DNA of 64,000 bases from assembly GCA_964036195.1 (NCBI GenBank), contig OZ038458.1, forward strand, positions 24,565,832-24,629,831. Reading direction: 5' to 3'. Both the position numbers and the translations under genes were made by a program. Of this stretch, positions 1 through 64,000 are shown piece by piece. The DNA is from Sphaerolaimus hirsutus (lineage: Eukaryota; Nematoda; Chromadorea; Monhysterida; Sphaerolaimidae). Position 1 is the first letter of the stretch. Each line of letters opens with the position of its first letter. A model generated the notes under the pieces. That model worked only from the letters and a program-made list of their open reading frames with translations. It was not told where the DNA came from and ran no database searches.

Positions 1-144
1 AAACTGAACAAAAATAGAGTTGACCGAAACCAGTTGACATCCAGTGTGTGGCGCCGAAAATCGCCGCACAAAATCTCCTAAATTTTCTCTAAAATCCCAC
101 AAATTTGTCTTTCACAACTTACCATTACATACAAAATTTTGCAG
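1..144 (+). other. Intron of the DDX10-like gene
   Basis: Sequence upstream of the first visible exon, ending in an acceptor (tttgcag). No other feature was seen in it. Confidence 0.75.
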
Positions 145-3100
145 ATTTTCCCGATGTAGATTGGGTGGTGCAAATGGACTGCGCCAGCGATGCCGATGAA
201 TATATTCACAGGGTGGGAAGGACGGCTAGATATGCGAACTCAGGTGTAGTTGATAGGGTTGGCCGATGTTTTTTTTAAACGTTTTTTATTTAAAAACATC
301 ACGTCCGAAATGTTTTTTTTTTAAAAAAACATCGGCCGAAATTTTTAGTACTAAGCACTAGGTATTTTGCAAAAATTTCGCGCGCAAGCGCGCAATTTCA
401 CACACAAATTGTCATTGGTGGTTGTTTTCATTGGTTTTGTGGCATTTTTAGTATCAAAGTATCCATTTCTATCTGCTACCATGGGTTAATAAGCCGTAAT
501 ATGTTGCTGTAGTATAAAATATTGAGGTAATGTGCTTCCATGTACCTCCACAGTGTGTAACATCACTCCCAAAGTAACAACCTCCTTTTATAACCTTGTT
601 TGATCACTATTCCGTGCCGAACTTTACGTGAAATCATGAACATTCAACTATAAGGCGATATACGAATGATATGTCGACAAAAAATGGATATTTTTGACAC
701 AAATCACCACTTATAATGCTATCCCATGGCTCCACAGACATTATATGGTCATATGTGAGCAAAAGTGGGTGTCCAAAAATGGTAAAATTTCAAAAATTTT
801 AAGTGTAAATGTATATATAGTTCACTTAATGAATTTATGTAGAGGGTTGTTTACACTTCCGAGCTTACAATAATTTAAACATTTCAGTTCTACTTCGACG
901 ATGGTTTTGGGCGATTCGGTGGGCGAACGTGGCGTTGACGTTTTCGGCTACGTCGGCAACGTGGCACGTGCATTTCCGTTTTTCCGGTGCCCTATTGTGT
1001 TATGTGTGTCTTTTTTGGCCAAGGAAAGGATTGGAGGTATTGAGGATCTGACACAAAGTTGACGCTGTGATGTAAATAGTTGTTTTTATTTGTTTAGATT
1101 TTTTTAATTAGGTAGTTTTTTTAAGAAAGTGAGACAAGTGAGTTGGCAACAATTTTATTTGTGACAGTTTAATTTAAAAGTATTTTTTCTATTCTTACTA
1201 GCGGTTTGGATTGCATAACAAAGTTTCAGTTATTTTCCCTAAGTAAAAAGAGTGACGCTGCGGTTACGTGTCGTAGTGCGTGAATGGTCAGTGATAACTG
1301 AGGGCACATAGGTTGAATTTTGACTAACTTTCGCTGCATTCTTTTGAATTGCAGGCCGTGGCTATTGATCTAGTATGTATTGTGCATTGCTGCATTTCCG
1401 GATTGGGAAACAAAAGTTAATTTACACGCGATTTTACAAAGGTACACTGATTATAGAGGTGCGATGATGATTGGTGTTGAAAATGAGAGGTAATTAAAAG
1501 AATCGAGTCTAACTCGACAGGCATGATCGCATGTCTAAATGCCTACTCCCTTGGCTTGTTGTGAGAACAGCCCAGTCCGCCGATCTCATCGAAACAAGCA
1601 CCCATACAGTGACAAGTGTACCTATTTTTGAGTGAGTTGAGCAGTTCGGTATTTTCGGGGTGTGGTTTTTGCACAGTGCGTATGGGATCAAAAAGCCGTG
1701 GCTGACTAATTAATATTCTGGTAGCAGAATGAGTGGTGTAGCAGCGAGAGTGGTCATTTTCATGGTAAGTGCCTTCGGTAGTTAATGGCTGTTGCGTTTC
1801 GGCATGTGGCAGTGGATTCACTTGAGTTTGTTTTTTTTTTGTTTTAAACTTCAAAAAGTCATGCAATCTAAACATGCATTTAAGCTACAAAGATTGAAAT
1901 TTATAAACTTTCAAGTTGCCAATCATTTGCGTTCGTATTTCTGTTAAGCGTTATACCGACTTCATATTCATTTTAACTTTAGGTTTGGTAGGGAATAGGT
2001 AAAACTCGAGTATGTTAATTTTTATTTGATTTTACGTTTGCAACTTCGCTATTTTTTTATCTACCTAATCCTAGATTGAATTTTTTTTGTATTTCCCTTT
2101 CCCCTAGAAAACTGATAACTTGACATTTGGATATTTAGGAATTTATGCAAATTTCGTGGTTGATCTTTATTATACAAAGAGATGAAATAATAAGCCGCTT
2201 GTTTTTCCTGTTTTCTCCCCGAATATTTTGATAAGTGTAAAGGTGATCTGATTTGAGTGCGTATTTATTTTATCACCCTGATAGAATTTCCGCTAAGAGT
2301 CTTTAAAACGGTACCGTAATTCATTTTTTCCTTGACAGTCAGTGTGAAAATTAATTTCGTTCGCCTTACCGGTATCCTAATCTTATCATGGATTATCCCG
2401 CTTACGACATTTTTTCGTTGTGTATTAATAATACGTGTGCTTCTTACGCTTTGGATATCAACGTCATTTTCGTTTATTATACGCTCTTTTTGCTGATGGG
2501 ATTACTGTTCGCGTGCTTATTTGTTTCGCTAATTGCTGTGTGTTTCCCCGTTCGTGGAGGTGGTTTTGGGATTTCGGTAGAGTTCGCTGAGTAAAATTTG
2601 AATCGCCCGCCATTTTTTTTCGCGCTAAAACAAGTTTTTACAGTATCTCGTGTGTTTTTCCTGTTCTTTTTATTCTTGTCGCATTCGTTCATTTTCTTAT
2701 TTTTCTATTTTTATCCTCGCTCTTGTTCCCAACCCGATTTTTGGCGCGTGAATTCTTTGTGTTTTTGTGTAGTTGATCGACGTATCCTGTAAACTGACGC
2801 CGTGAATAATTTTAGGTATGCCCGTTTTAAAATTCCGTGTGTCTGTAAAGTCGTTTGTAAGCATGCTTCTCGTGGTATGTGGAAGTGTTGTCTGGACTTG
2901 GCTTATGTTGTTGCGTATAAAAGCGTACCGTAATTTAGAGTAGGGGTCGATTCAGTCGAAATTGCTTCGGTTTCATTTTCTTGGAGTTTTTTCGAAGGTT
3001 TTGTGCCGCTGGTTAGAAACTCGCTCTCAGTGTGTTCCCTGTGTTCTATCTAAATGTGTGAATTCTGAGTCTAAAAATCGCCTAAAATAAAATCTCTTCT

Positions 3101-6100
3101 AAAAACTTCTGTGTAAATTAGACATTCAACTAATCGCTGGTGCGTTGATAAAGACGCCATTCGCTAAAAAGCTAACTTAATTGACGTAGCGTACACCTGT
3201 GATATTCACTTCGGTGAATTCACCATTGTGCGTTGCGAATTCAATCGGTAGTCGCTTTTCCGTTGCCTTACTTTGTCGCTCATCCAACGAGTAGGTGTGA
3301 GATCGGTAAAACTTGGCAGTTTGCCATAGTGGAATTTGGTTGAGTAAAAAGTAGCCGGTGAAAATTCATGACAACTGGTAGCAGCGAGTGGTTTGTTTAA
3401 TATTCCCAGTGAGTTCAGGCGACTGATCACCGTTTGACAATCGCTGGTGAGAACAAACGAACCACCGCCCGGCTGGAGGAACGGAAGGCTACCCGATCGA
3501 CGCAACCGATAAGCACGGATATTTTTGTTTTGGGACGTGAAACTGACGAAATTATTAGTGGGCAAAAAAGGGAAAAGCGGAAAAGTAAGAAAAAATCGAA
3601 ATTGGTTCAGTTCAGTACGGACGCGCACTGTTCTGAACCGGGAACCGCTGAGTTGAGTGACGAACCTAACGACTTTGACGTCAACTGCTGGGTGGACGCG
3701 GAAGGACCGGTCCCTGAAAGAGGTGCGGAGGAGTCATTCCCGACCTGTGAGCAAGGCAAGCCAAGTGCGGGTGCGGAGGTGCCATTCCCGACCGTAGGGC
3801 AAAGTAAGTTAGGGCACCGAAGCGCGAGTGCCGGGTACCGAAGCGCGAGTACCCAGTCGTCGAGTGAGTGTGTGTTTTTCCGGTATTCTACCTTGAGTAT
3901 GGCGCATGCGAGCGGTAGTGGTGTGAACACGGGTCCCGATGTGGTGCAATTGTTGATTCAAGCGAAAAATTTGACTTTGAATCAAATTAATTCGTCGATA
4001 GTGGGGAATTCGGTTCAGGGGTCAGAATGGAACCTTAGTCAGGTTGTGACTCAAACGGTGAGTATTGCCGCTTATTTGTATAATCAGCGACCCATGAGTT
4101 CTTTGGAAAATGGGAACATGAGTGATAATGACGAAAAATTAGTGTCATTAGTAAAGTTAGGTGTTGACTGCTATAATTTGCGAAATGATGTGAGTCAAAT
4201 TGCGGACGCGATTAATGCATTTGCCGAGTATATTCATTTAGAAAAGCCTGACATGCAAGCGATTAATTCTATAATTAGCGCTGTTTCTAATTCGGGAGGG
4301 TGCTCTACCGCTACCACACCACCTATACCTGCTGTGAGTATGATTGCTACTAGTAGGGAGGGTTATGCTGCTGCCATGACCGCGCTTACTGGACAGGTGA
4401 TACCATTTAAGGGGCGCGCTGATGATAAATTTGCTGATTGGCGTAAAAATTGGGACGCAGTTTGTGAGGCGTTGCCAATTCCGACGGATGAGCGAAAATC
4501 GCTGCTTCCGGTTTATTTGCGTGACAGCGCGCGTTCGATTTACATGTCGCATAAGAGTGAATTGATCAATTTGGATTATGAGGAGTTCATGGATGCTTTG
4601 GAACGTTATTATACTAACCCCATTTCGGAGCATCATGCGCAAAGGGAAGTAATTAGTAGTGAGCAGGGCGAAGATGAAGATGTGTTAAATTGGTCAGTGC
4701 GGCTGGAGAAGATTATAAAACGCGCTTTTCCGAAACTTTCAAAACTTGAACGCGAAAAGATGGCAGTGGCGAAATTTGTTAGTGGATTGTATCCTGATAT
4801 TCGTAGGAATGTATCTATTACTGCTGGGGCTAAGTTTCAAGATGTAGTTAATAATGCGCGCACGCAAGAAAGTTTTCTGGAAATTGATAAGGACAAAGTG
4901 GGTGGTAAGAAAAAGTCAAAATCCAACGCTGAATTAGTTTCAGAAGCCACCAATTCGGTAATCGAGCGAATTTTTGCTTTAGGGGGTGCGGGAGCTTTCG
5001 GAAATTCCCCGCCCGTTCCGGCGGCGGCGGAAAATCCAAAGTTTGAGGAACAGCGAGTGAAATTGGAAGAACTTTCTAGGCAGTTAGAGGATAAGGATAA
5101 GCGTTTAGTTGACTTGGAAAAGCAATTGATAGGTAACAATGCTGCGAAACCAGTTTCCAAATTTAGGCCGCGTAAATTTGATGAGGGCTGTTATGAATGT
5201 GGGGCAGATGATCACTTTCGCTCTGATTGTCCTAAATTGACAGAAGAGGAAAGAGCGCGTTTTAGAAATTTTCGGCGCGGCCCGTCGCAACGGCCAATGA
5301 ATAACTTTAGAGGTCCAGCGAACATGATGCGCTCTGCACAGCAACCTGTATATTCCATGCAAGCGGCGCCTTACCTGTATTATCCCCCTCCCGCGCAAGT
5401 GTCAACTACTGGTTGGTCTCCAGTGCAACAAGTTCAATCATCGCAAATGGCCATTGCGGCCCCTCCGTCAACTGAATTGACTGCGTTAAATCCGACGCGC
5501 GTGTCTGCGAACTCAGTGAATCATGCACGCAGCGTGCAAGAAAGTAAGGAATATGTGCGCATGATTAGGGTTTTACCAGGTCTTGAAAGTTCGGATGAGG
5601 AAGCAGAGGATCCATGCAATCCGCCTGAAATAACGCCGCAAGAACATCAATTCATGCTCGAAAGAGAGGCTTGGATTATGCCTTGGGTTTATGCGCGTTC
5701 GTTAGATAGCATGATATTTCGAACTAAGTGGTGGGCTCAATTGCAACACATGGGTTTGCAGGGGTTAAATATTAGCGGGTTTTGTGAGCATGCTGATGAG
5801 CATCCGCATGACGACCCTGAGGACACGTTGACGTATGTTAAGTTAGCAGCGCTGTTAGAATTGACCATGCATACGTTTAGGTGTGAACCGCCGGACATTA
5901 GTTTGTCGCGAACGTCATCTGACTCTGAATTGTATGTGTTGTCCGATTATTGTGAAGCGAGCGTGCCAACTTTGTACCGAACGTGGTCGGAACCGAGTAT
6001 GTTGCCCAGTGTGTTGAACCGTGTGTTTTTCCTGTGCTGTCTATTTACGTTTTTTGCAAGTGTTGACGCCCTGGGTGTTCCAAGTGGTGGCGTTGTTAAG

Positions 6101-9100
6101 AAAAAAGGAGTGATATTCGTAGGAATGTATCTATTACTGCTGGGGCTAAGTTTCAAGATGTAGTTAATAATGCGCGCACGCAAGAAAGTTTTCTGGAAAT
6201 TGATAAGGACAAAGTGGGTGGTAAGAAAAAGTCAAAATCCAACGCTGAATTAGTTTCAGAAGCCACCAATTCGGTAATCGAGCGAATTTTTGCTTTAGGG
6301 GGTGCGGGAGCTTTCGGAAATTCCCCGCCCGTTCCGGCGGCGGCGGAAAATCCAAAGTTTGAGGAACAGCGAGTGAAATTGGAAGAACTTTCTAGGCAGT
6401 TAGAGGATAAGGATAAGCGTTTAGTTGACTTGGAAAAGCAATTGATAGGTAACAATGCTGCGAAACCAGTTTCCAAATTTAGGCCGCGTAAATTTGATGA
6501 GGGCTGTTATGAATGTGGGGCAGATGATCACTTTCGCTCTGATTGTCCTAAATTGACAGAAGAGGAAAGAGCGCGTTTTAGAAATTTTCGGCGCGGCCCG
6601 TCGCAACGGCCAATGAATAACTTTAGAGGTCCAGCGAACATGATGCGCTCTGCACAGCAACCTGTATATTCCATGCAAGCGGCGCCTTACCTGTATTATC
6701 CCCCTCCCGCGCAAGTGTCAACTACTGGTTGGTCTCCAGTGCAACAAGTTCAATCATCGCAAATGGCCATTGCGGCCCCTCCGTCAACTGAATTGACTGC
6801 GTTAAATCCGACGCGCGTGTCTGCGAACTCAGTGAATCATGCACGCAGCGTGCAAGAAAGTAAGGAATATGTGCGCATGATTAGGGTTTTACCAGGTCTT
6901 GAAAGTTCGGATGAGGAAGCAGAGGATCCATGCAATCCGCCTGAAATAACGCCGCAAGAACATCAATTCATGCTCGAAAGAGAGGCTTGGATTATGCCTT
7001 GGGTTTATGCGCGTTCGTTAGATAGCATGATATTTCGAACTAAGTGGTGGGCTCAATTGCAACACATGGGTTTGCAGGGGTTAAATATTAGCGGGTTTTG
7101 TGAGCATGCTGATGAGCATCCGCATGACGACCCTGAGGACACGTTGACGTATGTTAAGTTAGCAGCGCTGTTAGAATTGACCATGCATACGTTTAGGTGT
7201 GAACCGCCGGACATTAGTTTGTCGCGAACGTCATCTGATTCTGAATTGTATGTGTTGTCCGATTATTGTGAAGCGAGCGTGCCAACTTTGTACCGAACTT
7301 GGTCGGAACCGAGTATGTTGCCCAGTGTGTTGAACCGTGTGTTTTTCCTGTGCTGTCTATTTACGTTTTTTGCAAGTGTTGACGCCCTGGGTGTTCCAAG
7401 TGGTGGCGTTGTTAAGAAAAAAGGAGTGTCAGATGAGTGGATTTTGACCGTGCGAAATTTTCTTGAGGGATTTATCGCTGGAATGTGCACTTCCGTGTTT
7501 TTGAGATATATTCTGCCCGCTTTGTGTGAACTGGTGTTGTATTTAGTGTTCGCAGTGTGTGATTGGATAAAATTGAGAGTGTTGCGGTTTCAATTAAATC
7601 GCATGCAAGCGATAGAAAATAGGCGCAATCCTGCAAGGGGTGCGACCCCCGTGACACCGCCGCAAAAGTTAAATCCAGTTAGCGCTGACAGTTCAGGGTA
7701 TGGCGCCGATATTGAAGAAACGCCAGTGAGTAGATTTAAGCGTTTGCCGCCGCTGCGCGTTCCTAAAGGTTCTGCCGTCATGGAAAAGGTGAATGTAGTC
7801 ACGCTGACCAGTGAAGAAATTGCGAACATCAAAAGTATTACGGCTAAGCGTAAAGAACTCGTGCCAATTTACTATAGTCCGTCGATTACGGTAGAAATTG
7901 AGGGGAATGAATACAAAAGGTGTCTGTTGGACACAGGTGCGATGAGGTCATTGTGCAGCCCGCTGGTGTTGGCTAGGCATCGAAATAATTGCATAGCGTT
8001 TGATGAGGTCACGCCTGTGGGGGGATTGCAAAGCGCGTCTCAATGCAAATTGCAAATTGAGGGTCAGTTGGAACTTCAAGTGATGATTACCGGGAAAGCA
8101 TTTTCTATTGTGTTTCAGGTGATTAGCGGGTTGTCGGACGATATTTTATTGGGCGCTGATGTGTTGAGGCATATGGTTATTGATATGCCTGCGCGTGAGT
8201 TGCGAATTGAGAGTGGTGATGCGCGTAAAAAGTTGATTGTGCCTTTTGACAACCCGTCGCCTGTAGTGCAAGAACGGCATATTTATGCAGTTGTGACTGA
8301 ACCGACTGAAATTAAGCCGCGGCATGAAACGATAATTAGTGCGAAATTATCTGAACCAATTGATGAATTGACGTTTGCGATTGAGCCTTTGAACGAATTT
8401 CATGTGAAAACGGGTGTGTTTGCAGCTAATGCTGTTTATGAAAGCGCGAGTGAATTATTTCCGGTGAGGTGTGTTAATGTGACTGAGGTGCCAGTAAAGT
8501 TGCAGGTGGGCCAGAAAATTGCCATCGTAGAGCCAGTGGAGTGTGTTTTACAAGTGCGTCGAGGTGATCCGCCTGCTGAGTGGGTGCGAGAGTGCCGCGA
8601 GCGTGATATGAGTTTTACCGATACTATACTTGAAGCTAGTGAGGAAAAAGTACCAACGAAGGGCACTGTACCTTCAAAAGCGGCGAATACGACTATGAAA
8701 GTGGTTTGTGCCGATGGGAGGGAAATGGATTTTGAAGTACCGGTTGAATTGGATGAAATTAAGCGCCAGCAATTAAAAGAGTTAATTTTGACTCATCAGG
8801 ATGCTTTCGCCAGGGATAAGTATGATTTGGGATACAGTGAATTGGTTGATTATCGACTTCAGTTGACTAGTAAAATTCCGGTCGCGTGTCGAATGTATAG
8901 GTTGAGTTTGGATGACCAGCAGTACTTAGAAAAGCATTTAAGTTGCCTGCTTGAGCATGACGTCATTGAACACAGTACGAGTCCGTACTGCGCGCCGACA
9001 TTAGTTGTTACTAAGCCGGATGGTGCCAAGCGCATGGTGATAGATTATCGACGATTAAATGCAGTAGTTCACGCTCCCCAATTTCCGCTGCCCAGATTAG

Positions 9101-12100
9101 ACGATACGATAGAGTCATTGCACAGTTGCAAATATTTTTAGCAGTGTCGATATCAATCAAGCGTTTTACAACATTGCGCTGCATCCGGATGATAGACATA
9201 TTACGTCGTTTCGTAATTCTTTTGGTCAATTTCAGATGAAACGCTTGCCGATGGGATTAAAGTGTTCCCCGGCTTTAGCGCAGCGCTGTTTTGAAGTTAC
9301 AATGGCTGGATTATTGCATCGAAATGTGTTGGTATATATAGATGATTTGCTCATTTACAGTAGGTCATGGGAAGATCATTTGAGTGATATAAGTCAGGTT
9401 TTGTCGCGTTTGATAAGTAGCAGTTTTAAAATACACCCAAAAAAGTGTTTTTTCGCGCGCACAACTGCTGTTAAATTCCTGGGTTATATGGTAGGGCGTG
9501 AAGGGATTTGTATACCGGATGACAAGCGAAAGTATTTGAGTGATTGGCCGCTACCTGTATGTGTGCGTGAAGTTAAAGCGTTCCTAGGCGCTGTTGGGTT
9601 TTTCCGGAGATTAATTCATAAATGTGCTGAATATGCCGCTCCTTTGTCTAATTTAACTCGAACAAAAACTGAATTAGGAACTGAAAAGTATAGCGGAAGT
9701 ACTCCCGTAGATTTAAATGCGAACCCCGCCGCTTTGGAAGCTTTTAATAAGTTGAAAGTGATGGTGGCTGAAAGTCCCTGTATACAGTATCCTGATCCCA
9801 GTAAACCGTTCATAATTATTACCGATGCTTCTAAAGTTGCATTAGCTGGCATTTTAGTACAACGCGCTGAACCTGCCGCCGCTTTGCATGCGTGTTCATT
9901 TTATAGTCGAAAACTTTCCGAAGCGCAATCCCGATGGCCTGCAATTACGCAAGAAGCATGTGCTATTTTTGAGAGCATATGCAATTGGCATTGTTATTTA
10001 GCGGGCCGGCCGTTTGAAGTTTGGACTGATGCGAAAAGTATTTCATGGGTAAAAAATCCAAATTTGGAAACCCATCCCCATACAGGGGTGGAACCGATTT
10101 GCGCTTGCTATTCAATCATATCAAGTTACTTTTAAGCATTTGCGTGGGAAAAGTAACGAATTGGCTGATGCTTTGTCGCGCCGGCGTGATGCACCCGTTG
10201 AATTTGATGAGCGTGTTAATTTGGACGAAGCGTTTGAAGAATATGCATTTGATATACCTGTTGATGAATTGGCGAGAATTTTGACTGAGGAAATGGCGTT
10301 GTTAACATCTGAGGAACATTTGGCTTGTCAAGCGGTAGCTAAGGCCATGGCGCGATTGGCTGCTGTTCAAAATTGGCTGAAACATGCGAAAATGAAGTCT
10401 TTGGAACCGTCAGTTACGGTAGCTACTGAACTGCCAGTGGCAAGCGTTGCTACTGTGCGGGCGCCGCATCCAATGACAATGCGTGTGCGAAGTAAAAAGA
10501 AGGTGGAGTCCAATTCTGAAAATGCTTTGAAATCGCCGCCCAAAAGTGACGATGCGCCTAAATTAATGGCTGGTGGCCGCCGTTCTGTTCAATTAATTAA
10601 GAAACCGGAAAAACTCGATGCTTTACCTCCTCCCATTACTCCAATTGAAGAGTTGTCGCGTTTGCAAAAAGAAGAACCGTATATAATTACAATTCGTCGC
10701 ATGTGCGAGGAATCTACTTTGCGTAGGGCCCCACCGTTTTTCATTGATCAATTTGATGTGATCAGGCGTGATGCAGACCCGTCAATATTAGTGGGTGAAA
10801 GGAAATACGACCCTGCGTGCATTCCCCAGTCACTAGTTGTCACTGTGTTAGAATTGGCTCATAATCATCCCACTGCTGGACATTTAGGTGTGATGAAAAC
10901 GTTTGAAAGATTGCGCGAATTTGCTTGGTTTACAAATATGCGTCCAGAATGCGCTAGATGGGTTTCTACTTGCCCTTCGTGCAACGCGAAGAAAGGATTG
11001 CGCCGCTCAATGAAAACTCAAATTCAGAGCCGGAAAATCGCTAAGTTTCCTGGTGATTTTATTGCGATTGATGCAGTAGGGCCATTGCCAATTACCGAAA
11101 AAAGGAATGTGCATGTATTGGTATTTGTGGATCAATGTACGCGTTTTGGTTTAGCAGTGCCTGTTCCTAATTTGAAGCAAGATACTGTGGCTATTGCGTT
11201 TTTGCAACATGTGTTACCGATTTTTGGTGTGCCCGCTGTAATCTTATCTGACAATGCACCAAGCTTCATTGGCGGCATTTTTGCGGAATTGCTGCGTTAT
11301 CTAAATACAGTGCAGCATAAGTGTTTCAATTATACGCCAAAGGGGAATGGTTTGGTTGAGCGTAGGAATGGCGTCTTAATGGAAATAATTTCACATTATG
11401 TGAATGGCTCGCATTCGGATTGGGACAAACACTTAGGCGCCGCTGTCTATGCGTATAATACGTCTATGCACCCCTCTATGAAAGTGACACCATATGTGTT
11501 GCTATTTGGATCAAATTCTCCGTCACTTTGGGAGCGTATGATCGAGCCGACGGGAAATGGCACCGATAAGACCGATAAGCCGATGGCGTACAGTCCCTTT
11601 GTGTCAAATTTAGACGCGCGACTTTCGGACGTCCGCACGGCCGCGCATTCGGCTTTACAGCGCGCGCAAGAAAAAGAGTGTTTTTATGCAAATCGCAGTG
11701 CGCGCCGCTTGAATTGGAAGCCCGGTCAATCAGTTCGTGTTTATTCGCCCCGAATTCTTCGAAAGTTAGGTCGCGTTAAGAAATTCACGCATCATTATAT
11801 TGGCCCGTATGAATGTTTAGATTATGTGCATCCCATTGTGACCGTGTTTAATAGGTTGTCTAAGAAAACTTATACCGTTCATGCTGATCGCGTTAAACTG
11901 ACAAATGAGCCAGTTAATCCCACTTATTCGCAGATTTTCGGTTAAAAACCCTGAGATTTTCCGCTCTTCAACCTAAAGTGCTTCAAGTTAATTATTCCGT
12001 TCGAAAATTCAATTAAAATTTATTTTTGGATTATTCGCGTTTAATTCTGACCGTCAATTCGTGGTGAGTTCGGGGTTGCAAATTTGGTATTTTTGATTGT

Positions 12101-15100
12101 GCGCAAGGTAATTTTGAGGTAAAAAGTTGTTCTTTATGTAAAAGGTAAAGCGCGAAAATTTTATCGGTGTTATTAATTGTTCGTTTCTAATTATCGCCGC
12201 AAGTTTAATTCGTTAGTTATTCATACCATCGCATTTAGTTCGTTCTAAATTTGTTCTTTAATTTCATTCTCATTTTCGCCCGTTTCGCAACAAAATAAAA
12301 ATTATTTTTGGCGCAATACGTTCAACGTAGTGCGTTGAAAATAATTCGCAACTTTTCGATTAGGGTGTCGCTCAGACCTTCGTGCATTTCGGTGCCGACA
12401 TTCTGGGTGGCGCATTTTAAGTAGCAATAAGTTGTGTTTTCCGGTGCTCTACTTAGAAGTGTGAAATATGACTAGTTCGGGTGGCGTACCTATGGGTGGG
12501 TATGGAGCGAGTTCCAGTTCGTACCGTGGCGGGCGCATAGCCAAGGCCCCGCTCAAGTCGTGGACTTCTCATGGAAAACAGGGCGGTGACACTATTCCGC
12601 CGCTGCCCTACAATCCTCCTCGAAACGCCCGATCGACTTGTCCTGAATTTGTCATCAACCAGAAGTTGTCGGGAATAGTGGATCGAGTTCATGTCGGTAA
12701 CGAGCAGCGTCCTACCAGTTATCAATGCCACATTCGTTTCGACGGCGATGCGCAGGCGCTTTTGGAAAGTTATCCGGAGTGGTCGGAAGCGGAAACGGCT
12801 TATCCCTTTTTCACCTATTCGGTCAACAAAGCGGAGCGCGCTCGTGAGCGGTCGGTGCAGAAAATTTTGAGGGAATATCGCGAGACTAACGAAGCTTACG
12901 ACATGTTTTTGCCGCTTGTCCGCCACGGCATGCATTTTGTCGCGACTGGTATCAGTAGGGTTAGCGCCAATCCGAAATATTGGGAATTGCGAGGCGTCAC
13001 AATTATGAAAAATGACGCTCAAATGCCATTGTTTTTGGGCCGCCCTGTTGTCATTGTTTCGCAAGGACAGGTTGACCTTTCCGTCGATGAGCCAGCGTCG
13101 GAAGTTTCACAGAGAGGACAGGAAAATCGCGAAGGATATCATCCTTATCCGGCCAAGTGGAGATATTTGCGTTTGAGGGCAGCGTTCACCCCTTTGCGGT
13201 ACATCAGTGCACCCCCCTTCAAAGGCGCCGACGAGCGGGATCCGGGCCCTGAAAAGTTGATTTTTGCGCACAGCGAAAATGTCATGGAAAGTGACATACA
13301 CCCGCACGCCGGACAATTAGGTGTGGCGCATGTAGAGTATCACGCTTTTGATGACGCCGGCAAGGTTAACAACTTTTATTGGGGTCATGCGTATGGCGTG
13401 CGTATTTTTTCGGCGCGGCAAATTGAGGCTGGTATGGAGTGGAAGGGCGAAATGAATAGAAATTGTCTCACTTCTCAGCTGCAGCTCCGTTCCATCTTTT
13501 TGGCCGCTGCTAACGTGTGTCACGAAGCACATTTGCGATACACTGCGACTAGGGCGAAAGCGGTGCGCGCGCAGGTGACTTGGCAAAATGGGCCGCGGGG
13601 ATTAATTGCGATAATTAGGTGGGAGCGCGTGCATTTGAATCCAGCTGCTGCGATGCGCGACACGGCCGAGTGGCACAGGAATAAGGCGCAGGGCTACATG
13701 TTGAATTTTACTTCGCCCATGTCGTCGCTACAAATCGTCGAAGCTGATCCCCGGGGGGAAGAGCGTGCTCTGACTGGCCGCCCGCAAATAAATTTACGCA
13801 CGGTCAGCGCCGACATCACTGCCGAGGCGGTGCAGCTGGTCGCCAAACCGGATGTGTTGGTGCCGCAGGCGCTGTCGCCGCATTTGCTGCCTAATTGCGA
13901 TTACATGGTGCGCGGTTCCGCTTTGTCGCCTAGCTACAATGGCCGCATGGAAATTTTGGAGCGGTTGTGCATAATGGGGCCTAGTGGTTACCGGCCAACC
14001 GAGAGCAACACCGGAATGCTCGCTGTGGAAGACCAGGTCAAAATGGCGGTAGTGCTGCACAAGCAGTTGAACCAAGTTGAGACTGATTGGCAGCGCACGC
14101 TCGAAAAAATTGAGTCTGACGGGTTGTATGCCGAGGTGCGCAGAGGCACATGCGAAGATTTATTGCAAGCGCATCAGGGTGATTTTCGGCCGCAGGAGGG
14201 GCAGGGGCGTGTGATTGCGTCAGTTATCAAGTCTGTGCGAAAAACTGCGCCGCTATTGTTGATGTGTGATTCACCGTTCGGTTCCGGTAAAACGACTGTG
14301 CAAAGTCAGTGTGCGTACGCGGTTGCGTTCAAATTTACTGAGAAAAATGACCCGCCGAACCCGCTGAAGAGGGAATTGCCCTCTGATGCAAACAAAAATG
14401 CGCTTTACCACTCCACAATGATTACTTGCAGTGTGAATTCGGCCGCTGATGAGTCTGCCAGACGATCGTTGCAAAGTTTGGCAAACATTGGTCTGCCTAA
14501 TTTGGAAACGGTCGTGGAAGTTTTGCTGCGCAGTAGGGAGAGGTGGACTGCGATGGATGATAAGCCAAATTTTCAAACACCTGGCTATGCGCGTTTCTGT
14601 CAGGTGCGCGCTGCTTTCGCGATTCGCGTGCTGAGTCCATTGTTGGAAGTTGACGATCGCTACGTCGATATGACGCTCCAGCAATTGCCGCTGCTGAATT
14701 TGATCGCGCAAAACATGCCCATGCATGTGATCCGATTGAATGACCACTGGCTAACTGCTTATGAATGCTTTACCGCTCAACGCCATATTTGTGACACTTT
14801 GAACGAGATCATCGCGAACAATCAGCACCCCGCCGACATTTTCGAAGCCATTCGGTCGCAGTTGCCTTTGGTTCGTTTGTCCATCGACGAAGACGACGAG
14901 GATGAATTGGTGCCACTGGACGATGGTCAAGAGGAGGGCGTGCAGGCGTGGGGGGCCGCGGCTGGCTTTGTCGATGACAACCAGGTGTGGGGCAAAATTT
15001 ACAAGCGCGAAATGCGACGCCTCGTTAGGGTGGCTACTAGGTTGCATAAGGTGGTGTTGAATGTGCTGCAGCCAGGCCAAGTCCATGTGACCTTGGATTC

Positions 15101-18100
15101 ATCGCGCGATAAGCGACTGCAAGTTTTGAAATATGCCGCGGTATTTGTGGACGAGGCGTCTTTGGCGGATGAAACTGCCATTTTTGGCGCTGTTTCAAAC
15201 GCTCGACTCCCCCACAATGGCTTGGTGCTTTTGTTTGGCGATAGCAAGCAGTTGACCCGAATGGTCAGGCCGCATTCATGGATCGCCCCGATCCTGAAAC
15301 CTGATCCATCGTTGATCAACAGGTTGGTGGAAGGTGTGCTGTGCCCAATTCTGAAGCTCGAGACTGTCTTCCGCGGCCACGACGCGCTGATTCAAGCGAA
15401 TTCAGTCGCTGCGTACGATGGCCAATTGCGCGCGTTCCACGAATACAGTCAGTGGCGAGATACTTTGCCGCTCATGGCTTGCGGTGCAGATCAGGTGCCT
15501 TTGTCTTCTGTGATCGTGCACATGGGTTTCGAAACGAGCGAGGGCGTGTCTGTTAAAAATTTGACGGAGGTAGACATTGTGGTGCGCGCTGTGCAGCAAT
15601 TTGTCATTTTGGCGCTGAACAGCGAGGGCGAGAATGTCGTTCCGTGGAGTGATTTAGAAAGCGCCGATTCGCTGCTGGTTGTGTGTTTCTATTCAGCGCA
15701 GGAGAGAAGAGTGATTGACGAATTGGTGCGATTGAGCTGGGCGCAGTTGTTAGGGGGTGAGGGGTTCCCTGGCTATTTAGCGACCCCAGCGTTTTGGCGG
15801 AAAAAAGTCATCACTGCTGATCGAGCGCAAGCTCGTGAAGCGCACGTGGTGATTGTGTCATGTGTGAGGGGTAGCGCGCCGCGCGTGGACGCTACTGGAC
15901 ACCCGTCGCAGCGCGAGCGCGATGTGATGGACAGAATTGGCTTTTTGGCGATGCCGGAGCGGTGCAACGTGGCCACGTCTCGCGCCAAAACGGCCAGAGT
16001 CGTGATCATGAACGCCGCTACTGTGCTGCATTCTGAATTTTTCTGGCGCTTTGTGGCGGTGGAATTAGGAAAGGGACGCGTTTTTGCGTACCACGAGCGA
16101 CATTTGTGGGAAAGTGACCCGTTGGCTAGGTTTCTGGGCCACTGGAGAAGTGCCCCGGTCGATCTGCAAGAACCCGCTCCGCCCGTGCAAGAAGAAGAAG
16201 AAAATGAGGTTCCGCCGTCGCCGGAAGAAGTTCAGGAGGTGGATGTGAGCGAACAGCGAGCGTCCCCTCAGCCAGACGCTGACGTCGTTCCCGCTCCCGA
16301 TTCCCCAGACGTGCAAATGTTGCCGCCGGAAGAGCAGGAGGAGGAGTCAGAGAAAGTTAAGCCGCGCGCGGATGAAAAAGTGAGTTGTTCTCGGTCTCGG
16401 CGTCGGTATCGCGGTCGTCGTCGCTCTCCCTCGTCGAGTTCTTCCTCTTCCTCTAGTTCTTCGTCGGGTTCGTCAAAATCGGGATCGAGTGAGACCGATT
16501 CGGCCTCGGAGTCTGAACACGCGCCGCCCGTACCGGCACACAAACAGAAAACGCTTCCGGAGGAGGAAGTGATGGAGGTGGAACAGGAGCAAAGTGAACA
16601 AGGTGCTCAACAGCAGGAACCAGAAGTGGAAGGTCAACGGCAAGAACCAGAGCCAGAAACTGAAGAGGCTAACAATGCAGTCATCGGACAGAAATTGGAC
16701 GAGTTAATTCAAATGGCGGGCGAGTTGAACACCGAGTTGGACGCTGAGCGACAGCAACAGTCCATGAATCCAGACAGGCAGGCGCTCAGACAAATGGACG
16801 CCATCCGGGAAGAGGCCAATGACGTCGAGCCCATGCAAGAAGATGAGCAGGAACAAGAGCAGCCTGAGGAAGTGGCCGCACAACAGCTGCAGCAACCTGT
16901 TCAGGTTGTTGTAGTTGGCGCGTCACCGCCACCGCAAGAGGAACAGAGTCCGCCCCCGCCAGTGACTCCAACTTTGGCAGGTTTGGAGCCAGAGGAGGAG
17001 ATGGAAGCGGAGTAATGGTAATTTAGGTGTACAGGAATTTTTTTGTTTTTGTTTTTAGTTGTTTTTGTTGAGCGAACGTTTTACCAGTAGAATTTAGCTT
17101 TTGTTGAATTGAAAATTGAATTTTCATTGAGTTTTACCGGTTCAAAAGTTTTTTTGGTGTTCTCAACAAAGTGTGGAAAAATGCGTAATGGTTGTCAACA
17201 AATTTAAAATTGGCTTAAATAGTTCTTAAAAAACGGGAATTTAGTTCAATTCGTTTCTTTAATAGTTTTGCTGTGTTTCGATTTTAGCCGGGAGGTAAAA
17301 TGTATGGCTGGTGGAGTTTGTGAGCAAAAGTGGGTGTCCAAAAATGGTAAAATTTCAAAAATTTTAAGTGTAAATGTATATATAGTTCACTTAATGAATT
17401 TATGTAGAGGGTTGTTTACACTTCCGAGCTTACAATAATTTAAACATTTCAGTTCTACTTCGACGATGGTTTTGGGCGATTCGGTGGGCGAACGTGGCGT
17501 TGACGTTTTCGGCTACGTCGGCAACGTGGCACGTGCATTTCCGTTTTTCCGGTGCCCTATTGCTTTATGTGTGTCTTTTTTGGCCAAGGAAAGGATTGGA
17601 GGTATTGAGGATCTGACACAAAGTTGACGCTGTGATGTAAATAGTTGTTTTTATTTGTTTAGATTTTTTTAATTAGGTAGTTTTTTTAAGAAAGTGAGAC
17701 AAGTGAGTTGGCAACAATTTTATTTGTGACAGTTTAATTTAAAAGTATTTTTTCTATTCTTACTAGCGGTTTGGATTGCATAACAAAGTTTCAGTTATTT
17801 TCCCTAAGTAAAAAGAGTGACGCTGCGGTTACGTGTCGTAGTGCGTGAATGGTCAGTGATAACTGAGGGCACATAGGTTGAATTTTGACTAACTTTCGCT
17901 GCATTCTTTTGAATTGCAGGCCGTGGCTATTGATCTAGTATGTATTGTGCATTGCTGCATTTCCGGATTGGGAAACAAAAGTTAATTTACACGCGATTTT
18001 ACAAAGGTACACTGATTATAGAGGTGCGATGATGATTGGTGTTGAAAATGAGAGGTAATTAAAAGAATCGAGTCTAACTCGACAGGCATGATCGCATGTC

Positions 18101-21100
18101 TAAATGCCTACTCCCTTGGCTTGTTGTGAGAACAGCCCAGTCCGCCGATCTCATCGAAACAAGCACCCATACAGTGACAAGTGTACCTATTTTTGAGTGA
18201 GTTGAGCAGTTCGGTATTTTCGGGGTGTGGTTTTTGCACAGTGCGTATGGGATCAAAAAGCCGTGGCTGACTAATTAATATTCTGGTAGCAGAATGAGTG
18301 GTGTAGCAGCGAGAGTGGTCATTTTCATGGTAAGTGCCTTCGGTAGTTAATGGCTGTTGCGTTTCGGCATGTGGCAGTGGATTCACTTGAGTTTGTTTTT
18401 TTTTTGTTTTAAACTTCAAAAAGTCATGCAATCTAAACATGCATTTAAGCTACAAAGATTGAAATTTATAAACTTTCAAGTTGCCAATCATTTGCGTTCG
18501 TATTTCTGTTAAGCGTTATACCGACTTCATATTCATTTTAACTTTAGGTTTGGTAGGGAATAGGTAAAACTCGAGTATGTTAATTTTTATTTGATTTTAC
18601 GTTTGCAACTTCGCTATTTTTTTATCTACCTAATCCTAGATTGAATTTTTTTTGTATTTCCCTTTCCCCTAGAAAACTGATAACTTGACATTTGGATATT
18701 TAGGAATTTATGCAAATTTCGTGGTTGATCTTTATTATACAAAGAGATGAAATAATAAGCCGCTTGTTTTTCCTGTTTTCTCCCCGAATATTTTGATAAG
18801 TGTAAAGGTGATCTGATTTGAGTGCGTATTTATTTTATCACCCTGATAGAATTTCCGCTAAGAGTCTTTAAAACGGTACCGTAATTCATTTTTTCCTTGA
18901 CAGTCAGTGTGAAAATTAATTTCGTTCGCCTTACCGGTATCCTAATCTTATCATGGATTATCCCGCTTACGACATTTTTTCGTTGTGTATTAATAATACG
19001 TGTGCTTCTTACGCTTTGGATATCAACGTCATTTTCGTTTATTATACGCTCTTTTTGCTGATGGGATTACTGTTCGCGTGCTTATTTGTTTCGCTAATTG
19101 CTGTGTGTTTCCCCGTTCGTGGAGGTGGTTTTGGGATTTCGGTAGAGTTCGCTGAGTAAAATTTGAATCGCCCGCCATTTTTTTTCGCGCTAAAACAAGT
19201 TTTTACAGTATCTCGTGTGTTTTTCCTGTTCTTTTTATTCTTGTCGCATTCGTTCATTTTCTTATTTTTCTATTTTTATCCTCGCTCTTGTTCCCAACCC
19301 GATTTTTGGCGCGTGAATTCTTTGTGTTTTTGTGTAGTTGATCGACGTATCCTGTAAACTGACGCCGTGAATAATTTTAGGTATGCCCGTTTTAAAATTC
19401 CGTGTGTCTGTAAAGTCGTTTGTAAGCATGCTTCTCGTGGTATGTGGAAGTGTTGTCTGGACTTGGCTTATGTTGTTGCGTATAAAAGCGTACCGTAATT
19501 TAGAGTAGGGGTCGATTCAGTCGAAATTGCTTCGGTTTCATTTTCTTGGAGTTTTTTCGAAGGTTTTGTGCCGCTGGTTAGAAACTCGCTCTCAGTGTGT
19601 TCCCTGTGTTCTATCTAAATGTGTGAATTCTGAGTCTAAAAATCGCCTAAAATAAAATCTCTTCTAAAAACTTCGGACCCCTTGGTGTAAATTAGACATT
19701 CAACTAATCGCTGGTGCGTTGATAAAGACGCCATTCGCTAAAAAGCTAACTTAATTGACGTAGCGTACACCTGTGATATTCACTTCGGTGAATTCACCAT
19801 TGTGCGTTGCGAATTCAATCGGTAGTCGCTTTTCCGTTGCCTTACTTTGTCGCTCATCCAACGAGTAGGTGTGAGATCGGTAAAACTTGGCAGTTTGCCA
19901 TAGTGGAATTTGGTTGAGTAAAAAGTAGCCGGTGAAAATTCATGACACATACATAACATCACAGTGTATTGCCACTGTCTGATATACCTATATATTTATG
20001 TTGACACAAGGTCATATCTGGGAGCTTTAAAAAAAACGTTTTTTATTTAAAAAAACGTTTTTTTTATAAAAAAACATCGAGTTAAAAAAAAACGTTTTTT
20101 TTCCAACCCTAGTAGTCGACGGTTTTTTTGTTGATTGTGTGTCAAAATTCAGCTTTCAAAATACAAATTAACAAAATCGCGAATCCGATCCCAGAAAGAT
20201 TTGCCAAATGACATTTTGCAGTATGAAATGTGAACGGCAACCTCCAGTTTACATTTTATGCCACTTTTCTGGCATCCGAGCGTGTTTTTAGACATTTTTG
20301 AAGCGAATTCGAGAAAACCTGTAATAAGAATACTCTGTCCAAAATCCCGATCCGGAACACTAATCTCGATTCCGAAAACTAAAAAAACAATCCCGATCCC
20401 GAAAAGTCGATCCCGTTTGAACCTATTCATATACACCACAGTGATGCCACTTTTGCTCTGCAGGCCGCGCCCTATTGGTTTTGACTCCATCTCAAAAGGA
20501 ACCAATGTTGGAACAACTTGCTGCCAAACGGATACCCATATGCGCAATACGGTGCGTATTGTTGTGGTATCTTTGGCAATAGTCCAAAATATGTGCCAAT
20601 ACTCATACGTGCTTGGTGTCAACTGGTTTTTACGTCAATTTAAATTTGAGTGATGGCTGGCGCGACAATTTTTCCGTGCAAATGCGGCAACATTGAAAAT
20701 AAATAAATATTAGAAAGAACACTTGAACATCGTTAGGCGACCGTCAACTAACTAATTCAGAATAGAAACCAGTCGGCCCAGTTGACAACCGATGTCATTG
20801 TCAACTAGTTTGCGAGGGCCCTTTTACTCAATTTACTTTCCATTCGCAGACCGAATCGTCGGAAAATGTTCAATGCCAGCGTGAAATTGCAGAGCATTTT
20901 GGCACAGGATGCAAATTTAAAAGCGTTTGCACAGAGGGTTGGATGGAATTTTCTTATTTTAAATTTTTTTCCCAAAAAAAATTGAAATTAAAAATTTCCA
21001 GTGCGTCGTGTCGTACATGAAGTCCGTGTGCATGATGTCCAACAAAGCAGTTTTTGACCCGACCAAAGTAGATATCGAGGCTTATTCCCAGTTCGTTTTT

Positions 21101-24100
21101 TTGCCTTCTGCTCTCGATGATATTCTGATGAGAAAGCAAGTTCACAAATTTTAACATATCGTTACGTCAATCTGGTAAATTCAACTTTAATGTTGAAAAC
21201 AAATTTACCAGTTTCTGAAAATTTTCGGTCATAAAATAATGAGTAGAGCAGAGCCACAACTATTTTACTAACGAAATATTGAAAATTTAGTAAACTCATA
21301 AATCAGCTTTGAACACATTTCGGTTTGCTGGACTGAATTATTTTTATTCCCCGTCAACTGTAGTTGATAAACATATAATTCTAGTGAACTCAAATGCCAA
21401 TCAAAGCTGATTTAATTTATAAAATTGATTTACCGTATTACCTCGAATTATCCCCCCCTTGAATTAACCCCCCTCGAATTAACCCCCCCTCAAAATGGGC
21501 TGGGGAAATAATACCCCCCCCTCGAAATACCCCCCCAAATACAGTGTAAACGGTATGTACATAACAAATAACACTGTGTGTGAACTGTATTATGCAGAAC
21601 ACACGTTAAAACCGATGACTGAGTGATGTTAGGGAAGGGTTTATGTGTATATACAGTAGTATATGCCTATAAACACTCACACGCCCCTGACAATGTTGTA
21701 TTTTTCTACGTCTGAGTACGGGGAATTTTGTAAAATTTATGGCGAAATAATAGACCCCCCCCTCGAATAACCCCCCCCCTCGAATTCACCCCCCCCCCCT
21801 CAAAATTTGCTGGCGAAATAATAAACCTCCATTGGGGTATTTCGAGATAATACGGTAATTAACTTACAGTACCCTAGTGTAGTGTGTAGCAGCTCAAATG
21901 CCCCCCCCAGATCCCTGGGACTTCTCCACGCGCCGCGCGTCCGTTTTCTACGCAAACAACAGCAGTCGGGCGGCGGGGCGGCACAAAATCAATCGAAATT
22001 TAATGCAGTCGCGCTGCGGAATTTTGCTGCGACTGCAGTGTTGCAGTCGGATTCTGATGATGATCCTGATGGGGGAGATTCGCTGTTCACGTTGAAAAAA
22101 CGTGATTTGGGGGAGGCAGTTGAAATGGATGAGGTGAATGGGGGTGGGAAAGGGTTTCTAGTTGCTTGATTGTGAAAAATGATTGAAAAAATAATGTAGA
22201 TTTTACTTAGAATGGTCAAAGTGTGTACATAGTGGGAGAAAAATACCGTATTTGCTCGAATAATTCCCCTGGGGAATTGTTTTTTTCGCCAAACTTTTTA
22301 AGGGGAAGTACTCATTTTAAGGGGTTATTTTTTATCAATGTATTGATCAATGGTTTTGTTGTTTAAAAAAAGTTTTCTGAAAACCATATCATTTTTACAA
22401 ATTTAAATCCACCCCCCTCCTTCCCAGGAACAAGCTCCCGAAGCGACCCAAATCGATGACATAAATGAAAAAAGTGTCAACAAAACGCTGACTAAACGAG
22501 CGGTCGCCAAAAAAGTTCTGCGACAGTACAAAAAGTTGCCGACAGTCGTGCAAAACAAAATCGTTTTCAGCGATAGCGATGAGGAAATTGATAAAGCCGA
22601 GGTGAATTATCGGGTTTGGTATTCCGGGTTTCTGTTGTGATTATCCGAAAAGTCGGAATAATGGTTTCCGGGTCCTGATTTGTAGCATTTTTGAAGTAGA
22701 AGTTTGATTTTAAAGGGTATATAGAGCTTCAAGGAAAATGGTTTTACATTCTTTACTATGTATCACATGATGTAAAAATTATACGGTGTTTTAGTAATTT
22801 TTCACAAGGCAAAAAATAAATAGAATTTTCAGTCGAGCGATGACCAACGGTCTATTTTACCGTTCTAATTTTAACTAATTTCTTTTGAATTTCACCCTTA
22901 ATTTAGTATGCAGCACTAATGTAAACATGCCTTTATAGATGATCACATATTTACGCTGACGCATACATTCACCAGTGGACAAGGAAAGTGTTAAGTGACA
23001 AGTGAACTTATAGATAAAAATTCTGGAGACTTATCAGTTGACTGATCACTTTCAAACTTCACACAGATTTGATGTCATATTGCCCGCTTGCTGTATTCCA
23101 ATCAACATTAATACATCCAAAACACCGCAAAAACATTCTTCAGACATCCCATCACGACGACAAAACCGGCGACCAATCAGCATCAATCGACCCAGTCGAA
23201 AAACCCGAATCTGACTCCGCCCCCTTTGGAGGGATCGACCTGGAGCAAAGCAAGCGTCAATTGGCCGCGGTCGATTTGGACGATAAAATGACGCATCGAC
23301 AGCGGATGAAAGCTATTCGGAGGGAGAAAAAGTTGAAATTGAAAAGACAGCTTAAAATGGAGAAAGAGAGTAGATCGAAGCAGGTGCTTTGTTTTGGCTT
23401 TGATTACTTGTAAAGTATTATTATGTCTTAAGTGTTAAGTTATAAATACTTATGCATCTCTGTTATTGTTGAATTTTTCTACGTATGTCTGTATGTTAAA
23501 TCAAGCAATGAATAGGCTATATAATTTCCCTAAATAATTACCCCCTCGAATAAGCCCACTTGAAGTAACCCCCCCCCTGGAAATATGGTATATTATATTC
23601 ATGGTAATATGAGTTTTTGTGGCTTTTCACCATCAGAAACACGGAATAACACTTTGCTCTTCCATAAATGCTTCAGTGATCATATACATGCTGTATTAGT
23701 GAATTTTATTGTTGGCGCCATTTTGGTGACTGTCGCTATTTTGTCTTGCGCTTTTACATCACTAGCTACAGCCCTAGAAATCGCCGCGTGTTTTTGGCAG
23801 TTTCTACCCAACCCAATCAATGTTTTTACCAAAAAAACCCGTATAAAACTGAGTTTTCAATATGAAAAATTTCCCAAATTTCTATAGGGTGTCATAAAAA
23901 ATTCTCTCACTTCTCATTCTAATTCGACAAATTTGAAAATTTTTCTAAATCAGGCGCGTCTTGGCTCCGCGTCAGACGACTCCGACAGCGGGCCGGACTT
24001 GTCGTGGCTGCCCGACCCGGACAAAAAGAAAAATGACCAAACGCAACAGGACGAAAGTGAACATAGCGATAATGATGTGGACGAAAAGCGACACGCATTG

Positions 24101-24142
24101 AATACAAGGGAGCAATTGGCTAGAAAGCTCTTGGGCATTTGA
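145..24142 (+). CDS. DDX10: DDX10/Dbp4-like DEAD-box RNA helicase, C-terminal eight exons (partial gene)
   Basis: Exons at 145-243, 20464-20551, 20850-20937, 21002-21090, 21911-22133, 22428-22601, 23144-23383 and 23954-24142 (TGA) join in consistent codon phase with AG/GT borders. Exon 1 carries helicase motif VI ([11 protein letters not shown]); exon 2 continues ALLVLTPS; exons 3-5 read [16 protein letters not shown] and APRVRFL, which are typical of the conserved region after the core in DDX10/Dbp4. The tail holds [11 protein letters not shown], a basic [16 protein letters not shown] stretch and LSWLPDPDK near the end, also as in DDX10. Dbp4/DDX10 is a nucleolar ATPase that remodels snoRNA/pre-rRNA contacts in the small-subunit processome; that role is family knowledge. 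The N-terminal core (motifs Q to V) lies upstream of the window. The intron 244-20463 contains an LTR retrotransposon, but no exon is disrupted. ATTAAA at 24231 is a possible poly(A) signal. Confidence 0.9.
254..753. mobile_element. hAT-like non-autonomous element, left part (split by LTR retrotransposon)
   Basis: Begins with the inverted repeat TAGGGTTGG, matched by CCAACCCTA at 20103-20111. The flanks 246-253 (GTAGTTGA) and 20112-20119 (GTAGTCGA) are an 8-bp target duplication with one mismatch, as expected for hAT elements. A diverged second copy lies at 31208-31877, sharing the GCGCGCAAGCGCGCAATTTC core and much of the interior. No transposase ORF is visible. The LTR retrotransposon 754-19947 inserted into this element. 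Confidence 0.75.
2388..2594 (+). CDS. Small hydrophobic ORF inside the 5' LTR (68 aa)
   Basis: ATG-initiated 68-residue ORF with a strongly hydrophobic segment ([20 protein letters not shown]) that could span a membrane. It lies in the long U3, about 320 bp upstream of the TATA box. The copy in the 3' LTR (18953-19159) is identical, but that shows only recent insertion. Nothing else supports expression and I do not recognise a family. Chance is a real alternative in a 2.6-kb LTR. Confidence 0.3.
   Translation: MDYPAYDIFSLCINNTCASYALDINVIFVYYTLFLLMGLLFACLFVSLIAVCFPVRGGGFGISVEFAE
2916..2957 (+). promoter_or_regulatory. LTR promoter: TATA box and initiator-like motif
   Basis: TATAAAAG at 2916-2923 is followed by TTCAGTC at 2951-2957, giving an initiator-type start about 30-38 nt downstream. 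This would place the U3/R border near 2950. The same motifs recur in the 3' LTR at 19481-19522. Confidence 0.6.
3376..3391 (+). promoter_or_regulatory. Candidate primer-binding site
   Basis: TGGTAGCAGCGAGTGG starts two bases after the 5' LTR end, the usual position for a tRNA 3'-end complement, and begins with TGG as required to pair with CCA. I could not assign the tRNA. Confidence 0.6.
3434..6163 (+). CDS. Gag ORF of the giant LTR element, ended prematurely by a tandem duplication
   Basis: Open frame of 909 codons. The first in-frame ATG is at 3899, since 3434 is a TTG, so translation may start at 3899 (754 residues) or upstream by another route. The N-terminal part is basic and Ser-rich. 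The central part around 4400-4870 has the helical character of Ty3/gypsy capsid ([17 protein letters not shown], later [13 protein letters not shown]). A coiled-coil-like Glu/Lys stretch and one CCHC knuckle ([14 protein letters not shown]) follow. After the knuckle comes a signal-peptide-like segment ([16 protein letters not shown]). At 6110 the reading frame runs into a second copy of 4795-6110 in a shifted phase and stops at 6161. In the unduplicated order gag would continue in frame to protease. Confidence 0.85.
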   Translation: MTIAGENKRTTARLEERKATRSTQPISTDIFVLGRETDEIISGQKREKRKSKKKSKLVQFSTDAHCSEPGTAELSDEPNDFDVNCWVDAEGPVPERGAEESFPTCEQGKPSAGAEVPFPTVGQSKLGHRSASAGYRSASTQSSSECVFFRYSTLSMAHASGSGVNTGPDVVQLLIQAKNLTLNQINSSIVGNSVQGSEWNLSQVVTQTVSIAAYLYNQRPMSSLENGNMSDNDEKLVSLVKLGVDCYNLRNDVSQIADAINAFAEYIHLEKPDMQAINSIISAVSNSGGCSTATTPPIPAVSMIATSREGYAAAMTALTGQVIPFKGRADDKFADWRKNWDAVCEALPIPTDERKSLLPVYLRDSARSIYMSHKSELINLDYEEFMDALERYYTNPISEHHAQREVISSEQGEDEDVLNWSVRLEKIIKRAFPKLSKLEREKMAVAKFVSGLYPDIRRNVSITAGAKFQDVVNNARTQESFLEIDKDKVGGKKKSKSNAELVSEATNSVIERIFALGGAGAFGNSPPVPAAAENPKFEEQRVKLEELSRQLEDKDKRLVDLEKQLIGNNAAKPVSKFRPRKFDEGCYECGADDHFRSDCPKLTEEERARFRNFRRGPSQRPMNNFRGPANMMRSAQQPVYSMQAAPYLYYPPPAQVSTTGWSPVQQVQSSQMAIAAPPSTELTALNPTRVSANSVNHARSVQESKEYVRMIRVLPGLESSDEEAEDPCNPPEITPQEHQFMLEREAWIMPWVYARSLDSMIFRTKWWAQLQHMGLQGLNISGFCEHADEHPHDDPEDTLTYVKLAALLELTMHTFRCEPPDISLSRTSSDSELYVLSDYCEASVPTLYRTWSEPSMLPSVLNRVFFLCCLFTFFASVDALGVPSGGVVKKKGVIFVGMYLLLLGLSFKM
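4795..7426 (+). repeat. 1316-bp tandem duplication within gag
   Basis: 4795-6110 and 6111-7426 are direct copies differing at two positions seen by eye (ctgactctg/ctgattctg and gaacgtgg/gaacttgg). The unit length is not a multiple of three, so the second copy is read in another phase. The duplicated segment covers the end of capsid, the CCHC knuckle and the first hydrophobic segment. Confidence 0.92.
6214..9141 (+). CDS. Gag (second copy)-protease-RT ORF, stops inside RT
   Basis: Open frame of 975 codons after the duplication junction; the nominal start is GTG and this is really a continuation of gag. In order: CCHC knuckle (residues about 97-110), two hydrophobic segments (7330-7395 and about 7467-7580) suggesting membrane association, an aspartic protease with active site LLDTGA at residues about 571-576 and the flap-side ILLGADVL, a linker, then the RT N-terminus with [15 protein letters not shown] and MVIDYRRLN. 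It ends in a TAG at 9139 that follows a run of five T; RT homology continues at once in another frame. Protease and RT serve polyprotein maturation and cDNA synthesis (family knowledge). The frame break is a single-base event or a homopolymer error. Confidence 0.88.
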   Translation: MGGKKKSKSNAELVSEATNSVIERIFALGGAGAFGNSPPVPAAAENPKFEEQRVKLEELSRQLEDKDKRLVDLEKQLIGNNAAKPVSKFRPRKFDEGCYECGADDHFRSDCPKLTEEERARFRNFRRGPSQRPMNNFRGPANMMRSAQQPVYSMQAAPYLYYPPPAQVSTTGWSPVQQVQSSQMAIAAPPSTELTALNPTRVSANSVNHARSVQESKEYVRMIRVLPGLESSDEEAEDPCNPPEITPQEHQFMLEREAWIMPWVYARSLDSMIFRTKWWAQLQHMGLQGLNISGFCEHADEHPHDDPEDTLTYVKLAALLELTMHTFRCEPPDISLSRTSSDSELYVLSDYCEASVPTLYRTWSEPSMLPSVLNRVFFLCCLFTFFASVDALGVPSGGVVKKKGVSDEWILTVRNFLEGFIAGMCTSVFLRYILPALCELVLYLVFAVCDWIKLRVLRFQLNRMQAIENRRNPARGATPVTPPQKLNPVSADSSGYGADIEETPVSRFKRLPPLRVPKGSAVMEKVNVVTLTSEEIANIKSITAKRKELVPIYYSPSITVEIEGNEYKRCLLDTGAMRSLCSPLVLARHRNNCIAFDEVTPVGGLQSASQCKLQIEGQLELQVMITGKAFSIVFQVISGLSDDILLGADVLRHMVIDMPARELRIESGDARKKLIVPFDNPSPVVQERHIYAVVTEPTEIKPRHETIISAKLSEPIDELTFAIEPLNEFHVKTGVFAANAVYESASELFPVRCVNVTEVPVKLQVGQKIAIVEPVECVLQVRRGDPPAEWVRECRERDMSFTDTILEASEEKVPTKGTVPSKAANTTMKVVCADGREMDFEVPVELDEIKRQQLKELILTHQDAFARDKYDLGYSELVDYRLQLTSKIPVACRMYRLSLDDQQYLEKHLSCLLEHDVIEHSTSPYCAPTLVVTKPDGAKRMVIDYRRLNAVVHAPQFPLPRLDDTIESLHSCKYF
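9140..10135 (+). CDS. RT palm/thumb and RNase H segment (frame-broken pol)
   Basis: Continues RT directly after 9139 in another frame. It shows [13 protein letters not shown], the [13 protein letters not shown] block, the catalytic YIDD box ([12 protein letters not shown]), the FLGYMVG and [13 protein letters not shown] blocks, then RNase H with ITDAS and [10 protein letters not shown]. After [17 protein letters not shown] the frame is lost between about 10068 and 10088, near a CCCC run, and this frame stops at 10133; the RNase H end continues in the next ORF. Confidence 0.88.
   Translation, partial: SSVDINQAFYNIALHPDDRHITSFRNSFGQFQMKRLPMGLKCSPALAQRCFEVTMAGLLHRNVLVYIDDLLIYSRSWEDHLSDISQVLSRLISSSFKIHPKKCFFARTTAVKFLGYMVGREGICIPDDKRKYLSDWPLPVCVREVKAFLGAVGFFRRLIHKCAEYAAPLSNLTRTKTELGTEKYSGSTPVDLNANPAALEAFNKLKVMVAESPCIQYPDPSKPFIIITDASKVALAGILVQRAEPAAALHACSFYSRKLSEAQSRWPAITQEACAIFESICNWHCYLAGRPFEVWTDAKSISWVKNPNLETHPHTGVEPICACYSIISSYF
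10089..11945 (+). CDS. RNase H C-terminus and integrase
   Basis: Begins with the end of RNase H ([14 protein letters not shown]). After a Lys/Pro-rich linker the integrase has an HHCC zinc-binding domain ([10 protein letters not shown], then CPSCNAKKG). The DDE catalytic core shows first D in FIAIDAVG, second D in [10 protein letters not shown] and E in [12 protein letters not shown]-terminal domain with a [12 protein letters not shown] segment follows. The order RT-RNase H-integrase places the element in Ty3/gypsy rather than Ty1/copia. TAA at 11943-11945. Confidence 0.9.
   Translation, partial: WNRFALAIQSYQVTFKHLRGKSNELADALSRRRDAPVEFDERVNLDEAFEEYAFDIPVDELARILTEEMALLTSEEHLACQAVAKAMARLAAVQNWLKHAKMKSLEPSVTVATELPVASVATVRAPHPMTMRVRSKKKVESNSENALKSPPKSDDAPKLMAGGRRSVQLIKKPEKLDALPPPITPIEELSRLQKEEPYIITIRRMCEESTLRRAPPFFIDQFDVIRRDADPSILVGERKYDPACIPQSLVVTVLELAHNHPTAGHLGVMKTFERLREFAWFTNMRPECARWVSTCPSCNAKKGLRRSMKTQIQSRKIAKFPGDFIAIDAVGPLPITEKRNVHVLVFVDQCTRFGLAVPVPNLKQDTVAIAFLQHVLPIFGVPAVILSDNAPSFIGGIFAELLRYLNTVQHKCFNYTPKGNGLVERRNGVLMEIISHYVNGSHSDWDKHLGAAVYAYNTSMHPSMKVTPYVLLFGSNSPSLWERMIEPTGNGTDKTDKPMAYSPFVSNLDARLSDVRTAAHSALQRAQEKECFYANRSARRLNWKPGQSVRVYSPRILRKLGRVKKFTHHYIGPYECLDYVHPIVTVFNRLSKKTYTVHADRVKLTNEPVNPTYSQIFG
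11946..12467 (+). other. Noncoding spacer between integrase and helicase ORF
   Basis: AT-rich and without a long ORF. An acceptor-like ttattcgcag sits at the very end of pol (about 11928-11937) and could allow a spliced message for the downstream ORF. This is inference only. Confidence 0.4.
12468..17015 (+). CDS. UPF1/DNA2-type superfamily 1 helicase encoded by the LTR retrotransposon (1515 aa)
   Basis: Intact ATG-to-TAA ORF in the position where gypsy retroviruses carry env. Residues 1 to about 560 match no family I know. The helicase core follows: Walker [10 protein letters not shown] at about 602-610, Walker B VFVDEAS at about 892-898, motif [12 protein letters not shown] at about 921-929, a motif-V-like block [13 protein letters not shown] (compare the VVIVSC block of UPF1), and motif [10 protein letters not shown] near 1166-1173. 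This order and these residues fit the SF1B UPF1/DNA2/NAM7 group, which moves 5'-3' on RNA or DNA. It lacks the Rep domain of Helitrons. The C-terminal 260 residues are acidic and Gln/Pro-rich, with an Arg/Ser patch and a 12-Ser run. No membrane segment is present, so it is not an envelope. Role in the element unknown. It is the only long element ORF without a frame break. Confidence 0.9.
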   Translation: MTSSGGVPMGGYGASSSSYRGGRIAKAPLKSWTSHGKQGGDTIPPLPYNPPRNARSTCPEFVINQKLSGIVDRVHVGNEQRPTSYQCHIRFDGDAQALLESYPEWSEAETAYPFFTYSVNKAERARERSVQKILREYRETNEAYDMFLPLVRHGMHFVATGISRVSANPKYWELRGVTIMKNDAQMPLFLGRPVVIVSQGQVDLSVDEPASEVSQRGQENREGYHPYPAKWRYLRLRAAFTPLRYISAPPFKGADERDPGPEKLIFAHSENVMESDIHPHAGQLGVAHVEYHAFDDAGKVNNFYWGHAYGVRIFSARQIEAGMEWKGEMNRNCLTSQLQLRSIFLAAANVCHEAHLRYTATRAKAVRAQVTWQNGPRGLIAIIRWERVHLNPAAAMRDTAEWHRNKAQGYMLNFTSPMSSLQIVEADPRGEERALTGRPQINLRTVSADITAEAVQLVAKPDVLVPQALSPHLLPNCDYMVRGSALSPSYNGRMEILERLCIMGPSGYRPTESNTGMLAVEDQVKMAVVLHKQLNQVETDWQRTLEKIESDGLYAEVRRGTCEDLLQAHQGDFRPQEGQGRVIASVIKSVRKTAPLLLMCDSPFGSGKTTVQSQCAYAVAFKFTEKNDPPNPLKRELPSDANKNALYHSTMITCSVNSAADESARRSLQSLANIGLPNLETVVEVLLRSRERWTAMDDKPNFQTPGYARFCQVRAAFAIRVLSPLLEVDDRYVDMTLQQLPLLNLIAQNMPMHVIRLNDHWLTAYECFTAQRHICDTLNEIIANNQHPADIFEAIRSQLPLVRLSIDEDDEDELVPLDDGQEEGVQAWGAAAGFVDDNQVWGKIYKREMRRLVRVATRLHKVVLNVLQPGQVHVTLDSSRDKRLQVLKYAAVFVDEASLADETAIFGAVSNARLPHNGLVLLFGDSKQLTRMVRPHSWIAPILKPDPSLINRLVEGVLCPILKLETVFRGHDALIQANSVAAYDGQLRAFHEYSQWRDTLPLMACGADQVPLSSVIVHMGFETSEGVSVKNLTEVDIVVRAVQQFVILALNSEGENVVPWSDLESADSLLVVCFYSAQERRVIDELVRLSWAQLLGGEGFPGYLATPAFWRKKVITADRAQAREAHVVIVSCVRGSAPRVDATGHPSQRERDVMDRIGFLAMPERCNVATSRAKTARVVIMNAATVLHSEFFWRFVAVELGKGRVFAYHERHLWESDPLARFLGHWRSAPVDLQEPAPPVQEEEENEVPPSPEEVQEVDVSEQRASPQPDADVVPAPDSPDVQMLPPEEQEEESEKVKPRADEKVSCSRSRRRYRGRRRSPSSSSSSSSSSSSGSSKSGSSETDSASESEHAPPVPAHKQKTLPEEEVMEVEQEQSEQGAQQQEPEVEGQRQEPEPETEEANNAVIGQKLDELIQMAGELNTELDAERQQQSMNPDRQALRQMDAIREEANDVEPMQEDEQEQEQPEEVAAQQLQQPVQVVVVGASPPPQEEQSPPPPVTPTLAGLEPEEEMEAE
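17016..17318 (+). other. 3' untranslated stretch before the 3' LTR
   Basis: T-rich, with no ORF. It should contain the polypurine tract; gggaggtaaaa at about 17290-17300 is the best candidate but lies 18 bases short of the LTR. Confidence 0.4.
18953..19159 (+). CDS. Small hydrophobic ORF inside the 3' LTR (68 aa)
   Basis: Copy of the 2388-2594 ORF in the 5' LTR, identical in sequence. Same caveat: the identity reflects LTR replication, not selection. Confidence 0.3.
   Translation: MDYPAYDIFSLCINNTCASYALDINVIFVYYTLFLLMGLLFACLFVSLIAVCFPVRGGGFGISVEFAE
19651..19656 (+). terminator. Poly(A) signal of the giant LTR element
   Basis: AATAAA about 150-170 nt downstream of the repeated TATA box, inside the presumed R region of the 3' LTR. 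The 5' LTR copy is at 3086-3091. Confidence 0.55.
19948..20111. mobile_element. hAT-like non-autonomous element, right part
   Basis: Starts with the second CATA of the retrotransposon target duplication and ends in CCAACCCTA, the inverse of the left end at 254. The terminal AACGTTTTTT-type stretches resemble the left terminus in inverse. Confidence 0.72.
21431..21857. mobile_element. MITE, family TACCGTATTACC, copy 1 (427 bp)
   Basis: Ends are TACCGTATTACCTCGAA and an imperfect inverse, TTCGAGATAATACGGTA. Inside each end are C-rich CTCGAATTAACCCCCC repeats. The interior is reverse-complementary to the 428-bp copy at 51192-51619. Terminal TA may be the target duplication. It lies in a DDX10 intron. 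Confidence 0.75.
22244..23592. repeat. Two fragments of the TACCGTATT MITE family (22244-22330 and 23530-23592)
   Basis: The first begins TACCGTATTTGCTCGAATAA with the AATTCCCC motif. The second has the CTCGAATAAGCC..ACCCCCC motif and ends near TATGGTA. DDX10 exons at 22428-22601 and 23144-23383 lie between them, so these are fragments rather than one element. Confidence 0.4.
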
Positions 24143-24571
24143 ATTGTTGATTTTTTATTTTTAATCGATATTGTTGATTAGTATTTATTGCCATTGTGAT
24201 TTTTATGAAAGAATGAATGAACAAACTGATATTAAAAGTTTAGTTGCTCGTGTTTTTTTCTGATCGCTTGTTATTTAGCGCGTGAGTGAAAGAATTTCGA
24301 AGATTTCGTTATGTTTCAAAAAATCTCTGATTACGCTGAATTTCGATTCACATGAATGTTTCACGATCATCGAAAACCATAAAAATTATTAATTACAAAA
24401 TCTTTTCGCCATGACAAAAAATAATCGTACAAAATGTCATCCCAACCTTATGACACAACCAAATCTTCCTTTTTCCAGATTCCAACGTGAATCACTCACA
24501 AATACGTTCAATAATGTTTTCACATTTTCACCAAAGGCAAGGGTCTAATAGGGGGTATTGCTGAACCCCTC

Positions 24572-24795
24572 TCCCAAATCGGCCAGCTATCTATCTATCT
24601 ATCTGGGGCGATTTTTGGAAATTTTACCCCAGTGTTTACTCAAAATCGCTACTTTTCATAGCTTTCAGTATTTTTTTGTGAATCATTGCTTTTTAGCGAT
24701 TTTTTTCCCTTCTGGACTTTAAAAAAGCCTATATAAATATTCAAAAATTGTGGCCTCTGAATAGATAGATAGCTGGGCGGATGGGGGTAACCCCC
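24572..24795. mobile_element. Small TIR element with GATA-repeat ends, copy 1
   Basis: The left end AAATCGGCCAGCTATCTATC is approximately inverted at the right (gatagatagctgggcggat). A related copy in reverse orientation lies at 51893-52285. Intergenic, between DDX10 and SLC25A46. Confidence 0.5.
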
Positions 24796-24885
24796 ACCCA
24801 ACCCCCTGGCTCTACCTGACCCCAACTCTCTACCATCAACCCCCCCCCCCCCAAAACAGTTTGTCCGCGGTGGGCGGGGCGTAGC

Positions 24886-27800
24886 ATGTCGAGCAACATC
24901 GGCCTGTTCGGCAGCAGGAAGTCGCGCGACCGCGACATGCACATGGACGTGCCCTCCTTGGGTTGGTTTGGTGCACCCCCCCCCGTGCTTGTGGTGTTGT
25001 TTTATAGTCTATTTGTAGGGTGGCAGACGGTACGGCCTTGCGGTAAACTGTACGGTACGGTAAATTTTCTTTTTTGCGGTAAACGGTACGGTACGGTAAA
25101 TCTTCAATTTTGTGGTAAATGGTACGGTACGGTAAATCTGAAAAGTGCGGTTCGCGGTACGGTACGGTAAATTTTCGCTTGTCAGAAATGTATTATACCA
25201 ATGCCGGACTACAGACAACTTTTACTTCATGAATTGACAGAAAATTGAATTTTGCAATGTGTTAATGGACTTTAGAACACAATAACAGTGTGATAACATA
25301 GAATTACATTCACCACAATGCAGTGGCTCAATATATAGGCTTTTTTAAGGTGTAGAAGGAACAAATGGAGAAAAATTGCTAAAAGTGGGTGAAAAATTGC
25401 TAAGTGGGTGAAAATGGTAAAAAGTATATAAACACCTTCCCGGTCAGGTCCGGCACCCTATTTTTGATTTCACTCCGGGTGCCCTAACTCCCGCTGCGGG
25501 CGGAGTATAAAGCTGAAAATGGGGGGGTATATACTTGCAACCCCCCTCTACGCTGCATCAATGGGGGAGGCCACGGCGACCCGCTACAGGGTGGGTCGCC
25601 GTATATGCAAAGTTTTTTTTTGGCTTTTTGAGTGTCCCGCACAGGTCCGGCACCCACTTTATTTTGTGACACTTCGGATGCCGTACCTCCAGCTGTGGGG
25701 GTGATAAAGAGCTGCAATTTGGGGGGAGTATAAACAACACCCTCCCATATTATCCCCTACAGGGCGGCCTCCGGCAAATCACTAAATTCCCGGTTGCTGC
25801 GGTTCAATTTCATTTCATTGAAAAAATAAACTGTCCCATCAGGTCCGTCACTGGTTTCTGGTTCAAAAATGAACACAGTCGTGTAGAAAAGACGCAATTA
25901 ATGTGAAATAAAGCGATTAAAGATGCAATTTGATACATGTATCCAAGTTGCAAAATTTACCATGCATATCCAAAACTAATTTTATTTTAAAAGTTGAAAA
26001 ATCGCTCGCTTCCCAGGGTCTCTTTTTGAGCAATTTCGTTTCATCGAAAAAATTGACTGTCCCATTGATATGACATTAAAAAACATGACCACCCAATAGA
26101 TGGATGACAAATAATTCACTTTTTGGAACTTTTTTATTAGACACTTGAAGAGCTGGTTTACGATACTTTAAAGGGAAGGGTTTGATGATTAAAGTTATGT
26201 AAAGAACCATACCTCTAAAATGCCTGCATTGCAAAATTTACTTGGGGGGAATTTTATGACACCATAATGACATCATTTCAGGAACAAAAATTTACAAAAT
26301 TTACACTTTGAAATTCCCCCCAAGTAAATTTTGCAATGCAGGCGTGTTAGAGGTGTGGTTCTTTACATAACTTTAATCATCAACCCCTTCACTTTAAAGT
26401 ATTGTAAACCAGCTTTTCAAGTGTCTAATAAAAAAGTTCCAAAAAGTGAATTATTTGTCATCCATCTATTAGGTGATCATGTTTTTTTAGAGAATAAAAG
26501 AATATTTTAGAAATTTTCACATTAATCTCACATTTTTGAATAGTGTATAGTAGGGGAGGGGTGTTGGTAACACATCCCCAAAATTTTAGATTTATAGCCC
26601 TCCCACAGCTAAAAAATCAGTGGGTGCCGGACCTGTGAGGGACACCAGAAAAGCCAATAAAATTTTTGTACTTATGGCGACCCACCCTCTAAAGGGGTCG
26701 CCGCGACCCCCCAAATTCATGCGAAGTAGAGGGGGGTTCCGTCAATATTTCCCCCAAGTTTCAGCTTCTGGCGCACCATAGAACTGGAGATAGAATGTCA
26801 CAAGTGTCATCAAAAATAGGGTGCCGGACGTGACCGGGAAGGTGTTTAGGTAAGTGCATGCATATGTACCTACAACAAATAAGCTCAAAACATTGAGGAT
26901 GATGTAAAACAACTACAGTGCAATTTGAAGCACATGGCTTGATTTTAAAAACACATTATACTAATGTAAATGGAGAGTTACAGCAATATTGCATGTGGAA
27001 ATGGAAGGGTTTCAAATCAGTCCAAACAATGTTGTCAAATTTGCGCGCTTGTGCGCAAAAAAATTGCAGAACACATCATCTTAAAGTCAATTTTAAGGTG
27101 AATTTTTAAGGTCAATCTGAGTCAAATTTACCGCATTTTCTGCGGTAAATGAGTGCGGTACGCGGTACGGTACGGTAAATTGTTAAAAATGCGGTACGCG
27201 GTACAGTACAGTACATTTCTAAAAGTGCGGTAAACGGTACGGTACGGTACGGTACGGTAAATTCTGCCACCTTATCTATTTGTGACCCTGCAGAATGTCC
27301 TTCGTCATGTAAAATGCACTGTAAGATGGTGAACTAGGTATAAACTACTAGGTACTATGTATACGTAAGGTTTTTTTCTGAAATTTGGAAACTGATAGTT
27401 CAAATGATAGTAATCGCTCCTCTGAAGGATAGATATGTAGGTGATAAATTTTTGCTGGGGCTTCTCATTCGGGCTTCTCAAGGTGTAAAGGGAGAATATC
27501 GCTAAAAATTGTATAAATGTGGATACAGCAATTTTGAATATGAGAATGGTCAGATTTGCAGAAGCGAGTAAAATTTTGAGTAAAACAGAATTTCCCCGAC
27601 ATAGTTAGATTTCTGGACGATTTGGGGAGGGATTCAATGAAGGAGTTGTAAACTCCACACAGCCCTCCATCCAACCCCCCCCCCCACCCTACTAGACGCA
27701 TGTGTGACAACCACTAACTTCCACTACCTTTTCCCCGCCCTACACGCAGGTGCGCCCTACTACGCGCCCCCCACGCAGCCCCCCATGAGGCAGCGGTACC

Positions 27801-30800
27801 CCTCGCCGCCGAATTTTGAGCCGACCAGTTTGTACGCGCGCCACTCGCCCAGGAGCCCTAACAAAGCGCCGGGTGAGTGACTGAATTGTCCTGTTGTTTT
27901 TTCATGAATTTTTTTTAAAGGGTGGTAATCGAGTGCATCATTTTTGTGAGGAATGATTGTGGGTCGAGCGTACGCACAGGGGGCTAAAATTATGTGCGTT
28001 CTCTGTCAAATGTAAGAAAATGTAGACATTTAACTGTCTTTATTGAGCCCGCACACAAAAAAGGCGAGCCTGCTGGAACACTCGTGTTTTTAGGGGTTAG
28101 CGCTCGCGGGCATTTACACGAAAGTGGGCGGAGCTTACGCGGACCGCCGCATGCAAAGCAAAAGTATCTAGGGTTCCTAGGATGATTGACATATTGGCGT
28201 GATACATACAGGTTGGATAGATGATACTAGAAACACCGAAGTACAAACAAATCAATTGGTTTCAATGTTATACAAACTCTACATTTATAGTTTACCGCTC
28301 TCAAAAAAGATATAGCGGCATGTGCATTTGACGATTTTTCTGGCACTGTCAACTAAAATGTGAATTCACATGGAAACCAGTTGACACAAAGTGTTCACCA
28401 AGGTTTTTAGTTGACGTCTGACTTTCTGATTCTAATATCGACATCACGGCCCCATTTTAACCCCAACAATATCCTTAGTTGTTGAATTTATCAAACACTG
28501 AGTTGACAACAACAGCAAACATACTTTCGAGACGCAGAACTTGTATGCTAAAAATTTACTTTTCCAGGTAACTACGAGCAGTTTGCATCATTTGGATTAG
28601 GAATAGTCAAGTAAGTTTTAGTTTTGATTTGAATCTTCAGCATAGACAAGTTAATTTCGCTGTTCGGAAAATTGATTAATTTTTACTAGTTAATAAATAA
28701 TTTAATTAATCAACTCAGTTTTATGTTCCCGCAAATTTTTTACGTAAAGCATGAAACTTTAGTAAAGAGTAAAATTTCATGCAAAATGACAAATTGCCAT
28801 TAAAAAATAAAATAAAATGTTACTATTTGTGCTTTGTGCGAAGTACCTTGTGCCAATTCCACACGTCTAAAATTGACGTGAGAAGTGATAAATAGTATTA
28901 TATGACAAGTAAAATCACAAGTGATAATAATTTTTCTTAAAGCTGCGTTCAGACTGCATTATGTGCCGACAAATAAAAAAGTAAAAAAGTTCCATAAATC
29001 CGGAATAAAGTTCCATATCTGCAAGAAAAAACAGTGAAATATACTCACTAGTTCAATGTACACACATGCCAAATTTCAGATAAATCGGGCTTTTCGTTCC
29101 GTGTAAGCATTTGAAAAATTTGACATTGTCGGTTCGCTTTTTTTGATCAAATTCTTTAAATGCTTATAACTATGGAACGAAAAGCCCGATTTATCTTAAA
29201 TTTGGCATGTGTGTACATTGAACTAGTGAGTATACTTCACTGTTTTTTCTTGCAGATATGGAATTTTATTCCGGATTAATGGAACTTTTTGACTTTTTTT
29301 ATTTATCGGCACATAACGCAGTCTGAACGCAGCTTAAAAGTTTATTCATCACTTGACCATAATGCCACCCATAACTTGACTGACAACTTATCGCTTGTCA
29401 TGTCACTTGTCATATGCGGAATTGGCACCGAGCCAACCCTTTCCTTTTCCCTCACAGTGTAATAGCTGAGCGCCTGGTTGTTTACCCTTGCGTGGCACTG
29501 CGTCGCCAATGTCAGGTTAGCTTTATTTGTGTTTTTCACACTGTTTTTATGTACAGAGGACGGATGTTTATGTCGATTGAGATAGTTGAAAAAGTGTTGA
29601 GGTATCGTATGTAGATTACGCTTAGAGATGACAAAAGTTTTTGTGTAGAGATTTGCTGCATCCATCGGACATCTTTGCTCAGTGGACATTCAGATATAAA
29701 GAAATATGACATTTCGAAAATATATATTTTAAATTTTAAAAATATTATTTCTCGGATTTTTGGAATGCCAATCGAGCAAACCTCCCCCGTATTTGCTACA
29801 CATTTTGTATATTAAAAAATCAATATTCACGCCCCCAGGTAAACAGCGGCGCCAGCCAGTGCCACTTGACGCCATTCACACTTTTACCCGTCGTGTACAA
29901 TTTGCAGAATTCACAGGTTGGGCCGATTGAAATTATGTTTTTTTTGACAATTTTCCATTTTAATTTCAAATTTTGAAATTCATTTGCAAACTCTGATTAT
30001 GATTTTCAGGGTCCCGGTGCACTGTGGAAGGGTGTGACTAGCGTGAATTTGGTTTTAGGCATTCAGTGGGGTGTTGAAAATGCTCTTTGTGATTTGGCCG
30101 GATTTCCCAGGTGCTTTAGCTGCATTTATGTAGTTTTTACGTTGTATTTTTTACTTTTATGACGTTTTTACGTTGATGACGTTTTACGTTTTTATCTAGA
30201 TTTTTTTACTCAGGGATGTCAACGCTAATTCCAGTGTGAAAAAAGTTGGCCGTCACTTGTTAATGAAAACGTGGGTTTTCCAATTTGTTCTTCAAACACA
30301 GTGGTAATCTAAAAATATAAAAAACAACAATTCTGATTTCAGGATTTCAATAATTGCATCATCGCCATTCGTTGTAGCTGCTACGTTTGATAGTGTGCAG
30401 GTTTGCATTTATTTTTTTAGCACCCCCATCCCCCCACTGTTTGGTGTCAGGGCCAGATTCAATTGTAACTGAGGGTTGCGCACAACTGACCAAAACTTAC
30501 CAAAATATAGAAAAAAAATTACGTAAAAATGTTTTGGCCAGCGCTTTTTTATGTAAAAATCTGCCTTAAAAAAGCTGTTGATAAAGCGTTGGTCATCTCT
30601 AGCGCCGGGTGTCAACTTTCTGCCCGACACAAAAACCCCCCACCATAAACCCCCCACCATAAACCCCCCACCATAACCCCCCCCCCATAACCCCCCGCAG
30701 AGCAGCCGGGCCAGCGAACCACGAGGCTCCCTGCTCGACTGCGTGTGGTCGGGCGCCCATCGCCTAGCCACCGATGTCCGCTCCCTTTGCTGGGCTAACG

Positions 30801-33138
30801 GGCTTGTCGGGCAGACGTCCGCCCGACGCGTGCCCATGTGGACCCTGCTGCCCGCCACTGTGATGCACGGCTTGGGGCATTATGCCCTTGCTGGCGCTAC
30901 CCATCATTTGATGTACAGTGTTGTGAGTAAGCACGTGGTGCGTTTGGGGGGGGGGGGGTTAAAACGTTTTGACCCGTTTAAAGAACTACAAATAGGCATA
31001 TAACTACATTAAAAGGCTGCCAAAGCAATTTTGAAGGTTGGGCATGGGCAAAATGCTGCGAAAATGGGTGATTTTGAGTTTGAGGATTGATGCCAAGTCA
31101 CTCAAAATTTGCTACAGATAAATATGTAGAGCTGAGCGAGCCCCCCGCCCCCGGAGATCCCAGTATCTTATCGACATCGTATTTTGTGAAAAACACGGTA
31201 TCGAGTCTAGGGTTTGCACTTGATTTTTTTTTACTGATTTTTAAAAAAAAAATCAAACGGGGTAAACTTATTTTAATTTAAAAAAATCAAAAAGCAAAAT
31301 TTCTGGTAGACTTGCACTAGGTATTTTGCAATTTTTTTGCGCGCAAGCGCGCAATTTCTCATGCACATTGCCATTGATGGTGTTTTCATGGGTTCTCGGG
31401 CATTTTTAGTGTAAAAGCTTACATTTATTCATGTTACCGTGCTTTGCTAGTGTAGTATATAATATGCAGCCATAACCATAATTATGTGCTCCCACATACT
31501 TCTACAGTGTGAAACATCACTGTCAATGTATTAGCCTTCTATTACAACATTATTTAAGCACTATTCCATGCTGAACTTAACTTGAAGTCACGAACATCTG
31601 ACAAAAGGCCATATACGTAATAAGTCGACATAAAAATGGATATTTTTGAAAGAAATCACTGCTTATAATGCTATCCCATGACTCCACAGTCATAATATGA
31701 CCACAATAGACATACAATACATTGTCTGACACTTAACATACACATATTTTTCTCTATACCCCCATTTTAAACGATTTTAAAAAAAATCTGATTTTAATTT
31801 AAAAAAATCAATTTAAAAAAATTGATTTAAAAAAAAAATCAAGGCGTTTAAAAAAAATTGATTTTTTTCCAACCCTAATATCGACAATTAGCAATACCGT
31901 GGCAGCCACACATTCAATCCCCCCCCCCTTGCAGCAACGTAAGGCGGGTCATTCTCGGACTGGCTTTGACGATTTCTACCCTTACTTGTTCGCCACTTTT
32001 GCGTCCCATCTGGCCGCCGACGCCATTCTGTTCCCTTTGGAAACCGTGCTGCACAGGTATGGGTGGGCATTGATTTTTTCGACTGATTTTTTTCGAAATA
32101 TAATATTTGAAAAACATTGTTTAAAAACAATCCGTTTGAAAAAATGCCCACGCTGGTGCTGATCTACCTGTAACTGTTGACTCATCTCATCACCATACGT
32201 GGAAGCTTTTGGAAAAACGTTTTAAAAAACATTGTTTTTGTAAAAAAACACATTATTATTGTTTTTAAACAACGTTGATTTTGTAAAAACAAACAGTGTT
32301 GTTGTTGTTTTAAAAACGGGGTCCTTGAAAAACAAGGTTAAAAACGGGGTCCTTGAGAAAAAAACAAGGGTTTTTTGTATCCCTATTCCCACCCCACTTA
32401 CAGGCTCTACGTGCAGGGCACCAGGGCCATAGTCGACAATCTGGACAATGGAGTCGAAGTTTTGCCAGTTTCCTTTAAATATACAGGCGTCATGGCTTGT
32501 TTTCGACAAATTCTTGAGGAGGAGGGCTGGTCGGGTTTGTATAAAGTGCGTTTTTTCAGAGGGGTCTGCAGGGGTTTCCAGAATTTTAACCTGGCTGGCT
32601 CTATATAAATATCACATCGCTTCTCCGGAGGGATAGAGGATACATGCCTGGAAATTTTTCTGGGGGTCTCAATATATATATGCTTTTTCAGGGTATACAA
32701 TGCAGAAAGGGAAAAAATAGGTTAGAAAGACAAAACCGGTTTTAAATAGCTAAAATGGGTAGATGTAAATAAAAAAATTGTATTATTTATAGCCTACTAG
32801 ATAAAAATGCATTCATAAAATCAGTCTTCAAAACTCCAACAAACTGGTTATCTTTTTCCTTTCATCCTTTCATCTCTCCCAAAAAAAACCCTTAAAAAAC
32901 CCTACCCCCAAAATCCACCCCCCCCCAAAAAAAAAAAAATTTCCCAACCCAGGGCGTGGGCGCGCTGTGTCTGCAGTACCTGCTGCACTTCATGCTGCTG
33001 CGCGGCCTCCGCATCGCCTTCGAGGCGTTCGAGGAGTCGCAGCTCAATTCCAGGCAACCCCCCGCAACCCCCCCAGTTGCCAGTGTGCAACATGGTGGAC
33101 TTTTGAGGGGTGCCGTTTTGAGGGAGGGGGGTGTTTGA
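24886..33138 (+). CDS. SLC25A46: SLC25A46-like mitochondrial outer-membrane carrier protein, complete, 12 exons
   Basis: Exons at 24886-24961, 27750-27872, 28568-28610, 29458-29515, 29839-29916, 30010-30110, 30214-30270, 30343-30400, 30701-30922, 31935-32056, 32404-32545 and 32953-33138 (TGA) join in phase to 421 residues; human SLC25A46 has 418. Diagnostic blocks match it: FASFGLGIV, YPCVALRRQCQV, CHLTPFTLLPVVYNLQ, QGPGALWKG, PATVMHGLGHY, LFPLETVLHRLYVQGTRAIV and EEEGWSGLYKG. SLC25A46 is a degenerate carrier of the outer mitochondrial membrane (Ugo1-like) that acts in fission, cristae organisation and lipid transfer rather than solute exchange; this is family knowledge. The N-terminus is Pro/Arg-rich. 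An acceptor (aaaacag) ends at 24859, 26 nt before the ATG, so a leader exon or trans-splice site is possible. Intron 1 carries a hAT element with a nested foldback. Confidence 0.93.
25016..27274. mobile_element. hAT-like element with perfect 8-bp target duplication (2.26 kb)
   Basis: Inverted ends TAGGGTGGCAGA (25016-25027) and TCTGCCACCTTA (27263-27274) are flanked by identical TCTATTTG at 25008-25015 and 27275-27282. Both subterminal regions hold arrays of the motif ACGGTACGGTAAAT. No transposase ORF is present, so it is non-autonomous. Sits in SLC25A46 intron 1. Confidence 0.85.
25431..26846. mobile_element. Foldback element nested in the hAT element (1.4 kb)
   Basis: AACACCTTCCCGGTCAGGTC at 25431 is inverted at the right end (tgaccgggaaggtgtt, ending 26846). 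The palindrome continues inward: ccggcaccc blocks at about 25450 and 26825, and a long inner inverted repeat around 26072-26490 centred near 26280. No ORF. Confidence 0.8.
28941..29333. mobile_element. Foldback/MITE flanked by TTAA (393 bp)
   Basis: The left arm begins AGCTGCGTTCAGACTGC and the right arm ends GCAGTCTGAACGCAGC; the arms pair over most of their length. TTAA lies on both sides (28937-28940 and 29334-29337), as in piggyBac-type insertions. Sits in an SLC25A46 intron. Confidence 0.75.
30612..30700 (+). repeat. C-rich short tandem repeat forming an intron 3' end
   Basis: About five copies of a 12-13-base unit (aaccccccaccat) run straight into the acceptor ccccccgcag of SLC25A46 exon 9. 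Confidence 0.6.
31208..31877. mobile_element. hAT-like non-autonomous element, second copy of the 254/20111 family
   Basis: Ends TAGGGTTTG and CCAACCCTA. The interior aligns with 254-753 (GCGCGCAAGCGCGCAATTTC and the CTTATAATGCTATCCCATG block) and gives the empty-site counterpart for the LTR element insertion. Lies in an SLC25A46 intron. Confidence 0.72.
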
Positions 33139-33139
33139 A

Positions 33140-33595
33140 TCGGGGGGTGATGGGTGATTGATTGATTGCGTGGGAAGGGGGTGGTCTCGTAGCCTGTAAA
33201 GTGTGATGAAGTGTCAAGTGTCATTCGTAATGTCATACCAATTTATTAATTGCCATGCAAAATGATAAAATGTTCAGTGATAAAATTTTTTTAATAATTT
33301 TATTCTAATTATTTTACACTTTGCATGACATTTGACAATTGACATTGACTTTTAGCACTTCATACCTTAAAGTATGCACAACTTTTTGCGAGCGAAATGT
33401 TCAAATACTTCTAGTCTGATTTTTCCCTTGGTCTTGTGGTCATTGAGCCATTTGTGGGTCCAATTCCAAACACTGTCAAGTGACAGTGTCCACGAATGTT
33501 AAAGGTACATTATAGTTTGACACGTGCTCATGTGTCTTCCAAAATAATCAAATGTCGATACTCTATAACAACCCCATTCAATAATTTAACGCCGT
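33140..33595. other. Intergenic, no gene seen
   Basis: 3' flank of SLC25A46, with several short GTGTCAAGTGTCA-type tracts that recur elsewhere in the window. No ORF of note. Confidence 0.5.
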
Positions 33596-34090
33596 TTCTA
33601 CCATAGTTAAACGTATTTACTTTTACTCGATAAATACGTATACTCGAGTACAGAGTAAATACGTTTACGTTTCCTCCGAAAAAAGTTCCCGTACTCGCTT
33701 TTACGTATACTTTTTGAAAGTACTCGAGTACAGAAAACGTATTTTGGATCATTTTTTCTATAGATTTTTAAAGGCATAGAAGGAAAAAGGGAGAAAATAT
33801 GCTAATAAATATGGGAAAGTAGTCGAAAATGGGTGTGAAACCAAATATTATTATATATAGTCAAAAATTGCTTAAAATAGGCAAAAAGTTATGAATTGTG
33901 ATTGTGAGCGAAAATTTTGGCGAAATTTCTCAAAAGTACTCACGTTTACGTTTTCTGAGGGGAAAAGTACGTTTACTCACTTACGAAAAATTACTTTACG
34001 TTTTCTGTACTTAGGGGGTGAGTAAAAAAATAAATACTTTACGTTTACGTATACTTTGAAAAAAGTTCGGTACTTCTAACAACTCTGGTT
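33596..34090. mobile_element. TIR element rich in ACGTATTTAC/TACTCGAGTA motifs, copy 1
   Basis: Starts near GTTAAACGTATTTAC and ends CTAACAACTCTG. The interior is composed of short forward and inverted versions of TTTACGTTTTCTGTACTC and TACTCGAGTACAG. Related copies lie at about 35262-35733, 44601-45768 and 52436-52950 (inverted). Confidence 0.55.
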
Positions 34091-35261
34091 TCTACCCTCG
34101 ACAAACAAAAATTTGTTCAAAGGATAAAGTTTTATAAAAGGAAAAAAATTACATTGTTTTACAGATATATAAATAATGCCTGTTATTAATTTCTTTCATT
34201 ACAAATTCTTGTAATGCAATTTTTGTGTTTGTCTCAAATTGGAACAGGCCCCCGGTGTTGCGTAATATTGCCCCGATAATAATTTTCACGAGATTCGTAG
34301 AAATTGTGACAAAAACCGTGTATTTTTCCCATAAATAGACCTCCGCGTTCCAGAACTTGTTGCGTGTGGTTGTGCAATTTTTTACTCCGTTAATTTTGGG
34401 TGATTTTGGCCACACGCACTATTTTTATGGCTGAAATTTTGAAAACTGGAAACTTTGTCTCGGGTGCATTTGAGTTGACCGGAATGATTTCAGTGTTGAT
34501 TTATCAGTTTCCGAAATTTTGGTCATAAATTTGTGTGTGTACGCTCAGACGTGTGTTAACAATGCGTGATTACATGGGTAATAATTTTTAGGCAAGAACA
34601 ATTATGGTGTAATCTCCGCGGACCACATTCTATGCATTTTTCTGAGGGACAACTCTATCATGACGCCATCGTTAATAAAAAAATTGTTCTATTTTCAAAA
34701 ATATTTTCAGGCACGAAGCGTATGTTGATTGTACTCGACTCCGTTTTTTTCTTAAAAAAAAAATTTTTTTCTTTGTGAAAGTGCACACATAAGTATCCTG
34801 CTCGCGCGTTATCGACTAAGAGATAAGTTATTTTGAGCGCATACTTTGCGGTCCGCCGAGTGAATATACTTAACTACTTTCAACGTGCTCTAGGCGGTTG
34901 TTTAAAAAAATATTATGCTGCATAAACATTTATTTTTACATTAATTCGACTTCTTTTTACATATTTATTCTACCCCGCGATAAAAATACAAATCGTCAAT
35001 AGTTTTTGTGTAAACTCGTCTCAACAGTTGCCGATAGGTTGGGCGACTATCGAAAATTAAACTAATCTGCTAATTGCTTCCATTCAAAGCGATACGACAA
35101 TATTCATTTCGTCTACTTTTTTCATCGCAATTTTAATTTGATATGTGCTACTATAGCGACTTATTGGCACGCCTTATAAGGCTTATGACGGCTTATGACT
35201 TATTGGCACGCCATTCTACAGCGACAACATAAATATGCGTAAAGTCATGTTTAGCTACCAT
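34091..35261. other. Intergenic, mostly unexplained AT-rich sequence
   Basis: A block at about 34770-34860 (gcacacataagtatcctgct, then cgcgcgttatcgactaag) recurs inversely near 40665-40745 and 42600-42690, so a third small repeat family is present. No coding signal. Confidence 0.4.
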
Positions 35262-35733
35262 AATTGTTAAAACGTATTTACGTTTACTAGATAATTACGG
35301 ATACTCGAGTACTGCGTAAATACATTTTCGTTTCCTTGCGAAAGAAATACCGGTACTCACTTACTCGTGTACTTTTATAAAGTATTTTTATGGGACAGAA
35401 AATGTCATTTTGCCAAACAGAAAGTGCAAACATAAGACATAAGAAGTCATAAGACTTTTAGCAGGAAGAAAAAAAACATATTTTTGTATATCAGAGTAAA
35501 AATTCGAAAAATACTGACTTTTTTCTGAGAAAAATACTACCCATTTTTTACGTTTTCTACAGAAAAAAAAATCGTTTTTATGTTTTCTCTGAAAAAAAGT
35601 ATTTTACTCACGTTTTACGCAGTGTAAAAGTATTTTAAAAATACTTTACGTTTTCTGTACTCAAGGGTGAGTAAAAGAAAAATACTTTACGTTTACTTTT
35701 AAAAAAGTTCAGTACTTTTAACAACTCTGTTAG
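35262..35733. mobile_element. TIR element rich in ACGTATTTAC motifs, copy 2
   Basis: Begins GTTAAAACGTATTTACGTTTAC and ends TTAACAACTCTG, like the copy at 33596. Confidence 0.55.
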
Positions 35734-36182
35734 CTACCTAAGATTACCCGTGCATTTCCGCGAAGATTCCGTCAAAAAACAATTCCCAATGATAAATTGA
35801 CAAAAGAAACCCCCTGGTTTGAGCGCAGGGGGGGGGGTTATTGGAGGCAACACACTAAATATCTACATGTGCACCAATCCCTCCATTTCTGCCGCGTTAA
35901 AACCACAAAATCAGCCAGCGAGCTTCCTTAACTATTATCAGTGGCACTCAGGAACGTACCTACGATTTGAGTTAAGGGGGGGGGGTGAATTTTGTCCATT
36001 ATCATTCAATTATCAGCAAATTAAGAAAAATTATCATTTAATTTTCTTGAATACATAGAATACAATCGTTGACGTTTATTTTATTTGTGGCCCTGGAAGG
36101 GGGCGCCCCCCCCCAGCCCCCCCCCCCCCCTACGTACTGGCTGCACTGACTGTATTATGTACCCAATTTTGCCGCCACGCAG

Positions 36183-36406
36183 CCACATGGATATGTCGCT
36201 TGGCAACTGGTTCCTAGGTGAGATACGCTTGAGCTTACATCATACTGCTTATATTCGCGCGCTGCACACTTTTCATGGATGTCTACCGTATTCTATTTGA
36301 ATAGTGGATCCTGAAATTGAATATTTTTCAAGGCCATGTAAATAGATTGGTCTCCCGGTGGATGTTTGAGCGCGGAATTTTTGATGTCTTTATTTATCAA
36401 ATTATG
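36183..36406 (+). CDS. Candidate two-exon ORF of unknown function
   Basis: ATG at 36187 follows an acceptor (cgccacgcag). Exon 36183-36217 ends at a gtgaga donor, and 36333-36406 runs from tttttcaag to a gtaacc donor. Joined in phase they read 34 residues with no stop, including SLGNWFLG and VSRWMFERGIFDVFIYQIM. I do not recognise the protein and could not connect it with certainty to the DEG/ENaC start at 36892; it may be a separate short gene, an upstream exon, or chance. Confidence 0.3.
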
Positions 36407-36891
36407 GTAACCTTATCTGTAAAAATTCGGTCCGGTAAATATAGTGGTCAATTGACGCCGGGGAAATGGCGCCACGCGGGACTGGCGCTTAAGGCCAAAT
36501 TTTTTGAATCGTTGACGTTTTGACGTTTAAAAACGTCGCGTATTAGTGAAAAAGTTATCCTCAAATGACCCCAAACGCTGTTGGATAAGTATGGCACATA
36601 CAGTTGAGAAATTCAAGGGGGGGGGTCAATTCTAGAATGCACGGTATGCATGCACTCTGACGCCATTTTATTAAAAAAAAAGACCATATCAAAGGCGTCA
36701 CGGTGTGCACTTCAAAACCCTTTTTTGACGCCAAAAATCGGCCGCGCCAAAACTGACGCGATCCCAACACTAAATAAAACAATTCTGCGCACTGCCACCG
36801 GCAGCCTTGCAACACTTCACTCTTCTCTTTTGTGCCGCGCGGCGTAAACTTCTCAAATTCATAATTAAAAAGGCGTGGCCTATTTTATAAA

Positions 36892-39800
36892 ATGGGCCGC
36901 GGTCGATTCGCCACCGTGCCGTGGATGGTGCGCGCCTATTTGCAGGTGACAATTTCTCAAGTGGACAAGTGAGGGGAAAGTTGTAAGTGTTAAGTTGGAG
37001 CTGTGTGTCAAGTTGGGTTAAAATGACTCCTCGGTGTCGCTGTTTGTTTCACCCTAGTGTTAAGTGACAGCGAAATGGCCCTTCGCACTAGTTGACAACA
37101 ACCCGAATGTTAATTGGTTTCGATCCCAATTCAAAGCTAGCAGACAACAAAACCTACCTACACATTATTTTTACTTCATGTCATGTATCCAGTGTCGTTA
37201 AAATACTGGTATTTTTGGAAAGCGTAAATATAAATATCCAAATAACCGGGTATTTTGGGTAAACGTAAAGACGTTTTTACAACACTGCATGTATCCGCAG
37301 TTGTGAAAACGTATTTACGTTTACTCGAAAAAATACCTATTTTAAAATACTGCGTAAATACGCTAAATATCCCCATCTCGCTTATCTTACCACACAACGC
37401 CACTTACCACTTACCACTTTTCTTGACACTTGCCCACTTAAGGAATTGCCCCCAGGCGTCCACAGCGCACTCCTTGCGCCGGTCCGGCTGGGCAACCCGC
37501 CTGTGGGCCAGACTTTTTTGGCTGGTTCTGTTCATCGCCGCTGTGGTCGCTTTTGTGGCGCTGTTGACTAAATTGATCGCGGTGGGTTACGTTGGATTTT
37601 GTGAGGTGGTTCCGGTTTGATTGCTGGAATTTTTGGCATTTGGCTGGAAATCGGCATTTTACGTGGCTTAACACTACAATTTTCGTTGGTATCGCGGCTG
37701 GGTTTTGGAAATGGCTAGACCCGTGATAAAAATCTACTCCCTCGGAAAACCCCCACTCTACAAGAATATATAGGAATCTCTATATAGGAATGTTTTCCAG
37801 AAGATACAAAATTCATATCTTAACCCTTCACGCCAGTCTAATCTAATCTGGTGCCAGTCCCGAGCCCTGTACAGTGTGAATTCAAGTGTCAAATTTCATA
37901 TAAAATATCGTACAAATTTGTCAACTGTAATGAAAAAAGTGTTAAAATTTCGGTAATAAAAATGTTTTATTTTTGGATTGACATTTGACACTAGACTTGA
38001 CACTTTACAGGGCTCGGGACAGCCCCGTGGTTGCCCTACAGTCCACAACCCTACACTGCCTCAATTTCAATCACAATGTAGGGAAGTTTACATGCGCCCT
38101 AAGTTATCATCAAACCCGACCCCCGCCCTACTCACCCCTCCCCCTTCAGGAGTACACCGAGTACCCAGTGAAAGCGGCGGATTACACCGAGGCGAGCGAC
38201 GTGCGCGCGTTCCCGGCGGTGACGGTGTGCAACTTGAACCCGTTGAAGAAGTCCGAGTCGTTGCCCGCGTCCGTGGCCGTGGCCATCAGCGACATGTTGA
38301 ACGTGCGTGAAGGGTTGGGCAGGGGTTCAGTGTGGGGGTTTACCCTTCCCCCTCAAATGAGCCAGATATGTAACGAATGCTGCGGCCGTTCAGCTAGGTA
38401 TCTATCTATCCATCCATCTATCTATCTTTTTATCTATCCCGAGGCAAATTGACAATTTGGCTACTATCCCTCGAACCTTTCACCACCCCCCCCTTCTGTT
38501 GAAAATTGTCGCGTCTCCGTTTTCCAGACAGTGTTTGGACTTTTTTATCTTTCATTTTTCCTTTCATATATATTTCCTCTGTCTGTCGAACCCCCATAAA
38601 CAACGTTGTACAGACACGCTACAGCCACTCTGAGGGGGGTGTGCCCTTTGAAGACAAAATGCGACAACAGGCTGCTTCCTACTCTGCGAATTCTGCCGCG
38701 CGGTATCAATTAAATGATGTTGTTATTTACTGCACGTTTAACGGGAAAGTGTGCCATCCGGCTAGGTGTGTTTTGCTTTTTTTCTTTCTTATGTTTTTCT
38801 TCTAATGTGTTGGGTGTTGGGTTTGAGTGCCACGCTTGAATACAGTACCAGGGTATTAGTCTAAAACTCCCAGGTTCCACTCCCGGACCTCGTCAAGTGT
38901 CAAATGTCATGTGTCAAGTGTCAACAGGTATAAAGTATCAAATGTCCAGTGACATTTGATAAATTGCCGTTTTACAGTGCATTTTATGTAAATATTTAGA
39001 CAAATTGCATGGCATTTTACAGGGTCTGAGAGCAGCACCCGTTCCCCTTCTATGTGATTAGATTTGTTTGCCATTTTTTTTGCCAGATCTGCTCACTATG
39101 GAGTTTACGCACCTGTGAAGTTGAGAACTCGATAGTCGAACAAGATAGCCTCAGTCGAAAAAACGATGCTGCCGCCACAATACTTTGGGTGCACTTTCGG
39201 TTGGGTGCCATTTATCGATAAGGTACAAAAATGCACCGTTCTGGACCGGTAAACCTTTTTTTCCGGTGCAGACCATTCATCCCCTACCCTATAAATCTGT
39301 CAGTCAACTTAAATAACATTCATCCATAATATTTTATTGAAAAACCTATGCACAGCGAGTTCACCGTGCGCGACAGTTCCATGTTCGGCAACTGCATGAC
39401 TTTCAATGAAGATGGATCGAAGAACTCCACCACTCCCGGACCGGATTACGGTAAGCTGGGCGGCAGTCCCGCGCACTGTAATTTGTCAAATGACTGGTAA
39501 AAAGAAAAGAAAATTTTGACATTTTTCGTGACAATTTAACAAAAAACACTTGACACTGCATGGTTTTTTACATTTTACAGGGCATTTTACATGTAATCTG
39601 CAGTATTTTGCAGAAATTTCGAAAAATTAGGAAAATTCGTAGATCACCCTTGAACACTTGAACACTGAATTCTACAAAAAATTTGCCATCCAACATAAAA
39701 TATCCCCCTTGAATCAAACCCCATTCCCCCCCCCCGCCCCCCAAAAACAGGTCTGCGCATAGTCCTGCACGTAATGCGCGCGGGCGACATGGGCGGGCCC

Positions 39801-42578
39801 TCCTCAGTGGAGGGCTTCCGGGTTTTTGTTGATCAACCCGGCAGCCAATTGCGACCCGATTTGAACGGGTTCGCCGTGGCAAATGGCATCGAGGCCAGGT
39901 GCTAGATTCAATTGGGGTGGTAGGGTTAAAGTAGGGCGCCCTATAGGGGAGGTGTTTGGAGAGATGGCAATATGTGTTAATGTTAGACGTGTTTTAATTT
40001 TTGAGTGTTTTTTTCCGAAATTCTTTTTCGTTCCATTTTTTTAAAATACCTAGTTTTAGAGTTTTTTCTAATTGCTGGCAACCCCCGAAATATCGACCAT
40101 TTCCATCATGCGTTTGCATTTTACATGCATTTCCAACACAAAATTCCCCAAAAATTCGGCAATAGTTTTCGAATTTTGCTGAAAAATTAAATGAATTTTT
40201 GAGTGTTCTCCATAGCGGAATAAAACTTTGGAAACTCCAAAAACACATAAAAAAAATTAAAAAGACATCTCCCAACGTCATTAGCAATCATCCCTCGTCG
40301 GGCGCCCTACTAGCGCCCTACCGTCCCAATTGCATTAGCCCCCAGGGTGGGCATGCGCATGAAGGAGTATCGAAGGCTGGCGGAACCCTACAGCAGTTGC
40401 GACGGAACCGACGGGCGCAGATCGAGCGATTGCAATGAACAGGAGGGATGTCTGCCGCCCTGCGTGTTCGTTTGAGGGCGATTTGGTGGGATTTGTCACT
40501 TTGTAAAGTGTGGAACTTGATAGAGAAATAGTGCAAAAAGAACGTGGTATCATGGCAGGAATCGAACCCGCGGAATTGAGAGCAATTTTACACATTCAAG
40601 TTGGGAGTGTTGGTGCAAAGTCACTCAACATGATATAGTGCATCAGGGTTATCAGTTTGATACTTTTATACTCAGAGTATGCGTCCAAAATTACTTATGT
40701 ACTCGTCGCTAACGCGCGAGCAGGGTACTTATGCACGCACTTTAACAAACAAGAAAACAGACCAATAATCTACCATTTCGTCATCGCAGCGAAACTGACT
40801 TCGAGATGGACTTTTCGCTGACGGATTGGCCGAGTGCCAACCACTTTGTTAGTTCATTTTAAGTTGATAAATATACCTATTTGCGGTTCGGGGAATATTG
40901 AAATAGTATATTTAAAAAATAAATACAAAACATGGTTCCGCCAATATTGCCTTTCTATGTGCATATATTATACTGACGTTTACAATTGTGAATTTACAAT
41001 TTTGCATATTTTTTCAAATTGTGAAAAACGATTAATTCGCACCGATTACATAGATGAAAAATAGCAATATTTCCTCCAATACACTTTCAGCAAAGCCTGC
41101 AAAATCTGCTGGAATCGTTCAACGGACGCAAGTACAACAATACGGAAATATCTTCTCTGCGACTTTATTACAAGGATTTCAATAAAAAAGTGATCGCTGA
41201 GGAAGCTGCGATTACTGTGAGTTTTATTTGGGATTGAAAAACTGGAAAATATATAAAATTGATATTTTATATAAATATATATTTTAATTTATAAATAAAA
41301 TTAAAATATGATTGATTAATCAATTTGGTATAATGATAAAGCTGAAATTTGGGTAAACTCAAACCAACAATTTTTTTCTGAAATACTCTTGAGTACTTTC
41401 CGCCTGAAACAGTTGACTCCACATTTTTGAATATTTTTTTGTATCACTTTGGTGCGTTGTTGCTTACGTAAACGGTGCTGTCCGCGGAACAACCCGATGT
41501 TTTTAATTACATTTTTACAGTTCACCACTTTGCTGTCCCAAGTGGGCGGCTTGAGCGGCTTGACTATCGGTTTCTCCGTGCTCACCATAATCGAATTCTT
41601 GGAGATGTTCGTGTCATTCGTGAGTCTCATTGTCAATGTAGACGGGTTTTTATAATTTGAAATCAATAAAACAAGTGCAAAAATTCCACTGCTTCTGGCG
41701 GGAATCGAACCCGCGTCTCCCGCGGTCGTCCAAACCGATTTGAACTTGGGAAGTTGGCTCTAGTCACTATTAGGAGGATATATGCTGCTAACTAATTGCA
41801 GTTAGCCAGATATGGGTTAGGTAGATTGTGGAACATTTGAGTGTACCCTGAGTGTTACTTCGAAATACCCCCATGGGGTTTATTTTTTCGCCACCAGAAT
41901 TTAAGGGGGTTAATTCGAGGGGGGGGATTATTTAAATTATTCACGAAGGACAATAGTACAGATTAGGGTTTTACATACCTAAAACTGGTAATCAATTACA
42001 TTGATCAATTACCAAACAGGTTACATTTTTGCAGGTACATGGGTAAATATATACACAAAGTAGTCTATGTGTAGCTGCGATGCTAATTTGCAGCAATTAA
42101 TACATTATGTACATGATGTACAATATTCCAGACGGGGGGGTATTTCGAGGGGTTCTATTTTTTCCTCAGCTCGTGCAGACCTGGGGGTATTTCGATGGGG
42201 GTTTATTCAAGGGAGGGGTTTAATTCGATGTACATAATACGGTATGCAAATATTCTCGTCATCACTTTTCTTGCACTTGCGCACTATCCTCTGTCCTGAT
42301 AAAAATCGTCCGGCGCTTTCATTTCCCACTCGCAACCCCCCCCCCCCTCGCAACCCCCCCCTCGCAACCCCCCCTCGCAACCCCCCTCTCGCAACCCCCC
42401 CCCCTCGCAGTGCAACCTGCATCCCGACGGAGAGACGGGCGATTTCGACGAAAATTCGCGTAAAAAGCGCAAACCCAAGGAACACGATGATGATGTGGAT
42501 TTGGGGGGTCTGGATGGCGATAAAGGGGACGGGGAGGACCCCCCGCCGCCCACCCCCGCACCCCCGGAGGATGTATGA
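36892..42578 (+). CDS. DEG/ENaC (amiloride-sensitive) sodium channel subunit, 11 exons
   Basis: Exons at 36892-36945, 37456-37581, 38150-38302, 38614-38765, 39356-39450, 39751-39898, 40346-40465, 40790-40847, 41091-41216, 41521-41619 and 42411-42578 (TGA) join in phase to 432 residues. Seen in order: the STAHSLRR block (the TAHG-type gating motif, here Ser for Gly), TM1 (LFWLVLFIAAVVAFVALL), FPAVTVCNLNP, the YCTFNGKVC block, FGNCMTFN, a Cys-rich extracellular part with CLPPC, DWPSAN, and TM2 with a GxS selectivity motif (GLTIGFSVLTIIEFLEM). The C-terminal tail is acidic and Pro-rich. Such channels are trimeric Na+ channels gated by protons, peptides or force; which applies is not visible. 432 residues is short for the family, so an exon or a longer N-terminus may be missed. 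A paralogue follows at 47229. AATAAA near 42684. Confidence 0.9.
40556..40640 (-). repeat. tRNA-derived SINE-like repeat, copy 1
   Basis: On the minus strand it contains a perfect pol III B box (GGTTCGATTCC) in GCGGGTTCGATTCCTGCC. A conserved flank (aagttgggag on the + strand, ending gtcact) is shared with the copy at 41693. No complete tRNA fold. Lies immediately after DEG/ENaC exon 7. Confidence 0.6.
41693..41785 (-). repeat. tRNA-derived SINE-like repeat, copy 2
   Basis: The minus strand has GCGGGTTCGATTCCCGCC (T-arm-like stem GCGGG/CCCGC with a B box) preceded by agtgactagagccaacttcc, homologous to copy 1. The A box is degenerate and a canonical D arm cannot be drawn, so this is a SINE rather than a functional tRNA gene. 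Confidence 0.6.
41857..42244. mobile_element. MITE, family TACCGTATTACC, copy 3 (degenerate)
   Basis: Carries the family's CGAAATACCCCC and GGGGGTATTTCGA subterminal blocks and ends ATAATACGGTA at 42244; the left end is eroded (GTTACTTCGAAATA). Lies in the last intron of the first DEG/ENaC gene. Confidence 0.6.
42340..42410 (+). repeat. Tandem C-rich acceptor-like repeat ahead of the last DEG/ENaC exon
   Basis: Six units of CCCCCCTCGCAA-type sequence. Only the last unit ends in CGCAG, the acceptor used for exon 11; the others end in CGCAA. Confidence 0.7.
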
Positions 42579-42689
42579 GGGGTGTGATGGTTTTTTGGGG
42601 GTAGTGGTATACTCGGTGGACCGCGATGTACGCGTCCAAAATCACTACTGGTGTTTTAGTCGATAACGCGGGATCAGGATATAAATAAA

Positions 42690-43246
42690 TTTACACCCAG
42701 CTTCACAAAAACGGTAAAATATTTTTTTCGCGGATTCGCGTCGTTCGACAAATGTTTGTCAGACGTTTTTAAAAACAATTTTTATTTTATTTGTCATCGT
42801 GATGGAAGGGAGCGTTTCCCTCAGAAAAAGTTAGTGTAGCAGCTCAGTGTTATACTGATCGCACAAAACGTTAATTAGATATTGTATATAGCGTTATACA
42901 CTCAAAACTTAGACTTAAAATAACTTTATACAAATCATAATATATCTAGAACAACGTAAATATAGTAGTTTATAATAAGAAAAGTATAAAAAACAAAAAT
43001 TAAATATGTTTAGAATATTCCGCAACACACTTTACGTTGAAACACAGTTATTTAAATTTAAAAATTTATTTAAAATGATGTGAATTCTGTTTGAAACCTA
43101 ATTTAAATATTCACGCGTCTAATGCTTCATCCGCCAAGAAAAATTTGCTGTGTACACTAAGAATGTCACCACATTTTGCTTTAATGACGTGACGTGAAAA
43201 CATGGGCACCAAATTAACCCACACCACAGTCCTAGCAATGTAATTA
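42690..43246. other. Intergenic AT-rich sequence
   Basis: Between the first DEG/ENaC gene and the following TIR element. No gene or repeat structure could be supported here. Confidence 0.5.
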
Positions 43247-43854
43247 GGCGTCCAATTCTAAAAGTCGGCAAGTCCAAAATATGAAAATTTCTAGTTACGC
43301 CCGGAAACGTCATCTGGGGCTACTCCCTCATATTTTTCATTTTTTCCATCATTTTTTGACCTTGCATGCCTATATACGATAGTGCTAAATTTGACATTTT
43401 TTGGGGAAAATGCAAAAAAAATGGAAAAGAAATCGACAAGTCCACTTAGTTTTGGGCTAAAAGTCGACAAGTCCATCCTTCGTCTACTATTTTGTTGGGA
43501 AAAAAGCAAGAAATGTGATAAGTCCACCGTGGAAACCGATTTCTACAAGGCGACAAGTCCATAAATTTCCCATAAGGCAGCCTCGTCGTCGCCGGGAACA
43601 AAAATGTTCTCTTCCCCAAAACAGTTTTGCTGTGACCGAATGTAATTTTATGGACACCCCGTTTTTCACATATACGTTGAGAGCAGGGGCTGAAAATTTG
43701 ACACTTTATTGTCAACATATGGAACTTAATGAAAAGCATGAGAGAGCCAAATTGGACACGCACCACGGGCCTGGAATTGGGTTTGAAACTTAAAATGCGA
43801 TTTACTCAAAATCACATTTTGTGGACTTGTCGACTTTTAGAATTAGACGCCTCA
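43247..43854. mobile_element. TIR element with ends AGGCGTCYAATTCTAAAAGTCG (608 bp)
   Basis: The left end aggcgtccaattctaaaag and right end cttttagaattagacgcct are inverted repeats extending through CAAGTCCA. The flanks CAATGTAAT and CAATTTAAT look like a 9-bp target duplication with one mismatch. No transposase ORF. Confidence 0.72.
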
Positions 43855-44600
43855 ATTTAATGAGAGCACTTTTATGTCACTACCGTAGTCAGATTTTATC
43901 TGGATGAACGCAATTTTTGGTGGGGACATTTTTTCGACACTGCTTCCCTTTGCAACGACCATTGAAAAAAGTCGTGTTTTGGAATGACAACAAAAAAAAT
44001 GTGAAATGTCGCACCGTAATCGTTTCAGTGATTTGTATTCCAGTATAGAACCTACAAAGACCACAAAATTTTCGATTAGGTAGTTGACATTTGAATAATG
44101 CCCCTCAAGTGTGACGACAAAATCACTCCGCATAACTTATTTTCGAGGATTTACGGTAAAATATGTGGTTAAATACATTTATAATTTGACTATGATCTCT
44201 TCATCGTGTACATTTGTGATAGATTTGATAGATATCAATATGCGAGAGTTTGTATTTCATTCAACTTTTATGTATTTGAAAGACATTTTATACATACTGT
44301 ATACATATATTTCTGAAGCAATTTAGTTTTTGTACCACTGCACTGTTTGTGCCAAAAATATTTCTACCGGTAAAATGATTACGTTTCAACTTCCAATTAT
44401 TTTTAATCAAACCAATTGACATACGATTTTGACGTTGTAAAGTTGTAAATAAATAAACTTTTCAATGACCTACATAAAACTCAACACTTACCACTTGACA
44501 ATACACTTATCACTTGACAATACACTTGCCGCGATTGCACCCGGCGCACAATTACGCTTTTCGTGCGCCCTACTCGACATTTGAGGCACTTCGAAGCACA

Positions 44601-45768
44601 GTTGTTAAAATGTACGTACATTTACTCGAAAAATACGCGTACGCGAGTACGCGGTAAATACATTTACATATACTTTTTCAAAAAGTAATGTACTTACTTT
44701 TACGCGTACATTTCAAAAGTATACTCGGCAGACATGATACTATACAATGAGTTGCATGATGTCATATCATGCACGCTGTATCCAACCCGTAGAACTCTGT
44801 TTTGGTGACTCGTGCTTACGCATATACGGAATGAAACTATTCAATTGTGCCCGCACAATTCAAACCCCCCGTCAAAGTGTAGCTGAGTTTTTTGGCATGA
44901 TGCCATCCAAGCGTCGTCTGGATGGACAGCATCTGAATAAATACAAAGCGGGAACGTTTTCTGATTCAAAATTTTGCACGTAACAAGTTTTCGTCAAAAT
45001 GAATCGATAGCGTGTAACTTTTCCTAAATACGAATTAGATTAAACACAGGTAAACGTATAATCAAAAATTTGCAGCACCTATCAGCACAAAAATTGGAGT
45101 AAACGAGTGCGTAAAGAACCACACATTTTTATTTTTCTTTTTATTATCTTTCCATTTTCTTTTTTAATATTTTCATTTCTCGTTCGCTCCGTACAAGAAC
45201 AAAATATAACTTTCCAATTTTGTAGAATGATATGTCCGTCGACTATACATATTGACATATTCACGACCCACTGTGCACCGTTTTTCTACCGTATTTAAGA
45301 TGTATCGCACTTCGCTGTTCAGTAAGATGTTGAATTTCATTGACGCTCAGCGAAGCGAAACATAAGTGGACCAAACCTGTATAATATCATGTTTGCCGAC
45401 TATACACGCGTACAGAGAAAATGTATTTTTGTTGCTAAAATCACAGTTTCCTGTCGCTAAAATAAGACAGTTTTGAAGAAATCATCATTTTTCTAAAAAA
45501 TTCTAAATAATCACTAAAAATGACATATATTGTGTCTTTCAGTGTAAAATTCACTCTCGCATGTAAAAATCAGTGTAAAAATACGTTTTCCAGGGGAAAA
45601 GTACTCGCTTTTACATTTTCCTGGAGAAAAAAAGTAGTTTACTCATATTGGGTACGAGTAAAAAAAGTATTTTACATCCTCTATACTTTGTGGTGAGTAA
45701 AAATAAAATACTTACATTTACATATACTTTTGAGAAAAGTTCAGTAATTCTAACAACTCTGCTTTGAA
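44601..45768. mobile_element. TIR element rich in ACGTATTTAC motifs, copy 3 (about 1.2 kb, possibly with internal insertion)
   Basis: Left end CAGTTGTTAAAATGTACG and right end TTCTAACAACTCTG are inverted. Subterminal motifs match the 33596 copy, while the middle (about 44740-45400) is unrelated unique sequence. Confidence 0.5.
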
Positions 45769-45970
45769 GTTCGAACCCTGAAAAAGAAAACAGCTACAGT
45801 GGATATCTTGCCAAAGTGTGCTGATTTTTCACGCAACTGTTGCTTTATCTCATTTGGAGGATTGTATGTAGTAAATATCGACCGATATCTATATTGTCAT
45901 CTAAATTTCTTATCGATCCACCGTCATATACCGAGCATAATATCGACACTTCAATCTCTCAATACAGTAT

Positions 45971-46275
45971 CACAGCAAAAAATAGGTTCGTGATGTGTGT
46001 GGAAGCGGGCTGGATGTGCGCGAAGCGGCCTCTGTGAAGATTCTTCCACACACTTCACCTATCATCACGACACTCAAAATATCGTCAAATGCACTTCCCG
46101 ACGCTGACGCTTCAACACGCATCAAACGGATGCGAAGCATAATGCCATGATGTGAAGTGCCTTCACAACAAATTTCGTGAAGCGCCGGGAAGCGCCAACC
46201 AGCGCTTCACAGCGTCGGGAAGTGTCGCCGTGAAGACGCTTCACGACACATCACACACCCACTTTTTGCTGTGTA
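45971..46275. mobile_element. Small TIR element (305 bp)
   Basis: The left end CACAGCAAAAAATAGG..GTGATGTGTG is inverted at the right (acacatcacacacccacttt then ttgctgtg). The interior holds several inverted GTGAAGCG/CGCTTCAC copies, so the element can fold extensively. Confidence 0.7.
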
Positions 46276-46340
46276 TGATAATATAATATCCTCACTCGGA
46301 CAAATTAACCCACGGCGGCACATGGAAACAGCCTTTCGGA

Positions 46341-46629
46341 TACCGTATTTACTCGAATAACTCCCCCTGTTGGACGAGTGAGGAAAAATATTTTGTAAAA
46401 GACAAACAAACAAAAAACGCACAACATATAATACCTATGATAAATTTTGTTGTCGATTTTGAACAAGTTTGTTATTCTGTAAATAAAGCATACTTTTCAG
46501 AACTGAACTGATAGAACCATGCATGAAAATGTTCACGAATTAATAATCCCCTCTTGAATCAACCCCCCCTCATAAAAAGTCTTTCGAAAAAATAATTCCC
46601 CAGGGGAATTTATTCGAATAAATACGGTA
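46341..46629. mobile_element. MITE, family TACCGTATTTACTCGAATAA (289 bp)
   Basis: Ends TACCGTATTTACTCGAATAA and TTCGAATAAATACGGTA are inverted repeats. Shares terminal bases and the CCCC-rich subterminal block with the 427-bp family, but is shorter. Confidence 0.7.
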
Positions 46630-46890
46630 GATTACTCCCAGACCAGGCCGCAGTCCCACCGCCACAAAACACCACTCCCCGCCGGGATGCGCCCTTATCA
46701 GCTCGATATCATGCATGTCACATGCTTTCCACCAGCCGCCGCGGCACGGCGGCACTTGCAGTCGTGCCGCCGTCGTCAAGTCCGGTCGCTAGGCGATGTA
46801 GCCCTGGTCGCCGCCGCCGCGCATCTTGGATTGGATCATGATGCGGCGACTGGATTCAATAAATCGTTGGTTCTGTGTGCATGTGATGTG
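46630..46890. other. Unexplained GC-rich island
   Basis: Strikingly GC-rich for its surroundings, with ORFs on both strands (80 codons + at 46687; minus-strand short ORFs) and an AATAAA at about 46860. No recognisable protein. It could be an exon of an unseen gene or part of a repeat. Confidence 0.3.
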
Positions 46891-47228
46891 TTGTGGGCTT
46901 CGGTTTGGTTTGCGGTTCCGGTTACGTAGTGTTTTGGGATCGGGTTTTTTTTGTCGGTATTGATGTCACTTCCGGATCCTGTATCAAATATAAAAAAATA
47001 CATGCGGTAAAAAGTAAAAGGAATTCGATATTTTACCGGGCATTTTACATGAATTTGTGCCCTTCGAAGAACATTTTACAAAGTCTTTTGATACTTTGTT
47101 TGACATTTTACCTGGTCTGGGAGTGATGCTGCTTTCGCTTCAAAGAAACATTTCGAGATCAAAAATTTACCATATTTACAGGTCAGGAGAAAATCCCAAA
47201 ATCCGACTAAATCATAATCCCCGCCAAC

Positions 47229-50200
47229 ATGGTGACCGATTTCGTTGAAAGGAAACGTCAAAAAGCCGCAATAAAAGCGGAAAGGGCCAGATTAGAACGG
47301 GAGAAACGTCGCAAAGAAGAAAGGGAACGTATAAGGCAGGGAGACATCGATGTTGGGGCCCAGAAAAAGCGCAGGTTTGTTTCGTCCTGTGTCGATTTGT
47401 CATGTTGCTAATTCAGTTAGGGACAAGCTAGGGAAGTTGTAAGGGACGACAATATTCCTGAATGATAGTGCGTATAAGTTTACTTATCACTTGATTTATT
47501 TGTTTATGTAGTGATGGGCAGGGACCGCTACTCATCTATACCCGCTACTCATCTAGAACCGCCACTTATTTGGTTCTACACCCTACTCATCTGTATCCAC
47601 TACTCATGTATACCCCCCTAAATTGGTGGGGGTATATATGAGTGGTGTGTAAGTATGTATGTTTGTAGATGTTGGATGAGTAGTGGGTTGCACTAGATGA
47701 GTGATGGGTTCAGATAGTGGGTTTAGACGAGTACCAGCACTGGGTTATAGTAATTATTCAAAACTATACAATAACTCTAAAAACAATAAAAACACAACAT
47801 CTCTTGTAATTTGTTCCTGGCCTCAGTGCACTTTTGTCCCCATGCAATTTTGTCACAATTTCCTTCTTCTGCAGGAAGTATGACTACTTGACATTTCGAG
47901 ATGCAATTGCAGAGTATTTTCGAGCTACTGAAACTCATGGACTGAAACGCATTGGCTGGTCAAAGCAGAAATTCGCCAAATTGATTTGGGCCATACTTTT
48001 TTGCATTTCCCTAGTGGGCTTTATGATCATTTTTGGCAACATGTTGGCCGTGCGTTTTTTTCTGTTTTGTTTTTGTTGATTTCGGGTAATGGTTTTGTTC
48101 TTTATCCTACTGTGTCAAATGTCAGACAAATTTGTCATGTATTCTGTTTATAAAATGTAACATGAAAGATAAAAATACCTAAAAGATACCTGACGGCAGT
48201 CCCTCACCAGCTCATCATCCAGCTTTGAATTGGGATGGGAACCAGTTGACATTTGGTGTCCTTGTCAACTACCCACCCAACCCATACCCCAAACCCCCCC
48301 ACAGATCCTCCTATCCTTCCCCAAAACCATCCGCACCACGCGCGAAATGTCCTTCGAGAACTTCCCAGCGGTGACCGTGTGCAACACGAACGCCGTTCGC
48401 AAATCGGCCGTGAGAAACGTGATCACCGATCCGCTCCGCAAGTTCGTGGACGACGCCATGTGGAACATCTCCGTGACCGCGGAGACTTCGTTGACTATTG
48501 ACGACCCGTGGGTGGGGGGGGGGGGGTTGTTTGAGGGATCCTTTGAGTGGGAGGGACCTGGGGGGTTGTTTGAGGGGTCCTTTGAGTGTGAGGGACCTGG
48601 GGGGGTTGTTTGAGGGGTCCTTTGAGTGTGAGGGACCTGGGGGGGTTGTTTGGGGGATCCTTTGAGTGTGAGGGACCTGGGGGGGTTGTTTGAGGGATCC
48701 TTTGAGCGTGAGGGACCTTGGGGGGTTGTTTGAGGGATCCTTTGAGTGTGAGGGACCTGGGGGGGTTGTTTGGGGGATCCTTTGAGTGTGAGGGACCTGG
48801 GGGCACTCCTAGACCCTGTAACATGTCATGTAAAATGTACTTGTAAATGGCATTTTGGACACATGGAAATAGGTACTTGTAAATGACATTTTGATGGATT
48901 ACATGACATTTTACATGTAATTAGTGAGGGGTACGCTGGGGGCAGCCCCGAGCTCTGTAAAGTGTAAAGTTTAGTGTCAAATGTAATGTAGAGTCAATAA
49001 AAAGAAGGGTTTTAATACTGAACTTGCATGACAATTGAAAATTTGTATGACATTTGTCATGCCATTTGACACTTGAAAATTTCACAAACATATTTCAAAT
49101 CCGACGTAAAAAGTGTTTAATGCTGTTTAAACCGTTGTTTTTAATTGATGTTACTTCTATTCTTTTATGTATCAGTAAAAACTTTCCAAGTTCGATAAAA
49201 ACTTCCATTCTACATGGTCGGGCTGAAAAGTCCCCGGGCAGTGCTCGCCATTCGCGCTAGGGGTAAGCTACGGTTATAAAATTTAAACACTTTTATATAT
49301 CAGGTGTTTTGAGTTATCACCCAAAATTTCACCCCTCTAGCTCCACCCACTGTGGAACTGTGGGGGTTACAATTTCGGTCATTTTGTACTGATGTACAAA
49401 TGGTGCTCTAGCTCAACGCTACTTTAAGTTGTGATCATGAAACTTTGGCTAGAGTAAGCCACCAGTGTTGGCAATGTGCCAGCACTAACCAACATTAGCT
49501 CTGATATCATAAGCCTAGTCCATATTGCCATTACTGTCACTACTCTCACTACCAAATTCATCATTCTGCCTCTACGGTTGGTCAATACAGGTTAATACAG
49601 GAGGCGTTTTTCATGCACACTGCTGTTGAACACAGGTAATGTGTCCACTACAGATTAGTAATGAAACACAAATGAAATTTAATTGACATAATAATTTACT
49701 GCACATTTCAAAACAACATTAAAATCACTGCAATACAACACGATCTCAGATGATCACCAAAAACATCCATCACAGTTCCCACGTTTCTTGCACATCACCC
49801 CGATCTGCATATTAATTTTACCTTAAGCAATCATGTGTATGAAAGTGTTGAATATTATCAGCACATTGCCAACACTGGTGGCTTACACTAGCCAAAGTTT
49901 CATGATCACAACTTAAAGCAGCATTCAGCTAGAGCACCATTTGTACATCAGTACAAAATGACCAAAATTGTAACCCCCACAGTTCCGCAGTGGGTGGAGC
50001 TAGAGGGGTGAAATTTTGGGTGAAAACTCAAAACACCTGATATATTAACGTGTTGAAATTTTATAACCGTAGCTTACCCCTAGCGCGAATGGCGAGCACT
50101 GCCCGGGGACTTTTCAGCCCGACCATGTATAATAGTGTTGCAGACGTTCTTAAAAACGCTTTTCAAACCAAAAAACTATCACAAAAATAAATTTATTAAG

Positions 50201-50469
50201 AATAAATGTTTACGCAGTTATATATCCGAGCGAAGTGACTTTGTCAAAGTGCTGCAAAAGAAAAATTACGAAGAGCGCCTCAAACTGGGTCACGTTGATT
50301 ACACAGGTGCCAATTCAAATTCTTTTATCTTTAATTCTCATTTTACTTGTCACTTTTAAAGTGTTGTTTTTACGTTTCCATTTTCGAAATCGACCGCAGA
50401 TGCCACGCTGCAAGTGGAGCCTTTCGTGGTACATTGCGCGTATGATGGGAGGGAATGCGACGTGCTGAA
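47229..50469 (+). CDS. DEG/ENaC sodium channel subunit, 5' five exons (incomplete in window)
   Basis: Exons at 47229-47374, 47875-48049, 48305-48511, 50144-50306 and 50400-50469 join in phase. The N-terminus is a charged helix (ERARLEREKRRKEERERIRQ). TETHGLKRI is the HG gating motif just before TM1 (LIWAILFCISLVGFMIIFG), then FPAVTVCNTN, a basic segment and FVVHCAYDGRECDV, which corresponds to YCTFNGKVC of the neighbouring paralogue. Exon 5 ends in the same codon phase as exon 4 of the first gene. The missing half (FGNC block, Cys-rich domain, TM2) was not found before the LTR element at about 53.5 kb, so either an intron of more than 13 kb contains that element, or the gene is truncated. Exons 4 and 5 correspond to one exon in the first gene. 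Confidence 0.85.
47515..47735. repeat. Short imperfect repeats of ACTACTCATCTATACC
   Basis: Forward units (gctactcatctatacccg) are followed by inverted units (gatgagtagtgggttgcac), giving a loose palindrome in intron 1 of the second DEG/ENaC gene. Confidence 0.5.
48512..48805 (+). repeat. G-rich minisatellite, about seven 39-40-bp units
   Basis: Units of the form gacctggggggttgtttgag plus ggatcctttgagtgtgag. The array starts at the splice donor of DEG/ENaC-2 exon 3 (TGG then GTGGGGGG). Each unit has a G5-6 run, so the transcript or DNA may form quadruplexes. Confidence 0.85.
49211..50129. mobile_element. Foldback element with about 290-bp arms and TA ends (919 bp)
   Basis: TACATGGTCGGGCTGAAAAG at the left is inverted at the right (ttttcagcccgaccatgta). 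The arms continue through the CACCCCTCTAGCTCCACCCA block and the GCCACCAGTGTTGGCAATGT block. Flanking TA fits a Tc1/mariner-type target. No ORF. The right end lies 14 bases upstream of an exon. Confidence 0.82.
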
Positions 50470-50689
50470 GTTTGTTTGTTTGTTTGTTTGTTTTGTGCCG
50501 GGTGGATTTTTAAAAAGATTGGTTTTTAAAAATAAACAAAATTGATGATTTGTTTTTTTTATCGGAATTTTTGAAAAAGAAAAGTTTTACCAAGTTAGGA
50601 AAACATTATCTGAAGTATTTTATAAATTCGCTTGTCATTCATTTTTTCCAAAATAAACTTAAGGCCGTGTTTACACGGATTTCGTGTGA

Positions 50690-51120
50690 CGACAAAAAAA
50701 ATGTGTCGTCACAGACAAGAACACCATTCTATTTTTTTCACCAACTTTTTTACCTGCCATTCTATTAGAGGTGCCGTTCTATCGGAGGCTGCCGTTCTAT
50801 TTATTCATCAACTTTTTGACACATTTCTCATGTGAACATGAGCCTTATTTTTAATGAAGCTTGAGCAATATTTTAATATCAGTGCATCAATTTCAGATTT
50901 AACACCTGTTTGAATGCTTTGCATGTTATCAAAATCTATTTTTGATTCATTGTTGTGTTTTGGCACACTCCCAACATCAGTCCTAAATGCCATTCTATTG
51001 GAGGTGCCAATCAATTGGAGGCTACCGTTCTATTGTTTTTGTGAGAGCAAAAATGTGCCAAAAACCTGCCATTCTATTGGAGATGCCGTTCTATTGGAGG
51101 TATGCTGTTCTATCTGAAGA
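50690..51120 (+). repeat. Dispersed short repeats of TGCCATTCTATTGGAGG
   Basis: Several copies of gccattctattggaggtgcc and gccgttctattggaggc with spacers. No ORF. Confidence 0.5.
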
Positions 51121-51191
51121 AATACAGTACTTAACGTTTTCTGTACTCACCTGTGAGTAAAAAATAAATACTTTATGTTAACGTTTACTTA

Positions 51192-51619
51192 TACCGTATT
51201 ACCTCGAAATACCCCCAGGGGGTTTATTATTTCGCCAGCAAAATTTGAGGGGGGGATAATTCGAGGGGGGGGTTTATTCGAGGGGGGGGTCTATTATTCC
51301 GCCAGAAATTTTCGGAAATTCCCCATACGCAGACGTAGAAAAATCGAACCATTACATAGATGTATATGTGTTTATAGGCATCTATTACTGTATATACACA
51401 AAAACCCTTCCCTAACGTCACTTAATCATCAGTTTTAACGTGTGTTCTGCATTGTACAGATCACAAACTGCGGTATTTGTCATGTACGTTCACGTTACAC
51501 TCAATTTTAGGGGGGGTATTTCGAGGGGGGGGTTTATTATTTCCTCAGCCGAAATTTAGGGGGGGTATTTCGAGGGGGGGGTTAATTCAAGGGGGGGGTT
51601 AATTCGAGGTAATACGGTA
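51192..51619. mobile_element. MITE, family TACCGTATTACC, copy 2 (428 bp)
   Basis: Ends TACCGTATTACCTCGAAATA and TTCGAGGTAATACGGTA. The interior is the reverse complement of the 21431-21857 copy (for example ACGTGTGTTCTGCAT against ATGCAGAACACACGT). Confidence 0.78.
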
Positions 51620-51892
51620 CTTATATTGTTAACGTTTACTTACTTACTATATGACTTTTCGATATGATATTTGTTATTTTTTCTGAAACTCAATATTCAA
51701 TATCAATATGATATGGAACCTCGATATCAATATTCAATATTCAATATAAAAAATGGTCAATATCCAATATTCAATATTCTATACGATATATCGTTTTGAA
51801 CCCTAATTATTTCACCATAAGTTTTTGTGAAGGATCATAGTAAACAATTGCCAGTTTTGTGTGGGTGCATGGGTCTCCTAGTTGGAGGGGGC

Positions 51893-52285
51893 TGGGGGGG
51901 GGGGGCTGCCCCCCCCCCCAAATCGGAAAGCTATCTATCTATACCAGAGGCTGCTCAGCTATCTATCTATCCCAAGACAAAAATTTTGGCTACTACCCCA
52001 TTTGCCTTTTTGCCCCAATTTTCACTCAAAATTACTAATTTTCACACCTTATGGGCAGACGTGGTTTTTGGCTATAAACATGGTTATATACCTATTTTTA
52101 GCCATTTTCAACCAACACAAGTACACAATTAGCTGAAAAAAGGCAATGAAACACATGAAATAGCGAATTTTAAACTATAAAAAGGTACAAAAATCACCAA
52201 TTTTTAGCAAAAATTTGGCAACATTTCTCAAAAATCGGCCCAGATAGATAGATATATAGCTGGCCGATTGGGGAGGGGGGGGGGT
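51893..52285. mobile_element. Small TIR element with GATA-repeat ends, copy 2
   Basis: The right end gatatatagctggccgattg is the inverse of the left end of the 24572 copy; the left end has aaatcggaaagctatctatc. Confidence 0.5.
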
Positions 52286-52435
52286 TATGGGATAGTAGCC
52301 CAAAATTTTGCCTCTGGATACATGATAGCTGTATGTAATTCCCACTTCAAATTCTTGCCACTGAAAATGGCTTCTTCACACTGCACTTCTACAATTGATG
52401 ATGATTTACATGCTGAAATCATGACTTTCATTGCA

Positions 52436-52950
52436 GAGTTGTTAAAAGTACCAAACTTTTTTCAAAACTTTTTTCAAAGTATACATAAATGTAAAGTATT
52501 TTTTTACTCACACCCTGAGTACAGAATACGTAAAGTAAAAGTTTTATTACTTTTACTCAAGAGTAAACATGAGTAAACGTACTTTTTCCCCTGGAAAACG
52601 TAAATGTGAGTATTTTTGAGAAAATCCACCCCAATTTTTGCTCAAAACCACCAATTTTTTATAACTTTTTTCCTATTTGAAGCGCTTTGTGGCTATATAT
52701 GTGCTTATATATCCATTTTCAACTATTTTGCACTATTTTTGCATATTCTCTTCCTTTTTTCCCTTCTATGCCTTCGAAAAATCACCATAAAAGACCATCT
52801 GAAATACGTTTCCTGTACTCGAGTACTTTGAAAAAGTATACGTAAAAGCGAGTACAGGAACTTTTTTCAGAGGAAACGTAAGCATATTTACTCTGTACTT
52901 GAGTATACGTATTTATCGAGTAAAAGTAAATACGTATTATACTCCAGCGT
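52436..52950. mobile_element. TIR element rich in ACGTATTTAC motifs, copy 4 (inverted)
   Basis: Starts AGAGTTGTTAAAAGTACC and ends with CGAGTAAAAGTAAATACGTA, the inverse of the copy at 33596. Carries the same CTCGAGTACTTTGAAAAAGT block. Confidence 0.55.
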
Positions 52951-53490
52951 TATTACACCTTACAATGAAATCTACCATGTCCCACCTGAATAAATGAACA
53001 AACACCATTTTTATTTTCATTAAGTTTATCAAATTGCTATTACTTTATGTGAATTTGGTGCAGTTTTTCATGTGACCTTATTCATCAAAATATGGTAACA
53101 TTCATTGTAAGTCGATCTGTCTGTCCAGTTTAACAACTATGTTTTATTGTTGGTGCCTGGCGACATTGTTTCTGTTGCGCTTTTTTGTCTTTTTTCTGGT
53201 GCTTTTCCATCATTACACACTACCTATAATTTTTATGAGCTATTATGGCATTTAAAAACACATACACATTGTCGTCACATAAAAAACACGTTCACAGCTT
53301 TTGACAGTTATCAACAACTTTGATGATTTGTCGCATGCTGTGCGTGACGACAATCTGTGATCGTCACACTGTCGCAGCATGAAAATTGAGTTTTTTCAGA
53401 TTTGTCGGAAAGCTGTCGGAAAGGCCAGCGGAATAAAAAAAATTAAACGGTCCATAACTATTTAATGACTAAGCCAATTGAACTGAAATT
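52951..53490. other. Flank of the second LTR element, no gene seen
   Basis: AT-rich, no ORF of note. The retrotransposon's left boundary probably lies near 53,500 (a TG at about 53496 is one candidate), but without the 3' LTR it cannot be fixed. Confidence 0.35.
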
Positions 53491-53530
53491 ACACATGTAA
53501 TGCGAGAACTGACGGCGGGCCACCGAAGTG

Positions 53531-53548
53531 CCAGACCTATGTCTCTGG
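53531..53548 (+). other. CCTACGTC-loop hairpin, copy 1
   Basis: Stem CCAGA/TCTGG closes loop CCTATGTC. Noncoding. Confidence 0.7.
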
Positions 53549-53739
53549 GACGGCGACCCAGCGTCAATTAACGCTTACAAGCCCTAATTATGGCGCTTTA
53601 GCCGCCGGAAATGCCATACGGGCCATCTTTAGACCCAAGCGACGTCATCACGACGTCGCCCCATACGAAACCTAACTTATAGTGAACTTACGGCGCAACG
53701 GATGCCGGCTATGGTAATTGGCGCCGGATCGCCAAAGTG

Positions 53740-53757
53740 CCAGACCTACGCCTCTGG
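53740..53757 (+). other. CCTACGTC-loop hairpin, copy 2
   Basis: Stem CCAGA/TCTGG closes loop CCTACGCC. Noncoding; outer GCC/GGT can add pairs. Confidence 0.7.
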
Positions 53758-53976
53758 GACGGTGATTGGGCGCGAATTACCATAGAACGGTAAGTCGATG
53801 GCGCTGTGCCACCGGCCTTAATTAGCGGAACGGCTTAATTAGCCGCTTCTAGTCGTGAAAAGACCCGGGTGACGTCATTCGACGCCTCCGGGAATGAAAC
53901 CTAACTTTTGCGATATTTACGGCGCTTTCATTAAAAAGGAAAAGCAGCGCCGAGCAAAAAGTCGACTCCCTTGAGC

Positions 53977-54240
53977 ATGGCGGCCAAACGAGCGCCGGCG
54001 AACGACTTCGACGGCCGCGACAGCGCCGCGTCGCCGCCATTCGACACCCGCCGACCGCCGGAACCCGGGAGAGGGGGGTTTTTGGTGTTTTGGGTGGTTT
54101 TTGGAGATTTTTGTAAAGTGTTGAGTCGGCCACTTTTGGCCGAGTGCCAACTTCTCGAAAATGGCACCGAGCGTAATTTCGAAGGGGGGTTAAGTGCTGT
54201 CGCCGTGTGTTGGCGACAGTTTATCGCTCGAAACTTGTAA
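53977..54240 (+). CDS. Short ORF in the second element's upstream region (87 aa)
   Basis: ATG at 53977, beginning MAAKRAPANDFDGRD. The GC-rich sequence is open on both strands, so composition alone could explain it. No recognised domain. Confidence 0.2.
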   Translation: MAAKRAPANDFDGRDSAASPPFDTRRPPEPGRGGFLVFWVVFGDFCKVLSRPLLAECQLLENGTERNFEGGLSAVAVCWRQFIARNL

Positions 54241-54367
54241 ATTCACCCCCTATCCAGTCCCCGTGAGCGTCGACAGCGTTGGCCGCCGGAAACGTCCGCG
54301 GAGCGACAGACTTCGGCCGCTCAGAGTTCTTGGTGGGAGTGGCCACCGGAAGGGAGGGCCCCGATAG

Positions 54368-54392
54368 CTCCTGAAGCCTACGCCCTTCGGAG
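54368..54392 (+). other. CCTACGTC-loop hairpin, copy 3
   Basis: Stem CTCC-GAAG/CTTC-GGAG (eight pairs, one bulged T) closes loop CCTACGCC. Noncoding. Confidence 0.72.
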
Positions 54393-55218
54393 TAGAGACG
54401 GGTCAACCCTTCTGGAGGGATATGTGCCTTAGGTTAAAATTAGTAAAGAGAATTGGAAGAGTGCCAGAAAGGCCGTTTTTGTGTGTAATTTGGCACATAT
54501 CCCGTAGCCACTGCTGCCACAGGGAGGAGTTTTGTGATTTTGTAGGTTGTAGGTAGGCTTAGGTTGTAGGTTCGCGGTAGGTGCCGCGGTATGTGATTTA
54601 TTACGTATGTATATGTATTTATTTGCACTTAATTACCCACCTAACCCCCCTTAGTTTGTGATAATTGCATGTGTTTGTGATTGTATTTTTACGTTCGCAC
54701 TTATTTCTGTGTTTTGCACGTATTTTTGTGTTTGCACTTTTGCACGTCGTGTTTAGTTCCACGTTGGCTGATTTGGTACGCTGGTTTGGACGAGCTCACG
54801 TTGAGCAATTACGGTTGTTTTTGTGTTTTTGGCCCTTTTGCAGTTGCTTGCAGTTTTCGAGTAGCTGTAGATTCACTCGGCTTGTTTTTAATTGAATCAC
54901 GCTTAGTTTTGAGAGTCTCACTCAGTTTAGATACTTTTGAGCTGTTAGTTTGTGCGTTTACATTCGGTAGGTTACTGTAGGTATTTTATTTTCTAGTTTG
55001 GCACAGTTCCAAGTTTGGTTTTATTAGCTGGCTGAGTGCCAGAAGAAAGGTGTTCCTGAATGTCAAGTCACCATTCCCCTCTGTTTCATTAGAAAGTGAC
55101 CCTTGTGGTAACATGGCTCTGTTCAACTGAAGTCACTTATTTTTGGTACACTTTTGAACGCACTTCCGTGATTGGTTGGCTCCGCCCACCTGCAAACTGG
55201 TTTTGGGCACTTCAAACC
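54393..55218 (+). other. Upstream (probable U3) region without ORF
   Basis: T-rich sequence between the hairpin-bearing repeats and the TATA box. No ORF longer than about 100 codons is convincing. Confidence 0.4.
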
Positions 55219-55255
55219 TATAAAAGAGAGCCCCAATCCAGTGATTGTCATCAGT
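55219..55255 (+). promoter_or_regulatory. Promoter of the second LTR element: TATA box and initiator
   Basis: TATAAAAG at 55219-55226 and TCAGT at 55251-55255 give a start near 55253, 34 nt downstream of the TATA box. The spacing and motif pair match the other element's LTR promoter. Confidence 0.62.
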
Positions 55256-55924
55256 CTATTCAACCCAATTTCTAATTACTAAGTCAGTGATTTACCAGCT
55301 GAAATGAGCCTACCCTTGGTTATTCATTCTCTGCTAACTCTGGCATAGGCCTTCTCTTCCCTCTGCACGGTGACATTTAGGTTCACAGGGGCAGGAGTGG
55401 CCACACGGAGCTGCCGGTATAGCTAAGATAGGGTGTTGTATGGGGAGAACCCACCATCTGTGATGCTTACTGTACGTCTGGACCTCTGTGGACTTGTTTT
55501 AGGCGTAGTATAAGCTGAAGTAGGCTGTACACCTATTGACTCGCTCTAGGCTTTCGTAAGGGCCCAAACAGTTGTGCTACGTCGTTGTAGATTACTTTTG
55601 ATAGTGGTGCTGTGCCAAGCTAGGACTTAAGTACCTGGACTTGTGTGGTCTCTTACCAGTGTACCGTATTGCTATCCTCACCTGTCTGGTTTAACTTATA
55701 TGACCCTGAGTGTTATTTAGTCATTTTTATGTTAATGTTCTGATTTGGGAAGTAGAAAGGTAAATTGGAAATATTCAAGTACTTTGGAAACTTTAATTGC
55801 AACGTTATTCAAGAAACTTAATTAGTGTAATTCAAGCTTACCCTGGTGCAACTAATTCTCTACTTAATCTATTGGCTCATTCCAGCTAGTGGATCTAATT
55901 AATTCTAATTCTAATTTGTGAATC
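55256..55924 (+). other. Leader of the second LTR element
   Basis: Presumed R/U5 and 5' UTR. TGG-starting primer-site candidates lie at about 55844 (tggtgcaactaattc) and 55875 (tggctcattccag); neither can be confirmed without the 3' LTR. Confidence 0.4.
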
Positions 55925-56926
55925 ATGATGGAAGTCGCTTTTGTTTGCTTGCATTCAAATAAGGTTGAATTGTCGGTTTTGGAAGCGTGGGCGAATCTTG
56001 TTTCTGTTTCTGAAAGTGCGCCAAGTTCTGAAGGTTTCTGGGAAGTTGATGGTTTGGAAATGGGCCCTGTTTTTGATAGTTTTGAACCCGTGTCGGAAAT
56101 GTTTCAAATTCAGCGAAGGGCCACGTATGCGGAAAAGGTTCAGGGCGCCGGTGATTTCGTTGTTGATTCTGTTTTGCCCAATGGCGAAGTGATTTGCGAT
56201 GCTTCTCAGCAGTGGTTGTTTGATCACTTGATCATGGAGCCAGCTTTTATTGAACCCGGAATTTGTGGTGTTTCTGAGAAAACTGCTGAAAGACTGAAGA
56301 AATCTGTGCAGCCTAGAAACCTTTGGTATTTGGTGGGTAAGAGAGGGAAATTACAGCCGCACGTCATTCGCCGCAAGCTTTTGCAATTTGCGCGACCGGA
56401 CTTTGTTAGTTGTGGCAACCAAGTAGACCGAAAAGCTCAGAAGCCTACGTCCTTCGGAGTAGCTAGGTCGAAAGGCACCAAGCTGGTGAAGTTTGGCAGA
56501 CAGGATTCCCGCGCACGCGGCAAGCGTAGGGCTTGTAGGGCAATTGTTGATCGTCCAGTGGACATTATGTCGCTCGTTGAATTGTCGGAATTGTGCGATC
56601 ATTATGTTGGCATGTTGCCATCGTTTGTCGTTCCACACGTGCAGAAGGCAGTTAAGTCCCCTGTTAGGTGCTGTACATTTGGCGTAATTAGGCAGGATGG
56701 GCTGCATGAGCGCATCGTTGAAAGTTCTGACGGAATTGGACACTGTCCAAGGTGTTGCTATTTGGCTCATAATGATAAGGTTGCAAGACCAGAAGGGTTA
56801 TATCATTATATTAGAGACAATGTTGTAGTACCCGGGGGTTCGTACTATTATATTGGAGGTCCCACCTCGGGTCACGGCACCGTGTTGCACCCCCCTTTTA
56901 CCCCCCCCTTCACATCGCACACATAG
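55925..56926 (+). CDS. ORF1 of the second LTR element (333 aa, unknown)
   Basis: ATG-to-TAG ORF immediately downstream of the leader. The C-terminal third has paired cysteines (VRCCTFGVIRQDG, then GHCPRCCYLAH) that could bind zinc; no family is recognised. It ends in a Pro/Thr-rich segment encoded by C homopolymers (C6 and C8), and the next ORF opens in the +1 frame from 56829, overlapping it by about 98 nt. It may be the N-terminus of the polyprotein separated by a frameshift (programmed, mutational or sequencing), or a separate protein. Confidence 0.6.
   Translation: MMEVAFVCLHSNKVELSVLEAWANLVSVSESAPSSEGFWEVDGLEMGPVFDSFEPVSEMFQIQRRATYAEKVQGAGDFVVDSVLPNGEVICDASQQWLFDHLIMEPAFIEPGICGVSEKTAERLKKSVQPRNLWYLVGKRGKLQPHVIRRKLLQFARPDFVSCGNQVDRKAQKPTSFGVARSKGTKLVKFGRQDSRARGKRRACRAIVDRPVDIMSLVELSELCDHYVGMLPSFVVPHVQKAVKSPVRCCTFGVIRQDGLHERIVESSDGIGHCPRCCYLAHNDKVARPEGLYHYIRDNVVVPGGSYYYIGGPTSGHGTVLHPPFTPPFTSHT
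56440..56455 (+). other. CCTACGTC-loop hairpin, copy 4 (inside ORF1)
   Basis: Stem GAAG/CTTC closes loop CCTACGTC; a CTC/GAG pair outside an A-G mismatch extends it. Read in ORF1 as QKPTSFG, a different frame from the copies in the long ORF. Confidence 0.72.
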
Positions 56927-59900
56927 CCACCCTCCACGCGTACAGGGCGTAGTGTTTCAGCTTAGCCCTATGCTACCGTGCACATACTGGAACCACAAAT
57001 GTTGGCTTTTGCGTAAGCGTTTTGAACGTTTGAAATGTGTATCACGCGCTTATTACCGTTTGATTTCTTGGCACACTGCCCCACTCATGATGCACCAGAG
57101 TCAAATTTCCAAATTTGAGAAACTACGATACACCATGCCCTGGCGGCGATTTTTGATGCGAATTTTGAAATTTCCGAAAAACCTTTCATGTCCCGCGCCA
57201 GTCAATTGTCAATTCAAAACTCTCGAAACTTTTGATGTTGAGCCAGAGCTATGTCAATCATGTGAAAAATACGTGACCACTGACTACTCTTATGACTCGT
57301 TTGATTATCAATACTTATATTTGTCAGTTGACGATGGTGCACCATGGTCCTTTGATGATTTTGAGCAATCAACCGTACTAAGCTCGTCACCATGTGCTTC
57401 AATTGATACTGATTCACTAAAATGCCAGACCTACGTCTCTGGGATTGTGGGCCAGTGTCAATTCGAGCATGATGTGGATTTGGCAGCCGGCCAGTATTCG
57501 TATTTGCCGGCTGGTGATGGTGCATCAGGGTCTTCTGATGACCTTGAGTTTTCAACTGAATGGAGCTTGTCATCGCATGCTTCAATTGACAGTGACTCAC
57601 TAAAATGCCAGACCGACGTCTCTGGGATTGTGGGTCACGGTCAATTTGAGCACAGTGTTGACTTGGCAGCTAGCCAGCCTAGTACTCTAGACGACTCTAC
57701 TTGTGACACGGATGTGGCTTTGGAACATGTGTGCTCCACTACCTTGTCTGCAGCCCAATCGTTTCAAACAGTGTTTATTGAGGACTCGCTCAATTCCTTC
57801 GAAATTATTGACGATTATATGGCTGACCCTGCTGCACTGAGTGGAGCACACACGACGCCAGATGCCAATGATAATTACATGGTTCACGCCGCGGATATTA
57901 ATATGTTGCAGTATAATTCATCCCTGGGTGTGGTTACTCGCCGCCGCGGCAATTCTAACCAGCAAAGCTTCTTTGAGCTAGACGGTAGGGAACGCGCGCG
58001 CCCTGTCGGCCAATGGGCCAGTACTAGCCGCCACGGTGTTACGTGTAGTGATGTTGGCGATTCTGTGGGTTCTCGGGACCGGATGTCTGACCTAGCCACC
58101 CCAGCATATACCGCTGAGCCAGGGATGTCATATGTCAACGAGTCCCGGGATACAGTGTTAAGACGACCGCACGAAGAATTCCCTCACGCTACTAGTTCCC
58201 CGTGTCTAAGCATTCAATCCCCTAGTAGACCCCCCACCTCTGTATGTGACCTAAGTACCCCCGCGAAACCACCACCTTCCAACCCCGTTAATAGCCCTCA
58301 ACCCCAACCCTCCACTGGGCCGGTAAGACAACATCAAGAATTACTGACGAATAACCAATCAGAGATTGATACTATGATTTCCCCCTTGCAACAAGCATGT
58401 GAACCCACTAAATTATGGGATCACCTGAAACCCTCAGATCAGTGCATTGGGGATGTGTTACAACCCTTTGAAAAACTTCTAAGCGAACTCGATCCCGAGA
58501 TAAATAAGTTAGACCAGCTATTGTTTGACCTTGCTACTGTAACATCTTCTGACCCATCCCAGCAAACCACTCTGGATAATGTTACCTCGGCCCTGATGAC
58601 CCTCCGAACGTGGTCACAGGCAATGTTGCCATTCCGTGGATCCCTGCAAGACTCCATTGACCGTACTCTAAGTGTTCACTTGAAACCCCGGGTTGACTCC
58701 CTAGCGGGTGATTTACAGTCCCTACTGAGTAACTTTTGTGCTGATGCGAATGCCCTAACTAAGCCCCCCGCGGATGTGTCCACGCTGGCTCAGAGACGAG
58801 CGAACCAGCAAGTACTGGCAGCGTCAGACCCTGGCCCCGCGCGCCCACAGTCACGCGCCTACCCCGTTCAGTGTGCACTTGCGTTTGTGCAATCCGTTTT
58901 GCTCGTTTCTGCACAGTCAGCAAGGGATTGGACTACCCTTCGTTCCCAGATTCAGTCGAAATCAACGGCTGGTGTTTTTGGCCTAGAAAATAAGGGAGTA
59001 TCCCAAACAGTGCGCGCTGCAGCTCTGCGTAGTTTGACAGAAGCCTGGGTTTACCTCGATGTGCACCGAACCGGATTTAGCACGTACATGCCATTGCTTG
59101 GCACCTTGCCAGAAACAGCTCGGTACGCTATGGCACAATTTCATGGATGCATAGCTGAAGGCATTCGCCTCAACCATGCGTTTGCGGATATATTACCTGA
59201 GATTAAGCGCCAAGTTAATGGCCCTGTTGCTCGTAAGACAAGGAAAGAATTACTGGCACATCTTGGTAATACCCTGGACTCTGCCCGGGACCTCTTGTGC
59301 CGCTTAGAGAATTTGGACTTTGCGCAGTACAATGCCCTTTGTGTAATGCATATCGGTCGGGTCTCAGACAGGTGTACCCCCCAGAAATGCCGGTTGGTGT
59401 GTCAGAATCTGCTGAATAATATTGGTTTTGGATTAGACTGGCTACACCAGTTGCGTGGAAAAACCCCTGTTCCGACACCCAAACCACAACCTTCGAGAGT
59501 ACTCGAGCCACACCAGAGTGCGCACCAACCATCAATGTATACTACCCCGTTGAACCGTAGCATTTCAACTTTACCCCCCGCCTGGAATAATGTCTTAGTG
59601 GCCCATCTAATGAGCCCCGATCCTATGCGGCGCTTGGCGACACATCAGTGGCCGCCTGATCCTTCTATCAAAGTGCAAACTGACCCGCCGCGCATTGTAC
59701 TGACTGACTTATCCATGCACGCTTGGGTAGAACCTGTAGGGCCGGAGTTCTCTGTTGGCCCAGTGGCTGAGCTGGATGTCAAAACCACTTGGGTCGGTCG
59801 TATTCTGCCTACAGTCGGTATTATGGACACACCCTGGGCCATCATTGATCCACGGAACACCGATCTCGTGCGCGCGTATTCTAAATTGTTGATCGCCGCG

Positions 59901-62900
59901 TATTTTGAGTCTGAATACATTTTTCAACTCGTGTTTCGTTATGGCTGGTTCCCAGATAGCTTACTCACTGCATTTCAGCGCTGCGCCTTCCTTGTGCAAA
60001 AGCTTGTTGACACGCTTGATCGCTCTATTAAGCATGGTGAAACGGTAGGCATAACAGACACCTATCCGCTACCCGAACAGTACCATATTAATGGCCGCTT
60101 TTTGTATAAGTTGGCTAGTGATGCCCGTCGCGATTACACACAAGTTGGGGCTAACTACAATAAGTTGGCACGACGATACGGGGCGGTGCCTGTGCACACT
60201 ACTCCGATGCTTCCAATTGACCGAAATAATCGCTTCGAGCATTCTCGCCGTCGCTTACAGTTGCCTACCGCTCAAAACGCTCACTCACAGATGGTCCGGG
60301 TAACGAATAGTGGCAGCTATGATGCTAACGTAGATATGATTCAGCCGGATGATGTAGGAACGCGGGACAACCAATACGACTTTCTGTTGTCGCACCAGGG
60401 TTATCAGCAGCCTGATTCGGCTGGTGGACCCCCTGTGCCCGCCGCTGTGCAGGCGCCCCAGCGATTATATCATACGGGACACCAGCACACCGGTAGGCTC
60501 TCGGTTCCACCAGCACACCCCAGCTCTTCTGTAGCACCAACTTCGGCTCTAGATCAACTTAAGTCAGAAATGGACCAAAAATATGCTAATATGCGTGACC
60601 AGATGGAGGCTATGAACGCTAACATGCGAGCCCTATTAGACCAAAGACGTGCTCAATCACGAGCTCAGCCTCAAGTTTCGCAACCGAATGTATCAAATGA
60701 CCCGCCTAGCACCACAACCAGTTCAGATGAGGATTTGGCTAAGCGTATTAAGAAGCTTAAGATGCTTGGTTGTCCCATGTTCTCGGGTAAAACGTCTGTT
60801 GATGTCAGCCAGTGGCTAGCACAGTTCACCGCGAAATGTAAAATTTGCAAAATAGCCTCTGACGAAGAAATGGCCTTGACTCTGGCCGCTGTGTTGGAAC
60901 ATGACGCAGCGACCCTGTGTTATGGTCAACCACAGGAAGTCCAGACCTCTTTTACGAAATTGGAGTCAGCTCTTAAAGCTCATTTTGGTCAGGCGAAACA
61001 TGTGCTAGCTACATGCCGAGCGATCACACTTATGAACTGGAAACCCAATGATACGATCGATACTGTGCGACGCCGTTTGATGACCGAATCGGCACAGTTA
61101 AAAAATGTGAATCATAGCGAGCGCGAATTGCGTATGATTGAGGGATTTTTGCACGCTTTGGGTCAGCATAACTCTGAGTTGCGTCAACTAGTTGAGTTAA
61201 ACTCTGCTGCACTTGAGTCTTTCGACAAGCTGATCCAGCATGCCAAAGTCGCTCAACAGTCCCTGGAAAACCGTAAGCTTGAGCAAGACCGCTCAGCTAA
61301 GGACACTGAGTTTAAGCGCATGCGCGATGAACTTTCGCAACTGCGGCAGCAGATGTCTAGTGCACGCATGGGTGATAACCGTCAGCCGTTGGGGGGCGGT
61401 ATGTTGGCTGGTCAACGGCCAATGTTCCGACCACCGATGGATATGCGCCAAAACCCGCGATTTGCCTTCCCTGCGCCACAAGCGCAGCCTAGTGCTCAAC
61501 CTCCGTTCAATACACAGCGCATGCCAATTAGGCCCCAACGAGACATTCCGCCTATGCGCCTACCACCTGCCGTACAAGGTCCGCGTTTTGCCCCGCGTCC
61601 AGCAGTCGATGTAGGGCCACCTGTGGTAGCTATTGACAAGCCCGGTCGACAGCCTCCCAATGCTTATAAGAGCTATTTTTGCGACAAATGTAAAATGTCC
61701 GGCCATACCACTGAAGAGTGTGGTCGTCGTGCAACCGGCCCTACTTCATCTGGCCCTGCACCAGCCCAAACGCCGCGTGAGCCACTTAAGTGTTTTAAGT
61801 GCAATAAGCCTGGCCATTTCTCGCGTGAGTGTCCCGAAAACACGCCTGCGCAGAATGTCAATGAACTGTACGCACAGTATGATATCATACCCGACGATCA
61901 AATTGGTTACACTGATTTGCAAAATGATTTAGTTGATGGGGTAGCAGACCCTAACGACTTGCAAGGTTATTATAACGAATACCCTTCGGAAACCATGCAT
62001 CAGTACCAATATGATTACTCGGATATGGTACCACCAGAAACAGACGCATTAGACGAAGAGGAGAACGATGTGCGTGTGAACTTCCTGGGTTCCTGCCCAG
62101 AACTTTATAACCATTCTGACTCAACTCCAATAAGTTATTTTGACGTTTGCGTTACGCAGTGGGTGGACACGTCTACCACTGAGCCAAAGGGCGCCGCGCC
62201 AAAGTGCCAGGCCTACGTCCCTGGGACGGCACGCGCGCTCAGCGACTCAGTGACTGGTAGGAGACCCACTGTAAGCTTCTGTAAAACCTTGACTGGTGTT
62301 CCCCAGGTCGATCATGTTTGTGATTCGATTCCACACCCAAGTATTCCGGAAATTCGCATTCAATCTTGCGAACCTGACCAGACCTCAACCCTCGCGGTAA
62401 CCACGCAAAAGTCCCAAGCCTACGTCCCTGGGATTCGTGATATCGCGAGCACTGATGACCCGGAGCATGTAGTACTGAGTAGTCCAAAAGGTGCGCAAGT
62501 ACAAACACAAACGTCTACCTGGACACCATCTATTAATATGTTTCGCCCTATCAACCCCGCGACACACACGTCTGTAGTTGCCGCCCTAGATCTCAGCACT
62601 TCGGATGCTGGCCGAGAAACTTGTCGTGACCGTAGGAAATACTATTGGGAACAACTCTCCCCGGATTTAGGTGTTAAGCGCATGGAATACCAATGTAATG
62701 CCGCACAAGTGGTAGTAACCGAACCACTGGGTGCTCGCTTGCAAAGTGGCAAAATGACGCGTCCAAAGCACACTGTGCGTGATTTAATTACACCTAGTAT
62801 TTACCACCGCGCCGTAATCCAAGGTGTAGGACCCTATCTAGTATTAGCTGATACTGGCGCGGAATTAAGTGCCATTCCCGTGTCTTTATTAGAGCAAATT

Positions 62901-64000
62901 GAGAGCCTTTCAGGGAAATGTTTAGACCGTCGAATCTTTCAATTGGAAAAACCCCTTGTTTGTAAAGGCTATACAGGACATAAACATACGTTACTGTACT
63001 CGATCCAATTGACAGTCTCGATCGGTACGGAAACACGACGCATAAACTTCGCAATTTCCTTTGAAGGCACTCAGTGCATTATAGGTATTGGCGATTATGC
63101 TAAATTTTGGTTCCTACCTATTTGTCCTGGCGCTTGTATGACTCGACCGGTTATGCACAGCAATAAACGGTATCTCATCCCGGGCGATGAACCTTGCTTG
63201 CTCTATGAAGGGGAAATCCCCTACGTAGACACCGGGTTACGTACGGGCGCCATTGCAAAATCAGGTGAAAATATCCCAGAAGCAATTGAACGAGTTCAAT
63301 CCAGCAATATTTACACTGTAGGATCGCTTTTAGAGCCGTATTTGGCCCCGAAAACAGATGTAAATAGGCTTTGCTCTTCGTCACCGGTTCCCTATTTTTC
63401 GCCAAGTAAGGGCACCGGTGCGGTTGGGGTGGTTGCAACGGAAAACTGGGTATGCCCACCGCGCTCTGTGTCTTATGTGCCCGCTGAGTTGTCAGGTGAT
63501 CCCCAGGAGATACTCACCACGGTTCTTTTCAGCCCACATGCGCACTTCTCCGAAAATTTCGAAAACACCTTGCTACCATTAGAGAACGGGAATGAGCTCT
63601 TTGTCCCCTTTGCAAATCATTCGGATAAGGAGATGGTCTTATTTGCCTGCCAGTCTCTTGGCTGGGCCGAAGAGGTAGTGGTTGAACCAACTAATGACTT
63701 CCATATGAACGAACTCGCAGTTGAATTTGCCGATGTGTGGTGGCAAACAGTGCAGACACCTCTGTGTAAGGCTCTCTGTGAAGCCAACTTGGCTTCCACG
63801 CACGTAGAACCCCCTGAGGACCCTGTAATTACCGCCCAGTCACCCCCTGAGACTCGATTGCATCAACTTGGGAAAATTCTAGACGAAGGAGTACTTAGTC
63901 ACCTCCCCTTGGAAAAGCAACAGGTGCTGCGTGACTGGCTATTAGAACGCCACCACATCTTTTCACTGTCCGATTTTGACATGGGAGACACAGGCGATAT
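56829..64000 (+). CDS. Gag-protease-pol polyprotein of the second LTR element, 3' end outside the window
   Basis: Uninterrupted frame from 56829 to the window edge; first ATG at 56970, so at least 2,343 residues (numbered from there). Residues 1-1250 are unusual: a basic start, an acidic two-copy repeat (57321-57671), Pro/Ser-rich linkers and helical stretches. Gag capsid-like sequence begins near residue 1257 (LKMLGCPMFSGKTSVDVSQW), with a coiled-coil-like segment and a Pro/Arg/Gln-rich linker after it. Two CCHC knuckles follow (CDKCKMSGHTTEEC near 1570, CFKCNKPGHFSREC near 1608). The aspartic protease has LADTGAE at about 1959-1965 and IIGIGDY. The end (HHIFSLSDFDMGDTGD) resembles the lead-in to gypsy RT. 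Gag this long before the capsid is atypical. No stop in over 7 kb suggests a recent, perhaps active copy. Confidence 0.88.
57425..57442 (+). other. CCTACGTC-loop hairpin, copy 5
   Basis: Stem CCAGA/TCTGG closes loop CCTACGTC; encodes CQTYVSG in the long ORF. Confidence 0.72.
57608..57625 (+). other. CCTACGTC-loop hairpin, copy 6
   Basis: Stem CCAGA/TCTGG closes loop CCGACGTC; encodes CQTDVSG. Confidence 0.7.
62207..62224 (+). other. CCTACGTC-loop hairpin, copy 7
   Basis: Stem CCAGG/CCTGG closes loop CCTACGTC: a compensatory A-T to G-C change relative to copies 1, 2, 5 and 6. Outer GCC/GGC pairing is possible. Confidence 0.74.
62413..62432 (+). other. CCTACGTC-loop hairpin, copy 8
   Basis: Stem CCCAAG/CCTGGG (five of six pairs) closes loop CCTACGTC; encodes SQAYVPG. 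Confidence 0.65.

What the first reader, a model, noticed from the sequence alone, without database searches (positions are those of the whole stretch)
12468..17015. An LTR retrotransposon carries its own UPF1/DNA2-type SF1 helicase
Seen: a 1515-codon intact ORF lies downstream of integrase and inside the LTRs. It has Walker A (GSGKTT), a DEAS Walker B, GDSKQL, VVIVSC and NVATSRAK motifs in SF1B order. Known: Ty3/gypsy elements usually have nothing or an env in this slot; Helitrons carry a PIF1-type helicase with a Rep domain, absent here. Inference: the element may use the helicase to unwind structured genomic RNA or cDNA, resist nonsense-mediated or small-RNA surveillance by mimicking UPF1-type factors, or assist the very long 19-kb reverse transcription. 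It is the only long element ORF without a frame break. I do not know of a described gypsy element with this layout.
Basis: partly seen in the sequence, partly recalled or inferred. Interest (0 to 1): 0.93.

Follow-up and report, generated by a model that had tools for sequence, protein, structure and literature searches.

The report
Jumping gene carrying its own helicase
A retrovirus-like jumping gene in an animal genome carries, as a fixed third gene kept working by natural selection, a nucleic-acid-unwinding enzyme of the UPF1 type, and a second related family in the same genome carries it too, so the helicase is probably a working part of the element and not a stray passenger.

Summary
Window 754-19947 is a young Ty3/gypsy-type LTR element (LTRs 99.58% alike, TG..CA ends, 4-bp target duplication). 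Its third ORF (12468-17015, 1515 codons, intact) encodes an SF1 helicase of the UPF1/IGHMBP2 kind (AAA_12 E=3.8e-19). Not a one-off: 31 of 31 scored helicase copies (window included) are full length without stops, and 30 of 30 fetched have integrase upstream and the LTR downstream. A second, diverged family (RT 73%, integrase 54%, helicase 43% identical) has the same gag-pol-helicase layout inside its own LTRs; 50 of 51 scored pol copies have a helicase match downstream. The ORF is maintained: dN/dS 0.125 over 30 copies (integrase end 0.095), 0.092 in five second-family copies; copies were picked by similarity, which lowers these values. So the helicase most likely predates the family split. 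'UPF1-type' is supported, 'DNA2-type' is not. Ten open-access literature searches showed no Ty3/gypsy element with this layout; nearest are viral-type SF1 helicases in insect retrotransposons and other captured ORF3s. Mechanism (RNA remodelling or counter-silencing) is inferred. Real, a new variant of a known kind.

The parts
754..3373 (+). 5' LTR (2620 bp)
   Evidence: 99.58% identical to 3' LTR, 2 mismatches and 2 gap openings; exact ends TG..CA
17319..19947 (+). 3' LTR (2629 bp)
750..753 (.). target-site duplication CATA, left copy
   Evidence: junction letters; joined flanks align through the site to a related repeat without insertion at 31314-31885
19948..19951 (.). target-site duplication CATA, right copy
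3376..3386 (+). primer-binding site, TGGTAGCAGCG, complementary to the 3' end of an initiator Met tRNA (tRNA match recalled, not from a call)
   Evidence: sequence; window 3361-3394 also matches the inner edge of the family-2 5' LTR
3434..6160 (+). gag frame (PNMA-like capsid, one CCHC knuckle); a 1316-bp tandem duplication (4795-6110 / 6111-7428) runs through it
   Evidence: PNMA E=5.9e-5 and zf-CCHC E=0.0055, both below their cut-offs; duplication; absent from sister copy
6100..9138 (+). second copy of the gag end, two TM-like segments, protease region and start of reverse transcriptase
   Evidence: gag-asp_proteas E=0.03, below cut-off; tblastn to family 2 54-73%; TM-like segments
9113..10132 (+). 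reverse transcriptase - RNase H
   Evidence: RVT_1 E=2.5e-18, RT_RNaseH_2 E=2.2e-26; best solved-structure match Ty3 RT E=8.8e-35
10053..11942 (+). integrase (H2C2 zinc domain and rve core)
   Evidence: E=6.9e-16 and 2.6e-9; PFV and Ty3 integrase matches
11946..12467 (+). spacer between integrase stop and helicase ATG; counted with the stop codon it is 524-537 nt in 29 copies (window included) and 229 nt in one family-2 copy
12468..14144 (+). helicase ORF, N-terminal part (residues 1-559), no Pfam match, conserved in family 2 (38.5% identity over 312 aa)
14145..16097 (+). helicase ORF, SF1 core (residues 560-1210) with motifs I-VI
   Evidence: AAA_12, AAA_11; motif places; 43% identity to family 2 over 457-1226
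16098..17015 (+). helicase ORF, acidic Q-rich tail with an RS/poly-Ser stretch, fastest evolving part, and stop codon
   Evidence: dN/dS 0.214 against 0.081-0.120 for the rest (29 copies)

Best explanation
The ORF is a long-resident third gene (ORF3) of a Ty3/gypsy LTR retroelement clade. It encodes an ATP-driven SF1B helicase of the UPF1/IGHMBP2 group. Shown: place inside the LTRs, the same layout in every copy examined of one family and in a diverged second family, purifying selection, all motifs. Inferred: it is translated separately from gag-pol, from a spliced or otherwise subgenomic message or by reinitiation, because it has its own ATG about 525 nt (229 nt in a family-2 copy) behind integrase; it translocates on the element's own long genomic RNA or RNA-protein complex and clears structure and bound proteins, so that particle loading and reverse transcription of the roughly 15-17 kb RNA can finish. 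My odds: element gene kept by selection 0.97; active ATPase/translocase 0.85; acts mainly on the element's own RNA/cDNA complex 0.45; acts mainly against host silencing or RNA decay 0.35.
For: Copies: 31 of 31 scored matches (892 candidates; window included) 97-100% identical, full length, no stop; 30 of 30 fetched loci (window included) flanked by integrase end and 3' UTR/LTR; 40 of 40 scored DNA matches (130 candidates; window included) span the integrase-helicase junction. Second family: gag-PR, RT-RH-IN and helicase frames in the same order in the copy examined, inside 1675-bp LTRs 99.76% identical; 50 of 51 scored pol copies have a helicase match downstream, 49 of them at 3030-3053 nt. 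Selection: dN/dS 0.125 (30 copies) against 0.095 for integrase end; pN/pS of variants 0.156 for singletons (158 silent, 83 replacement), 0.088 for those in 2-4 copies (64, 19), 0.114 for those in 5 or more (52, 20) (15 multi-base replacement variants left out); family 2 dN/dS 0.092 for five copies without stops (0.086 with a sixth that has one); between families silent sites saturated (pS 0.747) but 329 of 720 residues identical; all 9 distinct gaps in the helicase alignment are multiples of 3, whereas the spacer also has 1- and 10-nt gaps. Helicase class: profile of both families matches IGHMBP2 E=3.5e-6, UPF1 E=1e-5, Sen1 E=0.011.
Against: Nothing here shows expression, activity or substrate. 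The dN/dS values are biased low because copies were chosen by protein or profile similarity. The window copy and its nearest sister differ by 1 silent and 6 replacement changes, so young copies show no constraint of their own. An element can also keep a gene that acts on host defence and not on its own RNA.
Confidence: 0.5

Rival explanations
1. Counter-defence: the helicase is a silencing suppressor. It copies or competes with host UPF1/MOV10-type factors and strips small-RNA, Argonaute or decay complexes from the element's RNA.
For: The host UPF1-family helicase MOV10 restricts retroelements (PMC3475670, abstract start and passages). Viral-type SF1 helicases of insect LINEs weakly suppress RNA silencing in a plant system (PMC6338049, passages). 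The N part lacks recognised UPF1 domains, as a decoy or re-aimed enzyme might.
Against: Constraint (dN/dS about 0.1) is nearly as strong as on integrase; a protein in an arms race might be expected to show a fast-evolving face, and only the tail is somewhat faster (0.214).
Confidence: 0.35
2. One-off or recent capture of a host helicase gene by one element copy, without function.
For: Codon usage differs from gag-pol (GC3 0.586 against 0.345-0.449).
Against: Same layout in 30 of 30 fetched copies and in a second family diverged to 54-73% in pol. The GC3 difference exists in family 2 as well (0.64-0.66 against 0.48-0.52). No close relative at E<=1e-3 (7999 scored) or E<=10 (8000 scored) in a database of 5.8 billion proteins.
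Confidence: 0.02
3. Assembly artefact or nested gene between two unrelated repeats.
For: The window copy has a 1316-bp tandem duplication and a frame break not seen in the sister copies checked.
Against: Target-site duplication, empty related site, and dozens of separate loci on many contigs with the same junctions.
Confidence: 0.01
4. The protein is kept for a structural or RNA-binding role and not for helicase catalysis, for example as a particle component.
For: Gly-rich start and RS/acidic tail; no activity data.
Against: The residues of motifs I, II, III and VI are identical in the five aligned sequences of both families, which are 44-45% identical overall between families.
Confidence: 0.08

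Closest known systems
SF1 helicase domains in insect retrotransposons (TRAS and Jockey-type LINEs; two Ty1/copia-associated fusions in Aedes aegypti and Leptopilina boulardi; PMC4686597, PMC5563155, PMC6338049, passages read)
   Same: An SF1 helicase carried and conserved by retroelements; suggested roles in cDNA synthesis or silencing suppression.
   Different: There the domain is of plus-RNA-virus type and fused to LINE ORFs or copia pieces; here it is UPF1/IGHMBP2-type (AAA_12), a separate ORF3 behind integrase of a Ty3/gypsy element, in two multi-copy families.
Bdelloid rotifer LTR retrotransposons with captured ORF3 (DEDDy exonuclease, GDSL esterase, env; PMC5408684, passages read)
   Same: Enzymatic ORF3 downstream of pol in LTR retrotransposons, family-specific.
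   Different: No helicase ORF3 in the 12 passages shown; the paper holds the word helicase once, in a passage I did not see.
Burro giant gypsy-like elements of planarians (PMC6431247, section on Burro read, other passages)
   Same: Large gypsy-like element; env-like domain in frame between gag and protease, as in the family-2 copy here; extra domains.
   Different: Extra domains are MATH/TRAF, BIR, BCL2 and the like, mostly inside one polyprotein; no helicase ORF3 described in that section.
Crocodilian endogenous retroviruses with captured KIT-ligand or nectin3 (PMC4299795, passages read)
   Same: Captured gene in an LTR element; purifying selection reported for nectin3.
   Different: Vertebrate retroviruses; captured genes are host ligand or surface proteins close to their host source (about 76% for nectin3).
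Host UPF1 / IGHMBP2 / Sen1 helicases
   Same: SF1B core, motifs, profile matches.
   Different: 29-30% identity over 80-92 residues to two host UPF1-like exons (UPF1 label from recall); no recognised UPF1 zinc domain.

Membership tests
Ty3/gypsy LTR retrotransposon | Domain order PR-RT-RH-IN | tested here: met
   the protease matches are weak (E=0.03 in the window, 0.057 in family 2)
Ty3/gypsy LTR retrotransposon | LTR pair with TG..CA ends and short target-site duplication | tested here: met
Ty3/gypsy LTR retrotransposon | RT closer to Ty3 than to other retroelement classes | tested here: inconclusive
   best solved-structure match is Ty3 RT, E=8.8e-35, before retroviruses; no tree was built and few classes have solved structures
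UPF1-like SF1B helicase | AAA_11/AAA_12 core with motifs I-VI | tested here: met
   AAA_12 over cut-off in both families; AAA_11 below cut-off in both; motifs
UPF1-like SF1B helicase | ATP-dependent 5'-3' unwinding | not testable with these tools
   needs protein
UPF1 proper | N-terminal Cys/His zinc domain | tested here: not met
   no Pfam match at E<=1 in residues 1-559; 5 Cys in residues 1-477
DNA2 | Dna2 nuclease domain | tested here: not met
   no such Pfam match; no DNA2 chain at E<=1
Viral-type SF1 helicase of insect retrotransposons | Viral_helicase1 core (PF01443) | tested here: not met
   not listed for the window ORF; 14.7 bits, below cut-off 21, for family 2
Helitron | Rep domain with PIF1-type helicase | tested here: not met
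   neither family listed for any of the five ORFs
SF1 subfamily placement (UPF1, IGHMBP2, SETX, MOV10, ZNFX1) | Place in an SF1 tree | not tested
   no named reference set at hand; ranking by profile score only

The most novel reading that the evidence does not exclude
A whole clade of Ty3/gypsy elements has evolved a dedicated retroelement helicase that is needed in the replication cycle: it works on the genomic RNA as a processive remodeller and at the same time displaces host silencing or decay factors, making a many-copy LTR element partly independent of host helicases and resistant to RNA surveillance.
Probability: 0.3. Interest if true: 0.9.

Novelty: new variant of a known kind. Interest (0 to 1): 0.76.

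Why it matters
LTR elements depend on host helicases or are restricted by them (MOV10). An element lineage that carries its own UPF1-like enzyme, kept under nearly the same constraint as integrase and apparently inherited through a family split, makes it possible to ask directly what a helicase does for a retroelement. The two families also differ in an env-like domain, which would help to separate replication from infection functions.

Tried and rejected
Protein database: helicase residues 560-1260 of the full ORF, none of 7999 scored at E<=1e-3; core alone, none of 8000 at E<=10; integrase, 3 hits at 22-27% among 8000. These searches start from exact shared words, so they exclude close but not remote relatives. 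Viral contigs: no relative. Prokaryote contigs: none. Plasmids: none; phages: one record, a UPF1-like phage helicase, 25.7% identity over 47% of the core, E=8e-10. PHROGs: none. Host identity: DEG/ENaC-like pieces, one E=1.4e-4 and one E=5.4e-4, both below cut-off, point to an animal; nematode SL1 RNA was not found, which the tool itself calls inconclusive. LTR copy count: not completed. The paper search with the term AAA_12 was read as 'aaa12' and brought unrelated papers. Considered and rejected: Helitron, env, host retrocopy, assembly chimera, viral helicase capture.

Limits of the copy counts: the genome search scores only the best candidates, so counts are lower bounds and the copies are the most similar ones; the window itself is one row and one of the 30 loci. 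In one search copy L038 was mis-parsed and dropped (29 copies) and the script then stopped with an error; one search repeats the total with all 30. The 148 AAA_12 matches beyond the two host-like ones are called family 2 from six fetched loci (6 of 6) and from 50 of 51 pol copies pairing with one; the rest were not read.
Full report
1. The element. A pair of long direct repeats at 754-3373 and 17319-19947 is 99.58% identical with 2 mismatches and 2 gap openings. They begin TG and end CA, and are flanked by the 4-bp duplication CATA. The joined flanks align through the insertion point to a related repeat without the element at 31314-31885. So this is one recent insertion. Between the LTRs lie, on the + strand, gag (PNMA-like capsid and CCHC knuckle, both below Pfam cut-off), a weak protease match, reverse transcriptase, RNase H and integrase. 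The best solved-structure match of the RT is Ty3 (E=8.8e-35). Order and matches make it a Ty3/gypsy element; no RT tree was built. The primer site after the 5' LTR looks like the complement of an initiator Met tRNA end (recalled).

2. The helicase ORF. 12468-17015 is open over 1515 codons. AAA_12 matches at E=3.8e-19, AAA_11 at E=1.8e-5 for the core alone, just under its cut-off, and the NCBI IGHMBP2-family model at E=6e-9 but far below its cut-off. Motifs I, II, III, IV, V and VI are in SF1 order (places; motif labels recalled, IV tentative). Single-sequence search of solved structures with the core ranks yeast UPF1 first (E=6.6e-4), then human UPF1 (0.0056) and IGHMBP2 (0.018). A five-sequence profile from both families (A1) ranks IGHMBP2 (3.5e-6), a '5'-3' RNA helicase-like protein' (3.7e-6), UPF1 (1e-5) and Sen1 (0.011); no DNA2 or PIF1 chain is listed at E<=1. 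The N part (1-559) has no Pfam match at E<=1, and the tail is acidic, Q-rich, with an RS/poly-Ser stretch.

3. Not a one-off. The window lies in a 348-Mb genome. A search with the helicase protein scored 31 copies out of 892 candidates, the window's own among them; all 31 are 97-100% identical, full length, and without stops. In all 30 fetched loci (the window's included) the integrase end and spacer (95-100% identical) lie directly upstream, and the 3' UTR and LTR start lie downstream (L016 and L032 in two pieces each, so with insertions or deletions). 29 of 31 have an integrase match in the list of the integrase search at 524-537 nt; the other two, L032 and L039, show it. A 1-kb DNA query over the integrase-helicase junction gives 40 scored matches of 130 candidates; 39 cover all of it and one covers 998 of 1001 bases.

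4. A second family. The AAA_12 search scored 150 of 454 candidates. The first two are host-like helicase exons (I take them for UPF1 by resemblance); the other 148 score 89-98 bits, and 99 of these 148 have open frames of 1300 codons or more. Six fetched ones match the window helicase at 43-44%: four over 776 residues, L005 over 758, L006 in two pieces because of a stop. One copy was examined further (C7): a gag-PR frame of at least 1542 codons (it runs to the edge of the fetched piece), a 161-codon PR-RT frame, an 883-codon RT-RH-IN frame and, 229 nt behind the last integrase codon, the helicase, all within LTRs of 1675 bp, 99.76% identical. Identities to the window element are gag 33%, PR-RT 54% and 73%, RT-RH 73%, integrase 54%, helicase N part 38% and core 43%. 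Of 51 scored pol copies (2233 candidates), 50 have an AAA_12 match downstream, 49 at 3030-3053 nt and one at 7141; one has none in that list, which is itself capped. The simplest reading is that the common ancestor of both families already carried the helicase; two independent captures of the same odd helicase into the same slot are much less likely. Elements of this clade without a helicase were not looked for.

5. Selection. Over 30 copies the helicase has dS 0.0423, dN 0.0053, ratio 0.125; the integrase end of the same copies 0.095. Parts, on 29 copies: N part 0.081, core 0.120, tail 0.214. Single-base variant codons by the number of copies that share them: singletons 158 silent and 83 replacement (pN/pS 0.156), 2-4 copies 64 and 19 (0.088), 5 or more 52 and 20 (0.114); 15 multi-base replacement variants are left out. 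Family 2: 0.092 for five copies without stops, 0.086 with a sixth that has one. Between families silent sites are saturated (0.747) while replacement differences are 0.391 and 329 of 720 aligned residues are identical. All 9 distinct gaps in the helicase alignment are multiples of three, unlike those of the 526-nt spacer. Against: copies were picked by similarity to an intact protein or profile, so ratios are biased low; the window copy and its nearest sister (C3) differ by 1 silent and 6 replacement changes, as expected of new copies that are no longer tested. The intactness of the window ORF alone therefore proves little; the shared variants and the second family carry the argument.

6. Origin. 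Codon usage differs from gag-pol in both families (GC3 0.59 against 0.35-0.45; 0.64-0.66 against 0.48-0.52), so the difference is stable and not a sign of a fresh capture. Over 30 copies, helicase distances correlate with those of the LTR start (r=0.82), less with the integrase end (r=0.45) and weakly with the spacer (r=0.24, reached by 56 of 2000 permutations), which fits inheritance together with some exchange between copies. No close relative was found in the protein database; the source helicase is unknown.

7. Mechanism. The ORF has its own ATG behind a spacer and is not fused to pol, so a separate message or reinitiation is needed (inference; possible acceptor sites are present but not convincing). 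Identical motif residues in both families favour a working ATPase. I favour action on the element's own RNA-protein complex, mainly because constraint is close to that of integrase and because the element is long; counter-silencing is almost as likely, with precedents in MOV10 (PMC3475670, passages) and viral-type SF1 domains of LINEs (PMC6338049, passages).

8. Known relatives and novelty. Ten searches of the open-access library showed, in their listings and in the passages read, no Ty3/gypsy element with a UPF1-like ORF3; one search was uninformative, and subscription papers and Repbase were not searched. Nearest are viral-type SF1 helicases in insect LINEs and two copia-associated fusions (PMC4686597, PMC5563155; passages), ORF3 enzymes of rotifer LTR elements (PMC5408684; passages), Burro (PMC6431247; one section and passages) and gene capture by crocodilian retroviruses (PMC4299795; passages). 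Capture of an ORF3 is a known kind; this helicase, its class, its place and its two-family conservation make a new variant.

Noticed in passing
window 9113-9138; L040 near 3904: The reading frame changes inside the reverse transcriptase at the same codon in the window and in the family-2 copy. 66 of 70 scored window-family copies and 50 of 51 scored family-2 copies list a downstream frame of the same length (943-946 and 915-919 codons; five of these 116 with one stop inside the match), which by arithmetic begins at or next to that point. A shared frame change suggests recoding or splicing and not decay.
   Followed up: partly
L040:4374-8999 (-), family 2: The gag-PR frame of the family-2 copy carries a match to a viral fusion glycoprotein (PF24664, E=4.5e-7, 28.7 bits against a cut-off of 27, residues 798-1056) between the CCHC knuckle and the protease. 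The window copy and its sister at C3 lack most of that stretch; the window has TM-like segments there.
   Followed up: partly
window 4795-7428: 1316-bp tandem duplication in gag (99.85% identical), absent from the sister copy at C3: private to this copy or an assembly error.
   Followed up: yes
window 10053-10132: A frame break between RNase H and integrase that most scored sister copies do not have.
   Followed up: yes
window 55922-63998: Open frame of at least 2390 codons running off the window, with a CCHC knuckle (E=2e-6): a second large gag-like polyprotein, without a tblastn match to the helicase element's frames.
   Followed up: partly
window 37985-38449 and 48230-48610: Exon-like pieces of amiloride-sensitive (DEG/ENaC) channels, just below Pfam cut-off; they point to an animal host.
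   Followed up: no
window 26078-26487 and 28975-29299: Two long inverted repeats, arms 177 and 126 nt, 95-96% complementary, 56 and 73 nt apart: hairpin-like, perhaps foldback elements.
   Followed up: no
L001 221-3370 (phage record MT835511.1): A gut phage sequence encodes a 1049-aa helicase-like ORF where the element's helicase core matches at 25.7% identity.
   Followed up: no
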